Source: Microbulbifer aggregans
Lineage (GTDB): Bacteria; Pseudomonadota; Gammaproteobacteria; Pseudomonadales; Cellvibrionaceae
Direction: 5' to 3'
Assembly (NCBI RefSeq): GCF_001750105.1
Contig: NZ_CP014143.1
Coordinates: 744,001 to 808,000, forward strand
Length of the DNA: 64,000 nucleotides
The position numbers and the translations under genes are program-made. This document shows, one piece after another, positions 1 through 64,000 of this stretch; within the stretch, counting starts at the first letter, position 1, and every line of letters starts with the position of its first letter. The notes below the pieces were generated by a model. That model worked only from the letters and a program-made list of their open reading frames with translations, was not told the origin of the DNA and did not search any database.

Positions 1-3000
1 AGCAGCGCCTCCATGGCCTCGAGGATCGCCGGCTCATTATCGACACAGGCCACCTGCAGATTCAGGGAAGACTTTACCGCTTTCAATGGCGTCGGTGCGG
101 CCACCCGGCGCAGCAACGGACGCGAGCGCGGTAGGCGCACGCGGAAGACACTGCCGCGACTCGGTCGCGAGGTGAGACTGATTGGGGAATCCAGCAAGCG
201 GCAGAGACGCTCAACGGTGGCAAGCCCCAGCCCATAGCCGTGCTCCCGCTGTACTTCGCGCTCCGGGCTATCGAGTCGACAGAACTCGCGGAAGATATTC
301 CGCTGCTGCGACTCGTCGATGCCACAGCCGGTATCCCAGACTTCCAGTGACACCCGGTCACCCCGCCCGCGGGCGACCAGCAGCACGCCGCCACTGCGCG
401 TGTATTTGACGGCGTTATCGAGCAGGTTCTGCACCACACGACGCAGCATTTTTTCGTCGCTGTGCACCCACAGATCCGTCGGCCGGTAGCGCAGTTCGAA
501 TCCCCGCGCCTCGGCGGCCAGACGGGCCTGGGCCACGGCATTGTCGAGTACCGGCTCCAGCGCCATGGCTTGCAGCTGTGGATGAATATCGCCCGCATCC
601 ATCCGCGCGATCTGCAGCATGTCCGTGATCAGCTGTTCCGCTGCTGCCAGGGCAGTGTCGGCCCTGCTGAGCAGTCTGCGGCTGTCGCTGTCGAGCTCAC
701 GGGCGCTGAGTGCATCCAGGAACAGGCGGCTGGCGTTCAGAGGCTGCACCAGGTCATGACTAGCGGCAGCAAGGAAGCGGGTCTTACCGGCACTGGCTGC
801 ATGCAGCTCGCTGTTCAGTGTCTGCAGCTCGGTGGTCCGGGCAGCCACTTTCTGCTCCAGGGAATCCCGCACATCGGTCAGCTCGGCCAGTGCCCGCTGG
901 TAATCCGAGACGTCGGTGTAAGTGGTTACAAACCCGCCGCCGGGCAGCGGGTTACCGCGGATTTCCAGCACCGTGCCATCGGTGCGGTGACGCTGGACCC
1001 GGTAGGCGGTGCCAGCGCGCAGGTGGTCGACCCGTTTCTGCACATGCATCTCGACGGCTCCGGGACCACATTCACCGCGGCTCGCGTTGTAGCGCACCAG
1101 CTCCGCCACCGGCTGGCCCACGTAGATCATCGAGCTGGGATAATTGAACAATTCCACGTAGCGCCGGTTCCAGGCCACCAGGTTCAGGTTGGCATCCACT
1201 ACGGAAATACCCTGGTCGATATTGTCGATACTGCTCTGCAGTAGTCCGCGACCAAACTGGTAGATGGCGCTGGCCTGCTCCAGGGTCTGCGGACTGACCT
1301 CGGCACTGTTGTGATATCGCACCAGCCGGCGGGCACTGGTGGAGCCGACAATACCCGCGAGAATTTTTTCCACCGCATCCCGGTAATCCTCGGCCGAGAC
1401 GGTTCTGGAACTGCCACCCTCGCTGGCAATACTGGCAAAAGTCCGCTCCGCCGCATCGCGTCCTACAAAGCGCGCCAACAGTTCGCGCAGGCGGATCTTG
1501 TTCACCGGTGTCTCATCGCGCTTGCTGCCCTGGGGCTGCCAGCGGTGCAGGAGCAGCGAGACAGAGACCAACAGCAGGATATTCAGGCCCAGGCCGAAGA
1601 GCGTCGTGATCGACAACGCACTCCACTGCAGCCCAAGCGCCTCTGCGACCAGGTCAGGGCTGCCCAGCGCAGCCGGTAGCGCCGACAGCGCCCACACCAG
1701 GGAACCCGCAGCGAGTCCGGCGATCACACCGGACGCCCGCAGGCGCGGCCAGTGTTTTGGCCAGCAGGCGGCAGCAATCATGGCCGGTGCAAGCTGGCCC
1801 ACCAGGGCCAGCGACAGCAAACCGAAGGTGCCGAGACGCACCCCCGCGCCTATAGCCTCGTTGACCGAAAACGCCGCCAGCATAATCAGGGCGATGATGA
1901 CCCGGCGCACGCGGCGCAGGTCCGTACCCAGCACCTGCCCCGCAGGCCTGGCCTGCAGGCGATGCAACCACCAGGGCACCACCATGGTGTTGGCGATCAT
2001 GGTGGACAGGGCAATGGTGGCAATAATCACCATACTGGAGCCGGCTGACAGGCCGCCGATGAAAGCGAGCAGGGCAAGGGCCGAGGATCCGCTCTCCAAT
2101 GGCAGGCCCAGTACAAAGCGCTCGGGGTTGCTGTAACTGTCCGGGAGCCACAGGAGCCCGCCGTAACCGACGATCAGGATCGCCACCGACAGGATGCCCA
2201 GATAGAGCGGGATCAGCTTGCGAACCGGCCCGATATCCTGTTCGCCGTCGCTTTCGATCATCAGGATATGGAACTGGCGCGGCAGGCAGAACATGGCGGC
2301 CATGCCCAGCACCACCACGGCCAGGAAGCCGGTATCCGCCGGACGAGCCTCGGTCAGTGCTCGCACCCGGTCACTGTCGAGCCCGGAGCGCATCAGGTCG
2401 GCAGCGCCATCGAAGGCACCCCCCACGACAAACCAGGCCACGGCGACAAAAGCCCCGATCTTGACCAGCGCCTCAAATGCCACTGCCAGCAGCATGCCGT
2501 TGCGATGCACGCTGCTATCGATATGACGGGTACCAAACAACAGGGCGAACAAGCCAAGAGTCGCACTGACGATCGACGTCACCAGCACCGGGCTGATATC
2601 GCCGCCATCCGCCAGCAGCAGGAAGCTGTCCGCGACGGCCCGCAGCTGCAATGCCAGGTAGGGCAGCACCGCCACCAGAGCCAGTATCGCCACTGCCGCC
2701 GCCAGCCACTGGGAACCACCAAACTGGGCACTGATGAAATCCGCAATCGAAGTGGAGCCCTGCTGCTTGGTCATGCGCACGAAGCGGGCGAGCAGCGGAG
2801 CCCCGAAGATCAACATCAGGCTGGCACCGACGAAGGTGGGCGGCAGGATCCAGCCCTCCTCCACCGCCTGCGCCGGCGTACCGAAGAACATCCAGGCACT
2901 GGTATAGGTACCGGCGAGGGCCAGCATCAAGGGCTTGATGGGGCGCAAGCGATGTGCCGGCATGCGATCGCCCCAGAAGGCAATGGCAAAGAGCAGCAGC

Positions 3001-3044
3001 AGGTAGGCCAGCGCTACGGCGGCCAGGGTAGTCAGGCTGAACAA
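1..3044 (-). CDS. Transporter-linked hybrid sensor histidine kinase/response regulator (3' end outside window)
   Basis: The minus strand stays open from a TTG start at 3044 to the window edge, about 1014 codons. The TTG is preceded by GAGAGAAA at a suitable distance. The first ~480 residues are strongly hydrophobic and look like a sodium:solute symporter (SSS/PutP-like) domain. They are followed by a PAS-like sensor (about 610-710), a HisKA H-box reading ASHDLVQPLNASRLF with the phospho-accepting His near residue 763, a HATPase with N-box NLLDNAVKYT (about 868) and G-box GYGLGLA (about 940), and the start of a receiver domain (VACVDNEPAILEAME). The H-box style is that of the NahK/ErcS' family of hybrid kinases. 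It probably couples uptake or sensing of a small solute to a phosphorelay; the ligand is unknown. It is divergent from a TonB receptor, so shared regulation is possible but not shown. Confidence 0.88.
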   Translation of the reverse strand, partial: MFSLTTLAAVALAYLLLLFAIAFWGDRMPAHRLRPIKPLMLALAGTYTSAWMFFGTPAQAVEEGWILPPTFVGASLMLIFGAPLLARFVRMTKQQGSTSIADFISAQFGGSQWLAAAVAILALVAVLPYLALQLRAVADSFLLLADGGDISPVLVTSIVSATLGLFALLFGTRHIDSSVHRNGMLLAVAFEALVKIGAFVAVAWFVVGGAFDGAADLMRSGLDSDRVRALTEARPADTGFLAVVVLGMAAMFCLPRQFHILMIESDGEQDIGPVRKLIPLYLGILSVAILIVGYGGLLWLPDSYSNPERFVLGLPLESGSSALALLAFIGGLSAGSSMVIIATIALSTMIANTMVVPWWLHRLQARPAGQVLGTDLRRVRRVIIALIMLAAFSVNEAIGAGVRLGTFGLLSLALVGQLAPAMIAAACWPKHWPRLRASGVIAGLAAGSLVWALSALPAALGSPDLVAEALGLQWSALSITTLFGLGLNILLLVSVSLLLHRWQPQGSKRDETPVNKIRLRELLARFVGRDAAERTFASIASEGGSSRTVSAEDYRDAVEKILAGIVGSTSARRLVRYHNSAEVSPQTLEQASAIYQFGRGLLQSSIDNIDQGISVVDANLNLVAWNRRYVELFNYPSSMIYVGQPVAELVRYNASRGECGPGAVEMHVQKRVDHLRAGTAYRVQRHRTDGTVLEIRGNPLPGGGFVTTYTDVSDYQRALAELTDVRDSLEQKVAARTTELQTLNSELHAASAGKTRFLAAASHDLVQPLNASRLFLDALSARELDSDSRRLLSRADTALAAAEQLITDMLQIARMDAGDIHPQLQAMALEPVLDNAVAQARLAAEARGFELRYRPTDLWVHSDEKMLRRVVQNLLDNAVKYTRSGGVLLVARGRGDRVSLEVWDTGCGIDESQQRNIFREFCRLDSPEREVQREHGYGLGLATVERLCRLLDSPISLTSRPSRGSVFRVRLPRSRPLLRRVAAPTPLKAVKSSLNLQVACVDNEPAILEAMEAL

Positions 3045-3384
3045 GCGCGATTTCTCTCAGTTTTTGTTATTTGCCGCCACTACTCATCGGGAGGGTCGTG
3101 GCGCCAATTGACAACTCTCAACCCATGACAGGGCGGGTTGGTGCCAGTTATTCTTGCTGTAGATTTTTCCGCCACACCCATGAACCCAATGGGAGTTCTG
3201 GTCAAAGAGCAGGCGGCTCAATCTTGAAATCGCACCTTACCGCAGTGGCTGTTTTTTGTCCTCCCCGGTACCAATAACAGCCGTCATACCTTGGTCTAAC
3301 AGGCAATTGGACCCCGAGCGGATACAGTGACTATCCGCAAGATTTATAAGAACCATAAATAATTGGTGAATGGAGAGAGTCACA
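3045..3384. promoter_or_regulatory. Divergent intergenic region between hybrid kinase and TonB receptor
   Basis: This 340-base region must hold the promoters of both flanking genes. The only clear structure is the inverted repeat listed separately at 3318-3338. A TTGACA sits at 3107-3112 on the plus strand, but I could not pair it with a convincing -10. No coding sequence is supported here. Confidence 0.5.
3318..3338. promoter_or_regulatory. Inverted repeat, candidate operator upstream of TonB receptor
   Basis: A perfect 7-base inverted repeat, GCGGATA and TATCCGC, is separated by 7 bases. It lies 47 bases before the receptor start at 3385. Its size and place fit a dimeric regulator site, but no regulator can be named. 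It could also fold as a leader hairpin. Confidence 0.35.
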
Positions 3385-5571
3385 ATGAGAGCAATAAAGT
3401 TTCATCCCCTCGCCGCCGGCGTCATGCTTGCCTGCGGTGCCAGCTTTACCTATGCAGAACCGGCCTTGGAAGAAGTCACCGTTACTGCGCAGAAACGTGA
3501 GCAGTCCCTGCAGGAAGTGCCCGTGGCAGTGACCGCGATCAGCGAAGACCAGCTGCTGCAGGCTGGCGTCAGCGACCTGACCGACGTCCAGAAGCTGTCT
3601 CCCAACACCACCCTGCAGGCCAGCCGCGGCACCAACTCCACCCTGACTGCGTTTATCCGCGGCATCGGCCAGCAGGACCCGCTGTGGGGCTTTGAGCCGG
3701 GTGTTGGTATCTACGTGGATGACGTCTACATCGCGCGCCCGCAGGGTGCGGTTCTGGATATTCTCGACGTAGAGCGCGTGGAAGTACTGCGCGGCCCGCA
3801 GGGTACTCTCTACGGCAAGAACACCATCGGCGGTGCCGTGAAGTACGTCACCAAGAAGATGTCCGGTGACACCCGCGTTTCCGTTTCCGGTGCCATGGGC
3901 AGCTACAGCCAGACCGACCTGAAAGTGGCCGGCTCCACCGAAATCGCTGACGGCGTATACCTGGGTGGCGCCATCGCTAGCTTCCAGCGCGACGGCTACG
4001 GCGAGAACGTCATCACCGGTGACGAGCAGTACAACAAAGATATCGTCAGCGCGCGCGTCGCCCTGGAATTCAACCCGAGCGATGATCTCTGGGTGCGCGT
4101 AGCGGCAGACCAGACCACCGACAAGTCCGCGCCCAAGCATGGCTATCGCCTTGCACCGGGACTCGGCGGCGAGCCCGTGCTGGACAGTGTCTACGACACC
4201 GAGTCCAACATGCTCTACGACAACCTGGTTGAGACCAGCGGCGCGTCCCTGACCGCGGAATATGAGCTGAATGACAGCATTACCCTGAAGTCCATCACCG
4301 CCTACCGTCAGGGCGAAACCGATACCGTCATCGACTTCGACAGTGTTAACCGCCCAGACTTCGACGTCCCCGCTTTCTACGAGGACGACCAGACCACACA
4401 GGAATTCCAGCTGATCTGGGAAGGCGATAATGCTGATCTGGTGAGCGGCGTCTACTACTACACTGGCACCGCAGCTGGCTCATTTGATGCAGTCCTTGGC
4501 TATCTCACCAATGTCATCGGTATTCCTCTGACCCAGAATGTGGCTGGCTCCGTAGACACTACCAGCCTGTCTGCCTATGCCCACTACAACTGGCAGTTCG
4601 CTCCCGACTGGAACCTGAGTCTGGGTGGCCGCTACACCAAGGATGAGAAGGACGCCGACGTATTCAAGGCCAACTACCTGAGCCTGTACAGCCCGACCTT
4701 CCAGGACAAGTACTACCCCGAAGGGGCCGACCCGATCCCGCTCGGCGTGCTGACCGACTACGAAAATAGTGATTCCTGGGGCGAATTCACGCCGCATATC
4801 GGCATTGACCATCAGATCAATGATGACGTGATGGTGTACGCCGGTTACAGCGCTGGCTTCAAGAGCGGCGGCTTCGATATGCGCGGCGACGCCAGCCAGC
4901 TGCCTTCCACCGTGGACGGCTTCGATCCGGAAACCGTGGACACCTATGAGTTCGGTGTGAAGTCCGACCTGTTCAACAACCGCCTGCGCCTGAACGCGGC
5001 CGCTTTCCGTGCCGACTACAAGGACATGCAGGTGACCGTACAGGAGTTTGTTGAGGGCGGCGGCTTCGCCAGTGCCGTGCTGAACGCCGGTGAATCTCGC
5101 ATTCAGGGTATCGAGCTGGAAGCCACTCTGGCGATGACCGACAACCTGCTGGCCAACCTGGCCCTGGGTTATGCCGATACTGAGTTCCTGGAGTTCATCA
5201 GCGGCGGTGTCGATGTGTCCGATCAGCGCGATCTGCAGAACACCCCGGATACCACTGCGATGTTCCAGCTGAATTACTCCCTGCCGCTGCAGAGCGGTGC
5301 AGAGGTCGTAATCAACCCGACGGTTTCCTACCGCGCCGACACCCAGATCTTCGAGGTGCCGAACCCGGTTCTCGACCAGGAGGCCTATACGCTGGTGGAT
5401 ATGACTGCGACTTACTACAGCCCGGATAGCAGCTGGAAAGTTGGACTGGTGGGTAAGAACCTGACCGATAAGGAATACCGCATCGCCGGTTATGCCTTCG
5501 GCGGCGCCTTCGATACCGGTTTCTACGGTGCGCCACGCACCATCGCTCTCACCGGCAGCTACAACTTCTAA
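3385..5571 (+). CDS. TonB-dependent outer-membrane receptor
   Basis: About 728 residues. The start at 3385 is preferred over the ATG at 3370 because GGAGAGAG at 3372-3379 sits just before it and it begins a clean signal peptide (MRAIKFHPLAAGVMLACGASFTYA). After the signal come a TonB-box-like stretch (LEEVTVTAQKRE), a plug domain with VERVEVLRGPQGTLYGKNTIGG, and a 22-strand-type barrel ending in an aromatic residue (GSYNF). The VTAQKRE plug start is typical of the large receptor family in Sphingomonas, Caulobacter and marine gammaproteobacteria, which import siderophores, vitamins, oligosaccharides or aromatics. The substrate cannot be told from sequence. It is followed by a strong terminator and appears to be monocistronic. 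Confidence 0.93.
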   Translation: MRAIKFHPLAAGVMLACGASFTYAEPALEEVTVTAQKREQSLQEVPVAVTAISEDQLLQAGVSDLTDVQKLSPNTTLQASRGTNSTLTAFIRGIGQQDPLWGFEPGVGIYVDDVYIARPQGAVLDILDVERVEVLRGPQGTLYGKNTIGGAVKYVTKKMSGDTRVSVSGAMGSYSQTDLKVAGSTEIADGVYLGGAIASFQRDGYGENVITGDEQYNKDIVSARVALEFNPSDDLWVRVAADQTTDKSAPKHGYRLAPGLGGEPVLDSVYDTESNMLYDNLVETSGASLTAEYELNDSITLKSITAYRQGETDTVIDFDSVNRPDFDVPAFYEDDQTTQEFQLIWEGDNADLVSGVYYYTGTAAGSFDAVLGYLTNVIGIPLTQNVAGSVDTTSLSAYAHYNWQFAPDWNLSLGGRYTKDEKDADVFKANYLSLYSPTFQDKYYPEGADPIPLGVLTDYENSDSWGEFTPHIGIDHQINDDVMVYAGYSAGFKSGGFDMRGDASQLPSTVDGFDPETVDTYEFGVKSDLFNNRLRLNAAAFRADYKDMQVTVQEFVEGGGFASAVLNAGESRIQGIELEATLAMTDNLLANLALGYADTEFLEFISGGVDVSDQRDLQNTPDTTAMFQLNYSLPLQSGAEVVINPTVSYRADTQIFEVPNPVLDQEAYTLVDMTATYYSPDSSWKVGLVGKNLTDKEYRIAGYAFGGAFDTGFYGAPRTIALTGSYNF

Positions 5572-5641
5572 TCCGAGTCTCACAGGTTAGGAAGTCATTC
5601 GGGAGCCAGTTTGGCTCCCAGCTCCTTGAGCAAAAGCCTTG

Positions 5642-5674
5642 GCCGCAAACAGTTTTGTTTGCGGCTTTTTTGTT
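5642..5674 (+). terminator. Rho-independent terminator of TonB receptor
   Basis: The stem GCCGCAAAC/GTTTGCGGC closes a 6-base loop and runs into a T tract. A second, weaker hairpin (GGGAGCC/GGCTCCC, about 5601-5619) precedes it. Confidence 0.88.
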
Positions 5675-5725
5675 TCCGTGCAACCTGAAATCAATCATCG
5701 AAAGGCTCTTCGACACGGGCGCAAA

Positions 5726-5902
5726 TCAACTGGCGCGAACGCAGCGGACCATAATCTTGGTTTCGAGCTCTTCCTCTACGCAGTGGAATTTCTGACCATT
5801 CATGGTCAATGACTTGGGGGCACCCTTGGACGCGGTTGTGGAACAACCGGCAACTCCTGTCGCCATGGCCGCTGCCAGCAGAATACAACACCATTTCTGC
5901 AC
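5726..5902 (-). CDS. Small predicted lipoprotein, 58 aa, GTG start
   Basis: Read from GTG at 5902 to TGA at 5726, with AGAGGT a few bases upstream. The product has a type II signal peptide: MQKWCCILLAAAMATG followed by lipobox VAGC, with the modified Cys at residue 20. The mature part is only about 39 residues and contains two more cysteines (FHCVEEELETKIMVRCVR). No family is recognised. An overlapping ATG frame of 86 codons in the same place has no signal peptide and I consider it spurious. The gene is easily missed because of its length and start codon. It sits tail-to-tail with the TonB receptor terminator. Confidence 0.65.
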   Translation of the reverse strand: MQKWCCILLAAAMATGVAGCSTTASKGAPKSLTMNGQKFHCVEEELETKIMVRCVRAS

Positions 5903-6026
5903 TGCAGTTACCTCTAGACGCTGATCTGGGGACGGTGATTACCGCACTCATGTTTCAGCCTAGAGGAAGCAGCTGTCAAAGTGAGGTAATGCGCGCCATT
6001 TTGCAAAATAGAGCGACAGTGGCTCG

Positions 6027-7469
6027 TCATTCGACCTGCACGATGCGCAAGGTGTCAGTACTACCACCCACGTCCTGGTGATAGCCACGCGAGAGCAGGA
6101 CGAAGTCCCCGACCTTTAGATACCCTCGCTTTTTCAGGTAGGCAATCGCCTTCCGATCCCGTTCGACGCCATCCAGCCCCTCTACCTGCATCAACACCGG
6201 GTCAACACCACGATACAGGGCTACGCGATTACAGGTGGACGGATGACGGCAGAACGCAAAGATGGGGATATCGGAGCGGACTCGTGACATGAGCCGGGCG
6301 GTGTTGCCGGTCTCCGTCTGACAGATGATGGCGCGAATATCCCGGCAGTGGTTGGCGATAGCCATCGCCGCCATAGCAATACACTCATCACCGGCCGGAT
6401 AATTGTCCTGCATCACCCGTGGCGGCCGGCGGGTGGCACGGTGCTTTTCCGCACCGACAATGACCTCCGCCATATGCTCCACGGTCTCTATCGGATAATC
6501 GCCAGCTGCCGTTTCTGCCGACAGCATGACCGCATCGGTGCCATCTAAAACGGCATTGGCCACGTCACAGACTTCAGCCCGTGTCGGTACGGGGCTGGAG
6601 ATCATGGACTCCATCATCTGAGTGGCCGTGATCACTACCCGGCTCAGATGGCGGGCACGGCGGATGAGATGCTTCTGCACTCCCATCAACTCCGCATCGC
6701 CAACTTCTACCGCCAGATCCCCACGAGCCACCATGATGACATCGCTGGCGAGAATCAACTGGTCGAGCTGCTTATCATCCGCGACCGCTTCGGCACGCTC
6801 CACCTTGGCCACGATATGCGCCCGTCCGCCGGCCTCGTGGAGAAGCTGCCGGGCTTTGGTCACATCGGCTGCGTCGCGAGGAAAGGAAACCGCGAGATAA
6901 TCCAGATCCAGCTCTGCAGCCACCTTGATATCCCGGATGTCCTTCTCGGTCAGCGCCGGTGCTGTCAGCCCTCCACCGAGTTTATTGATGCCTTTGTTGT
7001 TTGATAGCCAACCGCCAACTTCCACCAGCGTTGACAGACGCTGGCCCTCGACCTCCTGTACCAGCAGGCGCAACCGGCCGTCGTCCAGCAGCAGTACATC
7101 TCCTGCACGACAGTCACCGGCAAGCTCCGCGTAGTCCACCGATACCCCCAAGGCGCTGCCCGCCTCGTGCCCCCAAGCGGGATCGAGAATGAAAGGTGCA
7201 CCGCGCTCAAGAAAAGCGCGGCCCTCACTGAAACGTCCAACGCGGATCTTGGGTCCCTGCAGGTCGCCCAGGATAGCCACATGGCGGTTTTGCCGCCGCG
7301 CCTCTTCCCGTACCAGTGCAGCTCGACGACGGTGATCGAGATCATTGCCGTGAGAGAAATTCAGGCGGACGGTATCCACTCCCGCGGCAATGAGCTTCAC
7401 CAGAATATCCGCCTTGTCGGAGGCGGGCCCCAGAGTGGCGACAATTTTCGTGCGTCGAATCATGCACAA
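6027..7469 (-). CDS. pyk: Pyruvate kinase
   Basis: 480 residues, the usual length of the bacterial enzyme that converts phosphoenolpyruvate and ADP to pyruvate and ATP. Visible hallmarks are the N-terminal RRTKIVATLGPAS, NFSHG, GDLQGPKIRVG, the catalytic loop VMVARGDLAVEVG, and the signature TATQMMESM with PTRAEVCDVANAVLDGTDAVMLSAETA. The C-terminal regulatory domain (CQTETGNTARLMSRVR) is complete. Two in-frame ATGs, at 7469 and 7463, are possible; the second begins exactly at the conserved MIRRTKI. No operon partner is evident: both neighbours are separated or face the other way. Confidence 0.96.
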   Translation of the reverse strand: MCMIRRTKIVATLGPASDKADILVKLIAAGVDTVRLNFSHGNDLDHRRRAALVREEARRQNRHVAILGDLQGPKIRVGRFSEGRAFLERGAPFILDPAWGHEAGSALGVSVDYAELAGDCRAGDVLLLDDGRLRLLVQEVEGQRLSTLVEVGGWLSNNKGINKLGGGLTAPALTEKDIRDIKVAAELDLDYLAVSFPRDAADVTKARQLLHEAGGRAHIVAKVERAEAVADDKQLDQLILASDVIMVARGDLAVEVGDAELMGVQKHLIRRARHLSRVVITATQMMESMISSPVPTRAEVCDVANAVLDGTDAVMLSAETAAGDYPIETVEHMAEVIVGAEKHRATRRPPRVMQDNYPAGDECIAMAAMAIANHCRDIRAIICQTETGNTARLMSRVRSDIPIFAFCRHPSTCNRVALYRGVDPVLMQVEGLDGVERDRKAIAYLKKRGYLKVGDFVLLSRGYHQDVGGSTDTLRIVQVE

Positions 7470-7637
7470 TCACATCCGTGTGGCGGCGGTCAATTTTCAA
7501 CCGACATAAGTTCTCTCAGCATAGCCTGTCGCGTGTTGCCACTCGCCGTCGTCAGCAGCAACTAAGCTAAATGCAGGATGGGTGCACAGGGAATGCTGCG
7601 GCCCCCTTTTTCGTGGGTGCAGCAAAGTGAGGTGGTT

Positions 7638-8111
7638 ATGAGCAAATTTGGATTGTTGTGGTTGGCCGGACTGACGCTGGTCATCGCCGGTTGTCTTGGT
7701 CTTGGCACAGACCAGCCACAGGTGGTGCAGACCGCCGGCAGCGTTAATTCCGTCTGCGGCAACAAATGGCAGCTCAAACGACTGCGGGTCAACGGAGTTG
7801 CAGCGCCAATCGAACAAAATGAACGCTTCACTTTCCTCTGTAATGCAGAAGGAAATGTGATGGGGAAAAGCGGGATCAACACCTATCGCGGTAGCGTGCA
7901 GATCACCGATAATGGCTTAATGCTGTGGGATACTTCGAGTTTTGCCTCCACCAAAATGGCCGGGCCCGAGCCGCTGATGCAGCAGGAGAATACGTATCTT
8001 CGAGCCTTGGCAGGCACACGGCAGGCCTTTACCAAGTCAGGGGGCGGCCGCTTGATCCTCCGCGATGCCTCCGGCGATATCTATATCGAATATGTCAGGG
8101 TGGAGCCTTGA
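7638..8111 (+). CDS. META-domain (HslJ-like) lipoprotein 1
   Basis: 157 residues from ATG 7638, chosen over the in-frame ATG at 7578 because GAGGTGG precedes it and it starts a lipoprotein signal (MSKFGLLWLAGLTLVIAGC, Cys19). The mature part matches the META/HslJ (DUF306) pattern: WQLKRL at the start, a central GKSGINTYRGSVQI, then STKMAGPE and a run like ENTYLRALAGT. META proteins are envelope-associated and linked to stress or heat resistance; their chemistry is not known. It is followed by a second, diverged copy of the same kind 75 bases on, so the pair may be one transcription unit formed by duplication. Confidence 0.82.
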   Translation: MSKFGLLWLAGLTLVIAGCLGLGTDQPQVVQTAGSVNSVCGNKWQLKRLRVNGVAAPIEQNERFTFLCNAEGNVMGKSGINTYRGSVQITDNGLMLWDTSSFASTKMAGPEPLMQQENTYLRALAGTRQAFTKSGGGRLILRDASGDIYIEYVRVEP

Positions 8112-8186
8112 TCCCGGCCACAGACCCGGACCGCAATTTGTAGTTAAATATGGCGGACACTTCACCACAATAACGAGAAATGTCCC

Positions 8187-8684
8187 ATGTTGCTCAGGCC
8201 CGCAGTTAGCATAGCTGCCTTCACGCTTCTCTCCGTACTCACCGGTTGCGGCATGACGAAGGATGCGCCAGCAGCCCCGCCCCTGGCGGAGCAGGCAGTC
8301 TGTGACCACCAGTGGTTATTAAAGAGTATGTCGGTCGATGGGCGTGAGCACCGCTCGCGTCTTCTCTGGCAAAAACTCTGGCGCGATCGCCCCTACTTCA
8401 CCTGTGACGACCTCGGCTATGTACGCGGCAGCGCCGGCAGTAACCCCTACCTGGGTCGATTCAGCCTGCAGGATGGTGGTCAGATTTCATGGTCCCAGAT
8501 CCCCGAGATTTCCCGCATGGGTAGCGTGCGAGACAGCAGTGATCTGGAGCAAGACTACCTGCGGGCCCTGCCGCAAACTGACAGTCTCAGTTTGGAGGGG
8601 GATGCACTGATTCTTCAGAGCGAAAGTGGCGCAACGCGACTGGAGTTCAAGCGCACGGAAAACCTGCCGGGCGAAAAACCCTGA
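8187..8684 (+). CDS. META-domain (HslJ-like) lipoprotein 2
   Basis: 165 residues. The signal peptide MLLRPAVSIAAFTLLSVLTGC has its lipobox Cys at residue 21. The body keeps the META layout of its upstream neighbour (CDHQWLLKSM, GSAGSNPYLGRFSL, EQDYLRALPQT) but the sequence has diverged strongly, most in the middle. A rho-independent terminator follows at 8709. It is probably an outer- or inner-membrane-anchored periplasmic protein; function unknown. Read as a tandem paralogue of the 7638 gene. Confidence 0.75.
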   Translation: MLLRPAVSIAAFTLLSVLTGCGMTKDAPAAPPLAEQAVCDHQWLLKSMSVDGREHRSRLLWQKLWRDRPYFTCDDLGYVRGSAGSNPYLGRFSLQDGGQISWSQIPEISRMGSVRDSSDLEQDYLRALPQTDSLSLEGDALILQSESGATRLEFKRTENLPGEKP

Positions 8685-8708
8685 GTCGCCGACAGCGGCA
8701 TAAAAAAT

Positions 8709-8735
8709 GGCGGCCCGAGAGCCGCCCACTTTTCT
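8709..8735 (+). terminator. Rho-independent terminator after META lipoproteins
   Basis: Stem GGCGGC/GCCGCC with loop CCGAGA, then CACTTTTCTT. Confidence 0.75.
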
Positions 8736-8947
8736 TACTGCCAGAAAATTCCATCGAACCGGGAGCCTGCGTGGCACCCAATGTTCGACCCCATCAAAGC
8801 GATGGGAAACGCAAGCTAAAGAGAGAAGAACAACGATTCCGCACACGATGTGATACGGACCGGACAAGCCGTTCATTGTGAGGCCATAGTAGTGCGGGGC
8901 GTGACAAATAGATGACATGCAGCGCCCTTGGGGATTAACCGACTTGC

Positions 8948-9532
8948 CTAACGTCGCCGCTGGTGGCGCTCCAGGTTATCCTGCCGCTTGCGCTCGCTCT
9001 TGCGCAACAACACATAGGTGGCACCGAGGCCGCCGTGCTGTTTTTGTGCACTATGGAACGCGAGTACTTCATCCAGTTGTGGCAGCCAGGCGTTGACACA
9101 GCTCTTAAGCAAGGCTGGCTGCTTGCGGCCCTCACCCTTGCCATGTGTGATCAGCGCGCAACGCACATCTGCTTCGACACAATCACGCACAAACTCGAAG
9201 ACCGCACGGCGCGCAGATTCCACTGAATGGCGGTGCAGGTCCAGCCGCGCATCTACCTGGTATTTGCCCAGCCTCAGATTGCGATAGACCCCGTTCTGTA
9301 CGCCGTCCCGTTTGAATTCCAGTGGATCCCAGGGGTCCACTGGCTCGACGAATTCCCCAGCCAGCGGATTCAGTTCCTGGGCTTCTTCACGGATTGCGGC
9401 CTCGCGGCGGGCGCGCTGATTTAGCCCCGCCTCCTGCTGCTTTTTCAGTGGCACCCGGCGCTCCCGCACGAGGGGTTTTACATCCCCGAGCTGGCCCAGA
9501 GCCTCCTTAAAGAGATTATTGTCGTCGGTCAC
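8948..9532 (-). CDS. smrA: Smr-domain DNA endonuclease, SmrA family
   Basis: 194 residues starting at GTG 9532, preceded by a very strong GGGGGGAGGT. The C-terminal half is an Smr (MutS-related) domain, with LDLHRHSVESARRAV and the conserved ITHGKGEG plus a PALLKSCVNAWLPQL-type helix. The N-terminal half is charged and linker-like, as in E. coli SmrA (YdaL). Smr proteins nick DNA or cleave RNA; the LDLH and THGKG motifs mark the active fold. The role in this organism is not known. The 26-base gap to the next leftward gene (9560) allows co-transcription. Confidence 0.88.
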   Translation of the reverse strand: MTDDNNLFKEALGQLGDVKPLVRERRVPLKKQQEAGLNQRARREAAIREEAQELNPLAGEFVEPVDPWDPLEFKRDGVQNGVYRNLRLGKYQVDARLDLHRHSVESARRAVFEFVRDCVEADVRCALITHGKGEGRKQPALLKSCVNAWLPQLDEVLAFHSAQKQHGGLGATYVLLRKSERKRQDNLERHQRRR

Positions 9533-9559
9533 TGTACTACCTCCCCCCAGTGAAACGTC

Positions 9560-10432
9560 TTAAGGCTCCAGAAACAGGTCCACCGCCAACTGGTCGGCCT
9601 TTTCAGGGTTGTGCGCATATTCTGTGAAATCGGTGACGCCGCGCTCGCGCAGGAGCTCCTCATCAATCAGCTGCTGACCGGTAAGCTCATTGTTCTGCGT
9701 TTGCAGGATCTCGAAAGCGGCGTCCGCCATGATCATCGGTTTGCGGCTTTGCTCAAACATCTCCCGGCTACCGACCGCGAATTCGATCGCTGCGGTGGCG
9801 ACCAGGGTCCGTGGCCACAGCGTGGTGACGCTTACTCCGGCATCACGCAGTTCCTCCGCGAGCCCCACGCTGAGAATGGTCATACCAAACTTGGACAGTG
9901 CGTAAGGAGCACAGGGCCCCAGCCACTTGGGCTGTAAGTTAAGCGGCGGTGACAGGCTGATAATGTGGCCGAGCTTCGACTGCTTCAGATAGGGGATGGC
10001 CAGATGCGCAGTGAGGTACACCGCGCGGCTGTTGATGCTCTGCATCAGGTCATAGCGCTTGGGAGGCGTATTCTCGACACTGGTGAGATTGATTGCGCCG
10101 GCGTTGTTGATCACCGCATCGATACCACCGAACTTTTCCGCCGCCTGTGACATGGCGTCGGCCACCTGGTCTTCCTCGCGCACATCCACCTGCAACGGCA
10201 GGGCTTTGCCTCCGAGGGCCTCCACTTCTTCCGCCACGGAAAAAATAGTGCCCGGCAATTTGGGATGCGGCTCCGCTGACTTGGCGGCAATGACAATATT
10301 GGCCCCATTGGCAGCGCACTTCAGTGCGATGGCGCGGCCGATACCGCGGCTGGCGCCAGTGATAAACACGGTTTTGTCCTTCAGGGCACCGGTATTGCTG
10401 GTCAGGCTGGCAAAGGCTTCGCTTTCACTCAT
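9560..10432 (-). CDS. SDR-family oxidoreductase, HSDL2-like
   Basis: 290 residues from ATG 10432. An upstream in-frame ATG at 10462 lies inside the preceding gene. The start at 10432 has GGAGCAG before it and overlaps the thioesterase stop by 8 bases, indicating translational coupling. It is a classical short-chain dehydrogenase: cofactor loop TGASRGIG (about 25-32), NNAG, and a catalytic Ser with Tyr-x-x-x-Lys in PYALSK. Sequences such as AAKSAEPHPKLPGTI and FGMTILSVGLAEEL resemble hydroxysteroid dehydrogenase-like protein 2. Unlike animal HSDL2 there is no SCP2 tail. Pairing with an acyl-CoA thioesterase suggests lipid or acyl metabolism; the substrate is unknown. Confidence 0.85.
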   Translation of the reverse strand: MSESEAFASLTSNTGALKDKTVFITGASRGIGRAIALKCAANGANIVIAAKSAEPHPKLPGTIFSVAEEVEALGGKALPLQVDVREEDQVADAMSQAAEKFGGIDAVINNAGAINLTSVENTPPKRYDLMQSINSRAVYLTAHLAIPYLKQSKLGHIISLSPPLNLQPKWLGPCAPYALSKFGMTILSVGLAEELRDAGVSVTTLWPRTLVATAAIEFAVGSREMFEQSRKPMIMADAAFEILQTQNNELTGQQLIDEELLRERGVTDFTEYAHNPEKADQLAVDLFLEP

Positions 10433-10889
10433 CGGACTGCTCCAGGGTAGGTTGATCGGCACTTACCACGGCCGGGGCATAGATCTGTTTGAATAGCTGT
10501 GGCATTCGCCTGGGCCTGCCGGAAGAAAGCTCGATACAGACCAGCTGCCACTGGGCGCGGAGGATAAGAGCCCCATCGGCAGGACGGAACACCTGAAAGC
10601 GGCGGGTCATGTTCAGACGGCCGTCTACCAATGTCAGCCAAGTGCCAAACAGCAACTCGTCGCCTTCTTTCGCCGCCAGTATATAGTCGTACTCCGCGTG
10701 ACGGATGGCCATTCCCCGGTCGAGGCTCTGGTAGTTGGCCACGTCCAGGCCCAGGGCAACGCTGTGAGCCCAGCCGGCCTTCTCACACCAGCGTACATAC
10801 TCGGCATTGTTGGCGTGGTGCAAGCCGTCCACGTGTTCCGGGCCCACGGTCAGTGGAAGCGTGAATGGCTGGGGCAAATCCCACTGCAT
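10425..10889 (-). CDS. Acyl-CoA thioesterase, 4HBT hotdog fold (YbgC/FadM-like)
   Basis: 154 residues. The start at ATG 10889 is preferred over 10940 because TGGAG lies about 8 bases before it and the fold begins immediately (MQWDLPQPFTLPLTVGPEHVDGLHHANN). The motif H-V-D-G-L-H-H-A-N-N-A-E-Y-V-R-W is the 4HBT substrate loop, with the catalytic Asp in HVDG. Such enzymes hydrolyse acyl-CoA or acyl-ACP thioesters in the cytoplasm. The last codons overlap the start of the SDR gene, so the two are one operon. The chain-length preference cannot be read. Confidence 0.85.
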   Translation of the reverse strand: MQWDLPQPFTLPLTVGPEHVDGLHHANNAEYVRWCEKAGWAHSVALGLDVANYQSLDRGMAIRHAEYDYILAAKEGDELLFGTWLTLVDGRLNMTRRFQVFRPADGALILRAQWQLVCIELSSGRPRRMPQLFKQIYAPAVVSADQPTLEQSDE

Positions 10890-10970
10890 GACAAATTCTC
10901 CAGTCGAGGCCCTCGAGACTAGGTGATCGGCTACATCCACTCAAGTCCGGGCACTATCAGCCAGCCAATA

Positions 10971-10996
10971 AAAAAGGCCCCGGTTGGGGCCTTTTT
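10971..10996 (-). terminator. Rho-independent terminator downstream of secB
   Basis: A symmetric hairpin, AAAAAGGCCCC / GGGGCCTTTTT with a 4-base loop. It can act in both directions and follows the secB stop on the minus strand by 20 bases. Confidence 0.9.
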
Positions 10997-11015
10997 GCGT
11001 AGAGAGGGAAGCGGA

Positions 11016-11519
11016 TCAGGCTTCGGCCTTCTCTTCTGCCTGGGCGCCTTCGGCCTGCTGCTGGGCCTGGGCCAGGGCAGAGGCGAACAGCGCGTCGAAG
11101 TTGATCGGCGGCAGCATCAGGGCCGGGAAAGAACCCTTGGTGACTGCGTTGTCCACAACTTCGCGGGCATACGGGAACAGGATCTGCGGGCAGGCGGTAT
11201 TCAGTACCTGAGCCAGCTGCTGACCTTCCAGGCCCTTAACGGTGAACAGACCGGCCTGCTTCACTTCCACCAGGAAAGCGGTGTCTTCTTCCAGCTTGAC
11301 GGTGATAGTCAGGGTCAGGGCAACCTCGTAGAGGTCCTCGTCAATCTTGGCGGTCTTGGTGTTCAGCTCCTGGTTTACCTGGGGCTTCCACTCTTTCTTG
11401 AAGACCTCGGTACCCATGGGGGTCTCGAAAGAGAGGTCTTTCAGGTAGATGCGCTGCATCGCGAATTGTACGTTTGGAGCCTCTGCGTTAGCCGCTGCGC
11501 CGTTTTGTTCTTCAGCCAT
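11016..11519 (-). CDS. secB: Protein-export chaperone SecB
   Basis: 167 residues. After a short variable N-terminus comes the SecB core ([79 protein letters not shown]). An acidic, Ala/Gln-rich tail completes it. SecB is a homotetramer that keeps preproteins unfolded and hands them to SecA. It lies in the conserved order yibN-grxC-secB, all leftward, with a terminator after it. Confidence 0.97.
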
Positions 11520-11661
11520 GTTACTGCCTGTTCTTTATTTGATGGATCGTTTTGCCTTCCGTGAGAAAGACTCCCTCTTAGAGTCTTTCAAATGGGGCCA
11601 TTGAAAGCCGTTTCAAGGCCGGAATATTGTGCGGCGGTGTTTTTGTCCGCCGGTGACGGCC

Positions 11662-11922
11662 TCAGCCTGCGGCAGCGAGCAGCTTGTCCAACTGCCCACT
11701 CCGCTCCAGAGCCATCAGCTCGTCGCAGCCGCCTACGTGCTGCTTGCCAACCCAGATCTGCGGCACGGTGTGCTTGCCCGCCTTGGCGGTCATCTCGGCG
11801 CGCAGGGTGGGGTTGCCGTCTACCGCAATCTCGTCGTACTTCACGCCCTTCTTGTCCAGCAGGTATTTGGCCCGGACACAGAAGGGGCAGAAGCGGGTAG
11901 TGTAAATCACGACGTTTTGCAT
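11662..11922 (-). CDS. grxC: Glutaredoxin 3
   Basis: 86 residues. Thioredoxin-fold protein with active site CPFC at 12-15, cis-Pro segment HTVPQIWVG, and the GSH-binding GGCDELMAL. It is a cytoplasmic glutathione-dependent disulfide reductase that can reduce ribonucleotide reductase and mixed disulfides. Upstream is the membrane rhodanese and downstream secB, as in enterobacteria. Confidence 0.96.
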   Translation of the reverse strand: MQNVVIYTTRFCPFCVRAKYLLDKKGVKYDEIAVDGNPTLRAEMTAKAGKHTVPQIWVGKQHVGGCDELMALERSGQLDKLLAAAG

Positions 11923-11968
11923 ATTCGTTACCGCAACTCCTCGGTGAAAAAAGTTCTCTGCGCCTGGA

Positions 11969-12361
11969 TCAGCCCTTGACCAGGGGCAGGTTCTGGTTGG
12001 CCCATTCGGTCATGCCACCCTGCAGGCGGCGCACCTGGAAGCCCTCTTTCTTCAGCAGGCGGCCCACAGCACCGGCGTGCTGGCCGAGCTTGTCCGCCAC
12101 AATCACGGGCTTCTCCTTGTACTTCGCCAGCTCACCGATACGCCCGGCCACCTCCCCGTGGGGAATATGGATGGCATCGACGATATGCCCGGCGCTGAAC
12201 TCGCTGCGGTCACGCACATCCAGCACGCGGGCGTCCTCAACGTTGATCAGCCGCGTCACCTCGTGCACCGACGCCGGCACACCGGCTCTGTGGCGCTCGG
12301 AGAACGCCAATGTATAAATCAAAATCACCAGCAGGCTGACCAGCAGCCACTGCTCGCTCAT
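11969..12361 (-). CDS. YibN-like membrane-anchored rhodanese-homology protein
   Basis: About 130 residues from ATG 12361. An N-terminal membrane anchor (WLLVSLLVILIYTLAF) precedes a rhodanese domain (VTRLINVEDARVLDVRDRSEFSAGHIVDAIHIP ... GGMTEWANQNLPLVKG). The loop that carries the catalytic Cys in active rhodaneses reads VIVADKLGQHAG, so the Cys is replaced and sulfur transfer in the usual way is unlikely. E. coli YibN has a similarly altered loop. No good ribosome site precedes the ATG; a GTG at 12379 is a possible alternative. The position next to grxC-secB supports the YibN assignment. Confidence 0.82.
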   Translation of the reverse strand: MSEQWLLVSLLVILIYTLAFSERHRAGVPASVHEVTRLINVEDARVLDVRDRSEFSAGHIVDAIHIPHGEVAGRIGELAKYKEKPVIVADKLGQHAGAVGRLLKKEGFQVRRLQGGMTEWANQNLPLVKG

Positions 12362-12572
12362 AAAGACGAAAAAATCCACTCCGCCCCCAGGTATCTCTGT
12401 TGTTGTTTTGCCGCAGCCCCATGCCACGATGCGGCGGCAGTATACACGATTGTGAGCAATTATTAACCAGGGCTCGACTGCCCAGCCAGTCATAGGCCCC
12501 CTGACCGGGGCCGCCGAATCAGGTTAAAATCCGCGTCCGTTTTCCATTCACCGGCACAGGAACCCCTCCGCC

Positions 12573-14126
12573 ATGGCATCTGCGCAGTCTCACCCCCAGC
12601 ACCGCCCCCTGGTTCTGCTGATCCTGGACGGCTTCGGCTACAGCGAAAAAGCCGAGCACAATGCCATTCACGCCGCCAAGTCTCCGGTGTGGGACAAGAT
12701 CTGGGGCGAGCGGCCAAAGACGCTGATCCAGACGTCCGGCATGGCGGTGGGCCTGCCCGAGGGCCAGATGGGCAACTCTGAGGTGGGGCACATGACCCTT
12801 GGCGCCGGTCGGGTCGTTTATCAGAACTTCACCCGCATCAACAAGGCGATCGAGGACGGTGACTTCTTCCGCAATCCCGCCTACACCAACGCGGTGGACA
12901 AGGCCGTCGCCGGCAACGGCGCCGTGCACATCATGGGCCTGTTGTCCGAAGGGGGAGTACACAGTCACGAAGACCATATCGTCGCCATGGTAACCCTGGC
13001 CGCGCAGCGGGGTGCCAAGCACATCTACGTCCACGCCTTCCTCGATGGCCGCGATACGCCGCCCCGCAGCGCCGAGCCCTCGCTGCAACGCCTGGTGCAG
13101 GTATGCGACTCCGTCGGTAATGCCCGTATCGCGACACTGGCCGGTCGCTACTTTGCCATGGACCGGGACCAGCGCTGGGAGCGCACCCAATCGGTCTATG
13201 ACATGCTCACCCGGGGCGAAGCCGAATACCGCGCTGCGGATCCGCTGGAGGGTCTGGCCGCCGCCTATGAGCGCGGCGAAAACGACGAGTTCGTGGCCCC
13301 GACCCTGGTGGGCGACCCGGCACCAATCGCCGACGGCGACGCACTGATCTTTATGAACTTCCGCCCGGACCGCGCGCGCCAGCTGACCCGAGCCTTCACC
13401 GAGGCGGAATTCGATGGTTTCGAGCGCGCCGCCAGCCCGAAACTGGCAGATTTCGTCATGACCACGGAATATGCCGCCGACATCAATGCCAGCTGCGCCT
13501 TCCCGCCGGAAGACCTGGTCAACTCTTTCGGCGAGTACATCGCCGGACGTGGTCTCAATCAGCTACGCATCGCCGAGACCGAGAAGTACGCCCATGTGAC
13601 TTTCTTCTTCAGCGGTGGACGCGAGGAACCCTATGCCGGCGAAACCCGGGAGCTGATCAAGTCGCCCAACGTGGCTACTTACGACCTGCAGCCGGAAATG
13701 AATGCGCCGGAGGTGACCGAGAAACTGGTCGCGGCCATCGAGAGCGGCCACTACGACGCCATTATCTGCAACTACGCCAACGGCGATATGGTGGGCCACA
13801 CCGGCGTATTTGAAGCCGCGGTGAAGGCGGTCGAGGCGCTGGACACCTGTGTCGGCCGCGTTGTGGACGCCGCCCTGGCAGCCGGTGGCGAGGTGCTGAT
13901 CACCGCCGACCACGGCAACGTGGAAGAAATGTACGATGCCGGATCGGGCCAAGTGAGTACTCAGCACTCCACCTTACCCGTGCCTTTCGTCTATATTGGC
14001 GAACGCAAGCTGAGCCTGCGCGACGGCGGCAGCCTCGCCGATGTGGCGCCGACCATGCTTGCCTTAATGGACCTGCCGCAACCGGCAGAGATGACTGGCC
14101 ACAGCCTGGTGCAATTCGACCAATGA
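12573..14126 (+). CDS. gpmI: 2,3-bisphosphoglycerate-independent phosphoglycerate mutase
   Basis: 517 residues. It interconverts 3- and 2-phosphoglycerate with two Mn ions in an alkaline-phosphatase-like fold. Visible are LLILDGFG (metal Asp), the phospho-Ser in [15 protein letters not shown] (Ser69), [17 protein letters not shown] active-site sequence, [38 protein letters not shown] and ADHGNVEEM. It overlaps envC by 4 bases (ATGA), so the two are coupled, and it is divergent from the rhodanese gene. Confidence 0.97.
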
Positions 14127-15256
14127 GAACTCTTGCCGCAATCCTCCTTTCACTGCTGATGCTGCCCGCCCTGGCCCAGGAGAGCTCCGAGGCGGCCAAG
14201 CAGGAGCGCCTGAAAGAGATCAAAGAGCGCATCGCCACCCTGCAGGAAGAGCTGAACCAGGTCCGCAGTGAGCGCGACCAGCTGCTCAAGGACCTGGAGA
14301 ACAACGAGAAGAGCATCTCCGAGCTGCAGCAGCGCATCGATCGCATCAAGAACGATATGCGCACGCGCACCGACAAGCTCAAAGACCTCAAGGAAGAGCA
14401 GCAGCAACTGGAAGAGTCGCGGCGAAGTATGCAGCGGCGGGTCGAGCAGGAAGTCGCCGCCGCTTACCGACTAGGGAAACAGGAGCAGATCAAGCTGCTC
14501 CTGAACCAGCAAGACCCACAGACCATTGCCCGCCAGCTTCGCTACCACGAATACTTCCTCCAAGAGCGCACCAAAGTCATCGACGACTACCTCTCGACGC
14601 TCACCTCCCTGCAGACCGTCTCTTCCAGCATCCAGCATGAACGGGACACCCTCGACGCCGAACGCCAGCGGCTGCAGTCGCAGGAGAAGTCACTCGTCAG
14701 CGCCCAGCGCGCCCGCCAGAAGACCCTGGACCGGCTCGCCGCCCGGCTCGCCGACAAGAGCGGAGAGTTGAAACAACTGCATGACGACCGCTCCCGCCTG
14801 CAACGCCTGGTGGACGAGGTCGGGCGGGCCATCGCTTCACTGGTAAGCCCCCAGGACCAGCAGCCCTTCGCCAAGCAGCGCGGCCGTATGACATGGCCGG
14901 TCAAGGGGCGTCGCGCCAACGCTTTCGGCCAGCGCCGCGCCAACGGAATCACCTGGAAGGGCATTTCCATTCGCGCCAGCGAAGGTGAGCCCGTGCGCGC
15001 TATTCATCGCGGACGCGTGGTGTTTTCGGACTACCTGCGCGGCCAGGGCATGCTGATGATTCTCGATCACGGCGATGGCTACATGAGCCTCTACGCCCAC
15101 AACCAGTCCCTCACTCGCAGCCTCGGCGAGTGGGTGGAGAGCGGCGATCTCATTGCCCGCACCGGCAACACTGGCGGTATCGAGCACACCGGGGTTTATT
15201 TTGAAATTCGCCACCGTGGCGAGCCCCAGGACCCCACTGTGTGGTGCAGGGGCTGA
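14123..15256 (+). CDS. envC: Murein hydrolase activator EnvC
   Basis: 377 residues. A signal peptide ([19 protein letters not shown]) is followed by a long coiled coil (about 20-250, rich in Glu/Gln/Arg/Leu heptads) and a C-terminal LytM/M23 domain (about 255-377). In the LytM domain the zinc ligands are missing: the first motif reads WKGISI instead of HxGxD, and the HxH segment reads TGVYFEIR. EnvC works as a non-catalytic activator of amidases AmiA/AmiB at the division septum, so loss of the ligands is expected. It is co-translated with gpmI and followed by ctpA. Confidence 0.92.
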
Positions 15257-15378
15257 GCAAAGCCCCTTCCTCCCTCGAGAGGGCGCCGTTAGCTTGCGCG
15301 CCAAGTTAAAAACCTGCCGGAGACCCCGGGTCTACACTTTGGCAAAGAAGCGTAGAAATAAGGCCGAGGTCTCCCCCT

Positions 15379-16728
15379 ATGTTCACTCCCAAAGCGCTGG
15401 CTACCCTCATCGGCGCCGCCGCCCTGACCGCTCTGCCCCTGATGGGCCTCAGCGAAGTGGATCCCACCGAGAACCTGGTGCCGAACACCAGCTCCCGCCT
15501 GCCGCTGGAAGACCTGCGCAGCTTTGCCAAGGTATTCGAACAGATCCGCCAGGGCTATATCGAGGAAGTAGACGACAGCACCCTACTGGAGTACGCCATC
15601 AAGGGCATGCTGCAGGGACTGGACCCGCATTCTTCCTATCTGGATCGGGAATCCTTTGATGACCTGCAGGCCAATACCACCGGCGAATTTGCCGGTCTCG
15701 GCATCGAGGTGGGCATCGAGAATGACCACATTACCGTCGTCACCCCCATGGACGACACACCCGCTGCCCGTGCCGGCCTGAAGGCCGGGGACATCATCCT
15801 GCGCCTGTCCGGCAAATCCATGCGGGGCGTCAGCCTCGATGAAGCGGTGGAGCGCATGCGTGGTCCCAAGGGCAGCTCAGTGACCCTGACCATCGCCCGC
15901 AAGGGTTACAAAGAGCCCTTCGAGGTTACGCTCCAGCGCGACACCGTGCGCGTTCGCAGCGTGCGTAGCCGGATCCTCGAAGAGGGCTACGGTTATGTGC
16001 GCATCAGCCAGTTCCAGCTCGGCACCGGGGACGACGTGGTGAAGGCGGTCAACAAGCTGCAGGACAAAAGCGCGCTGAAGGGGCTGATCATCGACCTGCG
16101 CAACAATCCCGGCGGTGTTCTGCAGTCCTCCGTCGAAGTGGTCGATGCCTTCCTGGAGGAGGGCCTGGTGGTCTACACCGAGGGCCGCACGGAATCCTCA
16201 CAGCTCAGCTACTCCGCGGAGCCCGGTGATATCACCGCCGGCGCCCCGATCGTGGTATTGATCAATGACGGCTCTGCCTCCGCGGCAGAAATCGTTGCCG
16301 GCGCGCTCCAGGATCACCGTCGCGCCGTGGTGATGGGCACCGACAGCTTCGGCAAGGGTTCGGTGCAGACCGTTATCCCGATCAACAGCGACCGTGCGAT
16401 CAAGCTCACCACTGCACTCTATTTCACTCCCAATGGCCGCTCTATCCAGGCCCAGGGCATCACGCCGGACATCCTGGTGGAGCGGGTCAAGATCACCCGC
16501 CTGGAAGGGCCGGCGCGCACCACGGAGGCCGACCTGGCCGGACACCTGGGCAACGGCAATGGCGGTGAAGAGCGCAATGCGGAGGATCGCAAGAAAGCCA
16601 AGGAGGCCCGCGAAGACTGGCTCGATCGCGACAATCAGATCTTCGAGGCGCTCAATGTATTGAAGGGACTGAATCTCTACGCCAATCGGGATCGGCAGCT
16701 GCGCCCACGGGTCGCCCGCGCCGACTGA
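15379..16728 (+). CDS. ctpA: S41-family C-terminal processing protease
   Basis: 449 residues. A signal sequence or membrane anchor (MFTPKALATLIGAAALTALPLMG) leads to a PDZ domain (about 95-180, GIEVGIENDHITVVTP...AGLKAGDIIL) and an S41 core. The nucleophile Ser lies in NDGSASAAEIVAG (about 300) and the general-base Lys in SFGKGSVQT (about 324). The LRNNPGG segment is conserved. CtpA trims periplasmic proteins and in pseudomonads helps degrade cell-wall hydrolases. It follows gpmI-envC in the same direction after 122 bases. The C-terminal ~70 residues are charged. Confidence 0.94.
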   Translation: MFTPKALATLIGAAALTALPLMGLSEVDPTENLVPNTSSRLPLEDLRSFAKVFEQIRQGYIEEVDDSTLLEYAIKGMLQGLDPHSSYLDRESFDDLQANTTGEFAGLGIEVGIENDHITVVTPMDDTPAARAGLKAGDIILRLSGKSMRGVSLDEAVERMRGPKGSSVTLTIARKGYKEPFEVTLQRDTVRVRSVRSRILEEGYGYVRISQFQLGTGDDVVKAVNKLQDKSALKGLIIDLRNNPGGVLQSSVEVVDAFLEEGLVVYTEGRTESSQLSYSAEPGDITAGAPIVVLINDGSASAAEIVAGALQDHRRAVVMGTDSFGKGSVQTVIPINSDRAIKLTTALYFTPNGRSIQAQGITPDILVERVKITRLEGPARTTEADLAGHLGNGNGGEERNAEDRKKAKEAREDWLDRDNQIFEALNVLKGLNLYANRDRQLRPRVARAD

Positions 16729-16855
16729 ATCAGACACCAGGCCTGATAAACGCCGGTGCGGCGCCGGCGTATGAAAGCGAGCGATGTGCTCACAAGCCGT
16801 ATCGAGGTAACCATCGCGGCAGCAGGAAGCTGCGACACTGCGGACAGGGATGTAT

Positions 16856-17143
16856 ATGGAGCAGTACCGCAAAGGCGAGCAGGGGGGCCAGATTCCCCCA
16901 CGCTCCGACCGCTTCTATAAGATCGGGGATGACTGGTATTTTCAGGTCCGTGGCGGCACCTGTTTCGGCCCCTACTCCTGCCGGGCATCCGCCGATCGGG
17001 CGGTGCGGCTCTACTTTGGCTTGTCGCCGGAAGACGGGAACAAGTCCGATCCTTCTGCTGACCCTCGCCGGACCCGGGGCGCCGTGATTCATCCGCTCGG
17101 CAAGCAGCGGGCGCGCCTCCGGCAAGATTCACCGGGCGGCTGA
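16856..17143 (+). CDS. Small conserved protein resembling DUF6316
   Basis: 95 residues. I chose ATG 16856 because CAGGG sits 6 bases upstream; ATG 16850 is in frame and also possible. The core RSDRFYKIGDDWYFQVRGGTCFGPYSCRASADRAVRLYF matches the compact pattern R-F-Y...W-Y-F-x-x-R-x-G...G-P-F/Y seen in DUF6316-type proteins of marine gammaproteobacteria, from memory. No signal peptide or membrane segment. Function unknown. The tail is basic and low in structure. Confidence 0.6.
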   Translation: MEQYRKGEQGGQIPPRSDRFYKIGDDWYFQVRGGTCFGPYSCRASADRAVRLYFGLSPEDGNKSDPSADPRRTRGAVIHPLGKQRARLRQDSPGG

Positions 17144-17203
17144 CCGCCAAACTACTCCGCACTCAATACCCAACTCGCGACCAGCGCTGCAAACAGCGTG
17201 CGC

Positions 17204-17977
17204 CTAAACGCGCATCTCGATTCCGGCGTTCTGCATATATTCCTTGGCCTCGGCGATAGAGTACTCGCCAAAGTGGAAAATACTGGCTGCCAGCACGGCA
17301 TCGGCTCCGCCCTCTAACACACCGTCCACCAGATGCTGGAGATTTCCGACACCGCCGGAAGCGATCACGGGCACCGGCACCGCTTCTGAAATGGCACGGG
17401 TCAGGGCCAGGTCGAAGCCGTTCTTGGTGCCGTCGCGATCCATACTGGTGAGGAGGATTTCCCCGGCACCCAGGTCGGCCATTTTCCTAGCCCACTCCAC
17501 CGCGTCGATACCAGTGGGCTTGCGGCCGCCGTGGGTAAAGATCTCCCACTTCGGCTCACCATCAACATCGCCAACCTGCTTCGCATCGATGGCCACGACA
17601 ATGCACTGACGACCGAAACGCTCGGCGGCCTCGCGCACGAATTCGGGATTCTTTACCGCGGCGGAGTTGATGGCCGTCTTGTCCGCGCCAGCGTTGAGCA
17701 GGTTGCGGATATCCTGCAGTGTGCGCACGCCGCCACCAACGGTCAGAGGGATAAAGACCTGCGAGGCCATCTGCTCCACGGTGTGCAGCATGGTGTCACG
17801 CTCTTCGTGGGTGGCAGTAATATCGAGAAAAGTAATCTCATCCGCACCCGCTTCGTTGTAGCGGCGGGCGATTTCCACCGGGTCACCGGCATCGCGGATA
17901 TCGACAAAGTTCACACCCTTGACCACGCGACCGGCGTCGACGTCGAGACAGGGAATAATGCGTTTGGCGAGAGCCAT
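17204..17977 (-). CDS. hisF: Imidazole glycerol phosphate synthase, cyclase subunit HisF
   Basis: 257 residues, a (beta/alpha)8 barrel. The start has AAGGAAATTCT upstream. Landmarks: [18 protein letters not shown] with the catalytic Asp, [59 protein letters not shown] (second catalytic Asp), and [13 protein letters not shown]. With HisH it converts PRFAR and glutamine-derived ammonia to IGP and AICAR. Last gene of the leftward his cluster, 104 bases after hisA. Confidence 0.98.
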
Positions 17978-18081
17978 AGAATTTCCTTAACTCGGTTCCC
18001 GATAACAATCAATTAGGGCTTATGGGCGCTCAAGCACCGGTGATGCAATTCCGGGAGCTGAGTCTTTTGCCTGATCTATAG

Positions 18082-18813
18082 TTACTTTTTCCAGCTGTCA
18101 CACAGCCTCTGCGCTTCAGCGAGGTCCAGCTTGTCCTCGTAAATCGCCCGGCCGGTAATCGCGCCGTAGATATCGCCGGCTTCCAGCAGCTGCTCGATAT
18201 CCTCGATGCAGCTCACGCCGCCCGAGGCGATGATCGGGATCTGCACCGCCCGCGCCATTTCCAGTGTCGCGGGGATGTTGACCCCCTGCATCATGCCGTC
18301 GCGGGCGATGTCGGTGTAGACGATGGCGCTCACACCGCAATCTTCGAAGCGCTTGGCCAGTTCGGTAGCCTGCTGGTCGGAAACTTCCGCCCAGCCCTCA
18401 GTCGCCACCAGACCATCCTTTGCATCGAGGCCGACAATGATGTGGCCCTCAAACTCACGGCAGGCTTCTTTCACCAGATCCGGGTTCTTGACCGCAGCGG
18501 TACCGATGATGGCCCAGGTCACGCCAGCGTCCAGATAGCGCTCGATCGTGTGTAGATCGCGGATACCGCCGCCGATCTGTACCGGCAGCTGTGGAAATTC
18601 CTTTGCGATCGCAGTAACGGCTTCACCATTGACCGGGTTGCCAGCGAACGCTCCATTCAAGTCCACCAGGTGCAGGCGCCGGGCGCCCTGCTCGACCCAG
18701 TGACGGGCGGTGGCCAACGGATCGTCGGAAAACACGGTGGCATCTTCCATTTCGCCCTGACGCAGTCGTACGCACTGGCCGTCTTTCAAATCGATGGCGG
18801 GAATTACAATCAT
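18082..18813 (-). CDS. hisA: Phosphoribosylformimino-5-aminoimidazole carboxamide ribotide isomerase HisA
   Basis: 243 residues. Barrel with [18 protein letters not shown] (catalytic Asp8), [40 protein letters not shown], and [14 protein letters not shown] carrying the second acid. It performs the Amadori rearrangement of ProFAR to PRFAR, the substrate of HisHF. It lies between hisH and hisF. Confidence 0.98.
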
Positions 18814-18858
18814 GGTTTGGTCTTACTGTCGGCGTTGGTGGTGGGGACGTCGCCGCAA

Positions 18859-19503
18859 TCAGGCGCGGCCGTCCCAGGCGGCAAAATTTTTCAATAGCTG
18901 CAGGCCAGCATCGGCACTCTTTTCCGGATGGAACTGGGTCGCAAACACATTCTCGCGTGCGACGGCGGCAGCCAGGGAAACGCCGTACTCGGTCTCTCCC
19001 GCAAGCGCGACATTGCCCTCAGCCGGCACGTAATAGCTGTGTACAAAGTAAAAGCGGCTGCCGTCGGCAATATCTTTCCACAGCGGATGGGCGCGCTTCT
19101 GCCACACCTGGTTCCAGCCCATGTGAGGCACCTTTAGACGCTCGCCGTCACTTTTCAGATCACTGCCAAAAAACTTCACCGGCTCGGGGAAAAGCCCCAG
19201 GCAATCGACGCCATCATTCTCCTCGCTGTGGCGCATCATGATCTGCATCCCCACGCAGATTCCGAGGACCGGCAGGGCGGCATCGATCGCATCGCGCAAC
19301 ACCGGCCCGAAGCCCGCCTCAGAGAAACCGGCCATGCAATCGCGAATAGCACCCACGCCAGGCACCAGCAAACGATCGGCGCCGGCGGCCTGATCCGGGT
19401 TGGTTGCCAGTACCACCTCATCATCCGGAGCCACTTTCTGCAGAGCACTGGCAACCGAGTGCAGATTGCCCATGCCGTAGTCGAGTACCGCAATGCGCTG
19501 CAT
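18859..19503 (-). CDS. hisH: Imidazole glycerol phosphate synthase, glutaminase subunit HisH
   Basis: 214 residues. Class I glutamine amidotransferase: DYGMGNLHSVASAL at the N-terminus, oxyanion-strand LVPGVGAI, nucleophile Cys in LGICVGMQIM, and catalytic His and Glu in TQFHPEKS. It supplies ammonia to HisF. GGGAG lies before the start, only 3 bases after the hisB stop, so the two are tightly coupled. Confidence 0.98.
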   Translation of the reverse strand: MQRIAVLDYGMGNLHSVASALQKVAPDDEVVLATNPDQAAGADRLLVPGVGAIRDCMAGFSEAGFGPVLRDAIDAALPVLGICVGMQIMMRHSEENDGVDCLGLFPEPVKFFGSDLKSDGERLKVPHMGWNQVWQKRAHPLWKDIADGSRFYFVHSYYVPAEGNVALAGETEYGVSLAAAVARENVFATQFHPEKSADAGLQLLKNFAAWDGRA

Positions 19504-19506
19504 GAC

Positions 19507-20094
19507 TCAGAGCACTCCCTTGGTGGACGGCATGGTGCCGGCCATCCGCGGATCAGGGGTCAACGCCATACGCAGGGCGCGGCCGAAGGCCTTGAACACG
19601 GTCTCCACCTGATGGTGGGCATTGTGACCCTTCAGGCAGTCGATATGCAGGGTCACTAGGGCGTGATTGACGAAGCCCTGAAAGAATTCGTAGAAGAGTT
19701 CAGTATCGAAGTTGCCGATACGCTTCTGGGTGAACGGCACATCCATCACCAGCCCGGGGCGGCCGGAGAAGTCGACAACGACTCGGGACAGCGCTTCATC
19801 CAGCGGCACATAGCTGTGGCCGTAGCGGGTCATGCCCTTCTTGTCTCCCGCCGCCTGCGCGATGGCCTTGCCCAGGGTAATGCCAATGTCTTCCACCGTG
19901 TGGTGATCATCGATATGCACATCGCCCTTGCAGGTGATGTCCAGGTCGATCATGCCGTGGCGGGCGATCTGATCCAGCATGTGCTCCAGGAAGGGGACGC
20001 CGGTGTCAAACTTGCCGCGTCCCTCGCCATCCAGGTTCAGGCTGACCTTGATCCGGGTTTCCAGGGTGTCGCGGTTGACGCTGGCCTTGCGCAT
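19507..20094 (-). CDS. hisB: Imidazoleglycerol-phosphate dehydratase HisB
   Basis: 195 residues. Monofunctional dehydratase without the phosphatase domain fused in enterobacteria. Metal-binding repeats are clear: [24 protein letters not shown], and in the second half [21 protein letters not shown]. First gene of the leftward hisBHAF operon, with AAGGA before the ATG and a promoter at about 20139-20167. Confidence 0.98.
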
Positions 20095-20138
20095 TGGGAG
20101 TCGTCCTTATTTCTGCTGCGATGAGACGGAAGGCGCGA

Positions 20139-20167
20139 ATTATAGGATCAAATGTCGCCGATGTACG
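20139..20167 (-). promoter_or_regulatory. Sigma70 promoter of hisBHAF
   Basis: On the minus strand a perfect TATAAT (20144-20139) is preceded at 17 bases by CGTACA (20167-20162, three of six -35 matches). Transcription would begin near 20132, giving a leader of about 38 bases. That is too short for a his attenuator, and no His-codon-rich leader is seen. Confidence 0.6.
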
Positions 20168-20222
20168 CAGATAGTGACAGATGAAACTTGATTCGTGGCT
20201 CCGGGCCCATATGATACGCACC

Positions 20223-20513
20223 ATGATCACTCAATTCCGCCAACAGAGCCGACTCTGGGCCAGCCTGGTTCTGCTGCTAGCAATGCTAGCGGCACAGCCG
20301 GTATTGGCGGAACACGTGCATTTCGTGGACACCTCCCACGAACTCTGCGACATCTGCTCGCACCAGATGCCCGCTGCCCCCGGCAGTGAGTACCAGGCTC
20401 TCGAAGCCGTCGGCAGCTATCTGTACGTCGCCCAGGGTGCCCCGGTACCCCGCGATAGTCAGCCCGAGCGCCAGAACGCCCGCGGTCCCCCCGCAACCCT
20501 GTCCCAGCACTGA
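20223..20513 (+). CDS. Small exported His/Cys protein before the zinc receptor
   Basis: 96 residues from ATG 20223; in-frame ATGs at 20211 and 20181 are alternatives. The signal peptide (SLVLLLAMLAAQPVLA) is followed by a mature start rich in possible metal ligands: EHVHF, then HELCDICSH with Cys42, Cys45 and His31, 33, 39, 47. The layout recalls DUF2946-type metal-associated small proteins, but I cannot assign a family firmly. It lies 84 bases before a receptor with zinc-type His-rich loops, so a periplasmic metal-handling role is inferred. Confidence 0.65.
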   Translation: MITQFRQQSRLWASLVLLLAMLAAQPVLAEHVHFVDTSHELCDICSHQMPAAPGSEYQALEAVGSYLYVAQGAPVPRDSQPERQNARGPPATLSQH

Positions 20514-20597
20514 TAACAACCCTTATCCGTATTTTCGGCGCCCCACCCCTGCGTGATCGCAGGCCATGGATTGCGCCCTGTGACAGGTATAAAAATC

Positions 20598-22772
20598 GTG
20601 AACAAGACCAGCAAACTCGCCCTGGCAATCGCCGGCGCCCTGACTGTACCCGCATCTGCAACATTTGCCGCCGGTGAGCGCCTGGAAGAGGTCAACGTCA
20701 CCGTTTCTCCGCTGGAGAAGCCCGTCGACGCCGTTGCGGCGCCAGTATCCGTCCTTTCTGGGGATGCACTGCGCGATGCCGCCTCCGCCACACTCGGCGA
20801 CACCCTGAAGAAGCAGCTCGGGGTGACGAATGCCTCGTTTGGCAGCGGCGTTGGCCTGCCGGTGATCCGCGGCCAGAGCGCCAACCGGGTCAAGATCCTC
20901 AGTGACAACCTCGATACTGCCGACGCCTCCAACACCAGCTCCGACCACGCGGCCTCCGTGGAGCCCTTGCTGGCCCAGCGCATCGAGATCCTGCGCGGCC
21001 CCGCCACCCTGCGTTACGGCAGCGGCGCCATCGGTGGTGTCGTGAACGTCATCGACGGCCGTATCCCCACAAAGGTGCCGGAGCAGGTCGAAGGTGCTGT
21101 GGAGATGCGCCACAACAGCGGTAACGACCAGGATGCCGGCGTGTTCCGCCTGAACGGTGGCGCCGGCCAGCTGGCCTGGTATGTCGACGGTGTCTACCGC
21201 GAGAATGACGATACCCGCATCCCGGGCCTGGCGGTCCTCGAGCACGAGGGCGAGCATGAAGAGGAGCATGCAGCCGAAGAACTCCCGGGTGAAGAGCACG
21301 AAGAGGAGTTCAACACCGACGGTTTTGTTGGCAACACCAATACCCGCGCCCACAGCTACAGCGGAGGTGCGTCCTGGATCGGCGAGCAGGGCTTTGTCGG
21401 CCTGTCCGTCAACCGCCTGGAGAACAACTATGGCATCCCGCTCGGTGCCCACGAGCACGCGCATGAAGAAGAGCACGAGGGAGAAGAGCTTGCCGGTGAA
21501 GAACACCTTGAAGAGGGCGAGGACAATGTGCGTATCGACCTGGCCCAGACCCGCTACGACCTGAAGGGCGAGCGCCGCCTCAACGACGAGTACTGGGACA
21601 AGATCAGCTTCCGCCTCGGCCACAACGACTACGAGCATGTCGAGATCGATGCGGGCGAGCCCGGCACCCGCTTCACCAACCAAGCCTGGGAGAGCCGTGT
21701 GGAAGTCACCCACGACGCCGGTGGCGAGTGGCGTGGCGCCTACGGTCTGCAGTTATCCGACATAGACTTCGCCGCCATCGGCGACGAGGCATTTATCCAG
21801 CCCAGCAATACCCGCTCCGCTGGTCTTTTCACCATGAAGGAGCGGGAGTGGGGTGCCTGGCACCTGGATATGGGTGCTCGGGCAGAGCGAGTCGAAGTGG
21901 ACCCGGAATTCGCGGAGAGCCGTGACTTTAACCTGCTGGGCCTCAGCTCGTCGCTGCAATACTTTCTCGCCGAGCACCAGCACGTCAGCGTAGGCCTCAC
22001 CGGAGCCGAGCGCGCGCCGGTGGCGGAAGAGCTGTTTGCGGACGGTGCCCATCTGGCCGAGGCGCGTTATATCGAGGGCGATGCCGATCTCGATAAAGAG
22101 CAATCCTTCAACCTGGAGCTGGGTTACCACCACCACAATGAGGAGGCCAGCGGCTGGCACGCGGCACGCTTCGAGGCCAACCTGTTCTACAACCGCGTGG
22201 CGGACTACATCTACGCCGCCAACACCGGTGAGGAGAACCTGGAGGCCGAGCTGCCCGTTTACGCCTATACCAACCGCGATGCGGTGTTCTACGGCGCTGA
22301 GGCCTCCGTGCGCTTCCCGTTCGCCGGCGGTCACTACGTGGAACTGTTCGGTGACAGCGTGCGTGCCAGCTTTAACAGCGATCTCGCCCTGCATCATGAG
22401 GAACACGAGGAAGTCGAGCACGCCCATGAGGAAGGCGAGGGCCGCGAGTACAGCCGCGACGTGCCGCGCATGCCGCCGCTGCGGGTTGGCCTGGCCTTCG
22501 GGGGCGACTACGACCAGTGGAACTGGGAGTTACGCACCACCAAAGCCTCTGAGCAAGAGCGCGCCGGCGCTTTCGAGGAGGCGACCGACGGCTACACCCG
22601 CATGGACCTGACGGCACGTTATAACGTGAAATTCGGTGCCACTGACGCCGTCCTCTTTGCCAGTGGCCGCAACCTGCTGGATGAAGAGATCCGCAACTCC
22701 ACCTCCCTGCTGCGCGACTTCGCGCCGGAGATGGGCCGCAGCGTCGAAGCCGGCGTCCGCTTCCTGTTCTGA
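20598..22772 (+). CDS. ZnuD-like TonB-dependent receptor (probable zinc import)
   Basis: About 724 residues from GTG 20598, which starts a clean signal peptide (MNKTSKLALAIAGALTVPASATFA). A GTG at 20553 would add 15 residues. The TonB-box-like EEVNVTVSPLEK, plug (GLPVIRGQSANRVKIL, VEPLLAQRIEILRGPATLRYGSGAIGGVVNV) and barrel ending in FLF are complete. Three extracellular-type loops are dense in His and Glu: at about 21241-21310, 21453-21520 and 22393-22440. ZnuD and related receptors bind Zn through such loops. Zur control is expected, but I could not find a clear Zur box. A strong terminator follows. Confidence 0.9.
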   Translation: MNKTSKLALAIAGALTVPASATFAAGERLEEVNVTVSPLEKPVDAVAAPVSVLSGDALRDAASATLGDTLKKQLGVTNASFGSGVGLPVIRGQSANRVKILSDNLDTADASNTSSDHAASVEPLLAQRIEILRGPATLRYGSGAIGGVVNVIDGRIPTKVPEQVEGAVEMRHNSGNDQDAGVFRLNGGAGQLAWYVDGVYRENDDTRIPGLAVLEHEGEHEEEHAAEELPGEEHEEEFNTDGFVGNTNTRAHSYSGGASWIGEQGFVGLSVNRLENNYGIPLGAHEHAHEEEHEGEELAGEEHLEEGEDNVRIDLAQTRYDLKGERRLNDEYWDKISFRLGHNDYEHVEIDAGEPGTRFTNQAWESRVEVTHDAGGEWRGAYGLQLSDIDFAAIGDEAFIQPSNTRSAGLFTMKEREWGAWHLDMGARAERVEVDPEFAESRDFNLLGLSSSLQYFLAEHQHVSVGLTGAERAPVAEELFADGAHLAEARYIEGDADLDKEQSFNLELGYHHHNEEASGWHAARFEANLFYNRVADYIYAANTGEENLEAELPVYAYTNRDAVFYGAEASVRFPFAGGHYVELFGDSVRASFNSDLALHHEEHEEVEHAHEEGEGREYSRDVPRMPPLRVGLAFGGDYDQWNWELRTTKASEQERAGAFEEATDGYTRMDLTARYNVKFGATDAVLFASGRNLLDEEIRNSTSLLRDFAPEMGRSVEAGVRFLF

Positions 22773-22797
22773 TCTGGAAAACTTTTTCCTCTCTGAC

Positions 22798-22830
22798 ACC
22801 CCCGTGTATCGGCACGGGGGTCCTTTCTCC
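22798..22830 (+). terminator. Rho-independent terminator after ZnuD-like receptor
   Basis: Nine-base stem ACCCCCGTG/CACGGGGGT with a 6-base loop, followed by CCTTTCTCC. Confidence 0.8.
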
Positions 22831-22985
22831 TACAATACCCTCGAAATTACACCGATAATTGCGACCTTCGCCGCTACTGTGTGGGAACGCCCGCCTCCGA
22901 TCGGCGTCTGAATAAGCAGATAGATCGTCGCAAACCGGCGCTCTGCGCCGCTGACCATTAAAAACACAGAAGGATTTGCTGCTTC

Positions 22986-25037
22986 ATGGCCTGGATAAAG
23001 CGCACTTTTGTCGCCCTGCTCATCGTTTTTCTGCTCTTGGCCGGCGCCGCTGCCTGGCTATTGATGGGCATCGACGTCAATCGCTACAAACCACAACTGG
23101 AACAGCTGGCAGCCAAGCAGGGTATCGCCCTGCGCCTGGATGGCGATATCGGCTGGCAGATCTGGCCCAATATCGCCCTCGAGCTGGAGGGTGTGAAACT
23201 CGCTCCACTGCCGCAACCAGACCAACCGCTGGTGCAGGCGGAGAAGGTCGCCGTCGGCGTGGCGCTGATGCCGCTGCTGCAAAAGCGCATCGAAGCCCAG
23301 GAAATCCTGCTGATGGCCCCGCAGATCGACCTGGTGGTTGATGAGGAGGGCCGCGGCAACTGGGAGTTGCTCACCGAGGCCATGGAAGCCCAGCGCGAGC
23401 AGCAGGCCGGCCAGCCCCCGCAACTGGAAGTGCCCACCGAACCCGCCGAGCCCGGCAGCCAGCAACTCAATCTGGCACTGGAAAAATTGCGGATCGAGGA
23501 TGGTCGCATCAGCTACCGTGATGCCTCGGCCGATAGCGAGTACCAGCTCAGTCAGCTAGCTGTCACTGCCGACAACCTGGTCCCCGGGGGAGAACCCGGC
23601 CAGGTACAGGCCACCGCCGAGGTGGTCGGCAGCGCCCTCAAGCAGCCGGTCAGCCTGAATATCGACAGCACCCTGGCACTGGACGAGGGCCTGAACGGCC
23701 TGCGCCTGCAGCCGCTGGAGCTTGTGGCCGGCAGCGGTGAAGCAGCCGCCAAAATCTACCTGCGCGGTAGCCTGCGCCGCTCCGCTGCCGATAAACCGTG
23801 GCAGATCCAGCTGACCCTCAACGCGGAAGCCCAGCCGCTGCGCCCCTGGCTGGCAGTCACCGGCAGTGAGCTCACCACCCAGAGTGGCGCCGCGCTGGAA
23901 AAATTCACCCTCGAAACCAACATCGAGGGCACGGATCGCAAACTGGATATGACTCCGCTGCAGCTGCAGCTGGACGATACCGTGTTCGCCGGCAGCGCCC
24001 AGCTGCGCAATGGCGACATGCCCGGCATCGACCTGACCCTGCGTGGCGGTGAGCTGGTGCTGGACGACTACCTGCCGCCACCGGCACCGGAAGCAGAGGC
24101 CGAACAGGTAGAGCCGACCGAGCCGGCCCCGCCAACGCCGCTACCGCTGACCGCCATGCGCGGCTTCAATGCCAACCTGGACCTGTCGCTGGATCGCCTG
24201 CAGGCCGTCCAGGTCATCATGGATCGCCCCCAGTTGCAGCTGACCGTGGACAACGGGCTGTTCCAGCTGCAGAAACTCAGCGCCGATCTGTATGGTGGCC
24301 AACTGAATACCAACGGCCAGTTCAACGCCCGCGGCCAGTCCGCCGTAGCGCGCCTGAGTGGGGGTCTCGCCGATGTGGAGATTTCCAAAATCCAGGGTGC
24401 ACTGTTCCCCAGTGAACGCGTGCAGGTTTCCGGCAAAAGCAGTATTACCTGGTCCGGCCAGAGTGGCGGTGTGGACACCGCAGAACTGCAGAAGAACCTG
24501 CGCGCCGCCGTTCAGGTCTCCAGCGAACAGCTGTACCTGTCGCCATTCAACCTGGAAAAGGGCATGTGCCAGCTGGTGAGTTTCGTCGAGAAGACCACCC
24601 TGCCGGAGCGCCAGTGGGAAAACCGCACCCGCCTGCAGGACCTGCGCGTCAATATCCTGGTGGAGGGTGACAAAGTGAAGGTGCAGGAGGTTCTCGCAGG
24701 GGTGGAGAATATCGCCCTCACTGGCGACGGCACTGTCGACCTGGAACAGCAGGATTTCGATTTTGCTTTGGGGCTCTCCCTGGTGGGCGAAAAAACCTCG
24801 GCCGACGGCTGCTCGGTGCAGAACAGCCGCTGGCGCAACCGCCCGCTGCCGCTGCGCTGCAAAGACAAGTTTGACGAGGCCGGTGCCGGCAGCTGTAAAC
24901 CCGATAGCCGCCGTATCGACGATCTGATCCGCGACGAGCTGAAATACAAGGCGGAAAAGAAATACGGCGACAAGGTCAAGGAGAAGGTCGACGACCTCAA
25001 GGACAAGTTCAAGGGTCTGTTCAACCGCGGCGACTGA
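22986..25037 (+). CDS. AsmA-family protein
   Basis: 683 residues. One N-terminal transmembrane helix (TFVALLIVFLLLAGAAAWLLMG) anchors a large periplasmic part. The AsmA signature is clear at both ends: GIDVNRYKPQLEQLAAKQGIALRLDGDIGWQIWPNIALELEGVKLA near the start, and the C-terminal region with NLEKGMCQLVSFVE and DFDFALGLSLVG. AsmA-like proteins form bridge-like lipid-transfer tubes or affect outer-membrane assembly; this one is of AsmA size, shorter than TamB. The last ~90 residues are Lys/Asp-rich, probably coiled. It is not linked to a clear operon partner. Confidence 0.88.
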   Translation: MAWIKRTFVALLIVFLLLAGAAAWLLMGIDVNRYKPQLEQLAAKQGIALRLDGDIGWQIWPNIALELEGVKLAPLPQPDQPLVQAEKVAVGVALMPLLQKRIEAQEILLMAPQIDLVVDEEGRGNWELLTEAMEAQREQQAGQPPQLEVPTEPAEPGSQQLNLALEKLRIEDGRISYRDASADSEYQLSQLAVTADNLVPGGEPGQVQATAEVVGSALKQPVSLNIDSTLALDEGLNGLRLQPLELVAGSGEAAAKIYLRGSLRRSAADKPWQIQLTLNAEAQPLRPWLAVTGSELTTQSGAALEKFTLETNIEGTDRKLDMTPLQLQLDDTVFAGSAQLRNGDMPGIDLTLRGGELVLDDYLPPPAPEAEAEQVEPTEPAPPTPLPLTAMRGFNANLDLSLDRLQAVQVIMDRPQLQLTVDNGLFQLQKLSADLYGGQLNTNGQFNARGQSAVARLSGGLADVEISKIQGALFPSERVQVSGKSSITWSGQSGGVDTAELQKNLRAAVQVSSEQLYLSPFNLEKGMCQLVSFVEKTTLPERQWENRTRLQDLRVNILVEGDKVKVQEVLAGVENIALTGDGTVDLEQQDFDFALGLSLVGEKTSADGCSVQNSRWRNRPLPLRCKDKFDEAGAGSCKPDSRRIDDLIRDELKYKAEKKYGDKVKEKVDDLKDKFKGLFNRGD

Positions 25038-25052
25038 TCGCCTCAGACCAGC

Positions 25053-25082
25053 GAGCGGGCCCAGTGCAGTGTGGGCCCGCTC
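25053..25082 (+). terminator. Strong GC hairpin after asmA-like gene
   Basis: Eleven-base stem GAGCGGGCCCA/TGGGCCCGCTC with an 8-base loop, 15 bases after the stop. It is followed by TACTTC rather than a T run, so it may stall or protect the transcript rather than terminate it fully. Confidence 0.5.
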
Positions 25083-25197
25083 TACTTCAACCCCCTCAAG
25101 TCATCGCCCCCGGGCGAAGTCACCATCGAGTCACCGGTCACCGCTGCCCGTCTGATACACTCGCCCTCCCGGCAGTAACCCAGATCCCGCGCCACTT

Positions 25198-26310
25198 ATG
25201 TCCCCGAGAAAATTCCAGCAGGCCGTTCTCGACTGGTTCGACCAGCACGGCCGCAAGGACCTTCCCTGGCAACAGGACATCAATCCCTACCGGGTCTGGG
25301 TCTCAGAGATCATGCTGCAGCAGACCCAGGTCACTGCCGTGATTCCCTACTTCCAGCGCTTTATGGAGAGCTTCCCCACCCTTGAAGCGCTCGCTCAGGC
25401 ACCGCTGGACAGCGTACTGGCCCACTGGAGTGGACTCGGTTATTACGCTCGCGCGCGCAATCTGCACAAATGTGCGCAGCAGGTGGCTGAGGAACACGGC
25501 GGCGAGTTTCCGCGGGATGTGGAGGCGCTCACTGACCTGCCAGGCATCGGCCGCTCCACCGGCGGCGCCATCGCCAGTATCAGTATGGGAATCACTGCGC
25601 CGATCCTGGACGGCAACGTCAAGCGGGTGCTGTCCCGCTTCCGCGCCGTCGAAGGCTGGCCCGGCCAGACCCGCGTCGCAAACATGCTCTGGCGGCTGGC
25701 CGAGCAGTACACCCCCGAGGCCCGCTGTAACGACTACACCCAGGCCATGATGGATCTGGGCGCCACCGTCTGTACCCGCAGCCGGCCCCGCTGCGACGCC
25801 TGTCCACTGGCCAGCCACTGCGTCGCCCGGGCCCAGGGCAATCCCCAGGACTATCCGGGCAAGAAGCCGAAGAAAGACAAACCGGTGCGTATCACCACCA
25901 TGCTGTTGGTCGAGCACGACGGCAACCTCTACCTGGAACAGCGCCCGCCCAGTGGTATCTGGGGCGGCCTCTGGTGTCCACCGCAGCTGGAGGAGGACGA
26001 TGGCGGCGAGGCCAGTGCGCAGGAGTGGCTGGCGAGCCGCGACCTGCAAGCAACGGAACTGGCGGCTCTGCCGGCCATGCGCCATACCTTTACCCACTTC
26101 CACCTGGATATCACCCCGGTCTGGATCCAGCTTGCAGCACGACCGCGCCAGGTGGCAGAGGGCCGGGGGGACTGGTATAAACTGCGCCAACTCAACCGCC
26201 CGCGGGCGGCCCAGGAATTGGGGCTACCGGCCCCCATCGTCAAACTGGTCCACCAGCTGGAGGCCCACCGGGCCCCGCTGTTGGCAGTCCAGGATCCGTC
26301 CGGCGCCTAA
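25198..26310 (+). CDS. mutY: A/G-specific adenine glycosylase MutY
   Basis: 370 residues. It removes adenine mispaired with 8-oxoguanine. The N-terminal HhH-GPD domain has catalytic Glu37 in [10 protein letters not shown], the hairpin [15 protein letters not shown], and catalytic Asp near 138 in [12 protein letters not shown]. The four-Cys 4Fe-4S loop is C-x6-C-x2-C-x5-C ([17 protein letters not shown]). The C-terminal NUDIX-like 8-oxoG recognition domain is present ([22 protein letters not shown]). It is followed after 14 bases by yggX, the usual partner. Confidence 0.97.
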
Positions 26311-26324
26311 CCGAGGAGAGACTC

Positions 26325-26606
26325 ATGTCTAGAACCGTATTCTGTCGCAAGTACAAACAGGAAATGGAAGGCCTGGAAGCACCGCCCTTCCCCGGCCCCA
26401 AGGGGCAGGACATTTTCGACAACGTCTCCAAGCAGGCGTGGGCGGAGTGGATGTCACACCAGACCATGCTGATCAACGAAAAGCGCCTCAACATGATGGA
26501 GCCCTCCTCCCGCACCTACCTCAGCGAGCAGATGCAAAAGTTCCTGAGCGGCGAAAGCTACGACGAAGCCGAGGGTTACGTGCCACCCGAGGACAAAAAC
26601 GACTAA
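26325..26606 (+). CDS. yggX: Oxidative-damage protection / Fe(II)-trafficking protein YggX
   Basis: 93 residues. Full match to the small YggX fold: [52 protein letters not shown], and [10 protein letters not shown]. The conserved Cys7 is present. It protects Fe-S proteins such as MutY against oxidation. GAGGAGAG precedes the start, and the gene forms an operon with mutY. Confidence 0.96.
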
Positions 26607-26652
26607 ATAGTAAGCGCTCACTCACAGCAAAAACTATTTATCAATCAAGGGC

Positions 26653-26681
26653 TTGACTCGGCCCCGGGGAGCAGGTTTAAT
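26653..26681 (+). promoter_or_regulatory. Promoter of tRNA-Phe
   Basis: TTGACT (26653-26658), a 17-base spacer, and TTTAAT (26676-26681). A GC-rich discriminator (ACGCGCCTCGC) follows, as expected for a stringently controlled stable-RNA promoter. Confidence 0.75.
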
Positions 26682-26720
26682 ACGCGCCTCGCTACCGGGG
26701 ACACCCCGGAAAACAGCGAA

Positions 26721-26796
26721 GCCCGGATAGCTCAGTTGGTAGAGCAGGGGATTGAAAATCCCCGTGTCGGTGGTTCGATTCCGCCTCCGGGCACCA
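26721..26796 (+). tRNA. tRNA-Phe (anticodon GAA)
   Basis: 76 bases with encoded CCA. The acceptor GCCCGGA pairs with TCCGGGC. The D-arm is GCTCAGTTGGTAGAGC, the anticodon stem GGGGA/TCCCC with loop TTGAAAA places GAA at 26754-26756, and the T-arm carries GGTTCGATTCC. Its 3' 18 bases are repeated at 32175-32192, so it is the integration target of the downstream island. Confidence 0.98.
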
Positions 26797-26797
26797 T
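26780..26797 (+). repeat. attL: 3' end of tRNA-Phe, left repeat of island 1
   Basis: The 18 bases TCCGCCTCCGGGCACCAT (T-arm end, acceptor strand, CCA and one more base) are identical to 32175-32192. The integrase starts 95 bases further on. This is the classical arrangement for tRNA-targeting islands. Confidence 0.88.
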
Positions 26798-26806
26798 ACC
26801 CTTTAG

Positions 26807-26829
26807 GCCCCGCTTCATGCGGGGCTTTT
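26807..26829 (+). terminator. Rho-independent terminator after tRNA-Phe
   Basis: Stem GCCCCGC/GCGGGGC, loop TTCAT, then TTTT. It lies inside the left end of the island, so the element itself supplies transcription termination for the tRNA. Confidence 0.85.
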
Positions 26830-26891
26830 CCGTTTCAGCAGGTTGATCGTCACCCACATGTCACACGTGTGGCACACAGGACGACACCACC

Positions 26892-28487
26892 ATGTACCTG
26901 CTGAAGCGCGGACGCCACTTCTATTTCAACTGCCGAGCCGGTAAAAAGCACCTCCGACTATCCTTGAAGACGATGGACCAAAGAACAGCTCAAGAGCGAG
27001 CTGCGCGTCTATATATCTGCGTATCGAGAGGCCTACGCCGAAACATGAACTACAGCGATATAAAGCGGCAAGCCGCTCTTGAAGCTGAACAAATGCATGA
27101 GGAGTGGCTGCTAGAACACTTCAGCGGAGCGCCTCTTTCGGATGCTGAGCTGGCCCAAGAGGACACCAATGAAGAGGCAGATCTCGACTACATACGCGAA
27201 GCGCTCATAACAGGCTCGACCACCCCTGACGAACTGAAAGATCTCCTAGCCGCGATGCTCTTTTATCATAAGCGACGGCGCACTTTCGATGAGTGGCGAT
27301 CCCAGGAGCTACTAGAGCAGTCCGCTATCAGACTCCCCGCTGAGGCCTCATTGCACCAACCCACCCGAGGGGGCGGCTCACGGAAGAAAACCGGAACCTT
27401 CATGGAGAAATTCGATGAATACCTGGGTGATCAAAAGGCTAGATTTCCCAATCGAACTGATGCCACAGTCAAAGAGTATCGTGACGCCATTGAAGAATTG
27501 CGCTTTGTTCTAGGTGACACAGAAATAGCCAAGGTAGAGCACGAGGATGCACGACGATATCGCGATACGATCAAACAATTCCCCAAGCACCGCAACAAGG
27601 GCCGCTTCAAAAGCCTCACGGCCGATGAGCTAACAGCTCTAGAACTCCCTGAAAGCGAAACCCTCAAAGCGAAAACTGTCAATGACAGGCTGGCCAAGCT
27701 GTCTAGCTATTTCAAGTGGCTTGGACAGAACGGTTATACAGACATCAACCCATTTGAAGGGCTCAGTTTGAAGGCTGAGACACAGTCCTATCAGGCCTAC
27801 AGCATTGAGGATCTGAGCGAGATATTCTCCAGCTCCTTGTACCGGTACGACGAAAAATGGGCCCAGCGCTGGGGTAAGAAATCTCACTGGTGGCTAATCC
27901 TTCTCGGCCTATTCACGGGCGCCAGAGTAGGAGAGTTAGCGCAACTAACAGTGAGTGACATTCGGCGTACTGGCGAAGGCATATGGTTCATATCTATCAA
28001 TGACGAAGAAGAGTCTGGAAAGCGAGTCAAAACATCTGCAGGCGTTCGCGAAGTCCCCATCCACCCCCAGCTTATAGAACTGGGGTTCACTGAATATGTG
28101 GAAGAGTTACGAAACACTGGTAGCAAGAGCAGCCGCCTTTTGCCCGGAATTAGGAAGGGAATCAGAAAGCCTGGAGATCAAGCATCTAAGTGGTACAACG
28201 AGGGATACAGGGACAAAGGCCACCTACCAGAGCGATTCCAAAAAGAAAGGAAAGTGTTTCACTCCTTCCGGCATACCTTCATTCAAGAAGCAATTCGAAA
28301 TGACGCAGATATTGCCAAGCTACAACAAATGGTAGGGCACGAACAAGCTGTCCTGAAAGAAACAAAAACCTATAGTGGACGGGGCTTTACGGTCGAATCA
28401 TTGAATCAAGAGATTATCAAAGTTGAGTATACCGGCTTGAATCTACGCCACTTAAAAGGAGGCTATGAAAAACTGCCCAAACCTTAG
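26892..28487 (+). CDS. Tyrosine integrase of island 1 (DUF6538-type N-terminus)
   Basis: 531 residues. The N-terminus (MYLLKRGRHFYFNCRAGKKHLRLSLKT) matches the DUF6538-type start of many phage/island integrases. A SAM-like core-binding domain lies at about 165-300. The catalytic domain has Arg in TGARVGELAQL (about 345), HSFRHTF with His and Arg (about 457), GHEQ, and the nucleophile Tyr in KTYSGRGF (about 493). All catalytic residues are present, so it is probably active. It lies next to the tRNA-Phe attL, as expected for the integrase that made this insertion. Confidence 0.92.
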   Translation: MYLLKRGRHFYFNCRAGKKHLRLSLKTMDQRTAQERAARLYICVSRGLRRNMNYSDIKRQAALEAEQMHEEWLLEHFSGAPLSDAELAQEDTNEEADLDYIREALITGSTTPDELKDLLAAMLFYHKRRRTFDEWRSQELLEQSAIRLPAEASLHQPTRGGGSRKKTGTFMEKFDEYLGDQKARFPNRTDATVKEYRDAIEELRFVLGDTEIAKVEHEDARRYRDTIKQFPKHRNKGRFKSLTADELTALELPESETLKAKTVNDRLAKLSSYFKWLGQNGYTDINPFEGLSLKAETQSYQAYSIEDLSEIFSSSLYRYDEKWAQRWGKKSHWWLILLGLFTGARVGELAQLTVSDIRRTGEGIWFISINDEEESGKRVKTSAGVREVPIHPQLIELGFTEYVEELRNTGSKSSRLLPGIRKGIRKPGDQASKWYNEGYRDKGHLPERFQKERKVFHSFRHTFIQEAIRNDADIAKLQQMVGHEQAVLKETKTYSGRGFTVESLNQEIIKVEYTGLNLRHLKGGYEKLPKP

Positions 28488-28566
28488 ATCAAACCTGAAA
28501 AGTCGAGGGAAATATTTTGAGACAAACATCTAGAACAGAGCTTGATACAAGCCCTCATGATCCGCT

Positions 28567-28581
28567 CCCCCCTATGGGGGG
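28567..28581. other. C6-TAT-G6 hairpin after integrase
   Basis: CCCCCC-TAT-GGGGGG, a very tight perfect inverted repeat about 80 bases after the integrase stop, followed by TTAACC. It may terminate transcription between the convergent integrase and the leftward membrane-protein gene. There is no T run. Confidence 0.4.
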
Positions 28582-28657
28582 TTAACCTTTCCAGCCACAC
28601 CCAGGCAATATGATATGGAGCATCATCAGAATGTGCTCCCGATCAAACCCAAGAAGC

Positions 28658-29422
28658 TTATGCCAAAGCATCAGCCTCTTCTTGAGTCTTAGCTGACCCG
28701 AGTGCAGCCTCGCTCTGCGCATACTGGCGATTTGCCATGTGATGCAAGTTTTCATTAAAAATATGGAGGCTATTGATCTTGTCCCTAGGAAAGGCCATGT
28801 AATAATCCTCTAGCTCCGACTCTTCTCGCTCATCATTTGAATCACTGTTGACCAGTCTAATCACACCTTCATATTTAACTACCAGGATAACCTGGTGGGT
28901 TTCAGGTGCTCTGTAGCCACTATAGATGGGCAAAATTGTGAGGTGAGCATTTTCTTCATCTGGAGACAGGGTGTCGATTACGTACCCAACGTATACCTTA
29001 CCTGATTCGTGAGAAACCATGAGAGGCTTGAAATCCGTCATGGCTCGGAAACACATCAGATCAAAATCATTCTTCCTCCAAACCCTATATATATTGACTG
29101 CTCGAATATATATATTTTTCTGGTTATATCTCTTGGCCAGTAGAAATGATAGCAGGAACGCACCGATACATATGGCAACTGCTTCGTCAGTATCAGTGGT
29201 CGTAACCAAAGGCTCGAAATTAAAGGCATCAGGGAGCCAAAAAAGCAACTTGGAAACAAACCAGGATACACCCACCAAGATAAAACCGTAGGTCAGGCTC
29301 GTTAAATAGAGCTTATATCCTGATTCACGTGCAACTTTGTATCTGAACTTATAGCAAGTAGAAACGTAGACGTACCCTGCTACCGCCATAGTTATGACGA
29401 ACAGGGCGGAACTGTTGGACAT
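28658..29422 (-). CDS. Orphan membrane protein with cytoplasmic domain (island 1 cargo)
   Basis: 254 residues, not recognised. Three predicted membrane segments lie in the first half: SALFVITMAVAGYVYVSTC, LTYGFILVGVSWFVSKLLFWL, and AVAICIGAFLLSFLLA. They are followed by a soluble domain of about 150 residues with mixed beta/alpha character (HESGKVYVGYVIDTL, HLTILPIYSGYRAPETHQVILVVKYEGVIRLV) and an acidic stretch (NDEREESELEDYY). The soluble part recalls a small beta-barrel ligand or cofactor domain, but I cannot name it. It is AT-rich and transcribed opposite to the integrase. With the small gene behind it, this is the only non-mobility cargo of the island. Confidence 0.75.
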   Translation of the reverse strand: MSNSSALFVITMAVAGYVYVSTCYKFRYKVARESGYKLYLTSLTYGFILVGVSWFVSKLLFWLPDAFNFEPLVTTTDTDEAVAICIGAFLLSFLLAKRYNQKNIYIRAVNIYRVWRKNDFDLMCFRAMTDFKPLMVSHESGKVYVGYVIDTLSPDEENAHLTILPIYSGYRAPETHQVILVVKYEGVIRLVNSDSNDEREESELEDYYMAFPRDKINSLHIFNENLHHMANRQYAQSEAALGSAKTQEEADALA

Positions 29423-29485
29423 TGTTTCTTTTTCTTATTGAGTGGCCATTAAAGCTCGCTGCGCAAACGGCACAGAAGAGCTCAG

Positions 29486-29665
29486 CTATTTTTTGGGCTT
29501 ACCAATCAAATTCGCGGAAGCAAGATTGTTAACAGACGCCCGAAATTCTTTAGAGGATTTCAGCTGATCAATTCTTGCATGAGCAATTCCATCGCCCTTA
29601 ATTTCGTAGAAGTCATTAAGGACCTTGATTCGCCTATCTGTTATTGTATTTGTCTGAGCACTCAT
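29486..29665 (-). CDS. Small hypothetical protein upstream of the membrane-protein gene
   Basis: 59 residues from ATG 29665, chosen because AGGGGAAG precedes it; an in-frame ATG at 29746 would add 27 residues with no ribosome site. The product is soluble, helical and basic at its end (MSAQTNTITDRRIKVLNDFYEIKGDGIAHARIDQLKSSKEFRASVNNLASANLIGKPKK, split here only by eye into helices). It is transcribed with the membrane-protein gene 63 bases on. No family is recognised; a regulator or partner of the membrane protein is possible. Confidence 0.55.
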   Translation of the reverse strand: MSAQTNTITDRRIKVLNDFYEIKGDGIAHARIDQLKSSKEFRASVNNLASANLIGKPKK

Positions 29666-29746
29666 TTGACGCTTCCCCTTTAGTATCCACATCATTTTAC
29701 ATGCCTTACATACAGTTTCCATTAGGTTTTGACTGCAAAGAAACAC

Positions 29747-30063
29747 AAAGTTCTCAGAGAAGCTTCCTCTTCGGTACGGCCACCAACCTAAAGTAAGTAA
29801 CCACTAACCACGAGGCGATCTGAGTTCGGCAAACATACCGCCAAGGCACAGCTTAGAAGTATTTTAGGTAGTAAGCGCTATCAACTACCCAAACATAGCA
29901 AAGATCCCGCCACTGGCGCCCATGCCCACCTACTGACGACTCGCTGATGAGGCACTCTTATATACGAACTGCAACAAGCACAACGAACGTAGTTATTCGT
30001 TGCAGCATAGCACCAAGCTGTGGTACTGATTAAAAAAGGAGCACAGCCATAAGGAACTGCGAC
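29747..30063. promoter_or_regulatory. AT-rich divergent region with nested inverted repeats
   Basis: Two overlapping inverted repeats lie just before the serine recombinase: CAACGAA/TTCGTTG (29981-30002) and CTGCAAC/GTTGCAG (29969-30005). They share the right side, so two alternative hairpins or a complex binding site are possible. This is the expected place for a recombinase crossover or operator site. No coding sequence is supported. Confidence 0.45.
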
Positions 30064-30735
30064 ATGCGGCGTTACGTTACTTACCTTCGAGTATCTACCG
30101 ATCGTCAAGGGAGCTCAGGTCTAGGCATAGAGGCGCAGCAACGGGACATCAACTTGTACCTCGAGCGTTACAGTGACCAGCCCTTTGAAGTAATCAACTC
30201 CTTCACGGAAGTGATTACCGGCAAAGACACGGGAACTATCAAAGAGCAGCGAGAGAAAGCGATCCAGCTTGCCAGGAAAGAGAGGGCCACCTTGCTGGTC
30301 GCAAAGCTCGATCGTCTAAGCAGGGATGTGGAGGACATCGCAAGCGTTATCAAGCGAGTAGACCTCAAGGTTGCCTGTATGCCCAGTGCTGACAAGTTTC
30401 AGCTTCACCTCTATGCGGCTCTGGCTGAGCAGGAGAGGGAATTCATTAGCCAGCGTACCAAGCAGGCACTTGCTGCCGCCAAGGCCAGAGGTGTGAAGCT
30501 TGGTGGCCTACGAGACAAGACAGGCAAGCGAAACGAAGCTCTCAAGCATCAGGCTGACAGTCATGCTGAGCAGCTGAAAGGGATAGTCGCCCCTCTCGTG
30601 AAAGCTGGATACACAACTAGACAGATTGCTAGCGAGCTAAACAAGGCGGGGCTGAGGTCAGCGAGAGGATGCGAGTACCAGTCAATGACCGTTTCTCGAC
30701 TGATAAAGCGCCTCCGTCTTCAGGCGACTAACTAG
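30064..30735 (+). CDS. Serine recombinase (resolvase/invertase family)
   Basis: 223 residues; AAGGAAC precedes the ATG. The N-terminal catalytic domain has YLRVSTDRQ with nucleophile Ser11, LLVAKLDRLSRD with the active-site Asp/Arg, and EREFISQRTKQALAAAKARGVKLG, the resolvase E-helix. A C-terminal helix-turn-helix (GYTTRQIASELNKAGLRSARG) binds DNA. It may invert or resolve DNA within the island, or act as a regulator. The nested inverted repeats directly upstream are a candidate site. Confidence 0.9.
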   Translation: MRRYVTYLRVSTDRQGSSGLGIEAQQRDINLYLERYSDQPFEVINSFTEVITGKDTGTIKEQREKAIQLARKERATLLVAKLDRLSRDVEDIASVIKRVDLKVACMPSADKFQLHLYAALAEQEREFISQRTKQALAAAKARGVKLGGLRDKTGKRNEALKHQADSHAEQLKGIVAPLVKAGYTTRQIASELNKAGLRSARGCEYQSMTVSRLIKRLRLQATN

Positions 30736-30930
30736 GACACCAGCACCGGCATGCTGGCCATGTCGTGGCCACTCTAGCCATACGACGTACTTCTACACAT
30801 ATGTGGAGAGGTGCGCTGTTGCCATGACAGCATAAGCCCATGCCGCCTCGCTGTGGCACCTCACTCCAGCCTCTCCTCCCAATACCCCACTCCCCATTCC
30901 ACCTATTTGACACACACATAGGGTGTTCCC

Positions 30931-31146
30931 ATGACTATCCCCGAATTAGAGCAACTCATGACCGGGAAGAGAGTTTTCCGATCTATAGCCATTCCCATCC
31001 AAGCCTTCGACGCCCTTCAGGGCCTGAAGCGCAGACACAACTTGGCAAACAACAATGAAGTGATCAGCTATGCGCTGATCAGAACTGAAGAAGAGACATC
31101 ACCTCCAAATGAACAATCCACTCAATGCACAGCAGTTCATCGCTGA
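30931..31146 (+). CDS. Small ribbon-helix-helix-like protein
   Basis: 71 residues, preceded by AGGGTG. The core RVFRSIAIPIQAFDALQGLKRRHNLANNNEVISYALIRT has the strand-helix-turn-helix rhythm of ribbon-helix-helix regulators (R-x-I-x-I-P strand, then a helix ending in NNEVISYAL). It overlaps the start of the ParB-like gene by 38 bases in another frame, so translation is coupled. It could be the centromere-binding or repressor partner of that gene. Confidence 0.55.
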   Translation: MTIPELEQLMTGKRVFRSIAIPIQAFDALQGLKRRHNLANNNEVISYALIRTEEETSPPNEQSTQCTAVHR

Positions 31147-31951
31147 GTACGATAGCCAGCCCCAGAAGGATACCTCTGACCCAGCCCCCATCACGGTACC
31201 GATCTCTGAAGTCGACGCATTACCTGATGTATTCCAATTCAGATGCGACGGAATGACTCGCTATCATATTGAGGATCTTGCCAGGGAGATAAGGCGGTCA
31301 GGCCCACTAGATCCCATAGAGGTTTGCAGCTATGGCGGTAGGTACATCGTAGTCGATGGCCATCATCGGCTGGCTGCATACCGAATGGTGAAGTATTCAG
31401 CCGAGATTCCCGCACTCCTCCTTCAGCCAGACAGTGGCTTGGAGCTTATCGAGCGCTCCCTACAGGCAAATCGAAAATGTAAGCTGAACATGGCGGCTTC
31501 TGAGAGAACCGAGGGTGCATGGACCATAGCGCGACTGATGCTTAAACAAACTGGCGCGCTTTCAGCCAAGCGTTTGCAAGAATCCACCGGTATCTCGAAG
31601 GGCACATGCCAGAACTTCAGAAAGGGATACGCCGCGCTAGAGAGTGAAGGCTTCGATCCCTTCAGCTTCAGCTGGGAAGAAGTGAAGGCGCACCTCAAGG
31701 GGCATGATCAGTTCGACACAAGGGAGTGGCACGAGGATGCCGCCAGACAATTCGCAGAGCAAATTTTATACAAGCGATGGAAGGCTAGCCCCAAAACCCT
31801 TGAATACGTTCGCCGCTATCCCGACGGCCTCACTCAACTGATATCACTTATCGCTGGAAATCAGCTAGATACGGCCGTAAGTCAGCTCGGAGAGCATGGG
31901 CTTCTCGAGGAGATTGGGTGTTTCGAAGATCCAGACGGTCGCGACTTCTAA
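31109..31951 (+). CDS. ParB/sulfiredoxin-fold N-terminal domain protein
   Basis: 280 residues. Residues about 25-115 form a ParB/Srx domain (VPISEVDALPD, MTRYHIEDLAREIRRSGPLDPIEVCSYGGRYIVVDGHHRLAAYRMV). The usual GERR motif is replaced by VDGHHRLAAYR. A helical region with a helix-turn-helix-like stretch follows (GALSAKRLQESTGISKGTCQNFRKGYAAL). No ParA is present, so classical partition is unlikely. Similar orphan ParB-like proteins occur on phages and islands as CTP-switch DNA binders or nucleases. Last gene of island 1. Confidence 0.8.
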   Translation: MNNPLNAQQFIAEYDSQPQKDTSDPAPITVPISEVDALPDVFQFRCDGMTRYHIEDLAREIRRSGPLDPIEVCSYGGRYIVVDGHHRLAAYRMVKYSAEIPALLLQPDSGLELIERSLQANRKCKLNMAASERTEGAWTIARLMLKQTGALSAKRLQESTGISKGTCQNFRKGYAALESEGFDPFSFSWEEVKAHLKGHDQFDTREWHEDAARQFAEQILYKRWKASPKTLEYVRRYPDGLTQLISLIAGNQLDTAVSQLGEHGLLEEIGCFEDPDGRDF

Positions 31952-32174
31952 ACCCCATAGCGATATCAAATAACAGCCACACCAGCTAAGACCCTGCACC
32001 CGCTCTACCACCCCGAGGTCATTGTCATATGGGTCATTTTGACCCCAGTCGCCCGCTTGGCATGGAAAAAGCTCCATGCGTGATACACAATTGTCACCCA
32101 GAGAGGCCCAATCGGTGACAAGCGGGCCTGCTAAGCGTTTGATTCTAGTAGGGTTTGTAGAGTTTGGTGCCGTA

Positions 32175-32192
32175 TCCGCCTCCGGGCACCAT
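32175..32192 (+). repeat. attR of island 1 and probable attL of island 2
   Basis: Exact copy of the 18 bases at the tRNA-Phe 3' end (26780-26797). Because a second, unrelated integrase starts 416 bases further on, this copy is best read as both the right end of island 1 and the left attachment site of a second tandem island. Confidence 0.82.
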
Positions 32193-32223
32193 CTACTCTT
32201 ATCGGATTTTCTCCGATACGCTC

Positions 32224-32262
32224 AAAAGCCAGCAACCATCAGGTCTGCTGGCTTTTTTGTTT
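32224..32262 (+). terminator. Rho-independent terminator at left end of island 2
   Basis: Eleven-base stem AAAAGCCAGCA/TGCTGGCTTTT with an 11-base loop and a run of T. It would end read-through from island 1 or from a reconstituted tRNA-Phe. Confidence 0.85.
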
Positions 32263-32607
32263 TCTCAGAACGACTCACGTCCACTCCCTGTATACCCACA
32301 ATCTGTGGTTACGGGTGTGGTTACGGCGCCTTTCTGCCCTTTCGTACCCACACAATCGGCCTCCAGCCCTTATACCGTGGGCGTTCGCGCGAATTGTTAC
32401 CCTACGCCAATCCCCCAAATTCAAGCCTCCGGCCTCCGATCACGCCGTAGGCGAGCGCCCCCTCTATCCCCGGTACTCGCCGCACCTGCCCTACCGGTTC
32501 CTTGCCAGCATGTACCTCTGCGCGACAGGCACCCTTGGTATGCCTTGTCGCGAGGCCACAATCATCGGCGCTCCCTACGCGCCAGAGAGGACAGGAGAGC
32601 AAGTTTC

Positions 32608-33846
32608 ATGTATATGACAGACCCCAAATTGAAGTCTCTGAAACCGGAGCATAAAAAGTACAGACGGAGCGATGGTCAAGGCCTGCTGATCGAAGTACTA
32701 CCCAGTGGCACCAAACGCTGGCTCTTCCGCTATGTCTGGCAGGGGCAACGCTGCGACATCGGTCTTGGTATCTACCCCGCTGTCTCCCTCAAAAAGGCCC
32801 GTGCAGTTCGCGAGCATTACCGGGAGCTATTGGCAGATGGGATCGATCCCCGCATCTGGCGTGAACAACAAAAGCGGGAAAAGTCTCAAATCCAAAATAA
32901 TAGATTCGAGCAAGTGGCGCGGGCATGGTACAAACTTCGAGAGCCAACTTGGGCGCCGTCAACACGCAAAAAGCGGCTGGCCCTACTGGATAATGACCTG
33001 ATTCCACGTTTGCGATCACGCCCAGTAACAGAAATCCAGACATACGAGCTCGCTCAGATCCTGCAGGAAATCGCAGCCCGCGGCGCATTGGAAACCGCAC
33101 ATAATGCACGCCAAGTGCTGAATCAGATTTTGAGGTTTGCCGTTCAAGCCGGCCTTGCGCGCCACAACCCTGCCGCGGTGCTTCAAGGGGTAGTTCCACC
33201 AAAACAAACTGAGCATCACGCCGCAATTACCGACCCGGCCGAATTCGGACGCCTGCTCGTCAAGATTGACCGTTACCAAGGTTCTATTGTCATCCGCACC
33301 ATGCTGCAGATCGCACCGCTGGTTTTTCAGCGTCCAGGCGAGCTCGCCAAAATGCGCTGGGAAAATATCAATTGGGAAGAATCTCTTTGGATTATTCCCT
33401 GGCAAGATAAAAAGGAAGGGAAAATCAATAAAATGGATCACCTAGTTCCCCTGTCACGGCAGGCAATCGATCTGCTTAGAACAATTCATCCCTACACTGG
33501 TCACCTACCGTACGTGTTTCGCGGTCAACGCGACCACCAAAATCACGCGAATCCAGAATCGCTAAATCGTGCCCTAGAAAAAATCGGCTACAAAGATCGA
33601 ATTAAAAGCCGAAACAGCCACACCAAAAGTCCGGAGCATAGCGCACACGGATTTAGGGCAAGTGCACGCACATTGCTCGATGAAATACTTCACGAACGAG
33701 TAGAGCTCATCGAAGCGCAACTTGCGCACCGCGTGCGCGATTCACTCGGCCGAGCTTACAACCGAACAACATTTTTACCCGAACGCCGCGCCCTAATGCA
33801 GCGCTGGGCTGATTACCTAGATCACCTCAAAAGCTCGACGAGATGA
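32608..33846 (+). CDS. P4-family tyrosine integrase of island 2
   Basis: 412 residues from ATG 32608, with GGAGAGC upstream; a long in-frame extension back to 32164 crosses the att site and terminator and is rejected. The N-terminal DUF4102 domain (DPKLKSLKPEHKKYRRSDGQGLLIEVLPSGTKRW, QRCDIGLGIYPAVSLKKAR) is typical of P4/CP4 integrases. The catalytic set is Arg in FQRPGELAKMRW (about 241), His-Gly-Phe-Arg in AHGFRASAR (about 347), His in LAHRVRD, and Tyr in GRAYNR (about 386). Such enzymes usually target tRNA 3' ends, which fits the adjacent repeat. Confidence 0.93.
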   Translation: MYMTDPKLKSLKPEHKKYRRSDGQGLLIEVLPSGTKRWLFRYVWQGQRCDIGLGIYPAVSLKKARAVREHYRELLADGIDPRIWREQQKREKSQIQNNRFEQVARAWYKLREPTWAPSTRKKRLALLDNDLIPRLRSRPVTEIQTYELAQILQEIAARGALETAHNARQVLNQILRFAVQAGLARHNPAAVLQGVVPPKQTEHHAAITDPAEFGRLLVKIDRYQGSIVIRTMLQIAPLVFQRPGELAKMRWENINWEESLWIIPWQDKKEGKINKMDHLVPLSRQAIDLLRTIHPYTGHLPYVFRGQRDHQNHANPESLNRALEKIGYKDRIKSRNSHTKSPEHSAHGFRASARTLLDEILHERVELIEAQLAHRVRDSLGRAYNRTTFLPERRALMQRWADYLDHLKSSTR

Positions 33847-33861
33847 AGTATGCTTACTCGC

Positions 33862-34050
33862 TCAATCCGCTCGTTCTTCGACGAACTTTAATATGGTGGA
33901 GTATCTCCATGCGACTGCTCGTGACGAGAGACGAATTCCAGGGGGCGCTTTCCCCTCGGAAACCCAGCGTGACCAGGTCGATTGACCTATGCCGAGAAGT
34001 TTGGCTACATCAGACCGACGCAGGAGTCGATTTTCATCATTCTGATTCAT
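33862..34050 (-). CDS. AlpA-like helix-turn-helix regulator / excisionase
   Basis: 62 residues from ATG 34050, preceded by GAGGTTAG; an in-frame ATG at 34098 is an alternative. The winged-HTH pattern LLRRSDVAKLLGIGQSTWSRWVSEGKAPPGIRLSSRAVAWRYSTILKFVEERAD is the AlpA/MerR-like family used by P4-type islands to switch on integrase or drive excision. It is convergent with the integrase at 15 bases. Confidence 0.85.
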   Translation of the reverse strand: MNQNDENRLLRRSDVAKLLGIGQSTWSRWVSEGKAPPGIRLSSRAVAWRYSTILKFVEERAD

Positions 34051-34098
34051 GGCACTAACCTCAGTTTTTTTACACGGTATAGATACCACAACCGCCAA

Positions 34099-34901
34099 TC
34101 CTCTGGTGGCGCCAGAGACGGGCCAGAGCCCCTCTCTGAGGGCGAATCGCCCCTAAGGGCCACGTTGCCAGTCATTTAGGCAGCTGGTAAGGTCCGATCG
34201 GCCTAAAATCCCTCCTAAAAACTAATGGAAGTGAATTTCAACCCCATCAATAAACAGTACCAATATTTTCCGCCCCGCATCATATGTCCAATCACGAATA
34301 TAAATACTGATGACAATCTTCAAATTCCTGGCAGTCCAAAGCCTGCCCGACAACAAAACTCCGCACCTTCAGAGATGAAAGTTATGCGTGTTTGGTTAGC
34401 TAATGTTCTCTGGCCCGATCAGACGAATTCTCAGATCCTCTCGTGAACTCTCACCGAAAAAATATTTTTCGATCGCCTCTAGACAGAAACGGTTTTATAG
34501 GTAGGATGGCTACAGACCTTGTGTTTTCTACACAAGAGGTAGAAAGATAACGAATTGAATTTCGTTAAGTTTCGTTAAACGCAGCATGCTGCGTTGAGTT
34601 AGCTCAGCTTCTAAGTGAGCATCATTCACATCATGCTATCGGCATGAAAAGGTCCATACCCTCTAGGGACGCTTAGCCTGACGAGCCAGCTTGAGAAGCG
34701 CTCCCTTTTTACATGGCATGTAGCCTCGATTTGTACATCGACAGCAAGCATGCACATTCGCCTAATTAAGTATCCCTGGCGATCTTTTCTCACGTGCAGA
34801 TTCTGGCAGCCACTGATGGGTGGCAAGACCGCTAAACAACCTGGCCATTACGCACGCTGAGCCCCCCTTACAGCCAAAAATCTAGTGTCAGGAGACATGT
34901 C
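34099..34901. other. 800-base non-coding region with clustered repeats
   Basis: No credible gene: the open frames at 34225-34446 and 34626-34826 lack ribosome sites and family features. A GGGCGA-A-TCGCCC repeat lies at 34140-34152. The main structure is the cluster at 34525-34595, listed separately. The region precedes the recombinase at 34902 and may be its recombination site or an origin. Confidence 0.55.
34525..34595. repeat. Cluster of inverted and direct repeats before recombinase
   Basis: In order: TTTCTA/TAGAAA around 9 bases (34525-34545); AACGAA/TTCGTT around 6 bases (34549-34566); TTCGTTAA twice at a 10-base period (34561-34568 and 34571-34578); and the perfect 18-base palindrome AACGCAGCATGCTGCGTT (34578-34595). 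Helical phasing of the direct repeats suggests protein binding on one face of the DNA. Confidence 0.65.
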
Positions 34902-35864
34902 ATGAGCTATGGAAAAAATCGTGGTTGGGGCGAATCGCCACTGAAGGCCGCCAAAGCAGCAATCAGAAAGCGCCACCAAAAAGGTGAAATCGGTTCACGG
35001 ACACAAGAGAGTTACATTGCTGCATTCAAAAAATTTAGCCGCTATATGCGTGAAGAGCATGCCATCTATGATGTTGGCGCTTTCGAGGAGGCACATCTAG
35101 AAGCCTTCGCGGCATCCATTGCCCGAAAGTACCAAGCCGCATACCTGCAGAAGCTGATTTCAGCAATCAACTCGCTGATGTCAACAATCACCTATGGAAA
35201 GTGGGAAACAGTCTCACCATCTGGCTCAACTCAAAGTCGCCGCCGGAATGTGCGAATCGAACCGCACCGCTACATAAAACCCGAGGACATCATCAAAGAA
35301 ACGAGAGAGCATCTAGCACCGAGGGTCCTTGGGATCATTGGTCTAATCGTGTACTGCGGAATGCGCCTAGAAGAGGCTGTATGTTTCGATATTACAGCCG
35401 CGCTCAAAGAATACAGAGCCAGCGGAAATATCGATATCCAATATGGCACGAAGGGAGGTCGGGGCCGGGAGATCCGACGAGCTATCCCGGTGACAGATGC
35501 TATTTACGACTGGCTTTGCCATTGTCGGCAATTTGTTGGAAAGAATTATTCCCTCATACCTGTAGACAGCACCAAAGAGCAACTCATGAAGGTGGTCGAA
35601 AATGAATCGCTACCCGTTCTAAGGGAAAAGTATGGATTAACGATCCATGGCTTACGGCACGAGTATGCTGCTAGGCGTTATCTAGAGCTAACAGGTCACT
35701 ACAGTCCTGTCAACTGCCGTGCATTTGGACTACCTCTAGCTGAAAGAAAGCTCGATCAACATGCCCGAGAAATAATCACCAATGAACTCGGGCATGGGCG
35801 TGTGCAAGTCGTATCAACTTATATCGGAAGCTATCGGGGAGAGCGCAATGAGTCAGAGAAGTAG
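34902..35864 (+). CDS. Tyrosine recombinase, integrase-domain protein
   Basis: 320 residues. An N-terminal SAM-like DNA-binding part (GSRTQESYIAAFKKFSRYMREEH) is followed by a catalytic domain with Arg in YCGMRLEEAV (about 154), HGLRHEYAARR (about 249), LGHGR and the likely nucleophile Tyr in STYIG (about 306). It is a different family from the two island integrases and lies about 300 bases after a cluster of palindromes. It could serve an older or nested element, or resolve multimers. A small gene overlaps its 3' end by 17 bases. Confidence 0.87.
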   Translation: MSYGKNRGWGESPLKAAKAAIRKRHQKGEIGSRTQESYIAAFKKFSRYMREEHAIYDVGAFEEAHLEAFAASIARKYQAAYLQKLISAINSLMSTITYGKWETVSPSGSTQSRRRNVRIEPHRYIKPEDIIKETREHLAPRVLGIIGLIVYCGMRLEEAVCFDITAALKEYRASGNIDIQYGTKGGRGREIRRAIPVTDAIYDWLCHCRQFVGKNYSLIPVDSTKEQLMKVVENESLPVLREKYGLTIHGLRHEYAARRYLELTGHYSPVNCRAFGLPLAERKLDQHAREIITNELGHGRVQVVSTYIGSYRGERNESEK

Positions 35865-36234
35865 TTTACAGCATGTAAAAAGTGACATCAGTAAACTAAT
35901 TCGGCACCGGCGAGGTAAGCGGCGCACTACGAACTCAAATCGGGAAAAGCTAATGATGCGTATCGCAGAAAAGGTACTGCGCAAGTTCCACATTAGACCT
36001 AAAGCCTGGGAGCTCGAGCACATGCTGTGGTTATGGGATGAAATTGAAAATACATACAGCGCCACAACAGCATATGTTTACAAAACAGTCGCTCGCGAGA
36101 TTGCGGAATATTATGGACAATGGAGCTACGTCGCTCCATATCTAGCCATCGCCACGCCCAAACAGTCAACCGCTGTATCCCTTCTAGAAACCAGTTGTCC
36201 AGAGGCCCCTGACACAACGAGAGAAGGCCCTTAA
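35848..36234 (+). CDS. Hypothetical protein coupled to recombinase
   Basis: 128 residues from ATG 35848, preceded by GGGGAGAG and overlapping the recombinase stop. It is basic and helical (HRRGKRRTTNSNREKLMMRIAEKVLRKFHIRPKAWELEHMLWLWDEIENTYS...YKTVAREIAEYYGQW). The helical layout resembles the N-terminal DNA-binding part of a recombinase or a recombination directionality factor. No family is recognised; the overlap suggests it works with the recombinase. Confidence 0.6.
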   Translation: MSQRSSLQHVKSDISKLIRHRRGKRRTTNSNREKLMMRIAEKVLRKFHIRPKAWELEHMLWLWDEIENTYSATTAYVYKTVAREIAEYYGQWSYVAPYLAIATPKQSTAVSLLETSCPEAPDTTREGP

Positions 36235-36415
36235 AGACAAGCTTTGGGGCCGGCAAGCTGCACTCAAGACAGGCGGTTGCCAAGGGCTTATTGGCGTCGA
36301 TCAGTGGACATTGATAAGGCCAGGGATGGCCATACTGACTCACACAACACACCTTCAGAATTTTCTTACCCCTTGGCAACCGCGGTCGCATCGGTGCCCC
36401 GCCCGAATGCCGAAC

Positions 36416-36946
36416 TCAGGTAGCCCCATAGCGGAGCCGAGTAAACAGTTGGCTGAGGCCACGGGCACGCAAAATCAGTAGTAGGCCCAGGCCTAGTTCG
36501 ATCACCCCGTTGAGCAGGTTCGCCACATGCACATCCTCGTCAGTAATAGCGATCGGTCCGGACGCAGAGGCGGCCGTGCGCCACAGGTAGAGGCTGGAGA
36601 AAAAGTCTGGGATCGCGTAGCTCAGCAGGAAGCAGCCCATCAGGGTCAAACCGATGGCCTGCAGTTCTTCAGCTGGTTGCGAAAGGGATGTGCCGGGTTC
36701 ACTGGTGGTGGGTAGCAGCCAGTGGGCAACGGTAGCCGGAAACTTCACCAGTACCAGAGAGGCGAACACCATCAGCAGCAGCGCACCGGCCTGCATCAGG
36801 TACCAGCCGCTGAGGCGTTGGGTGTACTCGCCGGAAAGGTAAATGGCGAGGAACTGCGAGATCTCCACCAGAAAGCCGATCGACTGGATCAGCCCATACA
36901 CACCCACTAGGCGCATCCCTACGCCAAGCATTTCAATTGATTTCAA
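36416..36946 (-). CDS. Four-helix inner-membrane protein, unknown
   Basis: 176 residues from TTG 36946, supported by AGGGAG upstream; an ATG at 36931 has none. Four hydrophobic helices are seen: MRLVGVYGLIQSIGFLVEISQFLAIYL, MQAGALLLMVFASLVLV, AIGLTLMGCFLLSYAIPDFF, and LLNGVIELGLGLLLILRARGL. A periplasmic or cytoplasmic loop separates the middle pair. GC content and codon use look like the chromosomal core rather than its AT-richer neighbours, so it may be recently captured core DNA or a core gene between insertions. Function unknown. Confidence 0.7.
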   Translation of the reverse strand: MKSIEMLGVGMRLVGVYGLIQSIGFLVEISQFLAIYLSGEYTQRLSGWYLMQAGALLLMVFASLVLVKFPATVAHWLLPTTSEPGTSLSQPAEELQAIGLTLMGCFLLSYAIPDFFSSLYLWRTAASASGPIAITDEDVHVANLLNGVIELGLGLLLILRARGLSQLFTRLRYGAT

Positions 36947-37171
36947 GCGATTGCACTCCCTGCTGGCTTAAAGTCAGAGGTTACTATATCTCATACCCTA
37001 TTACCGTTTCAGCCTACTTCCACCTGTAGCCGAGGTGGCCAATATCGGTGATGAAAAGAGCGGATGGGCCTAATCAAAAGGCTATAGCGCGCAGCCATAA
37101 GCGTCCAAAGAGGGCAAAGTTGCATTTTTTCAAATGGGGATATCGTGACCTCTCTAAACAGGAGAAAGATC

Positions 37172-37537
37172 ATGCTATCCACAATTAGACAGTCGCTTCG
37201 TACCGCCCTACGTGAAAAAGGACAAAACCTGTTAGCTGACGCTACCTTTTTCAAAATGCCACTACAGATACAGGATTTTCAGAGAATCCCTACTAACTTC
37301 GGTCATATGTCATTGTTGAACCAGTTCAAATTCATGGATCAACCATACTGCGTAGTGCTGGCTAATAGTAGCGGTTGTTCGATGCCTGAAAGCGGCGACT
37401 GGTATGCCTGTGTTTGTAGAGGTGATTGGATGAGCAAAGACTGTATATTGGTCGAGGTCATTTGTTGGCCGGAGTATAGGATAGAAAGCGCACAATCTAA
37501 CCAGCAGAATCGGCAGAATGAGGAAGAACATTCATGA
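37172..37537 (+). CDS. Hypothetical protein, first gene of antitoxin-like operon
   Basis: 121 residues from ATG 37172 with GGAGAAAG upstream; an in-frame ATG at 37145 is rejected. No family is recognised. The sequence is mixed (FKMPLQIQDFQRIPTNFGHMSLLNQFKFMDQPYCVVLANSSGCSMPESGDWYACVCRGDW), with several Cys and Trp, and ends in a Gln/Asn/Glu-rich tail. It overlaps the next gene by 4 bases (ATGA). By position it could be a toxin partnered with the double MbcA/ParS protein, but it lacks the motifs of the RES toxins that usually accompany that family. Confidence 0.6.
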   Translation: MLSTIRQSLRTALREKGQNLLADATFFKMPLQIQDFQRIPTNFGHMSLLNQFKFMDQPYCVVLANSSGCSMPESGDWYACVCRGDWMSKDCILVEVICWPEYRIESAQSNQQNRQNEEEHS

Positions 37538-38238
37538 AAAGACAACCCGATGAAAGGGGCCGGCTTGGCAGGATACTGTTCAAGCTCTTCGATCATTGGC
37601 AGATTACGAATCCCCAGAGACTGATCCTGCTCGGTCTCAATCCTGAGAGTCCCATTGACCCGAACGAGTATCTCTCCCGGGGATCTTTCGCCGCCGACCG
37701 TGACAAGCTCGAACGAGCCAGCATCCTCCTGGGCATCCATAAATCTCTGCGGGTACTGTTTCCAGCGAACAGGGATCTTGTGTATCAATGGATATCGCAC
37801 CCAAATAACCACTTCGATGGGATGACACCGGTTGAGATCGTGGAGCGCCACGGCATACCAGGCATGCACATGGTTCGCGGTTACCTTGATCAGCAGCTTG
37901 CTGGGCAGGACCTGGCTGCCGGGAAACAGATCAAAGCAAGGGCCAAAATCAGCTTGGCTCCAGATGAGGAAAGCATCGAATGGCTCTCCGCAACCACTAC
38001 ATGTAACGAATCTCCTGATTTCGTGTTTGAAACTAGTACAGAGGGAATTCTTCAGCTGCTTGACGTGTGGACTCTCGCATTGAGTATCTTTTCACGCAAG
38101 GAGAAAGCCAGATTATGGCTTGTGACTCACGCGCCGGCACTTGGGTGCGCCCCAGTTGCCATACTTGCTACTAAAAGTGGCCGTACCAAAGTCCTTGGTG
38201 TATTAAGACGGATAGAACAAGGGGATTTTGGTGGATAA
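37534..38238 (+). CDS. Double MbcA/ParS-domain antitoxin-like protein
   Basis: 234 residues. Residues 11-50 form an Xre-like helix-turn-helix (ILFKLFDHWQITNPQRLILLGL). Residues 60-122 are an MbcA/ParS (DUF2384) toxin-binding domain (LERASILLGIHKSLRVLFPANRDLVYQWISHPNNHFDGMTPVEIV...VRGYLD). Residues 173-232 look like a second, divergent copy of the other common DUF2384 form (ALSIFSRKEKARLWLVTHAPALGCAPVAILATKSGRTKVLGVLRRIEQG). Family members are normally single-domain and about 120-150 residues, so this is a fusion. It probably represses its own operon and neutralises one or two toxins. Confidence 0.75.
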   Translation: MKRQPDERGRLGRILFKLFDHWQITNPQRLILLGLNPESPIDPNEYLSRGSFAADRDKLERASILLGIHKSLRVLFPANRDLVYQWISHPNNHFDGMTPVEIVERHGIPGMHMVRGYLDQQLAGQDLAAGKQIKARAKISLAPDEESIEWLSATTTCNESPDFVFETSTEGILQLLDVWTLALSIFSRKEKARLWLVTHAPALGCAPVAILATKSGRTKVLGVLRRIEQGDFGG

Positions 38239-38652
38239 GAAAGTGTACTCTCGGTGTAAAGTAGGGTCTGGGAAGTCGATCTTGCAGCGTTCGAATGAGG
38301 CCAGCTTTCAGACTTCAACGCAAATCACACAGAGGTTGAGTACTGTTGGAGCCACAATTGACCTGTGTAGAACCCAGCGTGTAATCGCCTATATATTAGA
38401 TACGCCCTGGCCCACACTCTAATAGCAAGGCCAAATGCCTAAAGGTTCATAACTGGAGGCGCTCCTCCAAATTTTCAGCGGTCAAATAATAGCGGCGACG
38501 ATTTTTCTAGCAGCTTGCTATAGCCATCTAACATAGCGCTTGCGGGTGTACCTTGACAGAAAGACGGAGGGCTACTGCCCTCCGATCAGATTTTCATTGA
38601 AATCTATTCCGCCTCCGACTCGTAAACTCATCACGAGTCAATGCCTGCATCC
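38239..38652. other. Non-coding junction between antitoxin operon and restriction genes
   Basis: Contains a perfect hairpin CGGAGGGC/GCCCTCCG (38565-38584) and a 12-base match to the tRNA-Phe 3' end, ATTCCGCCTCCG, at 38606-38617. The hairpin would terminate the leftward res transcript (T-rich sequence follows on the minus strand). No coding sequence is supported. Confidence 0.5.
38565..38584 (-). terminator. Terminator after res gene
   Basis: Eight-base perfect stem CGGAGGGC/GCCCTCCG, loop of 4, followed on the minus strand by TCTTTCTG. It lies about 70 bases after the res stop. Confidence 0.6.
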
Positions 38653-41600
38653 TTAACCAATCCTGGCAAACATTTTTGATAAGTAATTCTCACCGCCATC
38701 TTCCATAAACAGCACATGTCGGTCCTCAAGCTCTGCTTTCTTAGCGGGGTCGCTAACATTGAGCAGGTCGGCGAACTTCGTCGGTGATAGTACGAAAGCG
38801 TTCAAGACCAGCTTCGGTTCGCCAGCTTTGGCCTGCTTCTCTAGTGTTGCTTCCACTGTTTTCACTTCTTTGTACAGTCCCAGTTTGGGGTGGGAGAGGT
38901 CGAGATTTCTCAGACCCTTAGGGTCAACGAAGGTGAGCCATTGCTCGCCGGATTCGTCATCAACCAGCCACAGAAGGAAGTCCGGATAGAAATTGCCTGC
39001 GAGGGCAAATCCCAACCCTTTATCCTCGCGCGCCGCATTACGCAGTAGATAGAGGCTCCGTGAACCGACAGCCTCCTTCCCCGGAGCGGAATTGTAGAAA
39101 GCCTCCAGGTCGCGAACAAATTCCCACTCGCTGGGAGCGTCGAATGCCAACGGACGTAATTTCAGCGGAACGGCATCCTTGTCTTCTAGCGACAACAGCG
39201 GATAGTAGAGGTGGCGATCGAAGCTAATGGCCACCATATGTGGCGCGTTCCACTTACTGGCTTCACCGATCATCCCGTCTGCTACCAGCTTTTTCAGTAC
39301 TTCCAGTTTTTTCTGGTACTCCAGTCCGTCATCAGTATTTTCAATCTCGAACTGGTACAACTTCAGCATCGAGCCATGGTCATCATCCATGCGAATGACG
39401 TCGTAAAATTGGCCCTCATAGCCAGTCTTCAGAGACTTGTAAAAACGGTCTGTATAGTCGAGGAGAAGCCGAATCAGGATGTCCTCCTGCTTCCTGACAT
39501 TATCAAAAGCGGTGACGGTAAGCTCTGCCTCAGGAATATAAAGTGTGTACCAATCCGATGCCCCAGCACAGAAATCTACCAACTTCTGGCGATTCAGCCT
39601 CAGATTGCTCCAGCTGCGCTGCAGCTTGTAGTTTTGTACGGTAAGATAAACCCTGTCCCAATCGAACAGGGGGAATAAACCCTTGTTTAACTTGCCTTTA
39701 TGACGGGCCTCTGTGGGTACAGTAGTAGCCTTGCCTTGCGAACTCAGCGCCTCCACTCTCGGGTACAGGTCGAGCACAACATGGGGCAGCTTGATCTTAT
39801 TCTCGAACTCGGCGGGGATCTCATACAGCCAGGGAAAGTGGGCGCGCTTGAACCCCAACTTCTGGTTGTCTTTGTAACCGTCTTTAAGTGCCAGAGTCTT
39901 TAACTGACCTGCAGGCAGGTTGGCCTTGGTGGGAAAATCGAGCTCGAGAACTTCATCGCTGGGCGTAATCCCTTCTTCTTTAAGATAGTCTTTGAACGCA
40001 GCCATATAACTGGCACGGACGCCGAAAATATTGAGTGACTCCAGCTTGTCCAGGTGGACGCCTTTGGGCCGATCCTGCGGCAAGGTGCGCTTTAGGGAGA
40101 ACCCCTTGCCTTTGAGGCGCACTCCACGCCCAAAAAGTTGGATGATCTGTGACCCCTCGCCCTGGCCCATATTCAGCAGGCCCATTGTAGACACGCGCCA
40201 ACTGCTCCAGCCCTCAGTGAACTTACGCGAACCGATTAGCACATTGAGAGTCGTCTCTTTATCATTCAGGGTCCCGAATAGGGCACCGCTAAAATCATCA
40301 TCCGGCTCGCTGTCAAAACCTTCAGCATCTTCTGTAGATTTAAAGAACTTCGCATCGTCACCTATATTAATCAGGCCAAAAGGCTCGGAAGTGCCAACGC
40401 GCAGCGCCAGCTCACCCTTACTACCCTTAAGATTGACTAACTTCAATCGCTGTCTGGAGTTCGCATTGAACAGTCGCTTCAAAATATCGGCATAAAGGTC
40501 GTCGAGCTTGTCAGCAAACCCCATCAGCGGCGTGAAGCGCCCCTTGAAGATATTGTTACCCTTCGCATCCAGAATTTGCGCCTTATCAGCAATCAAATCC
40601 GCGAGCCAGGATTTAACCCGAGCATCCTGATTCAGGAAAAACGCGAGAAAGTTAACCACTTCTAAGATGTCAGATTCTTCACCGGCCACGGTATTGCCAA
40701 CAAACACCCACAGCGGCTTTTCTATATTGTAATCGCTCAGTTTTTCCTGGTGTGTACTCCAGAGCCACAACTGCTGATAGAATGATAGTAGGCAAGCTGT
40801 GAAATACTTCCCAGCATTATCGGCCTGCTCATAGGCTTCACCATCCATATTGAGGATTAGCGACTCCTTGCCATATCCATCCTCATAGAAGAATTTGTAA
40901 GAGTAATCAAACAGGATGCACTTGGCATAGATCTCCCGCGTAGCACTGATGCGGGCTTGGCGTCGGTCCTCACTGCTGAGGGCGAGTTCAGCCAACTGAT
41001 CTTCATCCAGCTTTCTCAAGTTGCTGGTTCCGAACAGCATTTTCGCGCGCTTCTTCTTGATATCCGTCTCGGCGCCCTCTACTGTCAGACCTTTGGCTAC
41101 AGCCTGACCGAAGGTGGCCGAGTATTCAAAAGCAAAGCCACCGCGCACCAGGGCATCACGCCGGCTCATCCAGGCACCAGCAGCCTTCCCTGTTCCGCGG
41201 TGCCCCTCGTCCACCAGTACCAGGTTGTTGCCCTCAAAGGCATCCACGGCCACTGTCTTTTCCCCCATCTCCTCACCGAGCTTATTGATATCGATGATCT
41301 CGATGGTACCCCGCGGTGGCGTTTGCGCCTTATTGAAAGGCTGTGCGAAGCCCATACCGGACAGATGCAGCTCTTCCAGATGCTGCCGAGAAAGCCCCTC
41401 ATTAGGAGTAAGCAGGATAATCTTGTCCGGGTAGTGGTCGCGGTGACCGGCCTGGAAGTAATGCAGGTATTGCTTGATGTTGACATGCAACAGCAGCGTC
41501 TTGCCGCTGCCGGTGGCGTTCCAGAAGGCGATCTTGTTTAGATCATCGGCCACGAAGTCGCGAAAGGGCTCCGCACCCGCCTCCTCGCAATAGCGAGCCA

Positions 41601-42000
41601 TCTGCTCGTTCAAGCCGTCAAGTAGGGCCTGTCGCTTGTTGAAGTACCAGTCCAGGTAGATCTCGGTGAACAACAGTGAGAGGTACTGAAAGTACTTCAT
41701 CCGCAGCTCGTGGCCTTCGCGCTTATTGCGCAGCGCAGTAATGGCTTGCCAGTGACCGACAATGTTCAAGTCATAGCGACGTAGCTCAGTCTCTGATATC
41801 AGGTCTACTTCGAACAGATTGCGCGTCAGTTCTTGGAAGAACAGGGACTGCCCATCCTCGTCGATTCCCTCATGGCGGTCATCGCCCAAGCGTAGCTTTA
41901 GCGCGCCCAAGTTTCCCCCTTGAAAGAATTGCATCAACCAGCGGTTCAACACTAGCTCTTGATGGAAACTGCGCTTGATTTTCTTGGATGCCCGCGCCAT
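38653..42000 (-). CDS. Type III restriction enzyme-like Res subunit
   Basis: 1115 residues. An SF2 helicase core begins with WNATGSGKTLL (Walker A, about 163), LVDEGHRG (DEGH-type motif II, about 263) and FEYSATFG (motif III); motif VI-like GRGVRLKGKG lies near 620-650. A C-terminal PD-(D/E)XK nuclease reads YPDFLLWLVDDESGEQWLTFVDPKG (about 1005-1030). This is the architecture of type III Res proteins, which translocate or slide with Mod and cut when two sites meet. The start overlaps the Mod stop by one base (TGATG), so both are translated together. Confidence 0.9.
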   Translation of the reverse strand: MARASKKIKRSFHQELVLNRWLMQFFQGGNLGALKLRLGDDRHEGIDEDGQSLFFQELTRNLFEVDLISETELRRYDLNIVGHWQAITALRNKREGHELRMKYFQYLSLLFTEIYLDWYFNKRQALLDGLNEQMARYCEEAGAEPFRDFVADDLNKIAFWNATGSGKTLLLHVNIKQYLHYFQAGHRDHYPDKIILLTPNEGLSRQHLEELHLSGMGFAQPFNKAQTPPRGTIEIIDINKLGEEMGEKTVAVDAFEGNNLVLVDEGHRGTGKAAGAWMSRRDALVRGGFAFEYSATFGQAVAKGLTVEGAETDIKKKRAKMLFGTSNLRKLDEDQLAELALSSEDRRQARISATREIYAKCILFDYSYKFFYEDGYGKESLILNMDGEAYEQADNAGKYFTACLLSFYQQLWLWSTHQEKLSDYNIEKPLWVFVGNTVAGEESDILEVVNFLAFFLNQDARVKSWLADLIADKAQILDAKGNNIFKGRFTPLMGFADKLDDLYADILKRLFNANSRQRLKLVNLKGSKGELALRVGTSEPFGLINIGDDAKFFKSTEDAEGFDSEPDDDFSGALFGTLNDKETTLNVLIGSRKFTEGWSSWRVSTMGLLNMGQGEGSQIIQLFGRGVRLKGKGFSLKRTLPQDRPKGVHLDKLESLNIFGVRASYMAAFKDYLKEEGITPSDEVLELDFPTKANLPAGQLKTLALKDGYKDNQKLGFKRAHFPWLYEIPAEFENKIKLPHVVLDLYPRVEALSSQGKATTVPTEARHKGKLNKGLFPLFDWDRVYLTVQNYKLQRSWSNLRLNRQKLVDFCAGASDWYTLYIPEAELTVTAFDNVRKQEDILIRLLLDYTDRFYKSLKTGYEGQFYDVIRMDDDHGSMLKLYQFEIENTDDGLEYQKKLEVLKKLVADGMIGEASKWNAPHMVAISFDRHLYYPLLSLEDKDAVPLKLRPLAFDAPSEWEFVRDLEAFYNSAPGKEAVGSRSLYLLRNAAREDKGLGFALAGNFYPDFLLWLVDDESGEQWLTFVDPKGLRNLDLSHPKLGLYKEVKTVEATLEKQAKAGEPKLVLNAFVLSPTKFADLLNVSDPAKKAELEDRHVLFMEDGGENYLSKMFARIG

Positions 42001-45000
42001 CAGACGTCCTCCACCGAGAACATGCGCTCCAGAAACTCCGGCTCGATTTGGCGCAGTTTCAATACACGAGTTGCACCTCCTTCATCGGCGGTCTGCGTCA
42101 GCACGGAGGGGATATTATGGTCGCCGTTGATATAGACCACATCGAACTCGCTATCCGAAGGATTTATCGCCAGCCTGTCGCACAACTTGGTAACACCTTT
42201 GTAATCCAGCAGCTCGCAGTCACGCCAAAGTACCAGGCAGCTCTCACCAGTAGGCAGAGTGCCAGTCACCGTCGCGAAACCGCGTTCCGGCTGGGCGTCG
42301 ATATGCTTCACTCGCAGACCGACTAGATAGTTAAAGGTCTCCAAAAGATCGATCTTCTGCGGTTCCGAGGCTCCAGCCGAATCTACCGCCACATCCAAGG
42401 TGTAGCTGAAAGGCTTCTTGAAATCCTCTACAGATAGCAGCGAACCGCGGCTCTCAACATCCAACATGTAGCGCAGCAGATAGTCATCTTTGACTTCATT
42501 AGTCGCGTTGTTGACCCAGTCTTCTGAGCCATAAGGGCGGCGCAACTGCAAGTTATTAAGCGCGTCTTCGTAGCTTTCTAGCTTGAGAACCTTGAAGCAA
42601 TGAGACATACCAGTATCAGATGCAGAGGGCTTCCCATTCTCCCAATCTTGAGAGTAAATGACCTTCTGGACTCTAGGCTTTAGGACTGTTTCGAAATACT
42701 CCCCCTGCTCAACAAGTACATACTTTCTCTTCCCGCCATCAGTACGATTCAGCTTTATTACCGCATGGGCGGTTGTCCCTGACCCACCAAAATAGTCAAG
42801 CACTAAGGCATTCTGCTTGGATGCGCCTGCTATATAAATCGAATCCTCTACAGCATGGATTGACTTTGGATAAGAAAAGGGGTTCGCCCCAAATAAATTC
42901 TTTAACAAAGCCGTTCCGTGCTCTGTTGCTGAATGCTTAGCACTGGCCCACGTTGAAACAGAAACAACTCCTTCCTCATTTGGGCGCCGCTTGTAATATA
43001 CATAATTCTTACCAGACCTATCCTTTCTCACCCCTAATTCAGACTTCTTGGCTTCAACCGTCTTCCACTCCCAGCGCCATCGTTTTTGAACTCCATTTTC
43101 ATTATCTGGAAATACTACTGCCTCCCCATCTATTGGCTCCTCAAGCGCAACCCACTCCTCAGTATCTTCTTTCCACTCCATTTCAGGAACTCGAATAGAA
43201 GTATCAGATATATAAATGGGGTAATACATATATCTTCGCGCATCCCTGTCGGAGTCAGAGCCCTCTCGCCGCAAGTTACGCCATTCAAATATCCCATATT
43301 CATCACTCTCAGAGAATCTCGCCTTTTGCTCCGGTGTCGGAGGGAGGCGTTGAATCTTAGACTCATCGGACTCTCCCGCGATCAACATGTACTCATGAGA
43401 TACAGCGTATCCACTTTGTGTCGGCCGTCCAGAAGGGTTAGCACGAACAACGATGGTCCCAAGTAGATTCCCGTCAAACGTATCCGATAAAAGAAAGTTC
43501 AATTCCCGATATTGTGCATCATCAATTGCCGCAACCAGCACACCATCTTGAGTCATTAGCTGGCGTGTTTTGTCGAGTCGACTTTGCATTAACGAAACCC
43601 AACTCGACGACTTATAGCCATTTTTGTAGGATATTGCGCTAGCATCGGTATTGTATGGCGGGTCTATGTAAACGCATTTCACTTGTTCTGAATATCGTGG
43701 ATACAGCATAGACAACCCTTGGAAGTTATCTCCATGCACAAGTAACCCGCCAACCTCACTATCTATATCATTATGACTTTGCAATAGTTTCCGTTTAAAT
43801 TTCTCGCCAAACAGACTTGTATCAACCATCCGAAAAAGTCCGGACTTCAGGTCTTCAACCGTACCGGGTGCAATAGACTCCCAAACCCCGAGTCGCCGCC
43901 ACTGCGACCACTGGTTTTCATTTTCAACTATCTCCGGATAGAGCTCTTCCGGCACTCGATCCAAGGTCATGCAGTAATGACTGGACACCACAAACTTCTT
44001 TTTCAGCCACAGCTTTTTCTGGAATTCCTCTAGCTGGGCCAGAAAATCGATTAATTCAAGAGATATCGCGCGCAGACACTGGATCATACGCAGAGACTTT
44101 TCGATATCTGCAATTGCACCAGCACTCTGCACATCGTCCAGATGCATGACTTCGTTCTTGATATAGAAATCCAGCTCGCGACGCAAAAAACCGCCCAGAT
44201 CCTTATGTATAAAGTAGTCAGCCGTATTTTTGCTCGTGTAATTGGTTAGATGCTTTTCCAATAGGGTGCGCTGGGGATTTTTCTCCGTAGGCGCACGGCC
44301 GTTTAAGTCTAGCCACTGAGCTTTCACGGCAGCATCTGACAACACGGCCTCCACTGCCTTTTTAACCAGAGCTTCCTGTTTGCTGCCTTTTGGCATGGGC
44401 TTGTATTCGAAGCGGACAACCAGTTCTTTACCGCCTTCACCCTCGACTTCCTCCACCGGCAGCAGCTCTTCCTGATATTCAACGCCATCATCGATACGAG
44501 TAACCGTCTTGCGCTCAATCAGTGCAAAGCGGCGCTCTTTCTCGCTGTCTTTACGATTGTCCTTGGCAGTATCGGCCGCCACCAAGCGGAAATGTACAGT
44601 GCGACCATCCTCCAACTTGAAGCTATAGTTGGCGAAGTTTTCACCACTCTTGGTGTAGTACTGGTCCTTGTTGGCCCAATGCAACATAACCTCTTCGCCG
44701 GCATAGGGAATGGCATAGGTATCGCCCTTATAGCGACGCTGGCTGATAAAGTCGCCGCTATCGTAGTAGCGGGAGAAAAAGGCTAACAGGTGAGAAAATA
44801 CCGCGCTCTCATGTTCATTGGCACCGCTACTGTACTGGTCGAGCTTCTGCTTCAGTTCCTTGATCTTGGGCACTTCGTCAGGGTTTAGGCCATCAGCCGC
44901 GTATTGGGCTTCCTTATCTTTAAGCTCCTGCGCTAATTGTTCTCGGTGCGCGGCACCGCCCTCAGCCAGCGCGGCCTGAATTTTTTCCGGCAGACGATTT

Positions 45001-45140
45001 TCTAGATATTCATTGATCTCATTGGCACGGGTATTAAGAATGCGATAAATACCGAAATCCAGCTCCGGGCGGTCAATCTGAAATATCTCACGCAGCTTGA
45101 CGATAAGCTCACGGAATTTTGCGGATTGCTTGGTGGTCAT
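42000..45140 (-). CDS. Type III-like DNA adenine methyltransferase Mod (large)
   Basis: 1046 residues, much longer than EcoP15I Mod (about 640). The extra ~430 residues are N-terminal, helical and charged. The methylase core has DPPYNTDAS (motif IV, about 491) before FGGSGTT (SAM motif I, about 783), the beta-class order typical of type III Mod N6-adenine enzymes; a long specificity region lies between. It probably recognises and methylates the site used by the coupled Res. It starts 58 bases after the upstream SNF2 gene stop. Confidence 0.9.
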   Translation of the reverse strand: MTTKQSAKFRELIVKLREIFQIDRPELDFGIYRILNTRANEINEYLENRLPEKIQAALAEGGAAHREQLAQELKDKEAQYAADGLNPDEVPKIKELKQKLDQYSSGANEHESAVFSHLLAFFSRYYDSGDFISQRRYKGDTYAIPYAGEEVMLHWANKDQYYTKSGENFANYSFKLEDGRTVHFRLVAADTAKDNRKDSEKERRFALIERKTVTRIDDGVEYQEELLPVEEVEGEGGKELVVRFEYKPMPKGSKQEALVKKAVEAVLSDAAVKAQWLDLNGRAPTEKNPQRTLLEKHLTNYTSKNTADYFIHKDLGGFLRRELDFYIKNEVMHLDDVQSAGAIADIEKSLRMIQCLRAISLELIDFLAQLEEFQKKLWLKKKFVVSSHYCMTLDRVPEELYPEIVENENQWSQWRRLGVWESIAPGTVEDLKSGLFRMVDTSLFGEKFKRKLLQSHNDIDSEVGGLLVHGDNFQGLSMLYPRYSEQVKCVYIDPPYNTDASAISYKNGYKSSSWVSLMQSRLDKTRQLMTQDGVLVAAIDDAQYRELNFLLSDTFDGNLLGTIVVRANPSGRPTQSGYAVSHEYMLIAGESDESKIQRLPPTPEQKARFSESDEYGIFEWRNLRREGSDSDRDARRYMYYPIYISDTSIRVPEMEWKEDTEEWVALEEPIDGEAVVFPDNENGVQKRWRWEWKTVEAKKSELGVRKDRSGKNYVYYKRRPNEEGVVSVSTWASAKHSATEHGTALLKNLFGANPFSYPKSIHAVEDSIYIAGASKQNALVLDYFGGSGTTAHAVIKLNRTDGGKRKYVLVEQGEYFETVLKPRVQKVIYSQDWENGKPSASDTGMSHCFKVLKLESYEDALNNLQLRRPYGSEDWVNNATNEVKDDYLLRYMLDVESRGSLLSVEDFKKPFSYTLDVAVDSAGASEPQKIDLLETFNYLVGLRVKHIDAQPERGFATVTGTLPTGESCLVLWRDCELLDYKGVTKLCDRLAINPSDSEFDVVYINGDHNIPSVLTQTADEGGATRVLKLRQIEPEFLERMFSVEDV

Positions 45141-45198
45141 TGGTTGGCCTTAAATATTGATATTCGCTTTAAACTTTTACTGTCTTAATCCCCGAGGG

Positions 45199-48081
45199 TC
45201 AGACTACTTGCCAGCGTAAGGTGAAGAGGGTTGTAGTTTCTGCCTTTTGATTTAATCGCTGTTGCAGCGAGTCGAGCAACGCATCGCGCTTTTCAATAAT
45301 CTCATCTTCTACGACAAAGATTTCCTGACGCTGGCGACGCTGTTTTCGCTCCAGCTCCGCAAGCTCGCGCTGAATCTCTGCCTGTTCCTGCAAACTTTCC
45401 GCCTTGCGACCATCGCGTTTCAACTGTGCAATACGTGATTTTGTGTTGCGCAGGGCTTCTTCAGCGGCCAACAATTTGTCGTCGGCCCAGCGTTCCAGCT
45501 TATCCCGTTCTTCATTGAACAGCCGCTGATTGGCTTCCAATACTTCGGCAATACTGGCCTGAACCCGGCGCTCACTATTAGCCACAAGAATTCCCGGCAT
45601 TTCGGAGCTCAGGGTTTCCGGCTTGGCAGCTGCCGGGATGGCCATCAGCTTTTCGCAGGTTTCCTGATCCAATACCTGGCCACCGTCTGTAATGCCCGTA
45701 AATAAAAGGGCATCGGTGGTATCAAAGGCGGTGACGCTTAGGTGGACCAAAGTAAGCCACCCTGATTTGCCGCGTAACTGCTCGATGACCGAAACCCGCG
45801 AGCCGTGTTTGGCGTAATCCAGCTTGAGTAGAGCCGGGGGAGTTTCTGTCTTGAGGCAGGCATCAATGCTCCATTCCCCCAATGGATGACTCAGCCGATA
45901 GGCGTGCGCCATCATGTCTGGCTGAGAAGCGCCGCGAATAAATTGATAGCGACCAACTGGTGCCAGCGAGGCGATGGCTTGCGGAGGCTGAGTCAGGGAA
46001 AAAGCATAAGACTGCTCGTCGAACCGAGCACACTTGGCCAGTGCATGGCGGGTCACGCCCCAGAACCAGCGGCCAATCCTGTCCAGCCGCGCTTCGGCTT
46101 CGTCGAGACGCAGCTTGAGGCGATCGTGCACATCCTCATCAAAATTTTCCAGTAGCTGGGTCTGGGTGTCTTTGATCCGGTCGGTGATCGCCTCTTCGAG
46201 TTCGCTTTGCAAGGTGTTGAACGCAGCCTCAATGTCCTCGGGGTGGCGGCAAGTGTCATAGATCTGCAGGATACGCTTCTCGAAATCAAGCCCACCTTCA
46301 ACCCGGCCTAGTACTTCATCGGATGCACCAAATACTCCGGAGAAAAGATTGAATTTCTCTGTAAGCAACTCCAGCACGCGCTGATCTGCCTGGTTGCGGG
46401 TGTTAAGAAAATTGATTACCACGACATCGAAACGCTGGCCGTAGCGATGGCAGCGGCCGATGCGTTGCTCTACCCGTTGTGGATTCCACGGCAGGTCGTA
46501 ATTAATGATCAGTGCACAGAATTGCAGGTTCACACCTTCGGCGGCCGCTTCCGTAGCGATCATAATTTCCGCACCACTGCCATCGTCCTTGCGAAAATGG
46601 TCGATCAGTGCGGTACGGCGATCTACCTGTGGGGAACCGGTTACGCGGTCGCTACCCTGATGTTCTTCTAACCAGTCCCGGTAGATTGCCGTAGAGTTTT
46701 CGTGCGTATTGGTTCCGCTAAACAGGACCAGTTTGTCCTGGTACCCGTTGGCTGAGAGAAAGCGATGCAGGTATTCCTGCGTGCGTTTGGATTCAGTGAA
46801 GATGATGGCTTTCCTAGGAGCGCCCAGATCAGCCATTTTGCCAAAACCGAGGGTTAGCGCCTTGAGTAGTGCCTGGGCCTTAGTATCAGTCTCCAGGGCA
46901 TTAGCGGCATCGATAAAGGCGGTCAATTCGGCGATTTCTTCTCGCAGGTTATCCTTTTGCAGCTGTCGCTGCTCACCACCTTCAAGGTCGCCTTCGTCCT
47001 CCAGGTAATCCTGCTCCAGATCGTCATCATTGACGAGTTGCTCGAGTAGCTGACTGCCGTCATCTTCCTCTGCGCCATTCAACATCCGTTCAAGACGGTC
47101 GCGGATAGTGAGCAGGGTACCCACCACCGCGTGGGAACTGGAGGCTAGCAATTTGCGCAGTATCAGAGCTGTAAGGTGGCGCTGCTGCCTCGGCAAAGCG
47201 TAGGAATCCTCGCGCTGCAAGAACGCTGAAATACGCTCGTAGAGAGATTGCTCCTCATCGATTGGCTCAAATGGCTGAGTCAGCGCCTTCCGTTCCGTAT
47301 AACGAATGTACTCCAGCACATCACGCCGCAATGTACGGTTGACATAAGAACCCAGGCGGGCTCGCAGCTCATCCATGGAAGCAGCTCCATGTACATACTG
47401 CCGGCGAAACGCTTTTTCGTCGCCAAACATGTGCTCGTCGATGAGTGTGGAGAGACCGTATAGCTCCATTAGCGAGTTCTGCAATGGAGTGGCCGTTAGC
47501 AGCACCTTCTTGCGGCCATCCAATGCGCGCCTTAAGGCCTGCCCGGTACGGTTGCTTGAACGATGTGCATTACGTAGCTTGTGGGCTTCGTCAATCACTA
47601 CCAGATCCCAGGGGATGGCGCGCAGCTCCGCCTCCAGCTTAGCGGCGAAAGGATAGGACATGATGACGACGGCCTTGCCTGCCATAGCTTGTAAGGTAGA
47701 AAGCAGGTCTCCCACGCTTTGTTTACGCATGGAAACCGCATCGACCACTACCGTGGGGACCGCAAACTTCTCTTGCAGCTCCTGAGCCCACTGCTTTCGA
47801 AGGCTAGCCGGACAAATTACCAGCAGACGCCGGCGGCGCTCCGCCCAGGACTGACAGACGACCAAGCCTGCCTCGATGGTTTTACCGAGACCGACTTCAT
47901 CCGCCAGCAGCACCCCCTGCTGTAAGGGGTTACGCAGGGCGAACAGTGCTGCTTCAATCTGATGCGGATTCAGGTCAACCTTGGCGTCGAACAATGAATG
48001 GGACAGGCGGCCGATGCCGTGGGCGGTATCGCGCCGTGTCAATTCATGGGCGTAGTATTTCGCGTGATAGGCCGAAATCAA
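45199..48081 (-). CDS. SNF2/RapA-like helicase linked to Mod-Res
   Basis: 960 residues from TTG 48081, supported by GGGGGAAG. SF2/SNF2 motifs: ADEVGLGKTIEAG (Walker A, 60-72), VVIDEAHKLRN (DEAH 164-167), LLTATPLQN, and QRIGRCHRYGQ (motif VI, about 535). The C-terminal third (about 840-930) is a long charged coiled coil. It resembles RapA/HepA-type and DISARM DrmD-type helicases. Being first in a three-gene unit with Mod and Res, it may help Res-Mod remodel or translocate DNA. 228 bases separate it from the next helicase gene. Confidence 0.9.
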   Translation of the reverse strand: MISAYHAKYYAHELTRRDTAHGIGRLSHSLFDAKVDLNPHQIEAALFALRNPLQQGVLLADEVGLGKTIEAGLVVCQSWAERRRRLLVICPASLRKQWAQELQEKFAVPTVVVDAVSMRKQSVGDLLSTLQAMAGKAVVIMSYPFAAKLEAELRAIPWDLVVIDEAHKLRNAHRSSNRTGQALRRALDGRKKVLLTATPLQNSLMELYGLSTLIDEHMFGDEKAFRRQYVHGAASMDELRARLGSYVNRTLRRDVLEYIRYTERKALTQPFEPIDEEQSLYERISAFLQREDSYALPRQQRHLTALILRKLLASSSHAVVGTLLTIRDRLERMLNGAEEDDGSQLLEQLVNDDDLEQDYLEDEGDLEGGEQRQLQKDNLREEIAELTAFIDAANALETDTKAQALLKALTLGFGKMADLGAPRKAIIFTESKRTQEYLHRFLSANGYQDKLVLFSGTNTHENSTAIYRDWLEEHQGSDRVTGSPQVDRRTALIDHFRKDDGSGAEIMIATEAAAEGVNLQFCALIINYDLPWNPQRVEQRIGRCHRYGQRFDVVVINFLNTRNQADQRVLELLTEKFNLFSGVFGASDEVLGRVEGGLDFEKRILQIYDTCRHPEDIEAAFNTLQSELEEAITDRIKDTQTQLLENFDEDVHDRLKLRLDEAEARLDRIGRWFWGVTRHALAKCARFDEQSYAFSLTQPPQAIASLAPVGRYQFIRGASQPDMMAHAYRLSHPLGEWSIDACLKTETPPALLKLDYAKHGSRVSVIEQLRGKSGWLTLVHLSVTAFDTTDALLFTGITDGGQVLDQETCEKLMAIPAAAKPETLSSEMPGILVANSERRVQASIAEVLEANQRLFNEERDKLERWADDKLLAAEEALRNTKSRIAQLKRDGRKAESLQEQAEIQRELAELERKQRRQRQEIFVVEDEIIEKRDALLDSLQQRLNQKAETTTLFTLRWQVV

Positions 48082-48309
48082 GTGTCTTCCCCCTAAGGCG
48101 CTGGCTATTTATTGGCCAATCACTTATCAAATCTACACCGCTGAGTGGCGCTTATTCTATCCGGGTAGACTAGCAGAAATGAGACTTAAGTCACCAAAGC
48201 ATCACCGATTCAAGCATCCTTAGGTCTGGCGTCAAACACGTAAAAGTTGTTCGAAAAACAAACAGCCCATCCTCCGGTTGGTAGATGCTCAAATGCCTTC
48301 CGCTTTGCG

Positions 48310-51300
48310 TTATACGGGTTCCAATACAACACTGGTCGATCGCGTGGCCACATTGCTCGAGACATGCTCCAGCCAGCGTGTTAGCAGCTGCAATTCACCC
48401 TCCTGTATATCCCCATGGGGGAACGCCAACTGCACCGCCCTGTGATTCCCGCTGGGATAGAATTGCAGCAGTGGCACGCCGTTGTTAAGCGATAACATCG
48501 CCAGCTTGTCCGGCACAGAGTCTCGACCGTCAAACCTTAGAGCGCGCACCGCAGAGAACTCGCTCCGGGTTAGATACACTTCAGTCAGAACAACAGGACC
48601 ATGGGGCGTCTTCTCCCGGCGCCATCCACGACGCAACCGGACGGTTGGTATAGACTCGTCCTCTACTGAAGGCGCCTCATCATTGTCCTGACTTAGTTCA
48701 ATTTCAAGGTCGTCCTTCTGAAGGTCTTGTTCATGTGCAAAAAGCCGGATCTCCATACGATCAGCGAATTCATAGAGTTGGCGATAGGCCTGCTCTATTT
48801 CTTGTCCCGACAGCATTTTATGGCCATCGCCCAGTGCAAACAGTGGTAAATCGACCCTTGCCGTTAGGTAGAAGTGGCTATTTGCTTTGTCTTTGTCCAG
48901 CGCCAGCTTGACCAGTGGAAACTCTTCGCGCTGCGCTTTGAATCTACGCGTGGCACGGGTCAGGCCCTCCTGGTGATTGGCGTTCAGAGCTGCACGGGTA
49001 GCCAGTGGTGAGATCAGCGACAGGTAGTACACAGTGCCCGAAACAAGCGACGAAAGTTCTGACGAATAGCGAAGTTCGGCCACGATCGGTTGCCGTCGCT
49101 GACTTTGGGGCAGAGTGGCCTCTAACAAAAATTGAGCAGCGGGATGCTGCTCGCTGTGCTCTAAGCGATAAAAGTCGTGCCCGTGAAGACGGGATATCTC
49201 GTGTAACTGGCCACGCAGGTAGTTTGTTAGTTCTTCGGAGCTTGCGGATTGGACCGGCTGGTAATCGAAAGCCGGGCACTGAGCTGGATCCAGATCGGCC
49301 GGGTAAGGGTCAGCAACCGTATTGCTTTGATCAGGCCTTCGTAAAAAGTCTTCCCATCCCTCGACGGCGTTCGCTAAGTCTATCTGACGGTCGGTATCGT
49401 GATGTCTGCAGGCATCCATCTTGCCCTCCACATCATGTTTCATCCTGATAAACGACGCTACCTGCTCCTGATCAAATGATCGGTTTAGATAGGGGTAGTG
49501 AATCGCGAGCTCTGTGTTCTCCTGCTGTTGCAATCGGTTGTTCACACATCCGAACAAGCGGTCCACCCGACCCACGCGTTGTTCATTGTCCCCCGGAGTC
49601 CAGGCAATTCCGTAGTGGTGAACCTTTCGACATTGGAGATGGAGATTAACACCCTCTTGGAAAACTGAAGTTGCGACCAAGACATTGGGGTAGAAGGGGC
49701 TGTTAAAGCCGAGAATTAGGCGCTGGCGATTGCTGGTTTCACCACTGGCAAACCAGGCCGGGTTCTGCAAGCTGGTCAACTCGGCCCAGGGTTTCTCCCA
49801 ATCGGCAAGGCGGTGATCTGTGATTTTCTCGCAGAGTGGTTCAAAGGTTCTGATCGCATTGACGAAGTATTGAAACATCAATGAGCTGGGCAACTCTCGC
49901 CTGACGTGCTGTATAAAGGCACGATAGCTCGTCTGAGCATTGCCGCTGCTCTTTTTGCGATTAAACTGGGTAAACCAGCAGTAGAGCTCCACCATCACCG
50001 GGCTCGCATATAGGAAGCCCGTCTTCAGGTAGTTGCCAAGATTCTCCAGGATACCTAGATCCTGTGCCCTCCACTGCCTGAGAAGGGCTTGCTCAGCCTC
50101 TGGCAGTAGATCAAACATCATTCCCCAGGCGGTAGGCAGAGGGGACTCGTATCGCTGCGTATCTGCACCAGCGACATGTTCCGCCTCACTGTCGCTCGTT
50201 AGCCGATCATGCAACTGTAACCGGGTGGCCAGTGCAACATCGCTGAAGGAATCCCGAGTCCGCTCGCCAACTTGCTTGCGCCGGAAGGCTGTGTATTCGC
50301 CGTTGAAGTAGTCGCTGGCCGGCTCCATGAAGAGGCTGAACAGGCTTTCTGGCTTACGAAAGCGGAGCCGCACGTTAGTGGCATCGGTGCGGGCGAATCG
50401 CCCACGCTTGACCACAAACAGGTCTGCGATCCTCGAGGAGAGCTTTTCTTCATCGGTAACGCCTTGTTCGAGGAGATCCTCATCCTCAGCACTCAGCTGT
50501 TCGCGCTCCTCAGCCGTAAGCTTGCCTGTCGGTGCTACGAATTCGGTGAAGAACCGCCGTGACCAGCCCTTGGCTCGCCAGTCCTTTAGCACTGTGGCAG
50601 GTCTGGGGACGCCCAAGGCTTTTACGATTCTGTTGGCCAGTAGCTCGTCGTAAGCCTCGTTGACCCGCTGGGTGATTTCACGCACCGAGGGAATTCGCCG
50701 GACGAAAATCAGATGCTTGTGTTCGTGGAGATCCGGTCCAGTTGAAAAAATCTCTTGCGGTACGCACTGCTGCAGGAGCTTGTCATATTTGGGGTGGGCT
50801 GGATACCTCGAAAAGCGGCGATGGTATTCGCGGGTTAAAGCCTGCAACACCTGAGTATCCGGCGCTGTGGTATAGGAGTCCGCTGCCACCTGATCATCAT
50901 TGTTTTCGGAATCCTGATTATCTGTGGGATCGGTCACCCCCACTGACTCGAACCCCTCTAGATACCCGTACATGAATCTACGGTTGTTTCCGGAGACTGC
51001 TGCATCTTCAACCAGTTTTTTCTGATACAGGGCAAAGAACAGCTCAGCACTCAGGTCATCCCCGAAATCAGCTGGAAGGGCCCGCTCGTGACGATAGCTG
51101 TACTTGTTATGGAAACGCCGCTGGCCTGAATCATCGGCGGCTCCCTCCATCATGCGCAGACGGCGTACCGCGTGTTTTCGCAATAGCTCTGGCGCGTCCT
51201 GCAGGTCTACGTCACGGTCGAAATCTGTAAAGTAGCTAAAGATCGCCGGCACATCGGCGAGTGAAGAATGGCTGGGGGTCGCTGTCAGCAGCAGCGCCCT

Positions 51301-52005
51301 CTCTGCCAAGCGCTTGTTGCCGGAGCCAAAGAATCCTCGCGCGGCTCCAACCCGCTGGGAGCCACCCCCGGCTTTGCGGAAGTAGTGCGCCTCGTCGATG
51401 ATTACTAAGTCGAAGCCTGCACCATCGAGCGCACGCAGGATCTCTCGGTTAATTTCGCGCGCCGTGCGCTCGGCCAGCCGCTGCTTGTCGTCACTGACTT
51501 TCAAATCGCTCGGCAGCAATCCACTTAGGCTATGGATGGTGGTCAGGTAGAAATGACCGGCGCCACTGCTCACCGCCTCTTGCAGATCTGGGAGGCGCTT
51601 GCACAGCTGTGGCTCGTGTACGGGGCCACCGTCGGCCAGGTTACGCACCAGATGGTCAACTTCCTTGTAATGCTCGCGCAGGAAGCCCCGGTACTCCCGT
51701 ATCCAGTGGGTGCAGATGTCGCGATTCGGGGCCATTACCAGAACCTTCGCGTCCGGATTCTGCTTCCACAGCAGCGCCATCACCCCCAGCGCTTGCATTG
51801 TCTTGCCCATTCCCACCTCATCGGCGAGCAACGCAAGATCGTATTGGGCCAAGCGGTTCCACAAGCCCGCAACGCCCTCAGCCTGTTTGGCGGCCATGGA
51901 GGTCTTGTTAGCACTCTCATAGCGCCAATCTGCATTGCCCCGCTCGAAGGTGATCCACTGGGAGACATCCTCTGGCCGTAGTGCACCCCATTCCCTGCTA
52001 GACAT
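48310..52005 (-). CDS. Large SNF2-family helicase of the PLD/DUF6361 module
   Basis: 1231 residues. Walker A is LADEVGMGKTMQALG (about 60-74), motif Ia-like VLVMAPNRDICTHWIREY, DEAH in LVIIDEAHYFRKAGGG (about 200), LLTATPSHS, and motif VI DNEQRVGRVDRLFG (about 810). The gap between the two lobes is unusually long (about 280-720), suggesting a large insert that could read a partner or a DNA feature. The C-terminal ~330 residues are outside the motor. The start overlaps the PLD gene stop by 8 bases, so the two are co-translated. Confidence 0.9.
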   Translation of the reverse strand: MSSREWGALRPEDVSQWITFERGNADWRYESANKTSMAAKQAEGVAGLWNRLAQYDLALLADEVGMGKTMQALGVMALLWKQNPDAKVLVMAPNRDICTHWIREYRGFLREHYKEVDHLVRNLADGGPVHEPQLCKRLPDLQEAVSSGAGHFYLTTIHSLSGLLPSDLKVSDDKQRLAERTAREINREILRALDGAGFDLVIIDEAHYFRKAGGGSQRVGAARGFFGSGNKRLAERALLLTATPSHSSLADVPAIFSYFTDFDRDVDLQDAPELLRKHAVRRLRMMEGAADDSGQRRFHNKYSYRHERALPADFGDDLSAELFFALYQKKLVEDAAVSGNNRRFMYGYLEGFESVGVTDPTDNQDSENNDDQVAADSYTTAPDTQVLQALTREYHRRFSRYPAHPKYDKLLQQCVPQEIFSTGPDLHEHKHLIFVRRIPSVREITQRVNEAYDELLANRIVKALGVPRPATVLKDWRAKGWSRRFFTEFVAPTGKLTAEEREQLSAEDEDLLEQGVTDEEKLSSRIADLFVVKRGRFARTDATNVRLRFRKPESLFSLFMEPASDYFNGEYTAFRRKQVGERTRDSFSDVALATRLQLHDRLTSDSEAEHVAGADTQRYESPLPTAWGMMFDLLPEAEQALLRQWRAQDLGILENLGNYLKTGFLYASPVMVELYCWFTQFNRKKSSGNAQTSYRAFIQHVRRELPSSLMFQYFVNAIRTFEPLCEKITDHRLADWEKPWAELTSLQNPAWFASGETSNRQRLILGFNSPFYPNVLVATSVFQEGVNLHLQCRKVHHYGIAWTPGDNEQRVGRVDRLFGCVNNRLQQQENTELAIHYPYLNRSFDQEQVASFIRMKHDVEGKMDACRHHDTDRQIDLANAVEGWEDFLRRPDQSNTVADPYPADLDPAQCPAFDYQPVQSASSEELTNYLRGQLHEISRLHGHDFYRLEHSEQHPAAQFLLEATLPQSQRRQPIVAELRYSSELSSLVSGTVYYLSLISPLATRAALNANHQEGLTRATRRFKAQREEFPLVKLALDKDKANSHFYLTARVDLPLFALGDGHKMLSGQEIEQAYRQLYEFADRMEIRLFAHEQDLQKDDLEIELSQDNDEAPSVEDESIPTVRLRRGWRREKTPHGPVVLTEVYLTRSEFSAVRALRFDGRDSVPDKLAMLSLNNGVPLLQFYPSGNHRAVQLAFPHGDIQEGELQLLTRWLEHVSSNVATRSTSVVLEPV

Positions 52006-53920
52006 GGCTCACCTCCTGATAGCCACTCGTGCTGGCAATGTAGTCAATGAATTTACGCTGCTCTCGGTTTGTGGAAGGCAGCGGCGGCACTGGCACTTCC
52101 AGAGCCCGCCACTGCTCGGTGGTGAGATGCATTGGCCCTTGCTTCTCATCGAGAAACATCAGTCGTTCACGGGCGAAGCAACAGGTCGTATTTAGCTCTT
52201 GCGCCAGGAACCAGTCGATCACCGCTGCAGGTTTGTCATCTAGCCGCATCCGGACCTTTTCGACCAGCTCTTGCAGGCAACCTGGGTAGACCCGCAGCCA
52301 CTTGACCAGCTGCTCTGCCTCGGTGCAGGTCTCCAGTCGTGCGCGAAACTGCTTCATGGCGTAGAACAGGCGGAAGTAGGTCAACTCCTCGCTACTATCA
52401 CCGTCTGTCGCTAGGGGTAGTGCCTCGTCCGGATCGTCGTCGGAGCGAAGGCTCGGGTGCAGCACCAATTTACCATTGGTATCTGGGTCGCTATTGGTAA
52501 CCAGGCTATCGAAAAGATCTTTCAGGGTCTCGAAGCTCTGGGCGCGCCGGTAGCGCTGGCCGGTTTCGATAATCAGGCCACGAATAGTTTCGCCGTCCGA
52601 GGACAGTATCTGATAAAAATGTCGGGCCAACAGTGCAGAGCCATCCTCTATCGCGAGGTTAAGAGGCTGTAGTCTCCTGTCTTCAGCCCAAATCAGCTCT
52701 TGGCGGGCTCTCAACCCTGGCAGCTGCAGTTGATAGCCGGCCTCAGGCTCCCCCACATACCACTGGCCACGGATGGTGTAACTGCTGGTCTGCCAGTTGA
52801 AAGTAACCGTCAGGTCGAAAGGCGGCGCTGAGTCTACATCCAGCTCGCTGTCCTCGAGTTCGATCTCACTGGCGAAGTCCTGTGCGCCCACTGCTAATAC
52901 TGGACCAGCGATGGCGGGAACGGTCTTGCTTCGGTGCAGAATGCCGGCCTCGATATTGATACCGCCACCCTCTTCGTTTGCATCGGTGAAGCTGCTGGTG
53001 CCTGGGTGTGTGAAGTTCCAGGAGCCGATGGCTAGCGTTGCCTGGGTCGCCGTTTCCGCCAACCAGAGTTTGGCGTGGGTGAAATCGATGTTGTCTGGGG
53101 GCGGCGCTGGGTAATCACGGAATGTCAGAGCGCCCGTTTTCAGCAGCTCGCTCAGCTCCTCACTCCAGGAAGTGCGGATCTTGTGCCCTTCAATCCTGTC
53201 CGGCACTAGCGCCAGCTTTAGGGCAGGGCTGTCGAGCTTTTGTTGCAGACGCGCAACAAATGCCGGCAGGTCCTCCGCCATATAGGGCGACCAGACTGTG
53301 AGCTGCTCGAGGGGGGTACCGTCGCCAAGGCGGGATAGAAACGTCTCCCGTTCGAAACTGTGTATAAACTGCCAGTCCGTTTCATTACCAGGTGCTAGCG
53401 GCTGCTCAGGCAAATCCAGAGCGCGATCCAGCCCATTAAAGAAGCGCTGAACCTGCTGTTGCTGCACCTTGGTGCTTACCCTCCGAAAATCGAATACCTC
53501 CTGATTGCGGCCCCAACCGCTTACGGTGAGATTTGCACTACCGGCACCGAGAACCGCCTTGCCGTCCTGATCTTCCAAATAGATCACCTTAGGGTGAAAC
53601 AGTGTGCGATCGGTGATGCCCTCCAGCTGTCGGGCAAATGCACGCACCTCTACCGGGTGAATCTGAATTGCCGTACGTTTGAATTGATCGGCCTCCAGCG
53701 CACGGCGATCGCAAAAGACACGAAAGTCGATGCCCTGCTGGCTCAGCTCCAACTGCAGCGCCTCATAGGCCATGCGGTCCCTGGGCGGATCCTCGCCGAG
53801 GATGGCGGGGAGAATATGGCCTTCAACGAAGGGAATACTGATGTTAAAGCTGGTGAGCCATACCCGCTTCAGGGGACCGAGCTGCTTAAGTTCCTTTTTC
53901 AGACGCTGCATCAGCTTCAT
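51998..53920 (-). CDS. Phospholipase D-family nuclease
   Basis: 640 residues. Two HKD-type half-sites are visible: HPKVIYLE...GSAN (His109, Lys111, Glu116, Gly127-Asn130) and HAKLWLAE...GSWN (about 282-300). Both carry Glu where the usual motif has Asp. Two half-sites in one chain indicate a complete PLD active site. PLD-fold nucleases such as NgoFVII/BfiI-like enzymes and DISARM DrmC cut DNA in defence systems. It overlaps DUF6361 by 4 bases (ATGA) and the helicase by 8, so the three proteins are likely made in fixed ratio. Confidence 0.88.
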   Translation of the reverse strand: MKLMQRLKKELKQLGPLKRVWLTSFNISIPFVEGHILPAILGEDPPRDRMAYEALQLELSQQGIDFRVFCDRRALEADQFKRTAIQIHPVEVRAFARQLEGITDRTLFHPKVIYLEDQDGKAVLGAGSANLTVSGWGRNQEVFDFRRVSTKVQQQQVQRFFNGLDRALDLPEQPLAPGNETDWQFIHSFERETFLSRLGDGTPLEQLTVWSPYMAEDLPAFVARLQQKLDSPALKLALVPDRIEGHKIRTSWSEELSELLKTGALTFRDYPAPPPDNIDFTHAKLWLAETATQATLAIGSWNFTHPGTSSFTDANEEGGGINIEAGILHRSKTVPAIAGPVLAVGAQDFASEIELEDSELDVDSAPPFDLTVTFNWQTSSYTIRGQWYVGEPEAGYQLQLPGLRARQELIWAEDRRLQPLNLAIEDGSALLARHFYQILSSDGETIRGLIIETGQRYRRAQSFETLKDLFDSLVTNSDPDTNGKLVLHPSLRSDDDPDEALPLATDGDSSEELTYFRLFYAMKQFRARLETCTEAEQLVKWLRVYPGCLQELVEKVRMRLDDKPAAVIDWFLAQELNTTCCFARERLMFLDEKQGPMHLTTEQWRALEVPVPPLPSTNREQRKFIDYIASTSGYQEVSHV

Positions 53921-55293
53921 GCGGCACCTCCCAGCAACCCCTGCAGCAAGTTTTGGAACTGCGGAATGTAGTAGTGATTGACCCAGTGCCCCCGCGGACG
54001 ATCCTCGGGGTCGGGCTCACGCCGCGAACGCACATCGAGCTTTAGTGTCCCATCGGCGCTGAGGCGTAGCCAGGGTGACTGGCCTCGGTCCTGCATGACG
54101 CCATTATGGTAGGTCAGCAACTGGTGCAGTTGTGACTTGGCATCTATCAGATGAGCAAGCTTAAGCAGCTGTTGCAGGCGCCGTTTCCCCGTACCCGATA
54201 ACTGCGACAGCAAAGCCTCCAGGTCAGTGGCGGTGTCCCTCAAAACTTGCGGGCCGCGCCCATATTTCGCCCACAAGGCAGCAACCTGGTCGAGCGTCTG
54301 TTGCTTGTTGACCAGCATCAGAGTAAACAGCAGGTCCAGCTCAGCCAGAAAGGGCTCCAATTGGCGGACACGGTCGATCTGGCGGCGCTCCTGCTCGCTC
54401 AACGCTGAATCAACTTGGGCTTCGGTGAAGATTGTTTGTGGCTTTGCCTTTGAGCTTCCACCTATCGCCGATGCCAGCACTCGGTAGAGTGCGCCAGCAG
54501 CGCCGCGGTCCAGGTGTGTCACACCTAGCCAAAATTCTCGGGCATAGCTCCCCACCCTAGCCGGTGACTTATAGGCCTCCACATAGCCAGACTTGATCGC
54601 CGCTGGCACCTGATTGAAGGCCACCTGGGGTGCCTTACTAGGCTGGGATAGCACCTCCTCCATATGGCCCCGCAACGCGCGGTAAAGCAGGCTCAGTGGT
54701 CGGACCTGCTTGATCAATGCATGCGCCTGTTTCCATAGGGGCGCCGATTGCGGGGAGTAGTGGTAGTTCTTGTCAAAGAACCCCATCTGTACCAACGGCG
54801 TCTTGTAACGTCCGCTCACCCCCAGTAATGGCTGCCGGACGAGGATGTAACTCTTGTCGGTATCACCAAACAGAAGTGACGGATTACCCGCTCCTTCGCT
54901 CTTGTTCCCCCAGCGTTTACGGGCCTTGGCGCTCCCCAAGACACCGCCAGTATCGACACCGGCATCATCCTGATGCGCAATCATCGAATAGGTAAACAGG
55001 TTTTCGAGATAAATCAGACAGGCGGTCTTGAAACTGAGGGTGTCGAGCCGCTCAAAGGTCTTTCCCAACTGCGGGCTAAGTCTCAACCGCTCATCTTCTA
55101 CCAGATCTTTGATCAGACAATGATGAAACAGGTTGAGGGTGTAATTGCGCACGTCGTTGGAGATGGAGCTGACGCGATAGCGGAAGATATCCTGGCCGAA
55201 GGCCGACCAGATCACCTGCAACCCCAGAGGGTCCACGTTTAGGTCACCGCCGAGGCTGTCATCGTATTCAGTAAGGAATTGGTTCAGATCCAT
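53917..55293 (-). CDS. DUF6361-like protein
   Basis: 458 residues, assigned from memory to the DUF6361 family that accompanies PLD nucleases and helicases; the enzymatic role is unknown. There are no membrane segments. The sequence is helical, with repeated Leu/Arg/Gln segments (QVDSALSEQERRQIDRVRQLEPFLAELDLLFTL) and a basic C-terminus (DVRSRREPDPEDRPRGHWVNHYYIPQFQNLLQGLL). The lack of a recognisable catalytic motif suggests a recognition or scaffold subunit. It couples to the PLD gene by ATGA and follows the DUF429 gene by 52 bases. Confidence 0.72.
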   Translation of the reverse strand: MDLNQFLTEYDDSLGGDLNVDPLGLQVIWSAFGQDIFRYRVSSISNDVRNYTLNLFHHCLIKDLVEDERLRLSPQLGKTFERLDTLSFKTACLIYLENLFTYSMIAHQDDAGVDTGGVLGSAKARKRWGNKSEGAGNPSLLFGDTDKSYILVRQPLLGVSGRYKTPLVQMGFFDKNYHYSPQSAPLWKQAHALIKQVRPLSLLYRALRGHMEEVLSQPSKAPQVAFNQVPAAIKSGYVEAYKSPARVGSYAREFWLGVTHLDRGAAGALYRVLASAIGGSSKAKPQTIFTEAQVDSALSEQERRQIDRVRQLEPFLAELDLLFTLMLVNKQQTLDQVAALWAKYGRGPQVLRDTATDLEALLSQLSGTGKRRLQQLLKLAHLIDAKSQLHQLLTYHNGVMQDRGQSPWLRLSADGTLKLDVRSRREPDPEDRPRGHWVNHYYIPQFQNLLQGLLGGAA

Positions 55294-55345
55294 GAGTAAC
55301 TGAGGTCCTTGTTATTATTTTTGTGTCGTCTTGATTGGTTGTTTT

Positions 55346-56137
55346 CTAGCCACCGCTCAAGGCATCGCGAGGTACGAATATCCAGCCTTCACCACTCGGT
55401 GTAGCTACATCAGGCTGGAATAGGTCATCTGGCTGGAAGTGATAGAGCCATGCCACCAGAGCGCAGAGCAAGGCATCGCGCTCGTCCTCGTGATTGATGC
55501 CATAACCAAACCCCGTAGTTTCCCAAGCATCAACCTGGTTAGCAGCAGGCGTGTGGCGGTAAGGTTTCAGTAGTTCAAGCACTAGCTCCGAAGGCTTACA
55601 GGCAGCGGGATAAGCCTCAAACGCAGTAAGATGGGTGCCGTTGGTCCAGATGCCTACAGACGGGTTCTCGGGTGCAAAACGCGCCAATGCATGCATGCCT
55701 TTGGTTGCTTGGCTACCGATCATGTCCTTGACCGGAGAAAGTGGTGTCAAACCTCGCTGGAAGAGGATCCGTTCGGTGTAACGGAATAGGTAGGGATTAT
55801 CGGCGGATGTCTCAATAGTTCCAGCTGCTCCCTCACCGGAAATCAGCTGCCGGAAGGCCTGGGAGAAACCCAGCGGCGTATCGATAGCCAACATTACCGA
55901 TGGTGGGCTACCGGAAGCCTCTATCTGACAACAAGCTAGTAGAGCCTGTATCCACTCCTGCGTATTGGCGGCCTCATTGATCAACCGGCGAACATTACCG
56001 CGCCAAGGCTGGCCTAGGATGTTGCGCTCGCTGTCCAGCACCACCAAAGCATCACGGCTATTGGCATTGCGGTCGCAGTTCCAACCGCCAACATCCCACC
56101 CGATAAATAAGGGACCTGAGATACTGCTATCGATCAT
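55346..56137 (-). CDS. DUF429-family RNase H-fold protein
   Basis: 263 residues. RNase H-like fold with acidic residues in place: IGWDVGGWN at the start, VMLAIDTPLGFS, and HEDERDALLCALVAWL near the end. DUF429 proteins are predicted nucleases; the acids would bind two metals. Genome context in other bacteria is often defence or mobile DNA, but the substrate is unknown. It lies between the DUF2779 and DUF6361 genes in the same direction, with gaps of 95 and 52 bases. Confidence 0.8.
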   Translation of the reverse strand: MIDSSISGPLFIGWDVGGWNCDRNANSRDALVVLDSERNILGQPWRGNVRRLINEAANTQEWIQALLACCQIEASGSPPSVMLAIDTPLGFSQAFRQLISGEGAAGTIETSADNPYLFRYTERILFQRGLTPLSPVKDMIGSQATKGMHALARFAPENPSVGIWTNGTHLTAFEAYPAACKPSELVLELLKPYRHTPAANQVDAWETTGFGYGINHEDERDALLCALVAWLYHFQPDDLFQPDVATPSGEGWIFVPRDALSGG

Positions 56138-56232
56138 CGGCTACAAATCGCTATATCATTGAATTTTTTCTTATGGTTACTGAACATTACTAGGAACCGC
56201 ACGGGCAATAAAGCCGGATTTCAGATAGCGAT

Positions 56233-58215
56233 CTAGCCTCTCACCACTTCCTGCCAGGCTTCAAAAATCATCACCATAGCTAGCGTATCCAGCTCACAGT
56301 ATTTCAACAGCGCCTTGCGCAACTCTTGGCGTTCATAATCGCCCATGTCCGTGGACTGAATCTTTGCGTATGCCGCCAGAGCCGCACCGCCATTAGCCAA
56401 GCTGTCACTTTCCGACAGTAGTTCTTCGATGTTTTCCGGCATGTCTTCAAACATGCGCGGCAGCAGGCGGTAGGGATCCTGAACCTGGCCGTCTTTACAT
56501 TGTATCCACTGCCAGTCTGTGAAGTTGTGGCTGGGAATACCACCTGTCGCGCCATAAATTGGCTGAGCGTATTTCTCCTGCAGAAAAGCAGAGTCGCTCA
56601 ATACGGCCGGCAGTACATACTTGATGGAATTGGAGCCCTTGGTCGCCGGGTAGTAGGCATAGCGCTTGACCAATTCCAGCATATCGACCATATCCCGCGG
56701 TCCACGCCACTCTCGTTCACTACCTTTCGTTGAATGGGAAATGGACTCGATAAACGTGCACAGTTCGTGGACGTCCTTATCCGACAGTTCGCTATCCCGC
56801 AGCTGGCGGTGGATCAGGTTGAGGATGCTGTTTTCATGGGTCGAATAACGAAAGATTGTGCCGTTGTCACTATCCAAAGCTTCCTTGAGCTTGCGGATAA
56901 AGTCGAAGCTGGGGAAATGTCCCGGGGTAGTATCCAGAAACTGGTGCGCGTGCGCGACAGCACCATCTTCCTGAACCACATGATGCGAAAACTGGAATGC
57001 TACGCCCTCGTATGGGTGCCGACCGCGGGTGAAGGGAAGCGCGGCAGTGATGGTTTCAAAGTCGATAAAGTGCAATGGGTACGTCCAGCGATCCATTTCT
57101 TCTCGTAGTTCATCTATAAATAAATCCGGACTGCCGTCTTCCTTCTGCACCTTGATAATCTGCAGCCACTGGCGTTGGCTATTGGAAAGGCCTCGTTTCC
57201 CGTCTGACGCGGGATTGATGTCTGCCTCTTCGATATCTATCAGTTTGGCCTTGCCTTGGGCGAGGAGCTCATCGGCATTGCGGAAGTTGGCAATTTCCAG
57301 CACCGAAGGATCCTTAAAGTCCTTGTCCAACCAACCCAGCGCCTCTTTCCAGCACTCACGGTAGCCACTTAGCCGACCTAGAGCCTCGTCTTCCGTTGTA
57401 CAGCAAAATTCGCATTTCTTACAAACAGCACCAATACTCCCGCGTAAACGCTTCCCTTTTTGCAGGGCGTCCGCAACGGTCGCGATATAGCTCTCAAAGG
57501 ACTGTCCGTGATAGTCACACTTTGTTCGGATAAAATTTACAGGTTCGTCGACATCGACCTTTATGAGCAGCTCGTTAGCTAGGTCTTCATCACTGAGGTC
57601 GCCAGACACCAGCACCATGCCGCTATCCATCGTTACCCTGAACTTGCTGTTCAGCCCATCGGTAGCAGCGCGGGCCTGCTTATTGGCCAGCATCAGATAG
57701 CTGTCGATATTGCCGGTGTCCAGTGCCTTTTCCAACACCACTTTCTGGAAAGCGACATCACAGAGATAAGGTTCCCACTTGCTGAGAATTCCGCTTTTTT
57801 TCTTATTCAGGAAGCGATCACTTGCTGAATCCCAACCTTTCGCCTTGACTTCGATCAGATGATAGCGGGCACCATCCTTGACCAGGATATCCACACGTAC
57901 CAATAGCTGATCATACTGGAATGCGGCCTCGAAAATGGTGACGTTATCCTGGTGTAGTAATTCTCGAGTGCGTACGAGGGCGGCACCGGTATCCAGGTCT
58001 GACAGGTCCTCCCCATTCGAGAAGTAGCACTTCGCTAGGGCCCCAACCTGGAATCCGCCACGGGCCAGCTCAGCGAGAAAGTCATCTTCCAGGCTCTGGT
58101 TGGCATAGTTTGGCTGCTCGCCATAATAAAGCTTGGTGGGGCATTCAAGGGCTCGCCTGAAGCGCGACTTGGTCAACAGCACCGGCATCTGCTTGTGGAG
58201 AGAATTCTTATCCAT
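56233..58215 (-). CDS. Cas4-like PD-(D/E)XK nuclease fused to DUF2779
   Basis: 660 residues from ATG 58215, with AAAGGAAG upstream; an in-frame ATG at 58242 lacks a ribosome site. The N-terminal half is Cas4/RecB-like: ALECPTKLYYG, VRVDILVKDGARYHLIEVKAKG (catalytic Asp, Glu-x-Lys), and CKKCEFCC, so a four-Cys Fe-S cluster is likely. The C-terminal half is DUF2779, beginning FIDFETITAALPF, which suggests a second exonuclease-like (RNase H/DEDD-type) site. Two nuclease modules in one chain are notable. First gene of the leftward five-gene set. Confidence 0.85.
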   Translation of the reverse strand: MDKNSLHKQMPVLLTKSRFRRALECPTKLYYGEQPNYANQSLEDDFLAELARGGFQVGALAKCYFSNGEDLSDLDTGAALVRTRELLHQDNVTIFEAAFQYDQLLVRVDILVKDGARYHLIEVKAKGWDSASDRFLNKKKSGILSKWEPYLCDVAFQKVVLEKALDTGNIDSYLMLANKQARAATDGLNSKFRVTMDSGMVLVSGDLSDEDLANELLIKVDVDEPVNFIRTKCDYHGQSFESYIATVADALQKGKRLRGSIGAVCKKCEFCCTTEDEALGRLSGYRECWKEALGWLDKDFKDPSVLEIANFRNADELLAQGKAKLIDIEEADINPASDGKRGLSNSQRQWLQIIKVQKEDGSPDLFIDELREEMDRWTYPLHFIDFETITAALPFTRGRHPYEGVAFQFSHHVVQEDGAVAHAHQFLDTTPGHFPSFDFIRKLKEALDSDNGTIFRYSTHENSILNLIHRQLRDSELSDKDVHELCTFIESISHSTKGSEREWRGPRDMVDMLELVKRYAYYPATKGSNSIKYVLPAVLSDSAFLQEKYAQPIYGATGGIPSHNFTDWQWIQCKDGQVQDPYRLLPRMFEDMPENIEELLSESDSLANGGAALAAYAKIQSTDMGDYERQELRKALLKYCELDTLAMVMIFEAWQEVVRG

Positions 58216-58242
58216 GACGTCTTCCTTTTCCGGCAGTTCCAT

Positions 58243-58421
58243 TACCCTAAACCAGTTTATGTAGATGGAAGCTGATTACCATGCTCTGCAGTGACAATCC
58301 ACAATCGTCTGAACTGGTGCGAGGGATCAGGGGCGGCATACCCCCTCATAACTGGCGCCAACGCTCATTCGGCTATAGGATGAAACGCTGTTATCGTACC
58401 CACGCAGCAGAATAAAGCCTG
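58243..58421. promoter_or_regulatory. Divergent promoter region, DUF2779 set and condensin set
   Basis: 179 bases serve both directions. It contains GGGGCGGCATACCCCC, a short inverted repeat (about 58332-58346). No operator or clear sigma70 box stands out. Sharing one control region would let both defence sets respond together. Confidence 0.5.
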
Positions 58422-59243
58422 ATGCCCAAACCCCACGAATACTTCAGCGCAATAAGAGATGGCGCCCCCATCAACTGGCGCCGGTTCCTGACCGCCATGG
58501 GCAGAAATGGCGTATTGCCGGGACATCTGATGCAGTGCCTGCAACCCGAGTCCCGATTCGCCGGCGAGAGCGTCATTAAAGTTCTTGATGAGCGGTCACT
58601 GCGGGAGATCGAATCCCAGTTCCCGGCGCCCGCCCCCATCATCGACCGCATAAGCGCATCCCATAGCGGTAAGTCCCACAGTGAGCGGGTCGAGGGAAAT
58701 GCGCTGATGATTCAACATATCAGCTGGGACAGGCCGCGCGTCGCCTTCAGCCGGGATGGACAAACCTGGATCGAGGATGAACCTGCCGGGGACATCCTGG
58801 TCATCGTCGAAAACCTGCAGAATTTCATCCGCTTTGAAGAAACGATTGCCCTAGTGGTGGACCGCTGCGGCCTGTCTGCCGCCCCCAGTGAGATTACCCT
58901 GCTATTTGGCGCCGGGCAGGCAGCGGCCAAAGCCTGTAATCGCACACTATATACCCGGTACCGGGAGGTGCACACCCTCCTGGACCTAGACGCCGGAGGC
59001 ATCAAGATCTACGGCAGCATCAAGGCATTGCTGGCGAATACCGGCCTGCAGCCGCGCTTTCTTGTGCCCGACAATATTGACGCCTATCTCGCCCGTGCCA
59101 CCTCAAGCATGAGTCAGGACGAGCGCACCGCGATACATTGTGCCGGACGCGCACACCCAGAACTTACCTACCTCCTCCAACGCCTGTACCTCACCGGTAA
59201 AAAGCTCGAGCAGGAAACCTATCTGGACCCCCTTAATGAATAA
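58422..59243 (+). CDS. Wadjet JetD/MksG-like Toprim nuclease
   Basis: 273 residues. A C-terminal Toprim fold has Glu130 in LVIVENLQNF and the DxD pair Asp188/Asp190 in LLDLDAGGIKIYGSI. This matches the DUF7281/JetD-type nuclease of condensin-like plasmid-defence systems, which cuts DNA after loop extrusion. The N-terminal part (MPKPHEYFSAIRDGAPINWRRFL) is a winged-helix-like recognition region. It is shorter than most JetD proteins. Its 3' end overlaps the next gene by 8 bases. Confidence 0.8.
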   Translation: MPKPHEYFSAIRDGAPINWRRFLTAMGRNGVLPGHLMQCLQPESRFAGESVIKVLDERSLREIESQFPAPAPIIDRISASHSGKSHSERVEGNALMIQHISWDRPRVAFSRDGQTWIEDEPAGDILVIVENLQNFIRFEETIALVVDRCGLSAAPSEITLLFGAGQAAAKACNRTLYTRYREVHTLLDLDAGGIKIYGSIKALLANTGLQPRFLVPDNIDAYLARATSSMSQDERTAIHCAGRAHPELTYLLQRLYLTGKKLEQETYLDPLNE

Positions 59244-62200
59244 CGCGCAACACTCTTTTGTCGATGGTGACAAGTACCGGCTGAAAACCCTCATCATGGT
59301 TAACTCGGGCAATGCCGCGTACGTCGAGATCCCGCTCAATGAAACCGCAGCCCTGCTCTCGCGCAACAATGAAGGTAAGACCTCCGGGCTCAACGCCCTG
59401 AAGCTATTCTTGTTGCCCGAGGTCAATTTCCGTAACTGTGAGCAGAAGTTTGAATTCAAGTCGGGTGGGGAGGTGTATTCCGGCATTAAGAGCTTCAACT
59501 ACTACTTCCCCTCCCCAAATTCCTTCTTGATTTTGGAAGCGGAGAACCCGGTGGGTGACTTCTGTGTAGTGCTGTATCGCAGCAAGGAAGAACTGGGCTA
59601 CGCGCGCATCATGATCGATATGCCCTACGAGGCCATCCGCCACCTCTTTTGGGATATTCATTCCGAGGCCAATAACGGCCTGGGCAAGCCCCCAGAGGGG
59701 ATGGCGCTGAGCGACGTACAGCAAACCCTGCTGCACATGCACGGCGAGGTGTTTGACGATCAGGAGCGGATTCGTACGGCGATGTACACCCGCTACACTC
59801 CCGGGCGGAGGGAAACCCGCTACTGCATAATGCCCACTGTGCAACCTCCGAGTGGCGCGCTGCTGAAATCCATCAAGGCGTTGCTGCAACTTTCTTTTGA
59901 CATTAAGGGCGCGAGCGGCGGCAACCTCCCCCAAGCCGTCGCGAATATCATCGATAGCGAGATCAGTCTCACCAAAAAACCGGTGAACATCGACCTCAAG
60001 CAGATCAGCGAAGACCGCGAGAGCCTGAGGCGTAACGCTCAGCAGATTCAGGCCATTAAGAACCACAGCGACGACTGGCAGGCGCTGAACCGGGCCTACC
60101 ACACCTTCCATACCCAAAAGATCAAAGCCCACAAAAGTTACTGGTTGCTGCGGGCGTCACTGGAGCCGCTGGAGGAAGGACTTGAGCCGCAACTGCAGGA
60201 GTTGCATGGCCGCAAGACCAGCCTGCAGGGTCAGCTCAACGGCGCCAAGGACAGCCGCAACATCGCCAACCGCAAGCTTAGCGAAGTGAAGGGCGGGCTG
60301 AGCCTGCTCGCAAAGAATCTCGCCACCGGGCAGAAAAAACTGCAGGAGGCCGAGGCCATCATCCAGCAGAACCAACTGATATGTGAAAGCGGAGACCCGC
60401 AGGAAGTGGTGGAATACCTGCAAGGAATCCTTCGTGACGAAGAGGAAGCGCTCCGCAGCATGGAGTCCAAGGAGAGCGCCACCGCCGAACTGCAGAAACG
60501 AATTGGGGAGAAAAAAACTGCGCAGAACGAGGCCGCCAAGCTGGAGGCACTGATCGCCGACTTCGGCCAATGCTTCCTGAACCACCTGGACCGCCACAGC
60601 GCGACCGTGCTCAACAGCTTGAACGCCGACTTCCGTCGCCTCAGTATCACCCCAATGGGGAGCCAGACCAAGGCCATTCAGGGGTTCACGGAACTATTCA
60701 CCCTCGACGAGGAGGGTCATCTGGTGCTGGGCGGAGAGCCCCTGCCAAACGCACGCATCAATCACTACGACGAAGAGAGCAGCCGCAAGGAAGCCGAAAA
60801 CTTACTGGACGCGGTACGCCGCACCATCGAGGCGGTGGACAAGCGCATCAGTGAACTCCACCGAATCATCTCCGCCAACGGACCACTGTCACAGGAAATG
60901 CTAGGGGAGAAAAAAACCGAAATCGTCGAACTAAGAGGCGAAATCGCCCTGCTGCAGCGCTTGCCCGGCATCCAGGATGATGTGCAAAACCGGCTGGTGG
61001 AACAAGAGGCGCTCCGTGCGCAACAGGATGAATACGACATCGAGCTGAAATACGCCGAGGAGCACCTGGGGCAGCTGCTGGCGGAGCAGGAAGAAGTCAC
61101 CGAGGCACTCCGCACGCTGGACGACCTGCGACACGCCATCAAGACTACCAAGCAGGAGCTCAACCACGCGGTGCGCAGTCTCCCAGAGCTTGAAAGCAGC
61201 GCGCGTCCCGCGAGCATCAGCGCACAGCTGATCACAGATCCGGGCGAACTCAGCGCCCACTACCAGCCACTGGAGCAGAGCCTACGGGCGTTGACCGGCG
61301 CCGTCCAGGAAGCAGAGCACCGGTTCCGGGTGCTGGCCGGGGCCGGCATCATGGACGTGCCGCCGGAGATTACCCACAAACCGCAGCTCGACGACACCGA
61401 GTTCCAGGCCATCTACGAGCAGATCCGCTCCGAGTTCGAAAACATCGACAGAAAGGAGCACGACCACAAATCCCAGATCGCCAACCATAACCACCGCACC
61501 AGCATCGAAATGAGCATGCTGGAGAGCATGGGAGTGGCCATCGAGAACTTCCAGAGCCGCATCAATGAAACGCTGGAAGGCATCCGGATTTCCAACCTGT
61601 CTGGGGTCAGCATCCGCATCCAGGCATTGCAGGCGTTTATCGAACTACGCAAGGAGCTACAGGACTACGGCCGCGGTACCACCGAGCTGATGAGTGAATC
61701 CTTCCACCGCCGGCTGATGGACTTCAGCGAGAAGTATCTGACCAGCGCGCGCGGCTCTACCAAGCTGAACCTGGAAAAAATCATCACCGGAGTGCGCTTC
61801 ATCTACGAAATCCAGGGCCAGAAGGAGGACACCTCCCAGTCCCACGGTACCAACGGCATGATCAACGCGGTACTGCTGTCGATCCTGATGAAGAAGTTGG
61901 TACCTGAGGATGTGGTGTTCACCCTGCCGGTGGTGTTTGACGAGGTCGGCAGCCTCGACGAGAAGAACCTGCCGGAGCTGCGCCGGGTGGTGGAGGGCAG
62001 CCGTATGGTGCTGCTGGTGGCCAACCCCCACAACAACGGCTACATCGTGCAATACATCGGCCGCTGGCACGACATCTACACCCGCAAGCTGAGCGAGGGT
62101 TTTGCCGTGGGCAAATGTCAGGCGGTGCACGTCATCCGGCATGAAGCGCTACGCGGCGAGGTGACCCTGCCCGGTAGTACCGGCGAGAATGCCGCACCGG

Positions 62201-62247
62201 AACAATCCGCCGCAGAGGCCGTGGTGACTGCGGAGGACGAGGCCTGA
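59236..62247 (+). CDS. Condensin-like ATPase, JetC/MksB family
   Basis: 1003 residues from ATG 59236, inside the end of the nuclease gene; a frame back to 59140 is rejected. SMC-like layout: Walker A region LLSRNNEGKTSGLNAL (about 42-50), two long coiled-coil arms (about 260-830, interrupted by a hinge near 430-520), ABC signature region SHGTNGMINAVLLSI (about 871), and Walker B LPVVFDEVGSLDEKN (about 899). The Walker A lacks its first Gly. In Wadjet the ATPase extrudes plasmid loops and the Toprim partner cuts them. Confidence 0.85.
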   Translation: MNNAQHSFVDGDKYRLKTLIMVNSGNAAYVEIPLNETAALLSRNNEGKTSGLNALKLFLLPEVNFRNCEQKFEFKSGGEVYSGIKSFNYYFPSPNSFLILEAENPVGDFCVVLYRSKEELGYARIMIDMPYEAIRHLFWDIHSEANNGLGKPPEGMALSDVQQTLLHMHGEVFDDQERIRTAMYTRYTPGRRETRYCIMPTVQPPSGALLKSIKALLQLSFDIKGASGGNLPQAVANIIDSEISLTKKPVNIDLKQISEDRESLRRNAQQIQAIKNHSDDWQALNRAYHTFHTQKIKAHKSYWLLRASLEPLEEGLEPQLQELHGRKTSLQGQLNGAKDSRNIANRKLSEVKGGLSLLAKNLATGQKKLQEAEAIIQQNQLICESGDPQEVVEYLQGILRDEEEALRSMESKESATAELQKRIGEKKTAQNEAAKLEALIADFGQCFLNHLDRHSATVLNSLNADFRRLSITPMGSQTKAIQGFTELFTLDEEGHLVLGGEPLPNARINHYDEESSRKEAENLLDAVRRTIEAVDKRISELHRIISANGPLSQEMLGEKKTEIVELRGEIALLQRLPGIQDDVQNRLVEQEALRAQQDEYDIELKYAEEHLGQLLAEQEEVTEALRTLDDLRHAIKTTKQELNHAVRSLPELESSARPASISAQLITDPGELSAHYQPLEQSLRALTGAVQEAEHRFRVLAGAGIMDVPPEITHKPQLDDTEFQAIYEQIRSEFENIDRKEHDHKSQIANHNHRTSIEMSMLESMGVAIENFQSRINETLEGIRISNLSGVSIRIQALQAFIELRKELQDYGRGTTELMSESFHRRLMDFSEKYLTSARGSTKLNLEKIITGVRFIYEIQGQKEDTSQSHGTNGMINAVLLSILMKKLVPEDVVFTLPVVFDEVGSLDEKNLPELRRVVEGSRMVLLVANPHNNGYIVQYIGRWHDIYTRKLSEGFAVGKCQAVHVIRHEALRGEVTLPGSTGENAAPEQSAAEAVVTAEDEA

Positions 62248-62248
62248 T

Positions 62249-63706
62249 ATGCCGGTCAGAACGGATCGCACACTGATCACCATCCTTGAGCACAAGAACC
62301 TATTCTTTGCGCTGATGGACAAGGTGGAGCGCCAGCAGAACAACCCGTCGATGGAATTCACCATTAGCGACTACAACCAGTTGCTGGTGAAATCCACTGC
62401 ACACCTCGACAAGAAGGACCAGCAGAAACAGCTGGATACCCTGTCACTGGATAACCTGGAACAGAACGGCCTGCTCAATTATCAGGACGGCCGCTCCGGG
62501 CGCTTCCGGCTGCAGGACTTTGTGCTGGAGATGCTGCGCCACCTCGACAACACGCGCATGCGGGAGCTGTCGTCGGCGGAGCTGAACCAGCTGATGGCCC
62601 AGCTGGAGCAGTGCTACAAGCAGGTCAGTAGCTACCATGTGGAGTGGGCTCCAGGGGAACCGCAGTTCGAGGAAATGGTGGAAGCGGTCTACTACACCCT
62701 GCAACATGTGGATTCGCGCCTGCGGATTGCTTTGCGTGCGCTGCGCGGCCAGGCGGAGCGGCTGGCGAGCAAGGTCGACGAGCAGGCGTTCACCGACCTG
62801 CAGCAGACGGACCAGATGCGGGAGGCACTGAAGTCGATCCTGCATATCCACGAGCGCCATGTCACTCCTACCCTGCAGTTCCTGGATGAGCGGCTGGACA
62901 TCCACCGCGACGTGACCGAACTGGATGGCAGCCACGCACCCATGGCACTAGTTCGGCAGATCATCGACCGCTTTCGCCAGCGCAAGATGACCGAGCACGT
63001 GAGCCGGTTGACCCGGGTACAGCTGCATATCCTGAGCAATGCGCAGGAGGTCGGGGATATCGCCAAAAGCCTCGATACCTACATCAAGTTCGCGGAAGAC
63101 GAGCGCCGCCGGTACAACCGCATCGAGGACCTGTACAACGCTCTACGCAGCGCCGTGCAGGAGCGACAGACGGGGCAACTGCGCGACTGGCGCCTGCGCC
63201 CGAACGATGAGGTGTTCCGGCCCGTGCGCGTGCTGGGCACGCTAAAGAGCTTCAACCGATCTCAGAACAGTAAAATCAGCTGGCCAGAGGAAGATGGCAC
63301 CGCGCTATTGGACGAGTTGCTGCGAGTGCGATTGGAGGCCGAGGAGCATATACCCGAGGCAAAGCTGGTAGCGGTGTCCGGGGGCCTGAGCGAAGAGGAG
63401 ATCGCGCGGCGTAACAACATGGACCGCATACTGGCAGCGATGGAAAGCTTTCCGTACGGTGAGGAATCGCCGGATATCTATCGCACGCTCCATGAACACC
63501 TAGTGCGGGCCATGCCCGGATACACGATGAAAGATATCTTCGATGCGGTTCCCTGTGTTCAGGGGCGCGGGGAGGTGACGCTAGCACCGCCACAACCGGA
63601 GCCGCAAATCGCCTACGCGGGTCAGACCTTGACCTACCAGATACGAAACTATTCGCCCATCCTCAGCGAGAACAGGAAACCAACCAAGGAGCATGTTCGT
63701 GGATAA
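62249..63706 (+). CDS. Kleisin-like subunit, JetA/MksF family
   Basis: 485 residues, starting 1 base after the ATPase stop. It is helical throughout. The N-terminus (LITILEHKNLFFALMDKVERQQNNPSMEFTISDYNQLL) and the central helical bundle fit MksF/JetA kleisins, and the C-terminus is the likely winged-helix ATPase-binding part. It would bridge the two heads of the ATPase. Assignment rests on length, helical content and position between the ATPase and MksE-like genes. Confidence 0.75.
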   Translation: MPVRTDRTLITILEHKNLFFALMDKVERQQNNPSMEFTISDYNQLLVKSTAHLDKKDQQKQLDTLSLDNLEQNGLLNYQDGRSGRFRLQDFVLEMLRHLDNTRMRELSSAELNQLMAQLEQCYKQVSSYHVEWAPGEPQFEEMVEAVYYTLQHVDSRLRIALRALRGQAERLASKVDEQAFTDLQQTDQMREALKSILHIHERHVTPTLQFLDERLDIHRDVTELDGSHAPMALVRQIIDRFRQRKMTEHVSRLTRVQLHILSNAQEVGDIAKSLDTYIKFAEDERRRYNRIEDLYNALRSAVQERQTGQLRDWRLRPNDEVFRPVRVLGTLKSFNRSQNSKISWPEEDGTALLDELLRVRLEAEEHIPEAKLVAVSGGLSEEEIARRNNMDRILAAMESFPYGEESPDIYRTLHEHLVRAMPGYTMKDIFDAVPCVQGRGEVTLAPPQPEPQIAYAGQTLTYQIRNYSPILSENRKPTKEHVRG

Positions 63707-64000
63707 AGAGTACAGTCGGCAAATTTATAACGAGCTCATCAATGGCTGGGTTATCAACAAACAGGTTATGGAGGGCGACCTGCTGGTACCGAACCCGCTG
63801 TACGACGAACTCGCTTCTGCCCTCAACCGGGAACACTACATCCAGCTCTACAGCTGCATCGGCTATGAGCTGAAGGAAATGGGTGGGTGTTTTTTTCTAA
63901 ACGAGCTGAACAAAAACGATGTCTTATCCGACGCCGCCATGCGCATTCAGGTCATGCTGGTGGTGTTGGTCCGTGGCACGTCGCAGTTACCGCAAGTGAC
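63699..64000 (+). CDS. MksE/JetB-like subunit (3' end outside window)
   Basis: First ~100 residues only. The start is GTG 63699, since AAGGAG lies 7 bases before it; the in-frame ATG at 63693 is too near that site. The sequence (DKEYSRQIYNELINGWVINKQVMEGDLLVPNPLYDELASALNREHYIQLYSCIGYELKEMGGCFFLN) is a MukE/MksE-like winged-helix start. It overlaps the kleisin stop by 8 bases, so it belongs to the same operon. Confidence 0.7.
   Translation, partial: MDKEYSRQIYNELINGWVINKQVMEGDLLVPNPLYDELASALNREHYIQLYSCIGYELKEMGGCFFLNELNKNDVLSDAAMRIQVMLVVLVRGTSQLPQV

Follow-up and report, generated by a model that had tools for sequence, protein, structure and literature searches.

A three-gene helicase and PLD-nuclease module, listed as the defence candidate PDC-M27, on a tRNA-Phe island of Microbulbifer aggregans

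Three linked genes in a 64,000-nucleotide stretch of the Microbulbifer aggregans genome (hereafter the window) probably constitute an anti-virus module that is already listed as a database candidate. The genes, M27A, M27B and M27C, are the last three of five minus-strand open reading frames spanning 48310-58242, which a sequence-only reading of the window had put forward as one new defence system built from nucleases and a helicase. There is good support for reading these last three genes as a defence-type unit of helicase and nuclease: they match PDC-M27 A, B and C, overlap one another and show conserved linkage. The proposed five-gene extent did not stand. The term 'five-gene system' is unsupported because, among 36 M27A loci, none was found to have the DUF429-like (PDC-S44) gene and only two have a DUF2779 gene next to M27A. 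Likewise, 'new' is unsupported because the trio is already catalogued, as PDC-M27, in PADLOC-DB 2.0.0. In the database comparison that the reading had named as its own test, the set matched this listed candidate, and conservation together extended to the last three genes and not to all five. No paper naming PDC-M27 was found in the open literature searched. The analysis thus narrows a loose five-gene claim to three genes, a delimited and testable unit whose catalytic residues are named, and separates neighbouring genes, such as those for the DUF2779 and DUF429-like proteins, from the core.

The core trio and its conservation

The trio is defined by its gene set and order, its overlapping reading frames, its co-inheritance and its intact motifs. 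As had been claimed, the five genes share a strand and the last three overlap, M27A and M27B by exactly 4 bases (53917-53920) and M27B and M27C by exactly 8 (51998-52005). M27A, the first gene of the core (53917..55293, minus strand; 458 aa), aligns over residues 1-457 with positions 1-459 of the 460-position PADLOC profile PDLC04552 (593.7 bits). It had been labelled DUF6361, a label that had to be dropped: no Pfam family matched at E<=10, PF19888 (DUF6361) included. No PF19888 match was found elsewhere in the genome, and none of the control genomes matched this family either. The AlphaFold2 model of M27A is all-helical (mean pLDDT 92.2, pTM 0.89), and a Foldseek search with this model returned no PDB match at E<=0.001.

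The labels given to the other two core proteins proved correct. M27B (51998..53920, minus strand; 640 aa) is a PLD-family nuclease that matches PF13091 (40.1 bits) and aligns over residues 1-635 with positions 1-634 of 635 in PDLC04553 (770.5 bits). It carries two HKD motifs (H109/K111/S128/N130 and H282/K284/S300/N302), whose residues are invariant in all 32 aligned sequences, the window included and three short or cut M27B ORFs left out. M27C (48310..52005, minus strand; 1231 aa) is an SF2/SNF2-like helicase with the Pfam domains ResIII, SNF2-rel_dom and Helicase_C. Its residues 1-1217 align with positions 1-1214 of 1217 in PDLC04554 (1552.6 bits), and the motifs DEVGxGKT, DEAH and QRVGRxDR are present in 32 of 32 aligned sequences, again counting the window.

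Linkage of the three genes is maintained across genomes. M27B adjoins M27A in 34 of the 36 genome loci, and M27C is present in 31, that is, in every locus not interrupted by a contig end (L013, L015, L030 and L034) or a transposase gene (L032, where a Tn3-type transposase gene follows M27A). At the 33 loci where the junction of the A and B reading frames could be measured, the two overlap in 31, by exactly 4 bases in 28 of those; the B/C overlap is 4-14 bases in all 21 loci (of 31) in which the aligned first C codon is ATG or GTG. Distance matrices of the A, B and C proteins correlate at 0.975-0.98 over 28 sets (27 loci plus the window, with short or cut ORFs left out).

The two upstream nuclease genes

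The outermost of the five genes encodes a true DUF2779 protein (56233..58242, minus strand), which matches PF11074 at 75.5 bits against a cut-off of 23.3. It is 669 aa long when read from the upstream ATG; the start assumed earlier, at 58215, is an internal ATG. The protein combines a Cas4-like PD-(D/E)XK domain with cysteines and a DEDD exonuclease-like domain, and its D, EVK, Cys and DFET motifs align with those of six relatives. The same pairing characterizes the DUF2779 family (PF11074), which is described in a passage on family F.17 as joining a Cas4/DUF83-like nuclease domain to an RNase H-like domain of the exonuclease clade (PMC3985635).

The adjoining gene (55346..56137, minus strand; 263 aa) encodes a DUF429-like, RNase H-like putative nuclease. 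Its DUF429 label was not borne out, as a PF04250 search of the whole genome gave nothing at E<=10, whereas it was positive in 4 of 14 control genomes. The product instead matches PDC-S44, a single-gene PADLOC candidate, along its length (PDLC05021, 379.9 bits). Acidic positions of the protein are common to its relatives in L081 and L089.

Could both nucleases be integral effectors of the helicase-PLD core, in one system of five genes? All five genes lie on the same strand with short gaps, and L085, L036 and L037 likewise have a same-strand DUF2779 gene directly upstream of M27A (2 of 36 genome loci and one plasmid). Across 40 M27A genomes or records, four of the five DUF2779 genes above the cut-off are so placed (own window included), in a family found in 16 of 299 phylum-sample genomes, again with the window's own. 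However, no DUF2779 gene was found beside M27A at the other 34 loci, and those beside other M27A genes encode proteins of another type: they score ~140-150 bits to PF11074 and two of the three are ~500 aa, whereas the window protein is more divergent than these forms and, at 669 aa, longer than those two. The DUF429-like gene, which lacks linkage to M27 elsewhere, was not found at any of the 36 loci; upstream sequence was shorter than 5 kb in six of these, and the search for the DUF2779 family covered whole genomes. In the phylum sample, M27A (2 of 299) and the DUF429-like protein (4 of 299) co-occur only in the window's own genome. A single five-gene system is thus improbable. The DUF2779 gene is at most an occasional upstream accessory, and the DUF429-like gene is an independent neighbour rather than a conserved part of the trio.

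A tRNA-Phe island and the proposed function

The trio, the DUF2779 and DUF429-like genes and the flanking type III and Wadjet-like genes all reside on a genomic island of ~39 kb at tRNA-Phe (gaa; 26721..26796, plus strand; ARAGORN), the attachment site of the island, which is empty in six genomes of the same genus. Twenty-five bases from 26774 are repeated at G000:C1:809845, 1845 bases beyond the end of the window, and an 18-base internal copy lies at 32175. A tyrosine integrase gene (32164..33846, plus strand; Pfam Phage_integrase, Phage_int_M and Arm-DNA-bind_3) adjoins this internal copy.

The systems said to flank the five genes were recovered in part. Type III restriction is present at 38653-45140, with a restriction subunit (res; 38653..42000, minus strand; PADLOC REase_III, 1620.9 bits) and a DNA methyltransferase (mod; 42000..45140, minus strand; MTase_III, 1186.6 bits). 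The Wadjet-like side is weakly recognised, by a JetD match at E 8.5e-6, and the two genes after the JetD-like gene had no PADLOC match at E<=0.001. Both sets are units apart from the trio. At other M27 loci, three flanking proteins have matches of E<=1e-20 to type I methyltransferase models and two to type I specificity models, among 73 proteins hand-picked for scanning from 130 listed; the list omitted six loci taken for near-duplicates. A helicase with an MZB domain adjoins L028.

Repair machinery, too, typically pairs a helicase with a nuclease, and on these grounds the trio might be an operon that serves DNA repair or chromosome maintenance instead of defence. Its distribution speaks against this. 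M27A is patchy, occurring in two of 299 phylum-sample genomes, the window's own included; relatives have empty sites in place of the tRNA island that holds the trio; the trio is also carried on plasmids of Rhodoferax and Vibrio; and restriction genes are among its neighbours in the window as in some relatives. We therefore hold the repair operon to be improbable.

Instead, M27A, M27B and M27C quite likely form an operon for a DNA-targeting complex directed against phages or plasmids and working in the manner of Azaca and further helicase-nuclease systems, with the DUF2779 gene as an add-on and the DUF429-like gene independent. The three proteins may divide the work within such a complex. M27C would load onto invading DNA and translocate along it using ATP, M27A could aid substrate recognition or bridge the subunits, and M27B would use its paired HKD active site to cut after engagement of the complex. 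Hachiman, a helicase-nuclease pair, is described as sensing genome integrity (PMC12278908), and the trigger of the presumed defence activity of the M27 trio is therefore a concrete question.

Comparison with DISARM, Azaca and PDC-M27

DISARM likewise combines an SNF2 helicase, DrmD, with a PLD protein, DrmC. A DrmD-like SNF2 helicase is in fact encoded next to the trio (45199..48081, minus strand; PADLOC DrmD PDLC02619, 653 bits, below the NCBIfam DrmD_b cut-off of 950), but as a separate unit downstream, across a 228-base gap and grouped with the type III genes. Across the 36 M27A loci this neighbour gave a single hit, in L012, which falls inside M27C. Matches of M27C and M27B to the DrmD, DrmA and DrmC models are local only and fall far below NCBIfam cut-offs. 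No DrmB/DUF1998 match was found in the five proteins, the type III proteins or the DrmD-like protein (for the two SNF2 helicases, among the best 25 PADLOC families). The DrmA model matches the helicase regions of the 45199-48081 product (127.6 bits) and M27C (33.6 bits), in both cases below other helicase families. The earlier view that the genes are neither DISARM nor BREX agrees with these results, matches to the DrmA, DrmD and BrxH models being confined to helicase regions.

The architecture of the trio links it to Azaca, a system for which a PLD-like domain is listed (PMC10952713) and which one review places among those largely uncharacterized (PMC12926258). Azaca in L041-L043 has the same three-gene order as the window: small protein, PLD protein, helicase. 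Apart from its own family, M27C matches ZacC best in PADLOC (E 5.5e-27, best stretch only residues 766-821), and PDC-M27C is the best non-self match of both ZacC proteins tested; ZacB is the best non-self match of M27B (E 2.4e-9, local, residues 108-161). Motifs I and VI are widely spaced in both helicases, by 747 residues in M27C and 850-873 in those of Azaca, versus 478 in the DrmD-like neighbour, and in the hhalign alignment the N-terminal blocks of M27A are co-linear with those of ZacA. PDC-M27 may be a true Azaca subtype with one shared mechanism and M27A a highly diverged ZacA/DUF6361, a possibility that we regard as doubtful. The likeness of M27C and ZacC is confined to short motif regions. 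That of M27B and ZacB is limited to one HKD region (38 hhalign columns, probability 19%), and none of three ZacB proteins matched PDC-M27B at E<=0.001. Three ZacA proteins match PF19888, and M27A has no PADLOC ZacA match at E<=0.001. The M27A-ZacA profile comparison is not significant: column shuffling reached the full-length score in 10 of 200 cases and that of the N-terminal block in 81 of 200. Once predicted secondary structure was added, permuting the elements gave a score no lower than the real one in 180 of 200 cases, and in 193 of 200 at a higher structure weight. By HMM, M27A does not belong to DUF6361, and its profile has no significant similarity to that of ZacA.

Alternatively, PDC-M27 could stand as a defence class of its own: on the same helicase-PLD chassis, DUF6361/ZacA would have given way to a first subunit whose fold is absent from solved structures, and the DUF2779 Cas4/DEDD double nuclease would be recruited repeatedly as an upstream add-on effector. 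We consider this rather unlikely. Most likely, the trio is an Azaca-like module of helicase and PLD nuclease whose first subunit differs and is modelled as all-helical. To PDC-M27 itself, a multi-gene phage defence candidate of PADLOC-DB 2.0.0, all three core proteins match end to end; no difference was found in the core, to which the window adds the upstream DUF2779 and PDC-S44 genes.

Identity of the five genes

The five minus-strand genes described by the sequence-only reading are present, and the overlaps of 4 and 8 bases that it reported are exact. Its proposal of a new five-gene defence system survives in part: this is a probable defence locus, but neither the extension to five genes nor the novelty of the last three stands. 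In the PADLOC search that it had suggested, those three matched a listed candidate, PDC-M27. In PADLOC-DB 2.0.0, end-to-end matches were found between the 458-aa protein (53917-55293) and PDC-M27A (594 bits), the 640-aa PLD nuclease (51998-53920) and PDC-M27B (770 bits), and the 1231-aa helicase (48310-52005) and PDC-M27C (1553 bits). Judged by these matches, the trio is already catalogued as a candidate, PDC being glossed as phage defence candidate in the available text of PMC12548924. The trio is a further member of PDC-M27, for which neither a paper using the name nor a published test was found in the open literature searched.

The labels DUF2779, PLD and helicase were confirmed. The 458-aa protein had no Pfam match at E<=10 and is thus not DUF6361 by HMM, and the DUF429 label of the 263-aa protein (55346-56137) found no backing, as the genome has no PF04250 match at E<=10.

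Conservation and spread of the trio

A pattern scan of the genome_contigs collection with the M27A alignment as query returned 36 loci, which we take to be 34 from Pseudomonadota and 2 from Bacteroidota metagenome bins. M27B directly follows M27A at 34 of the 36, and M27C is present after M27A at 31. All five absences of M27C can be accounted for: contig ends cut four loci (L013, L015, L030, L034), and at L032 (9971-14488) the gene after M27A has a Tn3 transposase domain; neither M27B nor M27C was found in the remaining stretch of that locus. Of 33 loci where it could be measured, 31 show an overlap between M27A and M27B, which is exactly 4 bases at 28 of them. An overlap of 4-14 bases joins M27B and M27C at every one of the 21 loci with ATG or GTG as the aligned first codon of C, ten loci being left out because the C start could not be placed. 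Pairwise distances of the three proteins, uncorrected for the host tree, correlate at 0.975-0.98 over 378 pairs (28 sets), as expected for co-inheritance. All 32 aligned sequences of M27B retain the HKD residues of its two motifs, as all 32 of M27C retain motifs I, II and VI.

M27C occurs in two lengths. A long form of ~1210-1230 aa is found in the window and at L011, L027, L031, L033, L038, L039 and L040; most other loci carry a short form that stops near window residue 900-930 and lacks the ~300 additional C-terminal residues.

M27A is rare: of the 299 phylum-sample genomes, two carry it, counting the window's own. It was found in 3 of 72,556 plasmid records, from Rhodoferax antarcticus and Vibrio nigripulchritudo, and in one plasmid inspected per species a helicase gene lies two genes after it. 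One IMG/VR contig carries M27A, and none of 50,697 phage records does.

Upstream genes and the surrounding island

The 263-aa protein matches PDC-S44, a separate single-gene PADLOC candidate, at 380 bits. None of the 36 M27A loci yielded such a gene, and it occurs in 4 of the 299 phylum-sample genomes, of which only the window's own also has M27A.

The 669-aa DUF2779 protein (56233-58242) has no PADLOC family match at E<=0.001. Aligned with six relatives, it retains the Cas4-like D and EVK motifs, the cysteines and the DFET exonuclease motif, in agreement with the family as described in the available text of PMC3985635. A PF11074 gene scored above cut-off in 5 of 40 M27A-bearing genomes or records, the window's own counted, and a sixth had a match below threshold. 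Since the background frequency is 16/299 genomes, the genome-wide excess is small; the notable feature is position. Four of the five genes are found just upstream of M27A, in the same orientation (three of four excluding the window, where the question arose): with the DUF429-like gene between in the window, with a WYL-domain gene between on the Rhodoferax plasmid, and just upstream in Massilia (L036) and Zoogloea (L037). The L011 genome has the fifth, on a different contig from M27A. The three upstream proteins outside the window score about 140-150 bits to PF11074 versus 75.5 for the window's, so DUF2779 may have been recruited repeatedly, a lead given the few cases and the general clustering of defence genes. 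A ~700-aa protein with two AAA-domain matches adjoins the DUF2779 gene on the Rhodoferax plasmid (L085:7322-10971) and in Zoogloea (L037:4617-8413), possibly a small separate module.

The window (G000:C1:744001-808000) belongs to a single-contig genome of 3.86 Mb. The 3' end of a tRNA-Phe (25 bases from 26774; tRNA region 26721-26798) is repeated at G000:C1:809845, 1845 bases beyond the end of the window; a shorter copy of 18 bases lies at 32175-32192, beside an integrase gene. From 58-63% on the left side, G+C falls to 49-56% across most of the stretch's 4-kb blocks, returning to about 60% some kilobases beyond the right repeat. Among the 29 genomes searched, six of the same genus (G470, G475, G478, G479, G480, G482) have empty sites in which, within about 10 bases of the tRNA, a 34-253-base match begins to DNA just beyond the far repeat in the window's genome. 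By this comparison of sequences, roughly 39 kb at tRNA-Phe is an insertion, a genomic island flanked by direct repeats.

As further cargo, the island carries the type III restriction pair, its DrmD-like helicase and the Wadjet-like genes; no full-length relative of any of them was found at the 36 M27A loci. On the minus strand (38653-48081), the SNF2 helicase similar to DrmD lies just upstream of the type III restriction/methylation genes, and together they are perhaps a helicase-assisted type III system. In the Wadjet-like set (58422-63998, plus strand), the first gene has a weak JetD match (E 8.5e-6) and the 1035-aa protein a weak SMC match; neither PADLOC (E<=0.001) nor Pfam (E<=0.01) gives a family match for the 1035-aa and 485-aa proteins. 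The set is possibly an SMC-type system that is not yet catalogued.

Comparison with Azaca

ZacA was found by the PADLOC model in 3 of 299 genomes, and all three proteins match PF19888, so that DUF6361 corresponds to ZacA. The three loci are ordered ZacA, ZacB, ZacC, and the available text of PMC10952713 lists a PLD-like domain for Azaca. ZacC is the best non-self PADLOC match of M27C (92.8 bits; BrxHI, 65.3); in turn, the two ZacC proteins tested have PDC-M27C as their best non-self match. ZacB is likewise the best non-self match of M27B (34.6 bits), although the reverse does not hold. Helicase motifs I-VI span 747 residues in M27C, 850-873 in three ZacC proteins and 478 in the DrmD-like neighbour. 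For M27A and ZacA, the full-length score was matched or exceeded by 10 of 200 shuffles, the N-terminal score by 81 of 200, and 180 of 200 secondary-structure permutations scored at least as high. Because M27A-ZacA relatedness is not demonstrable, the trio is not filed as Azaca; by analogy of architecture, it would be Azaca-like in its working.
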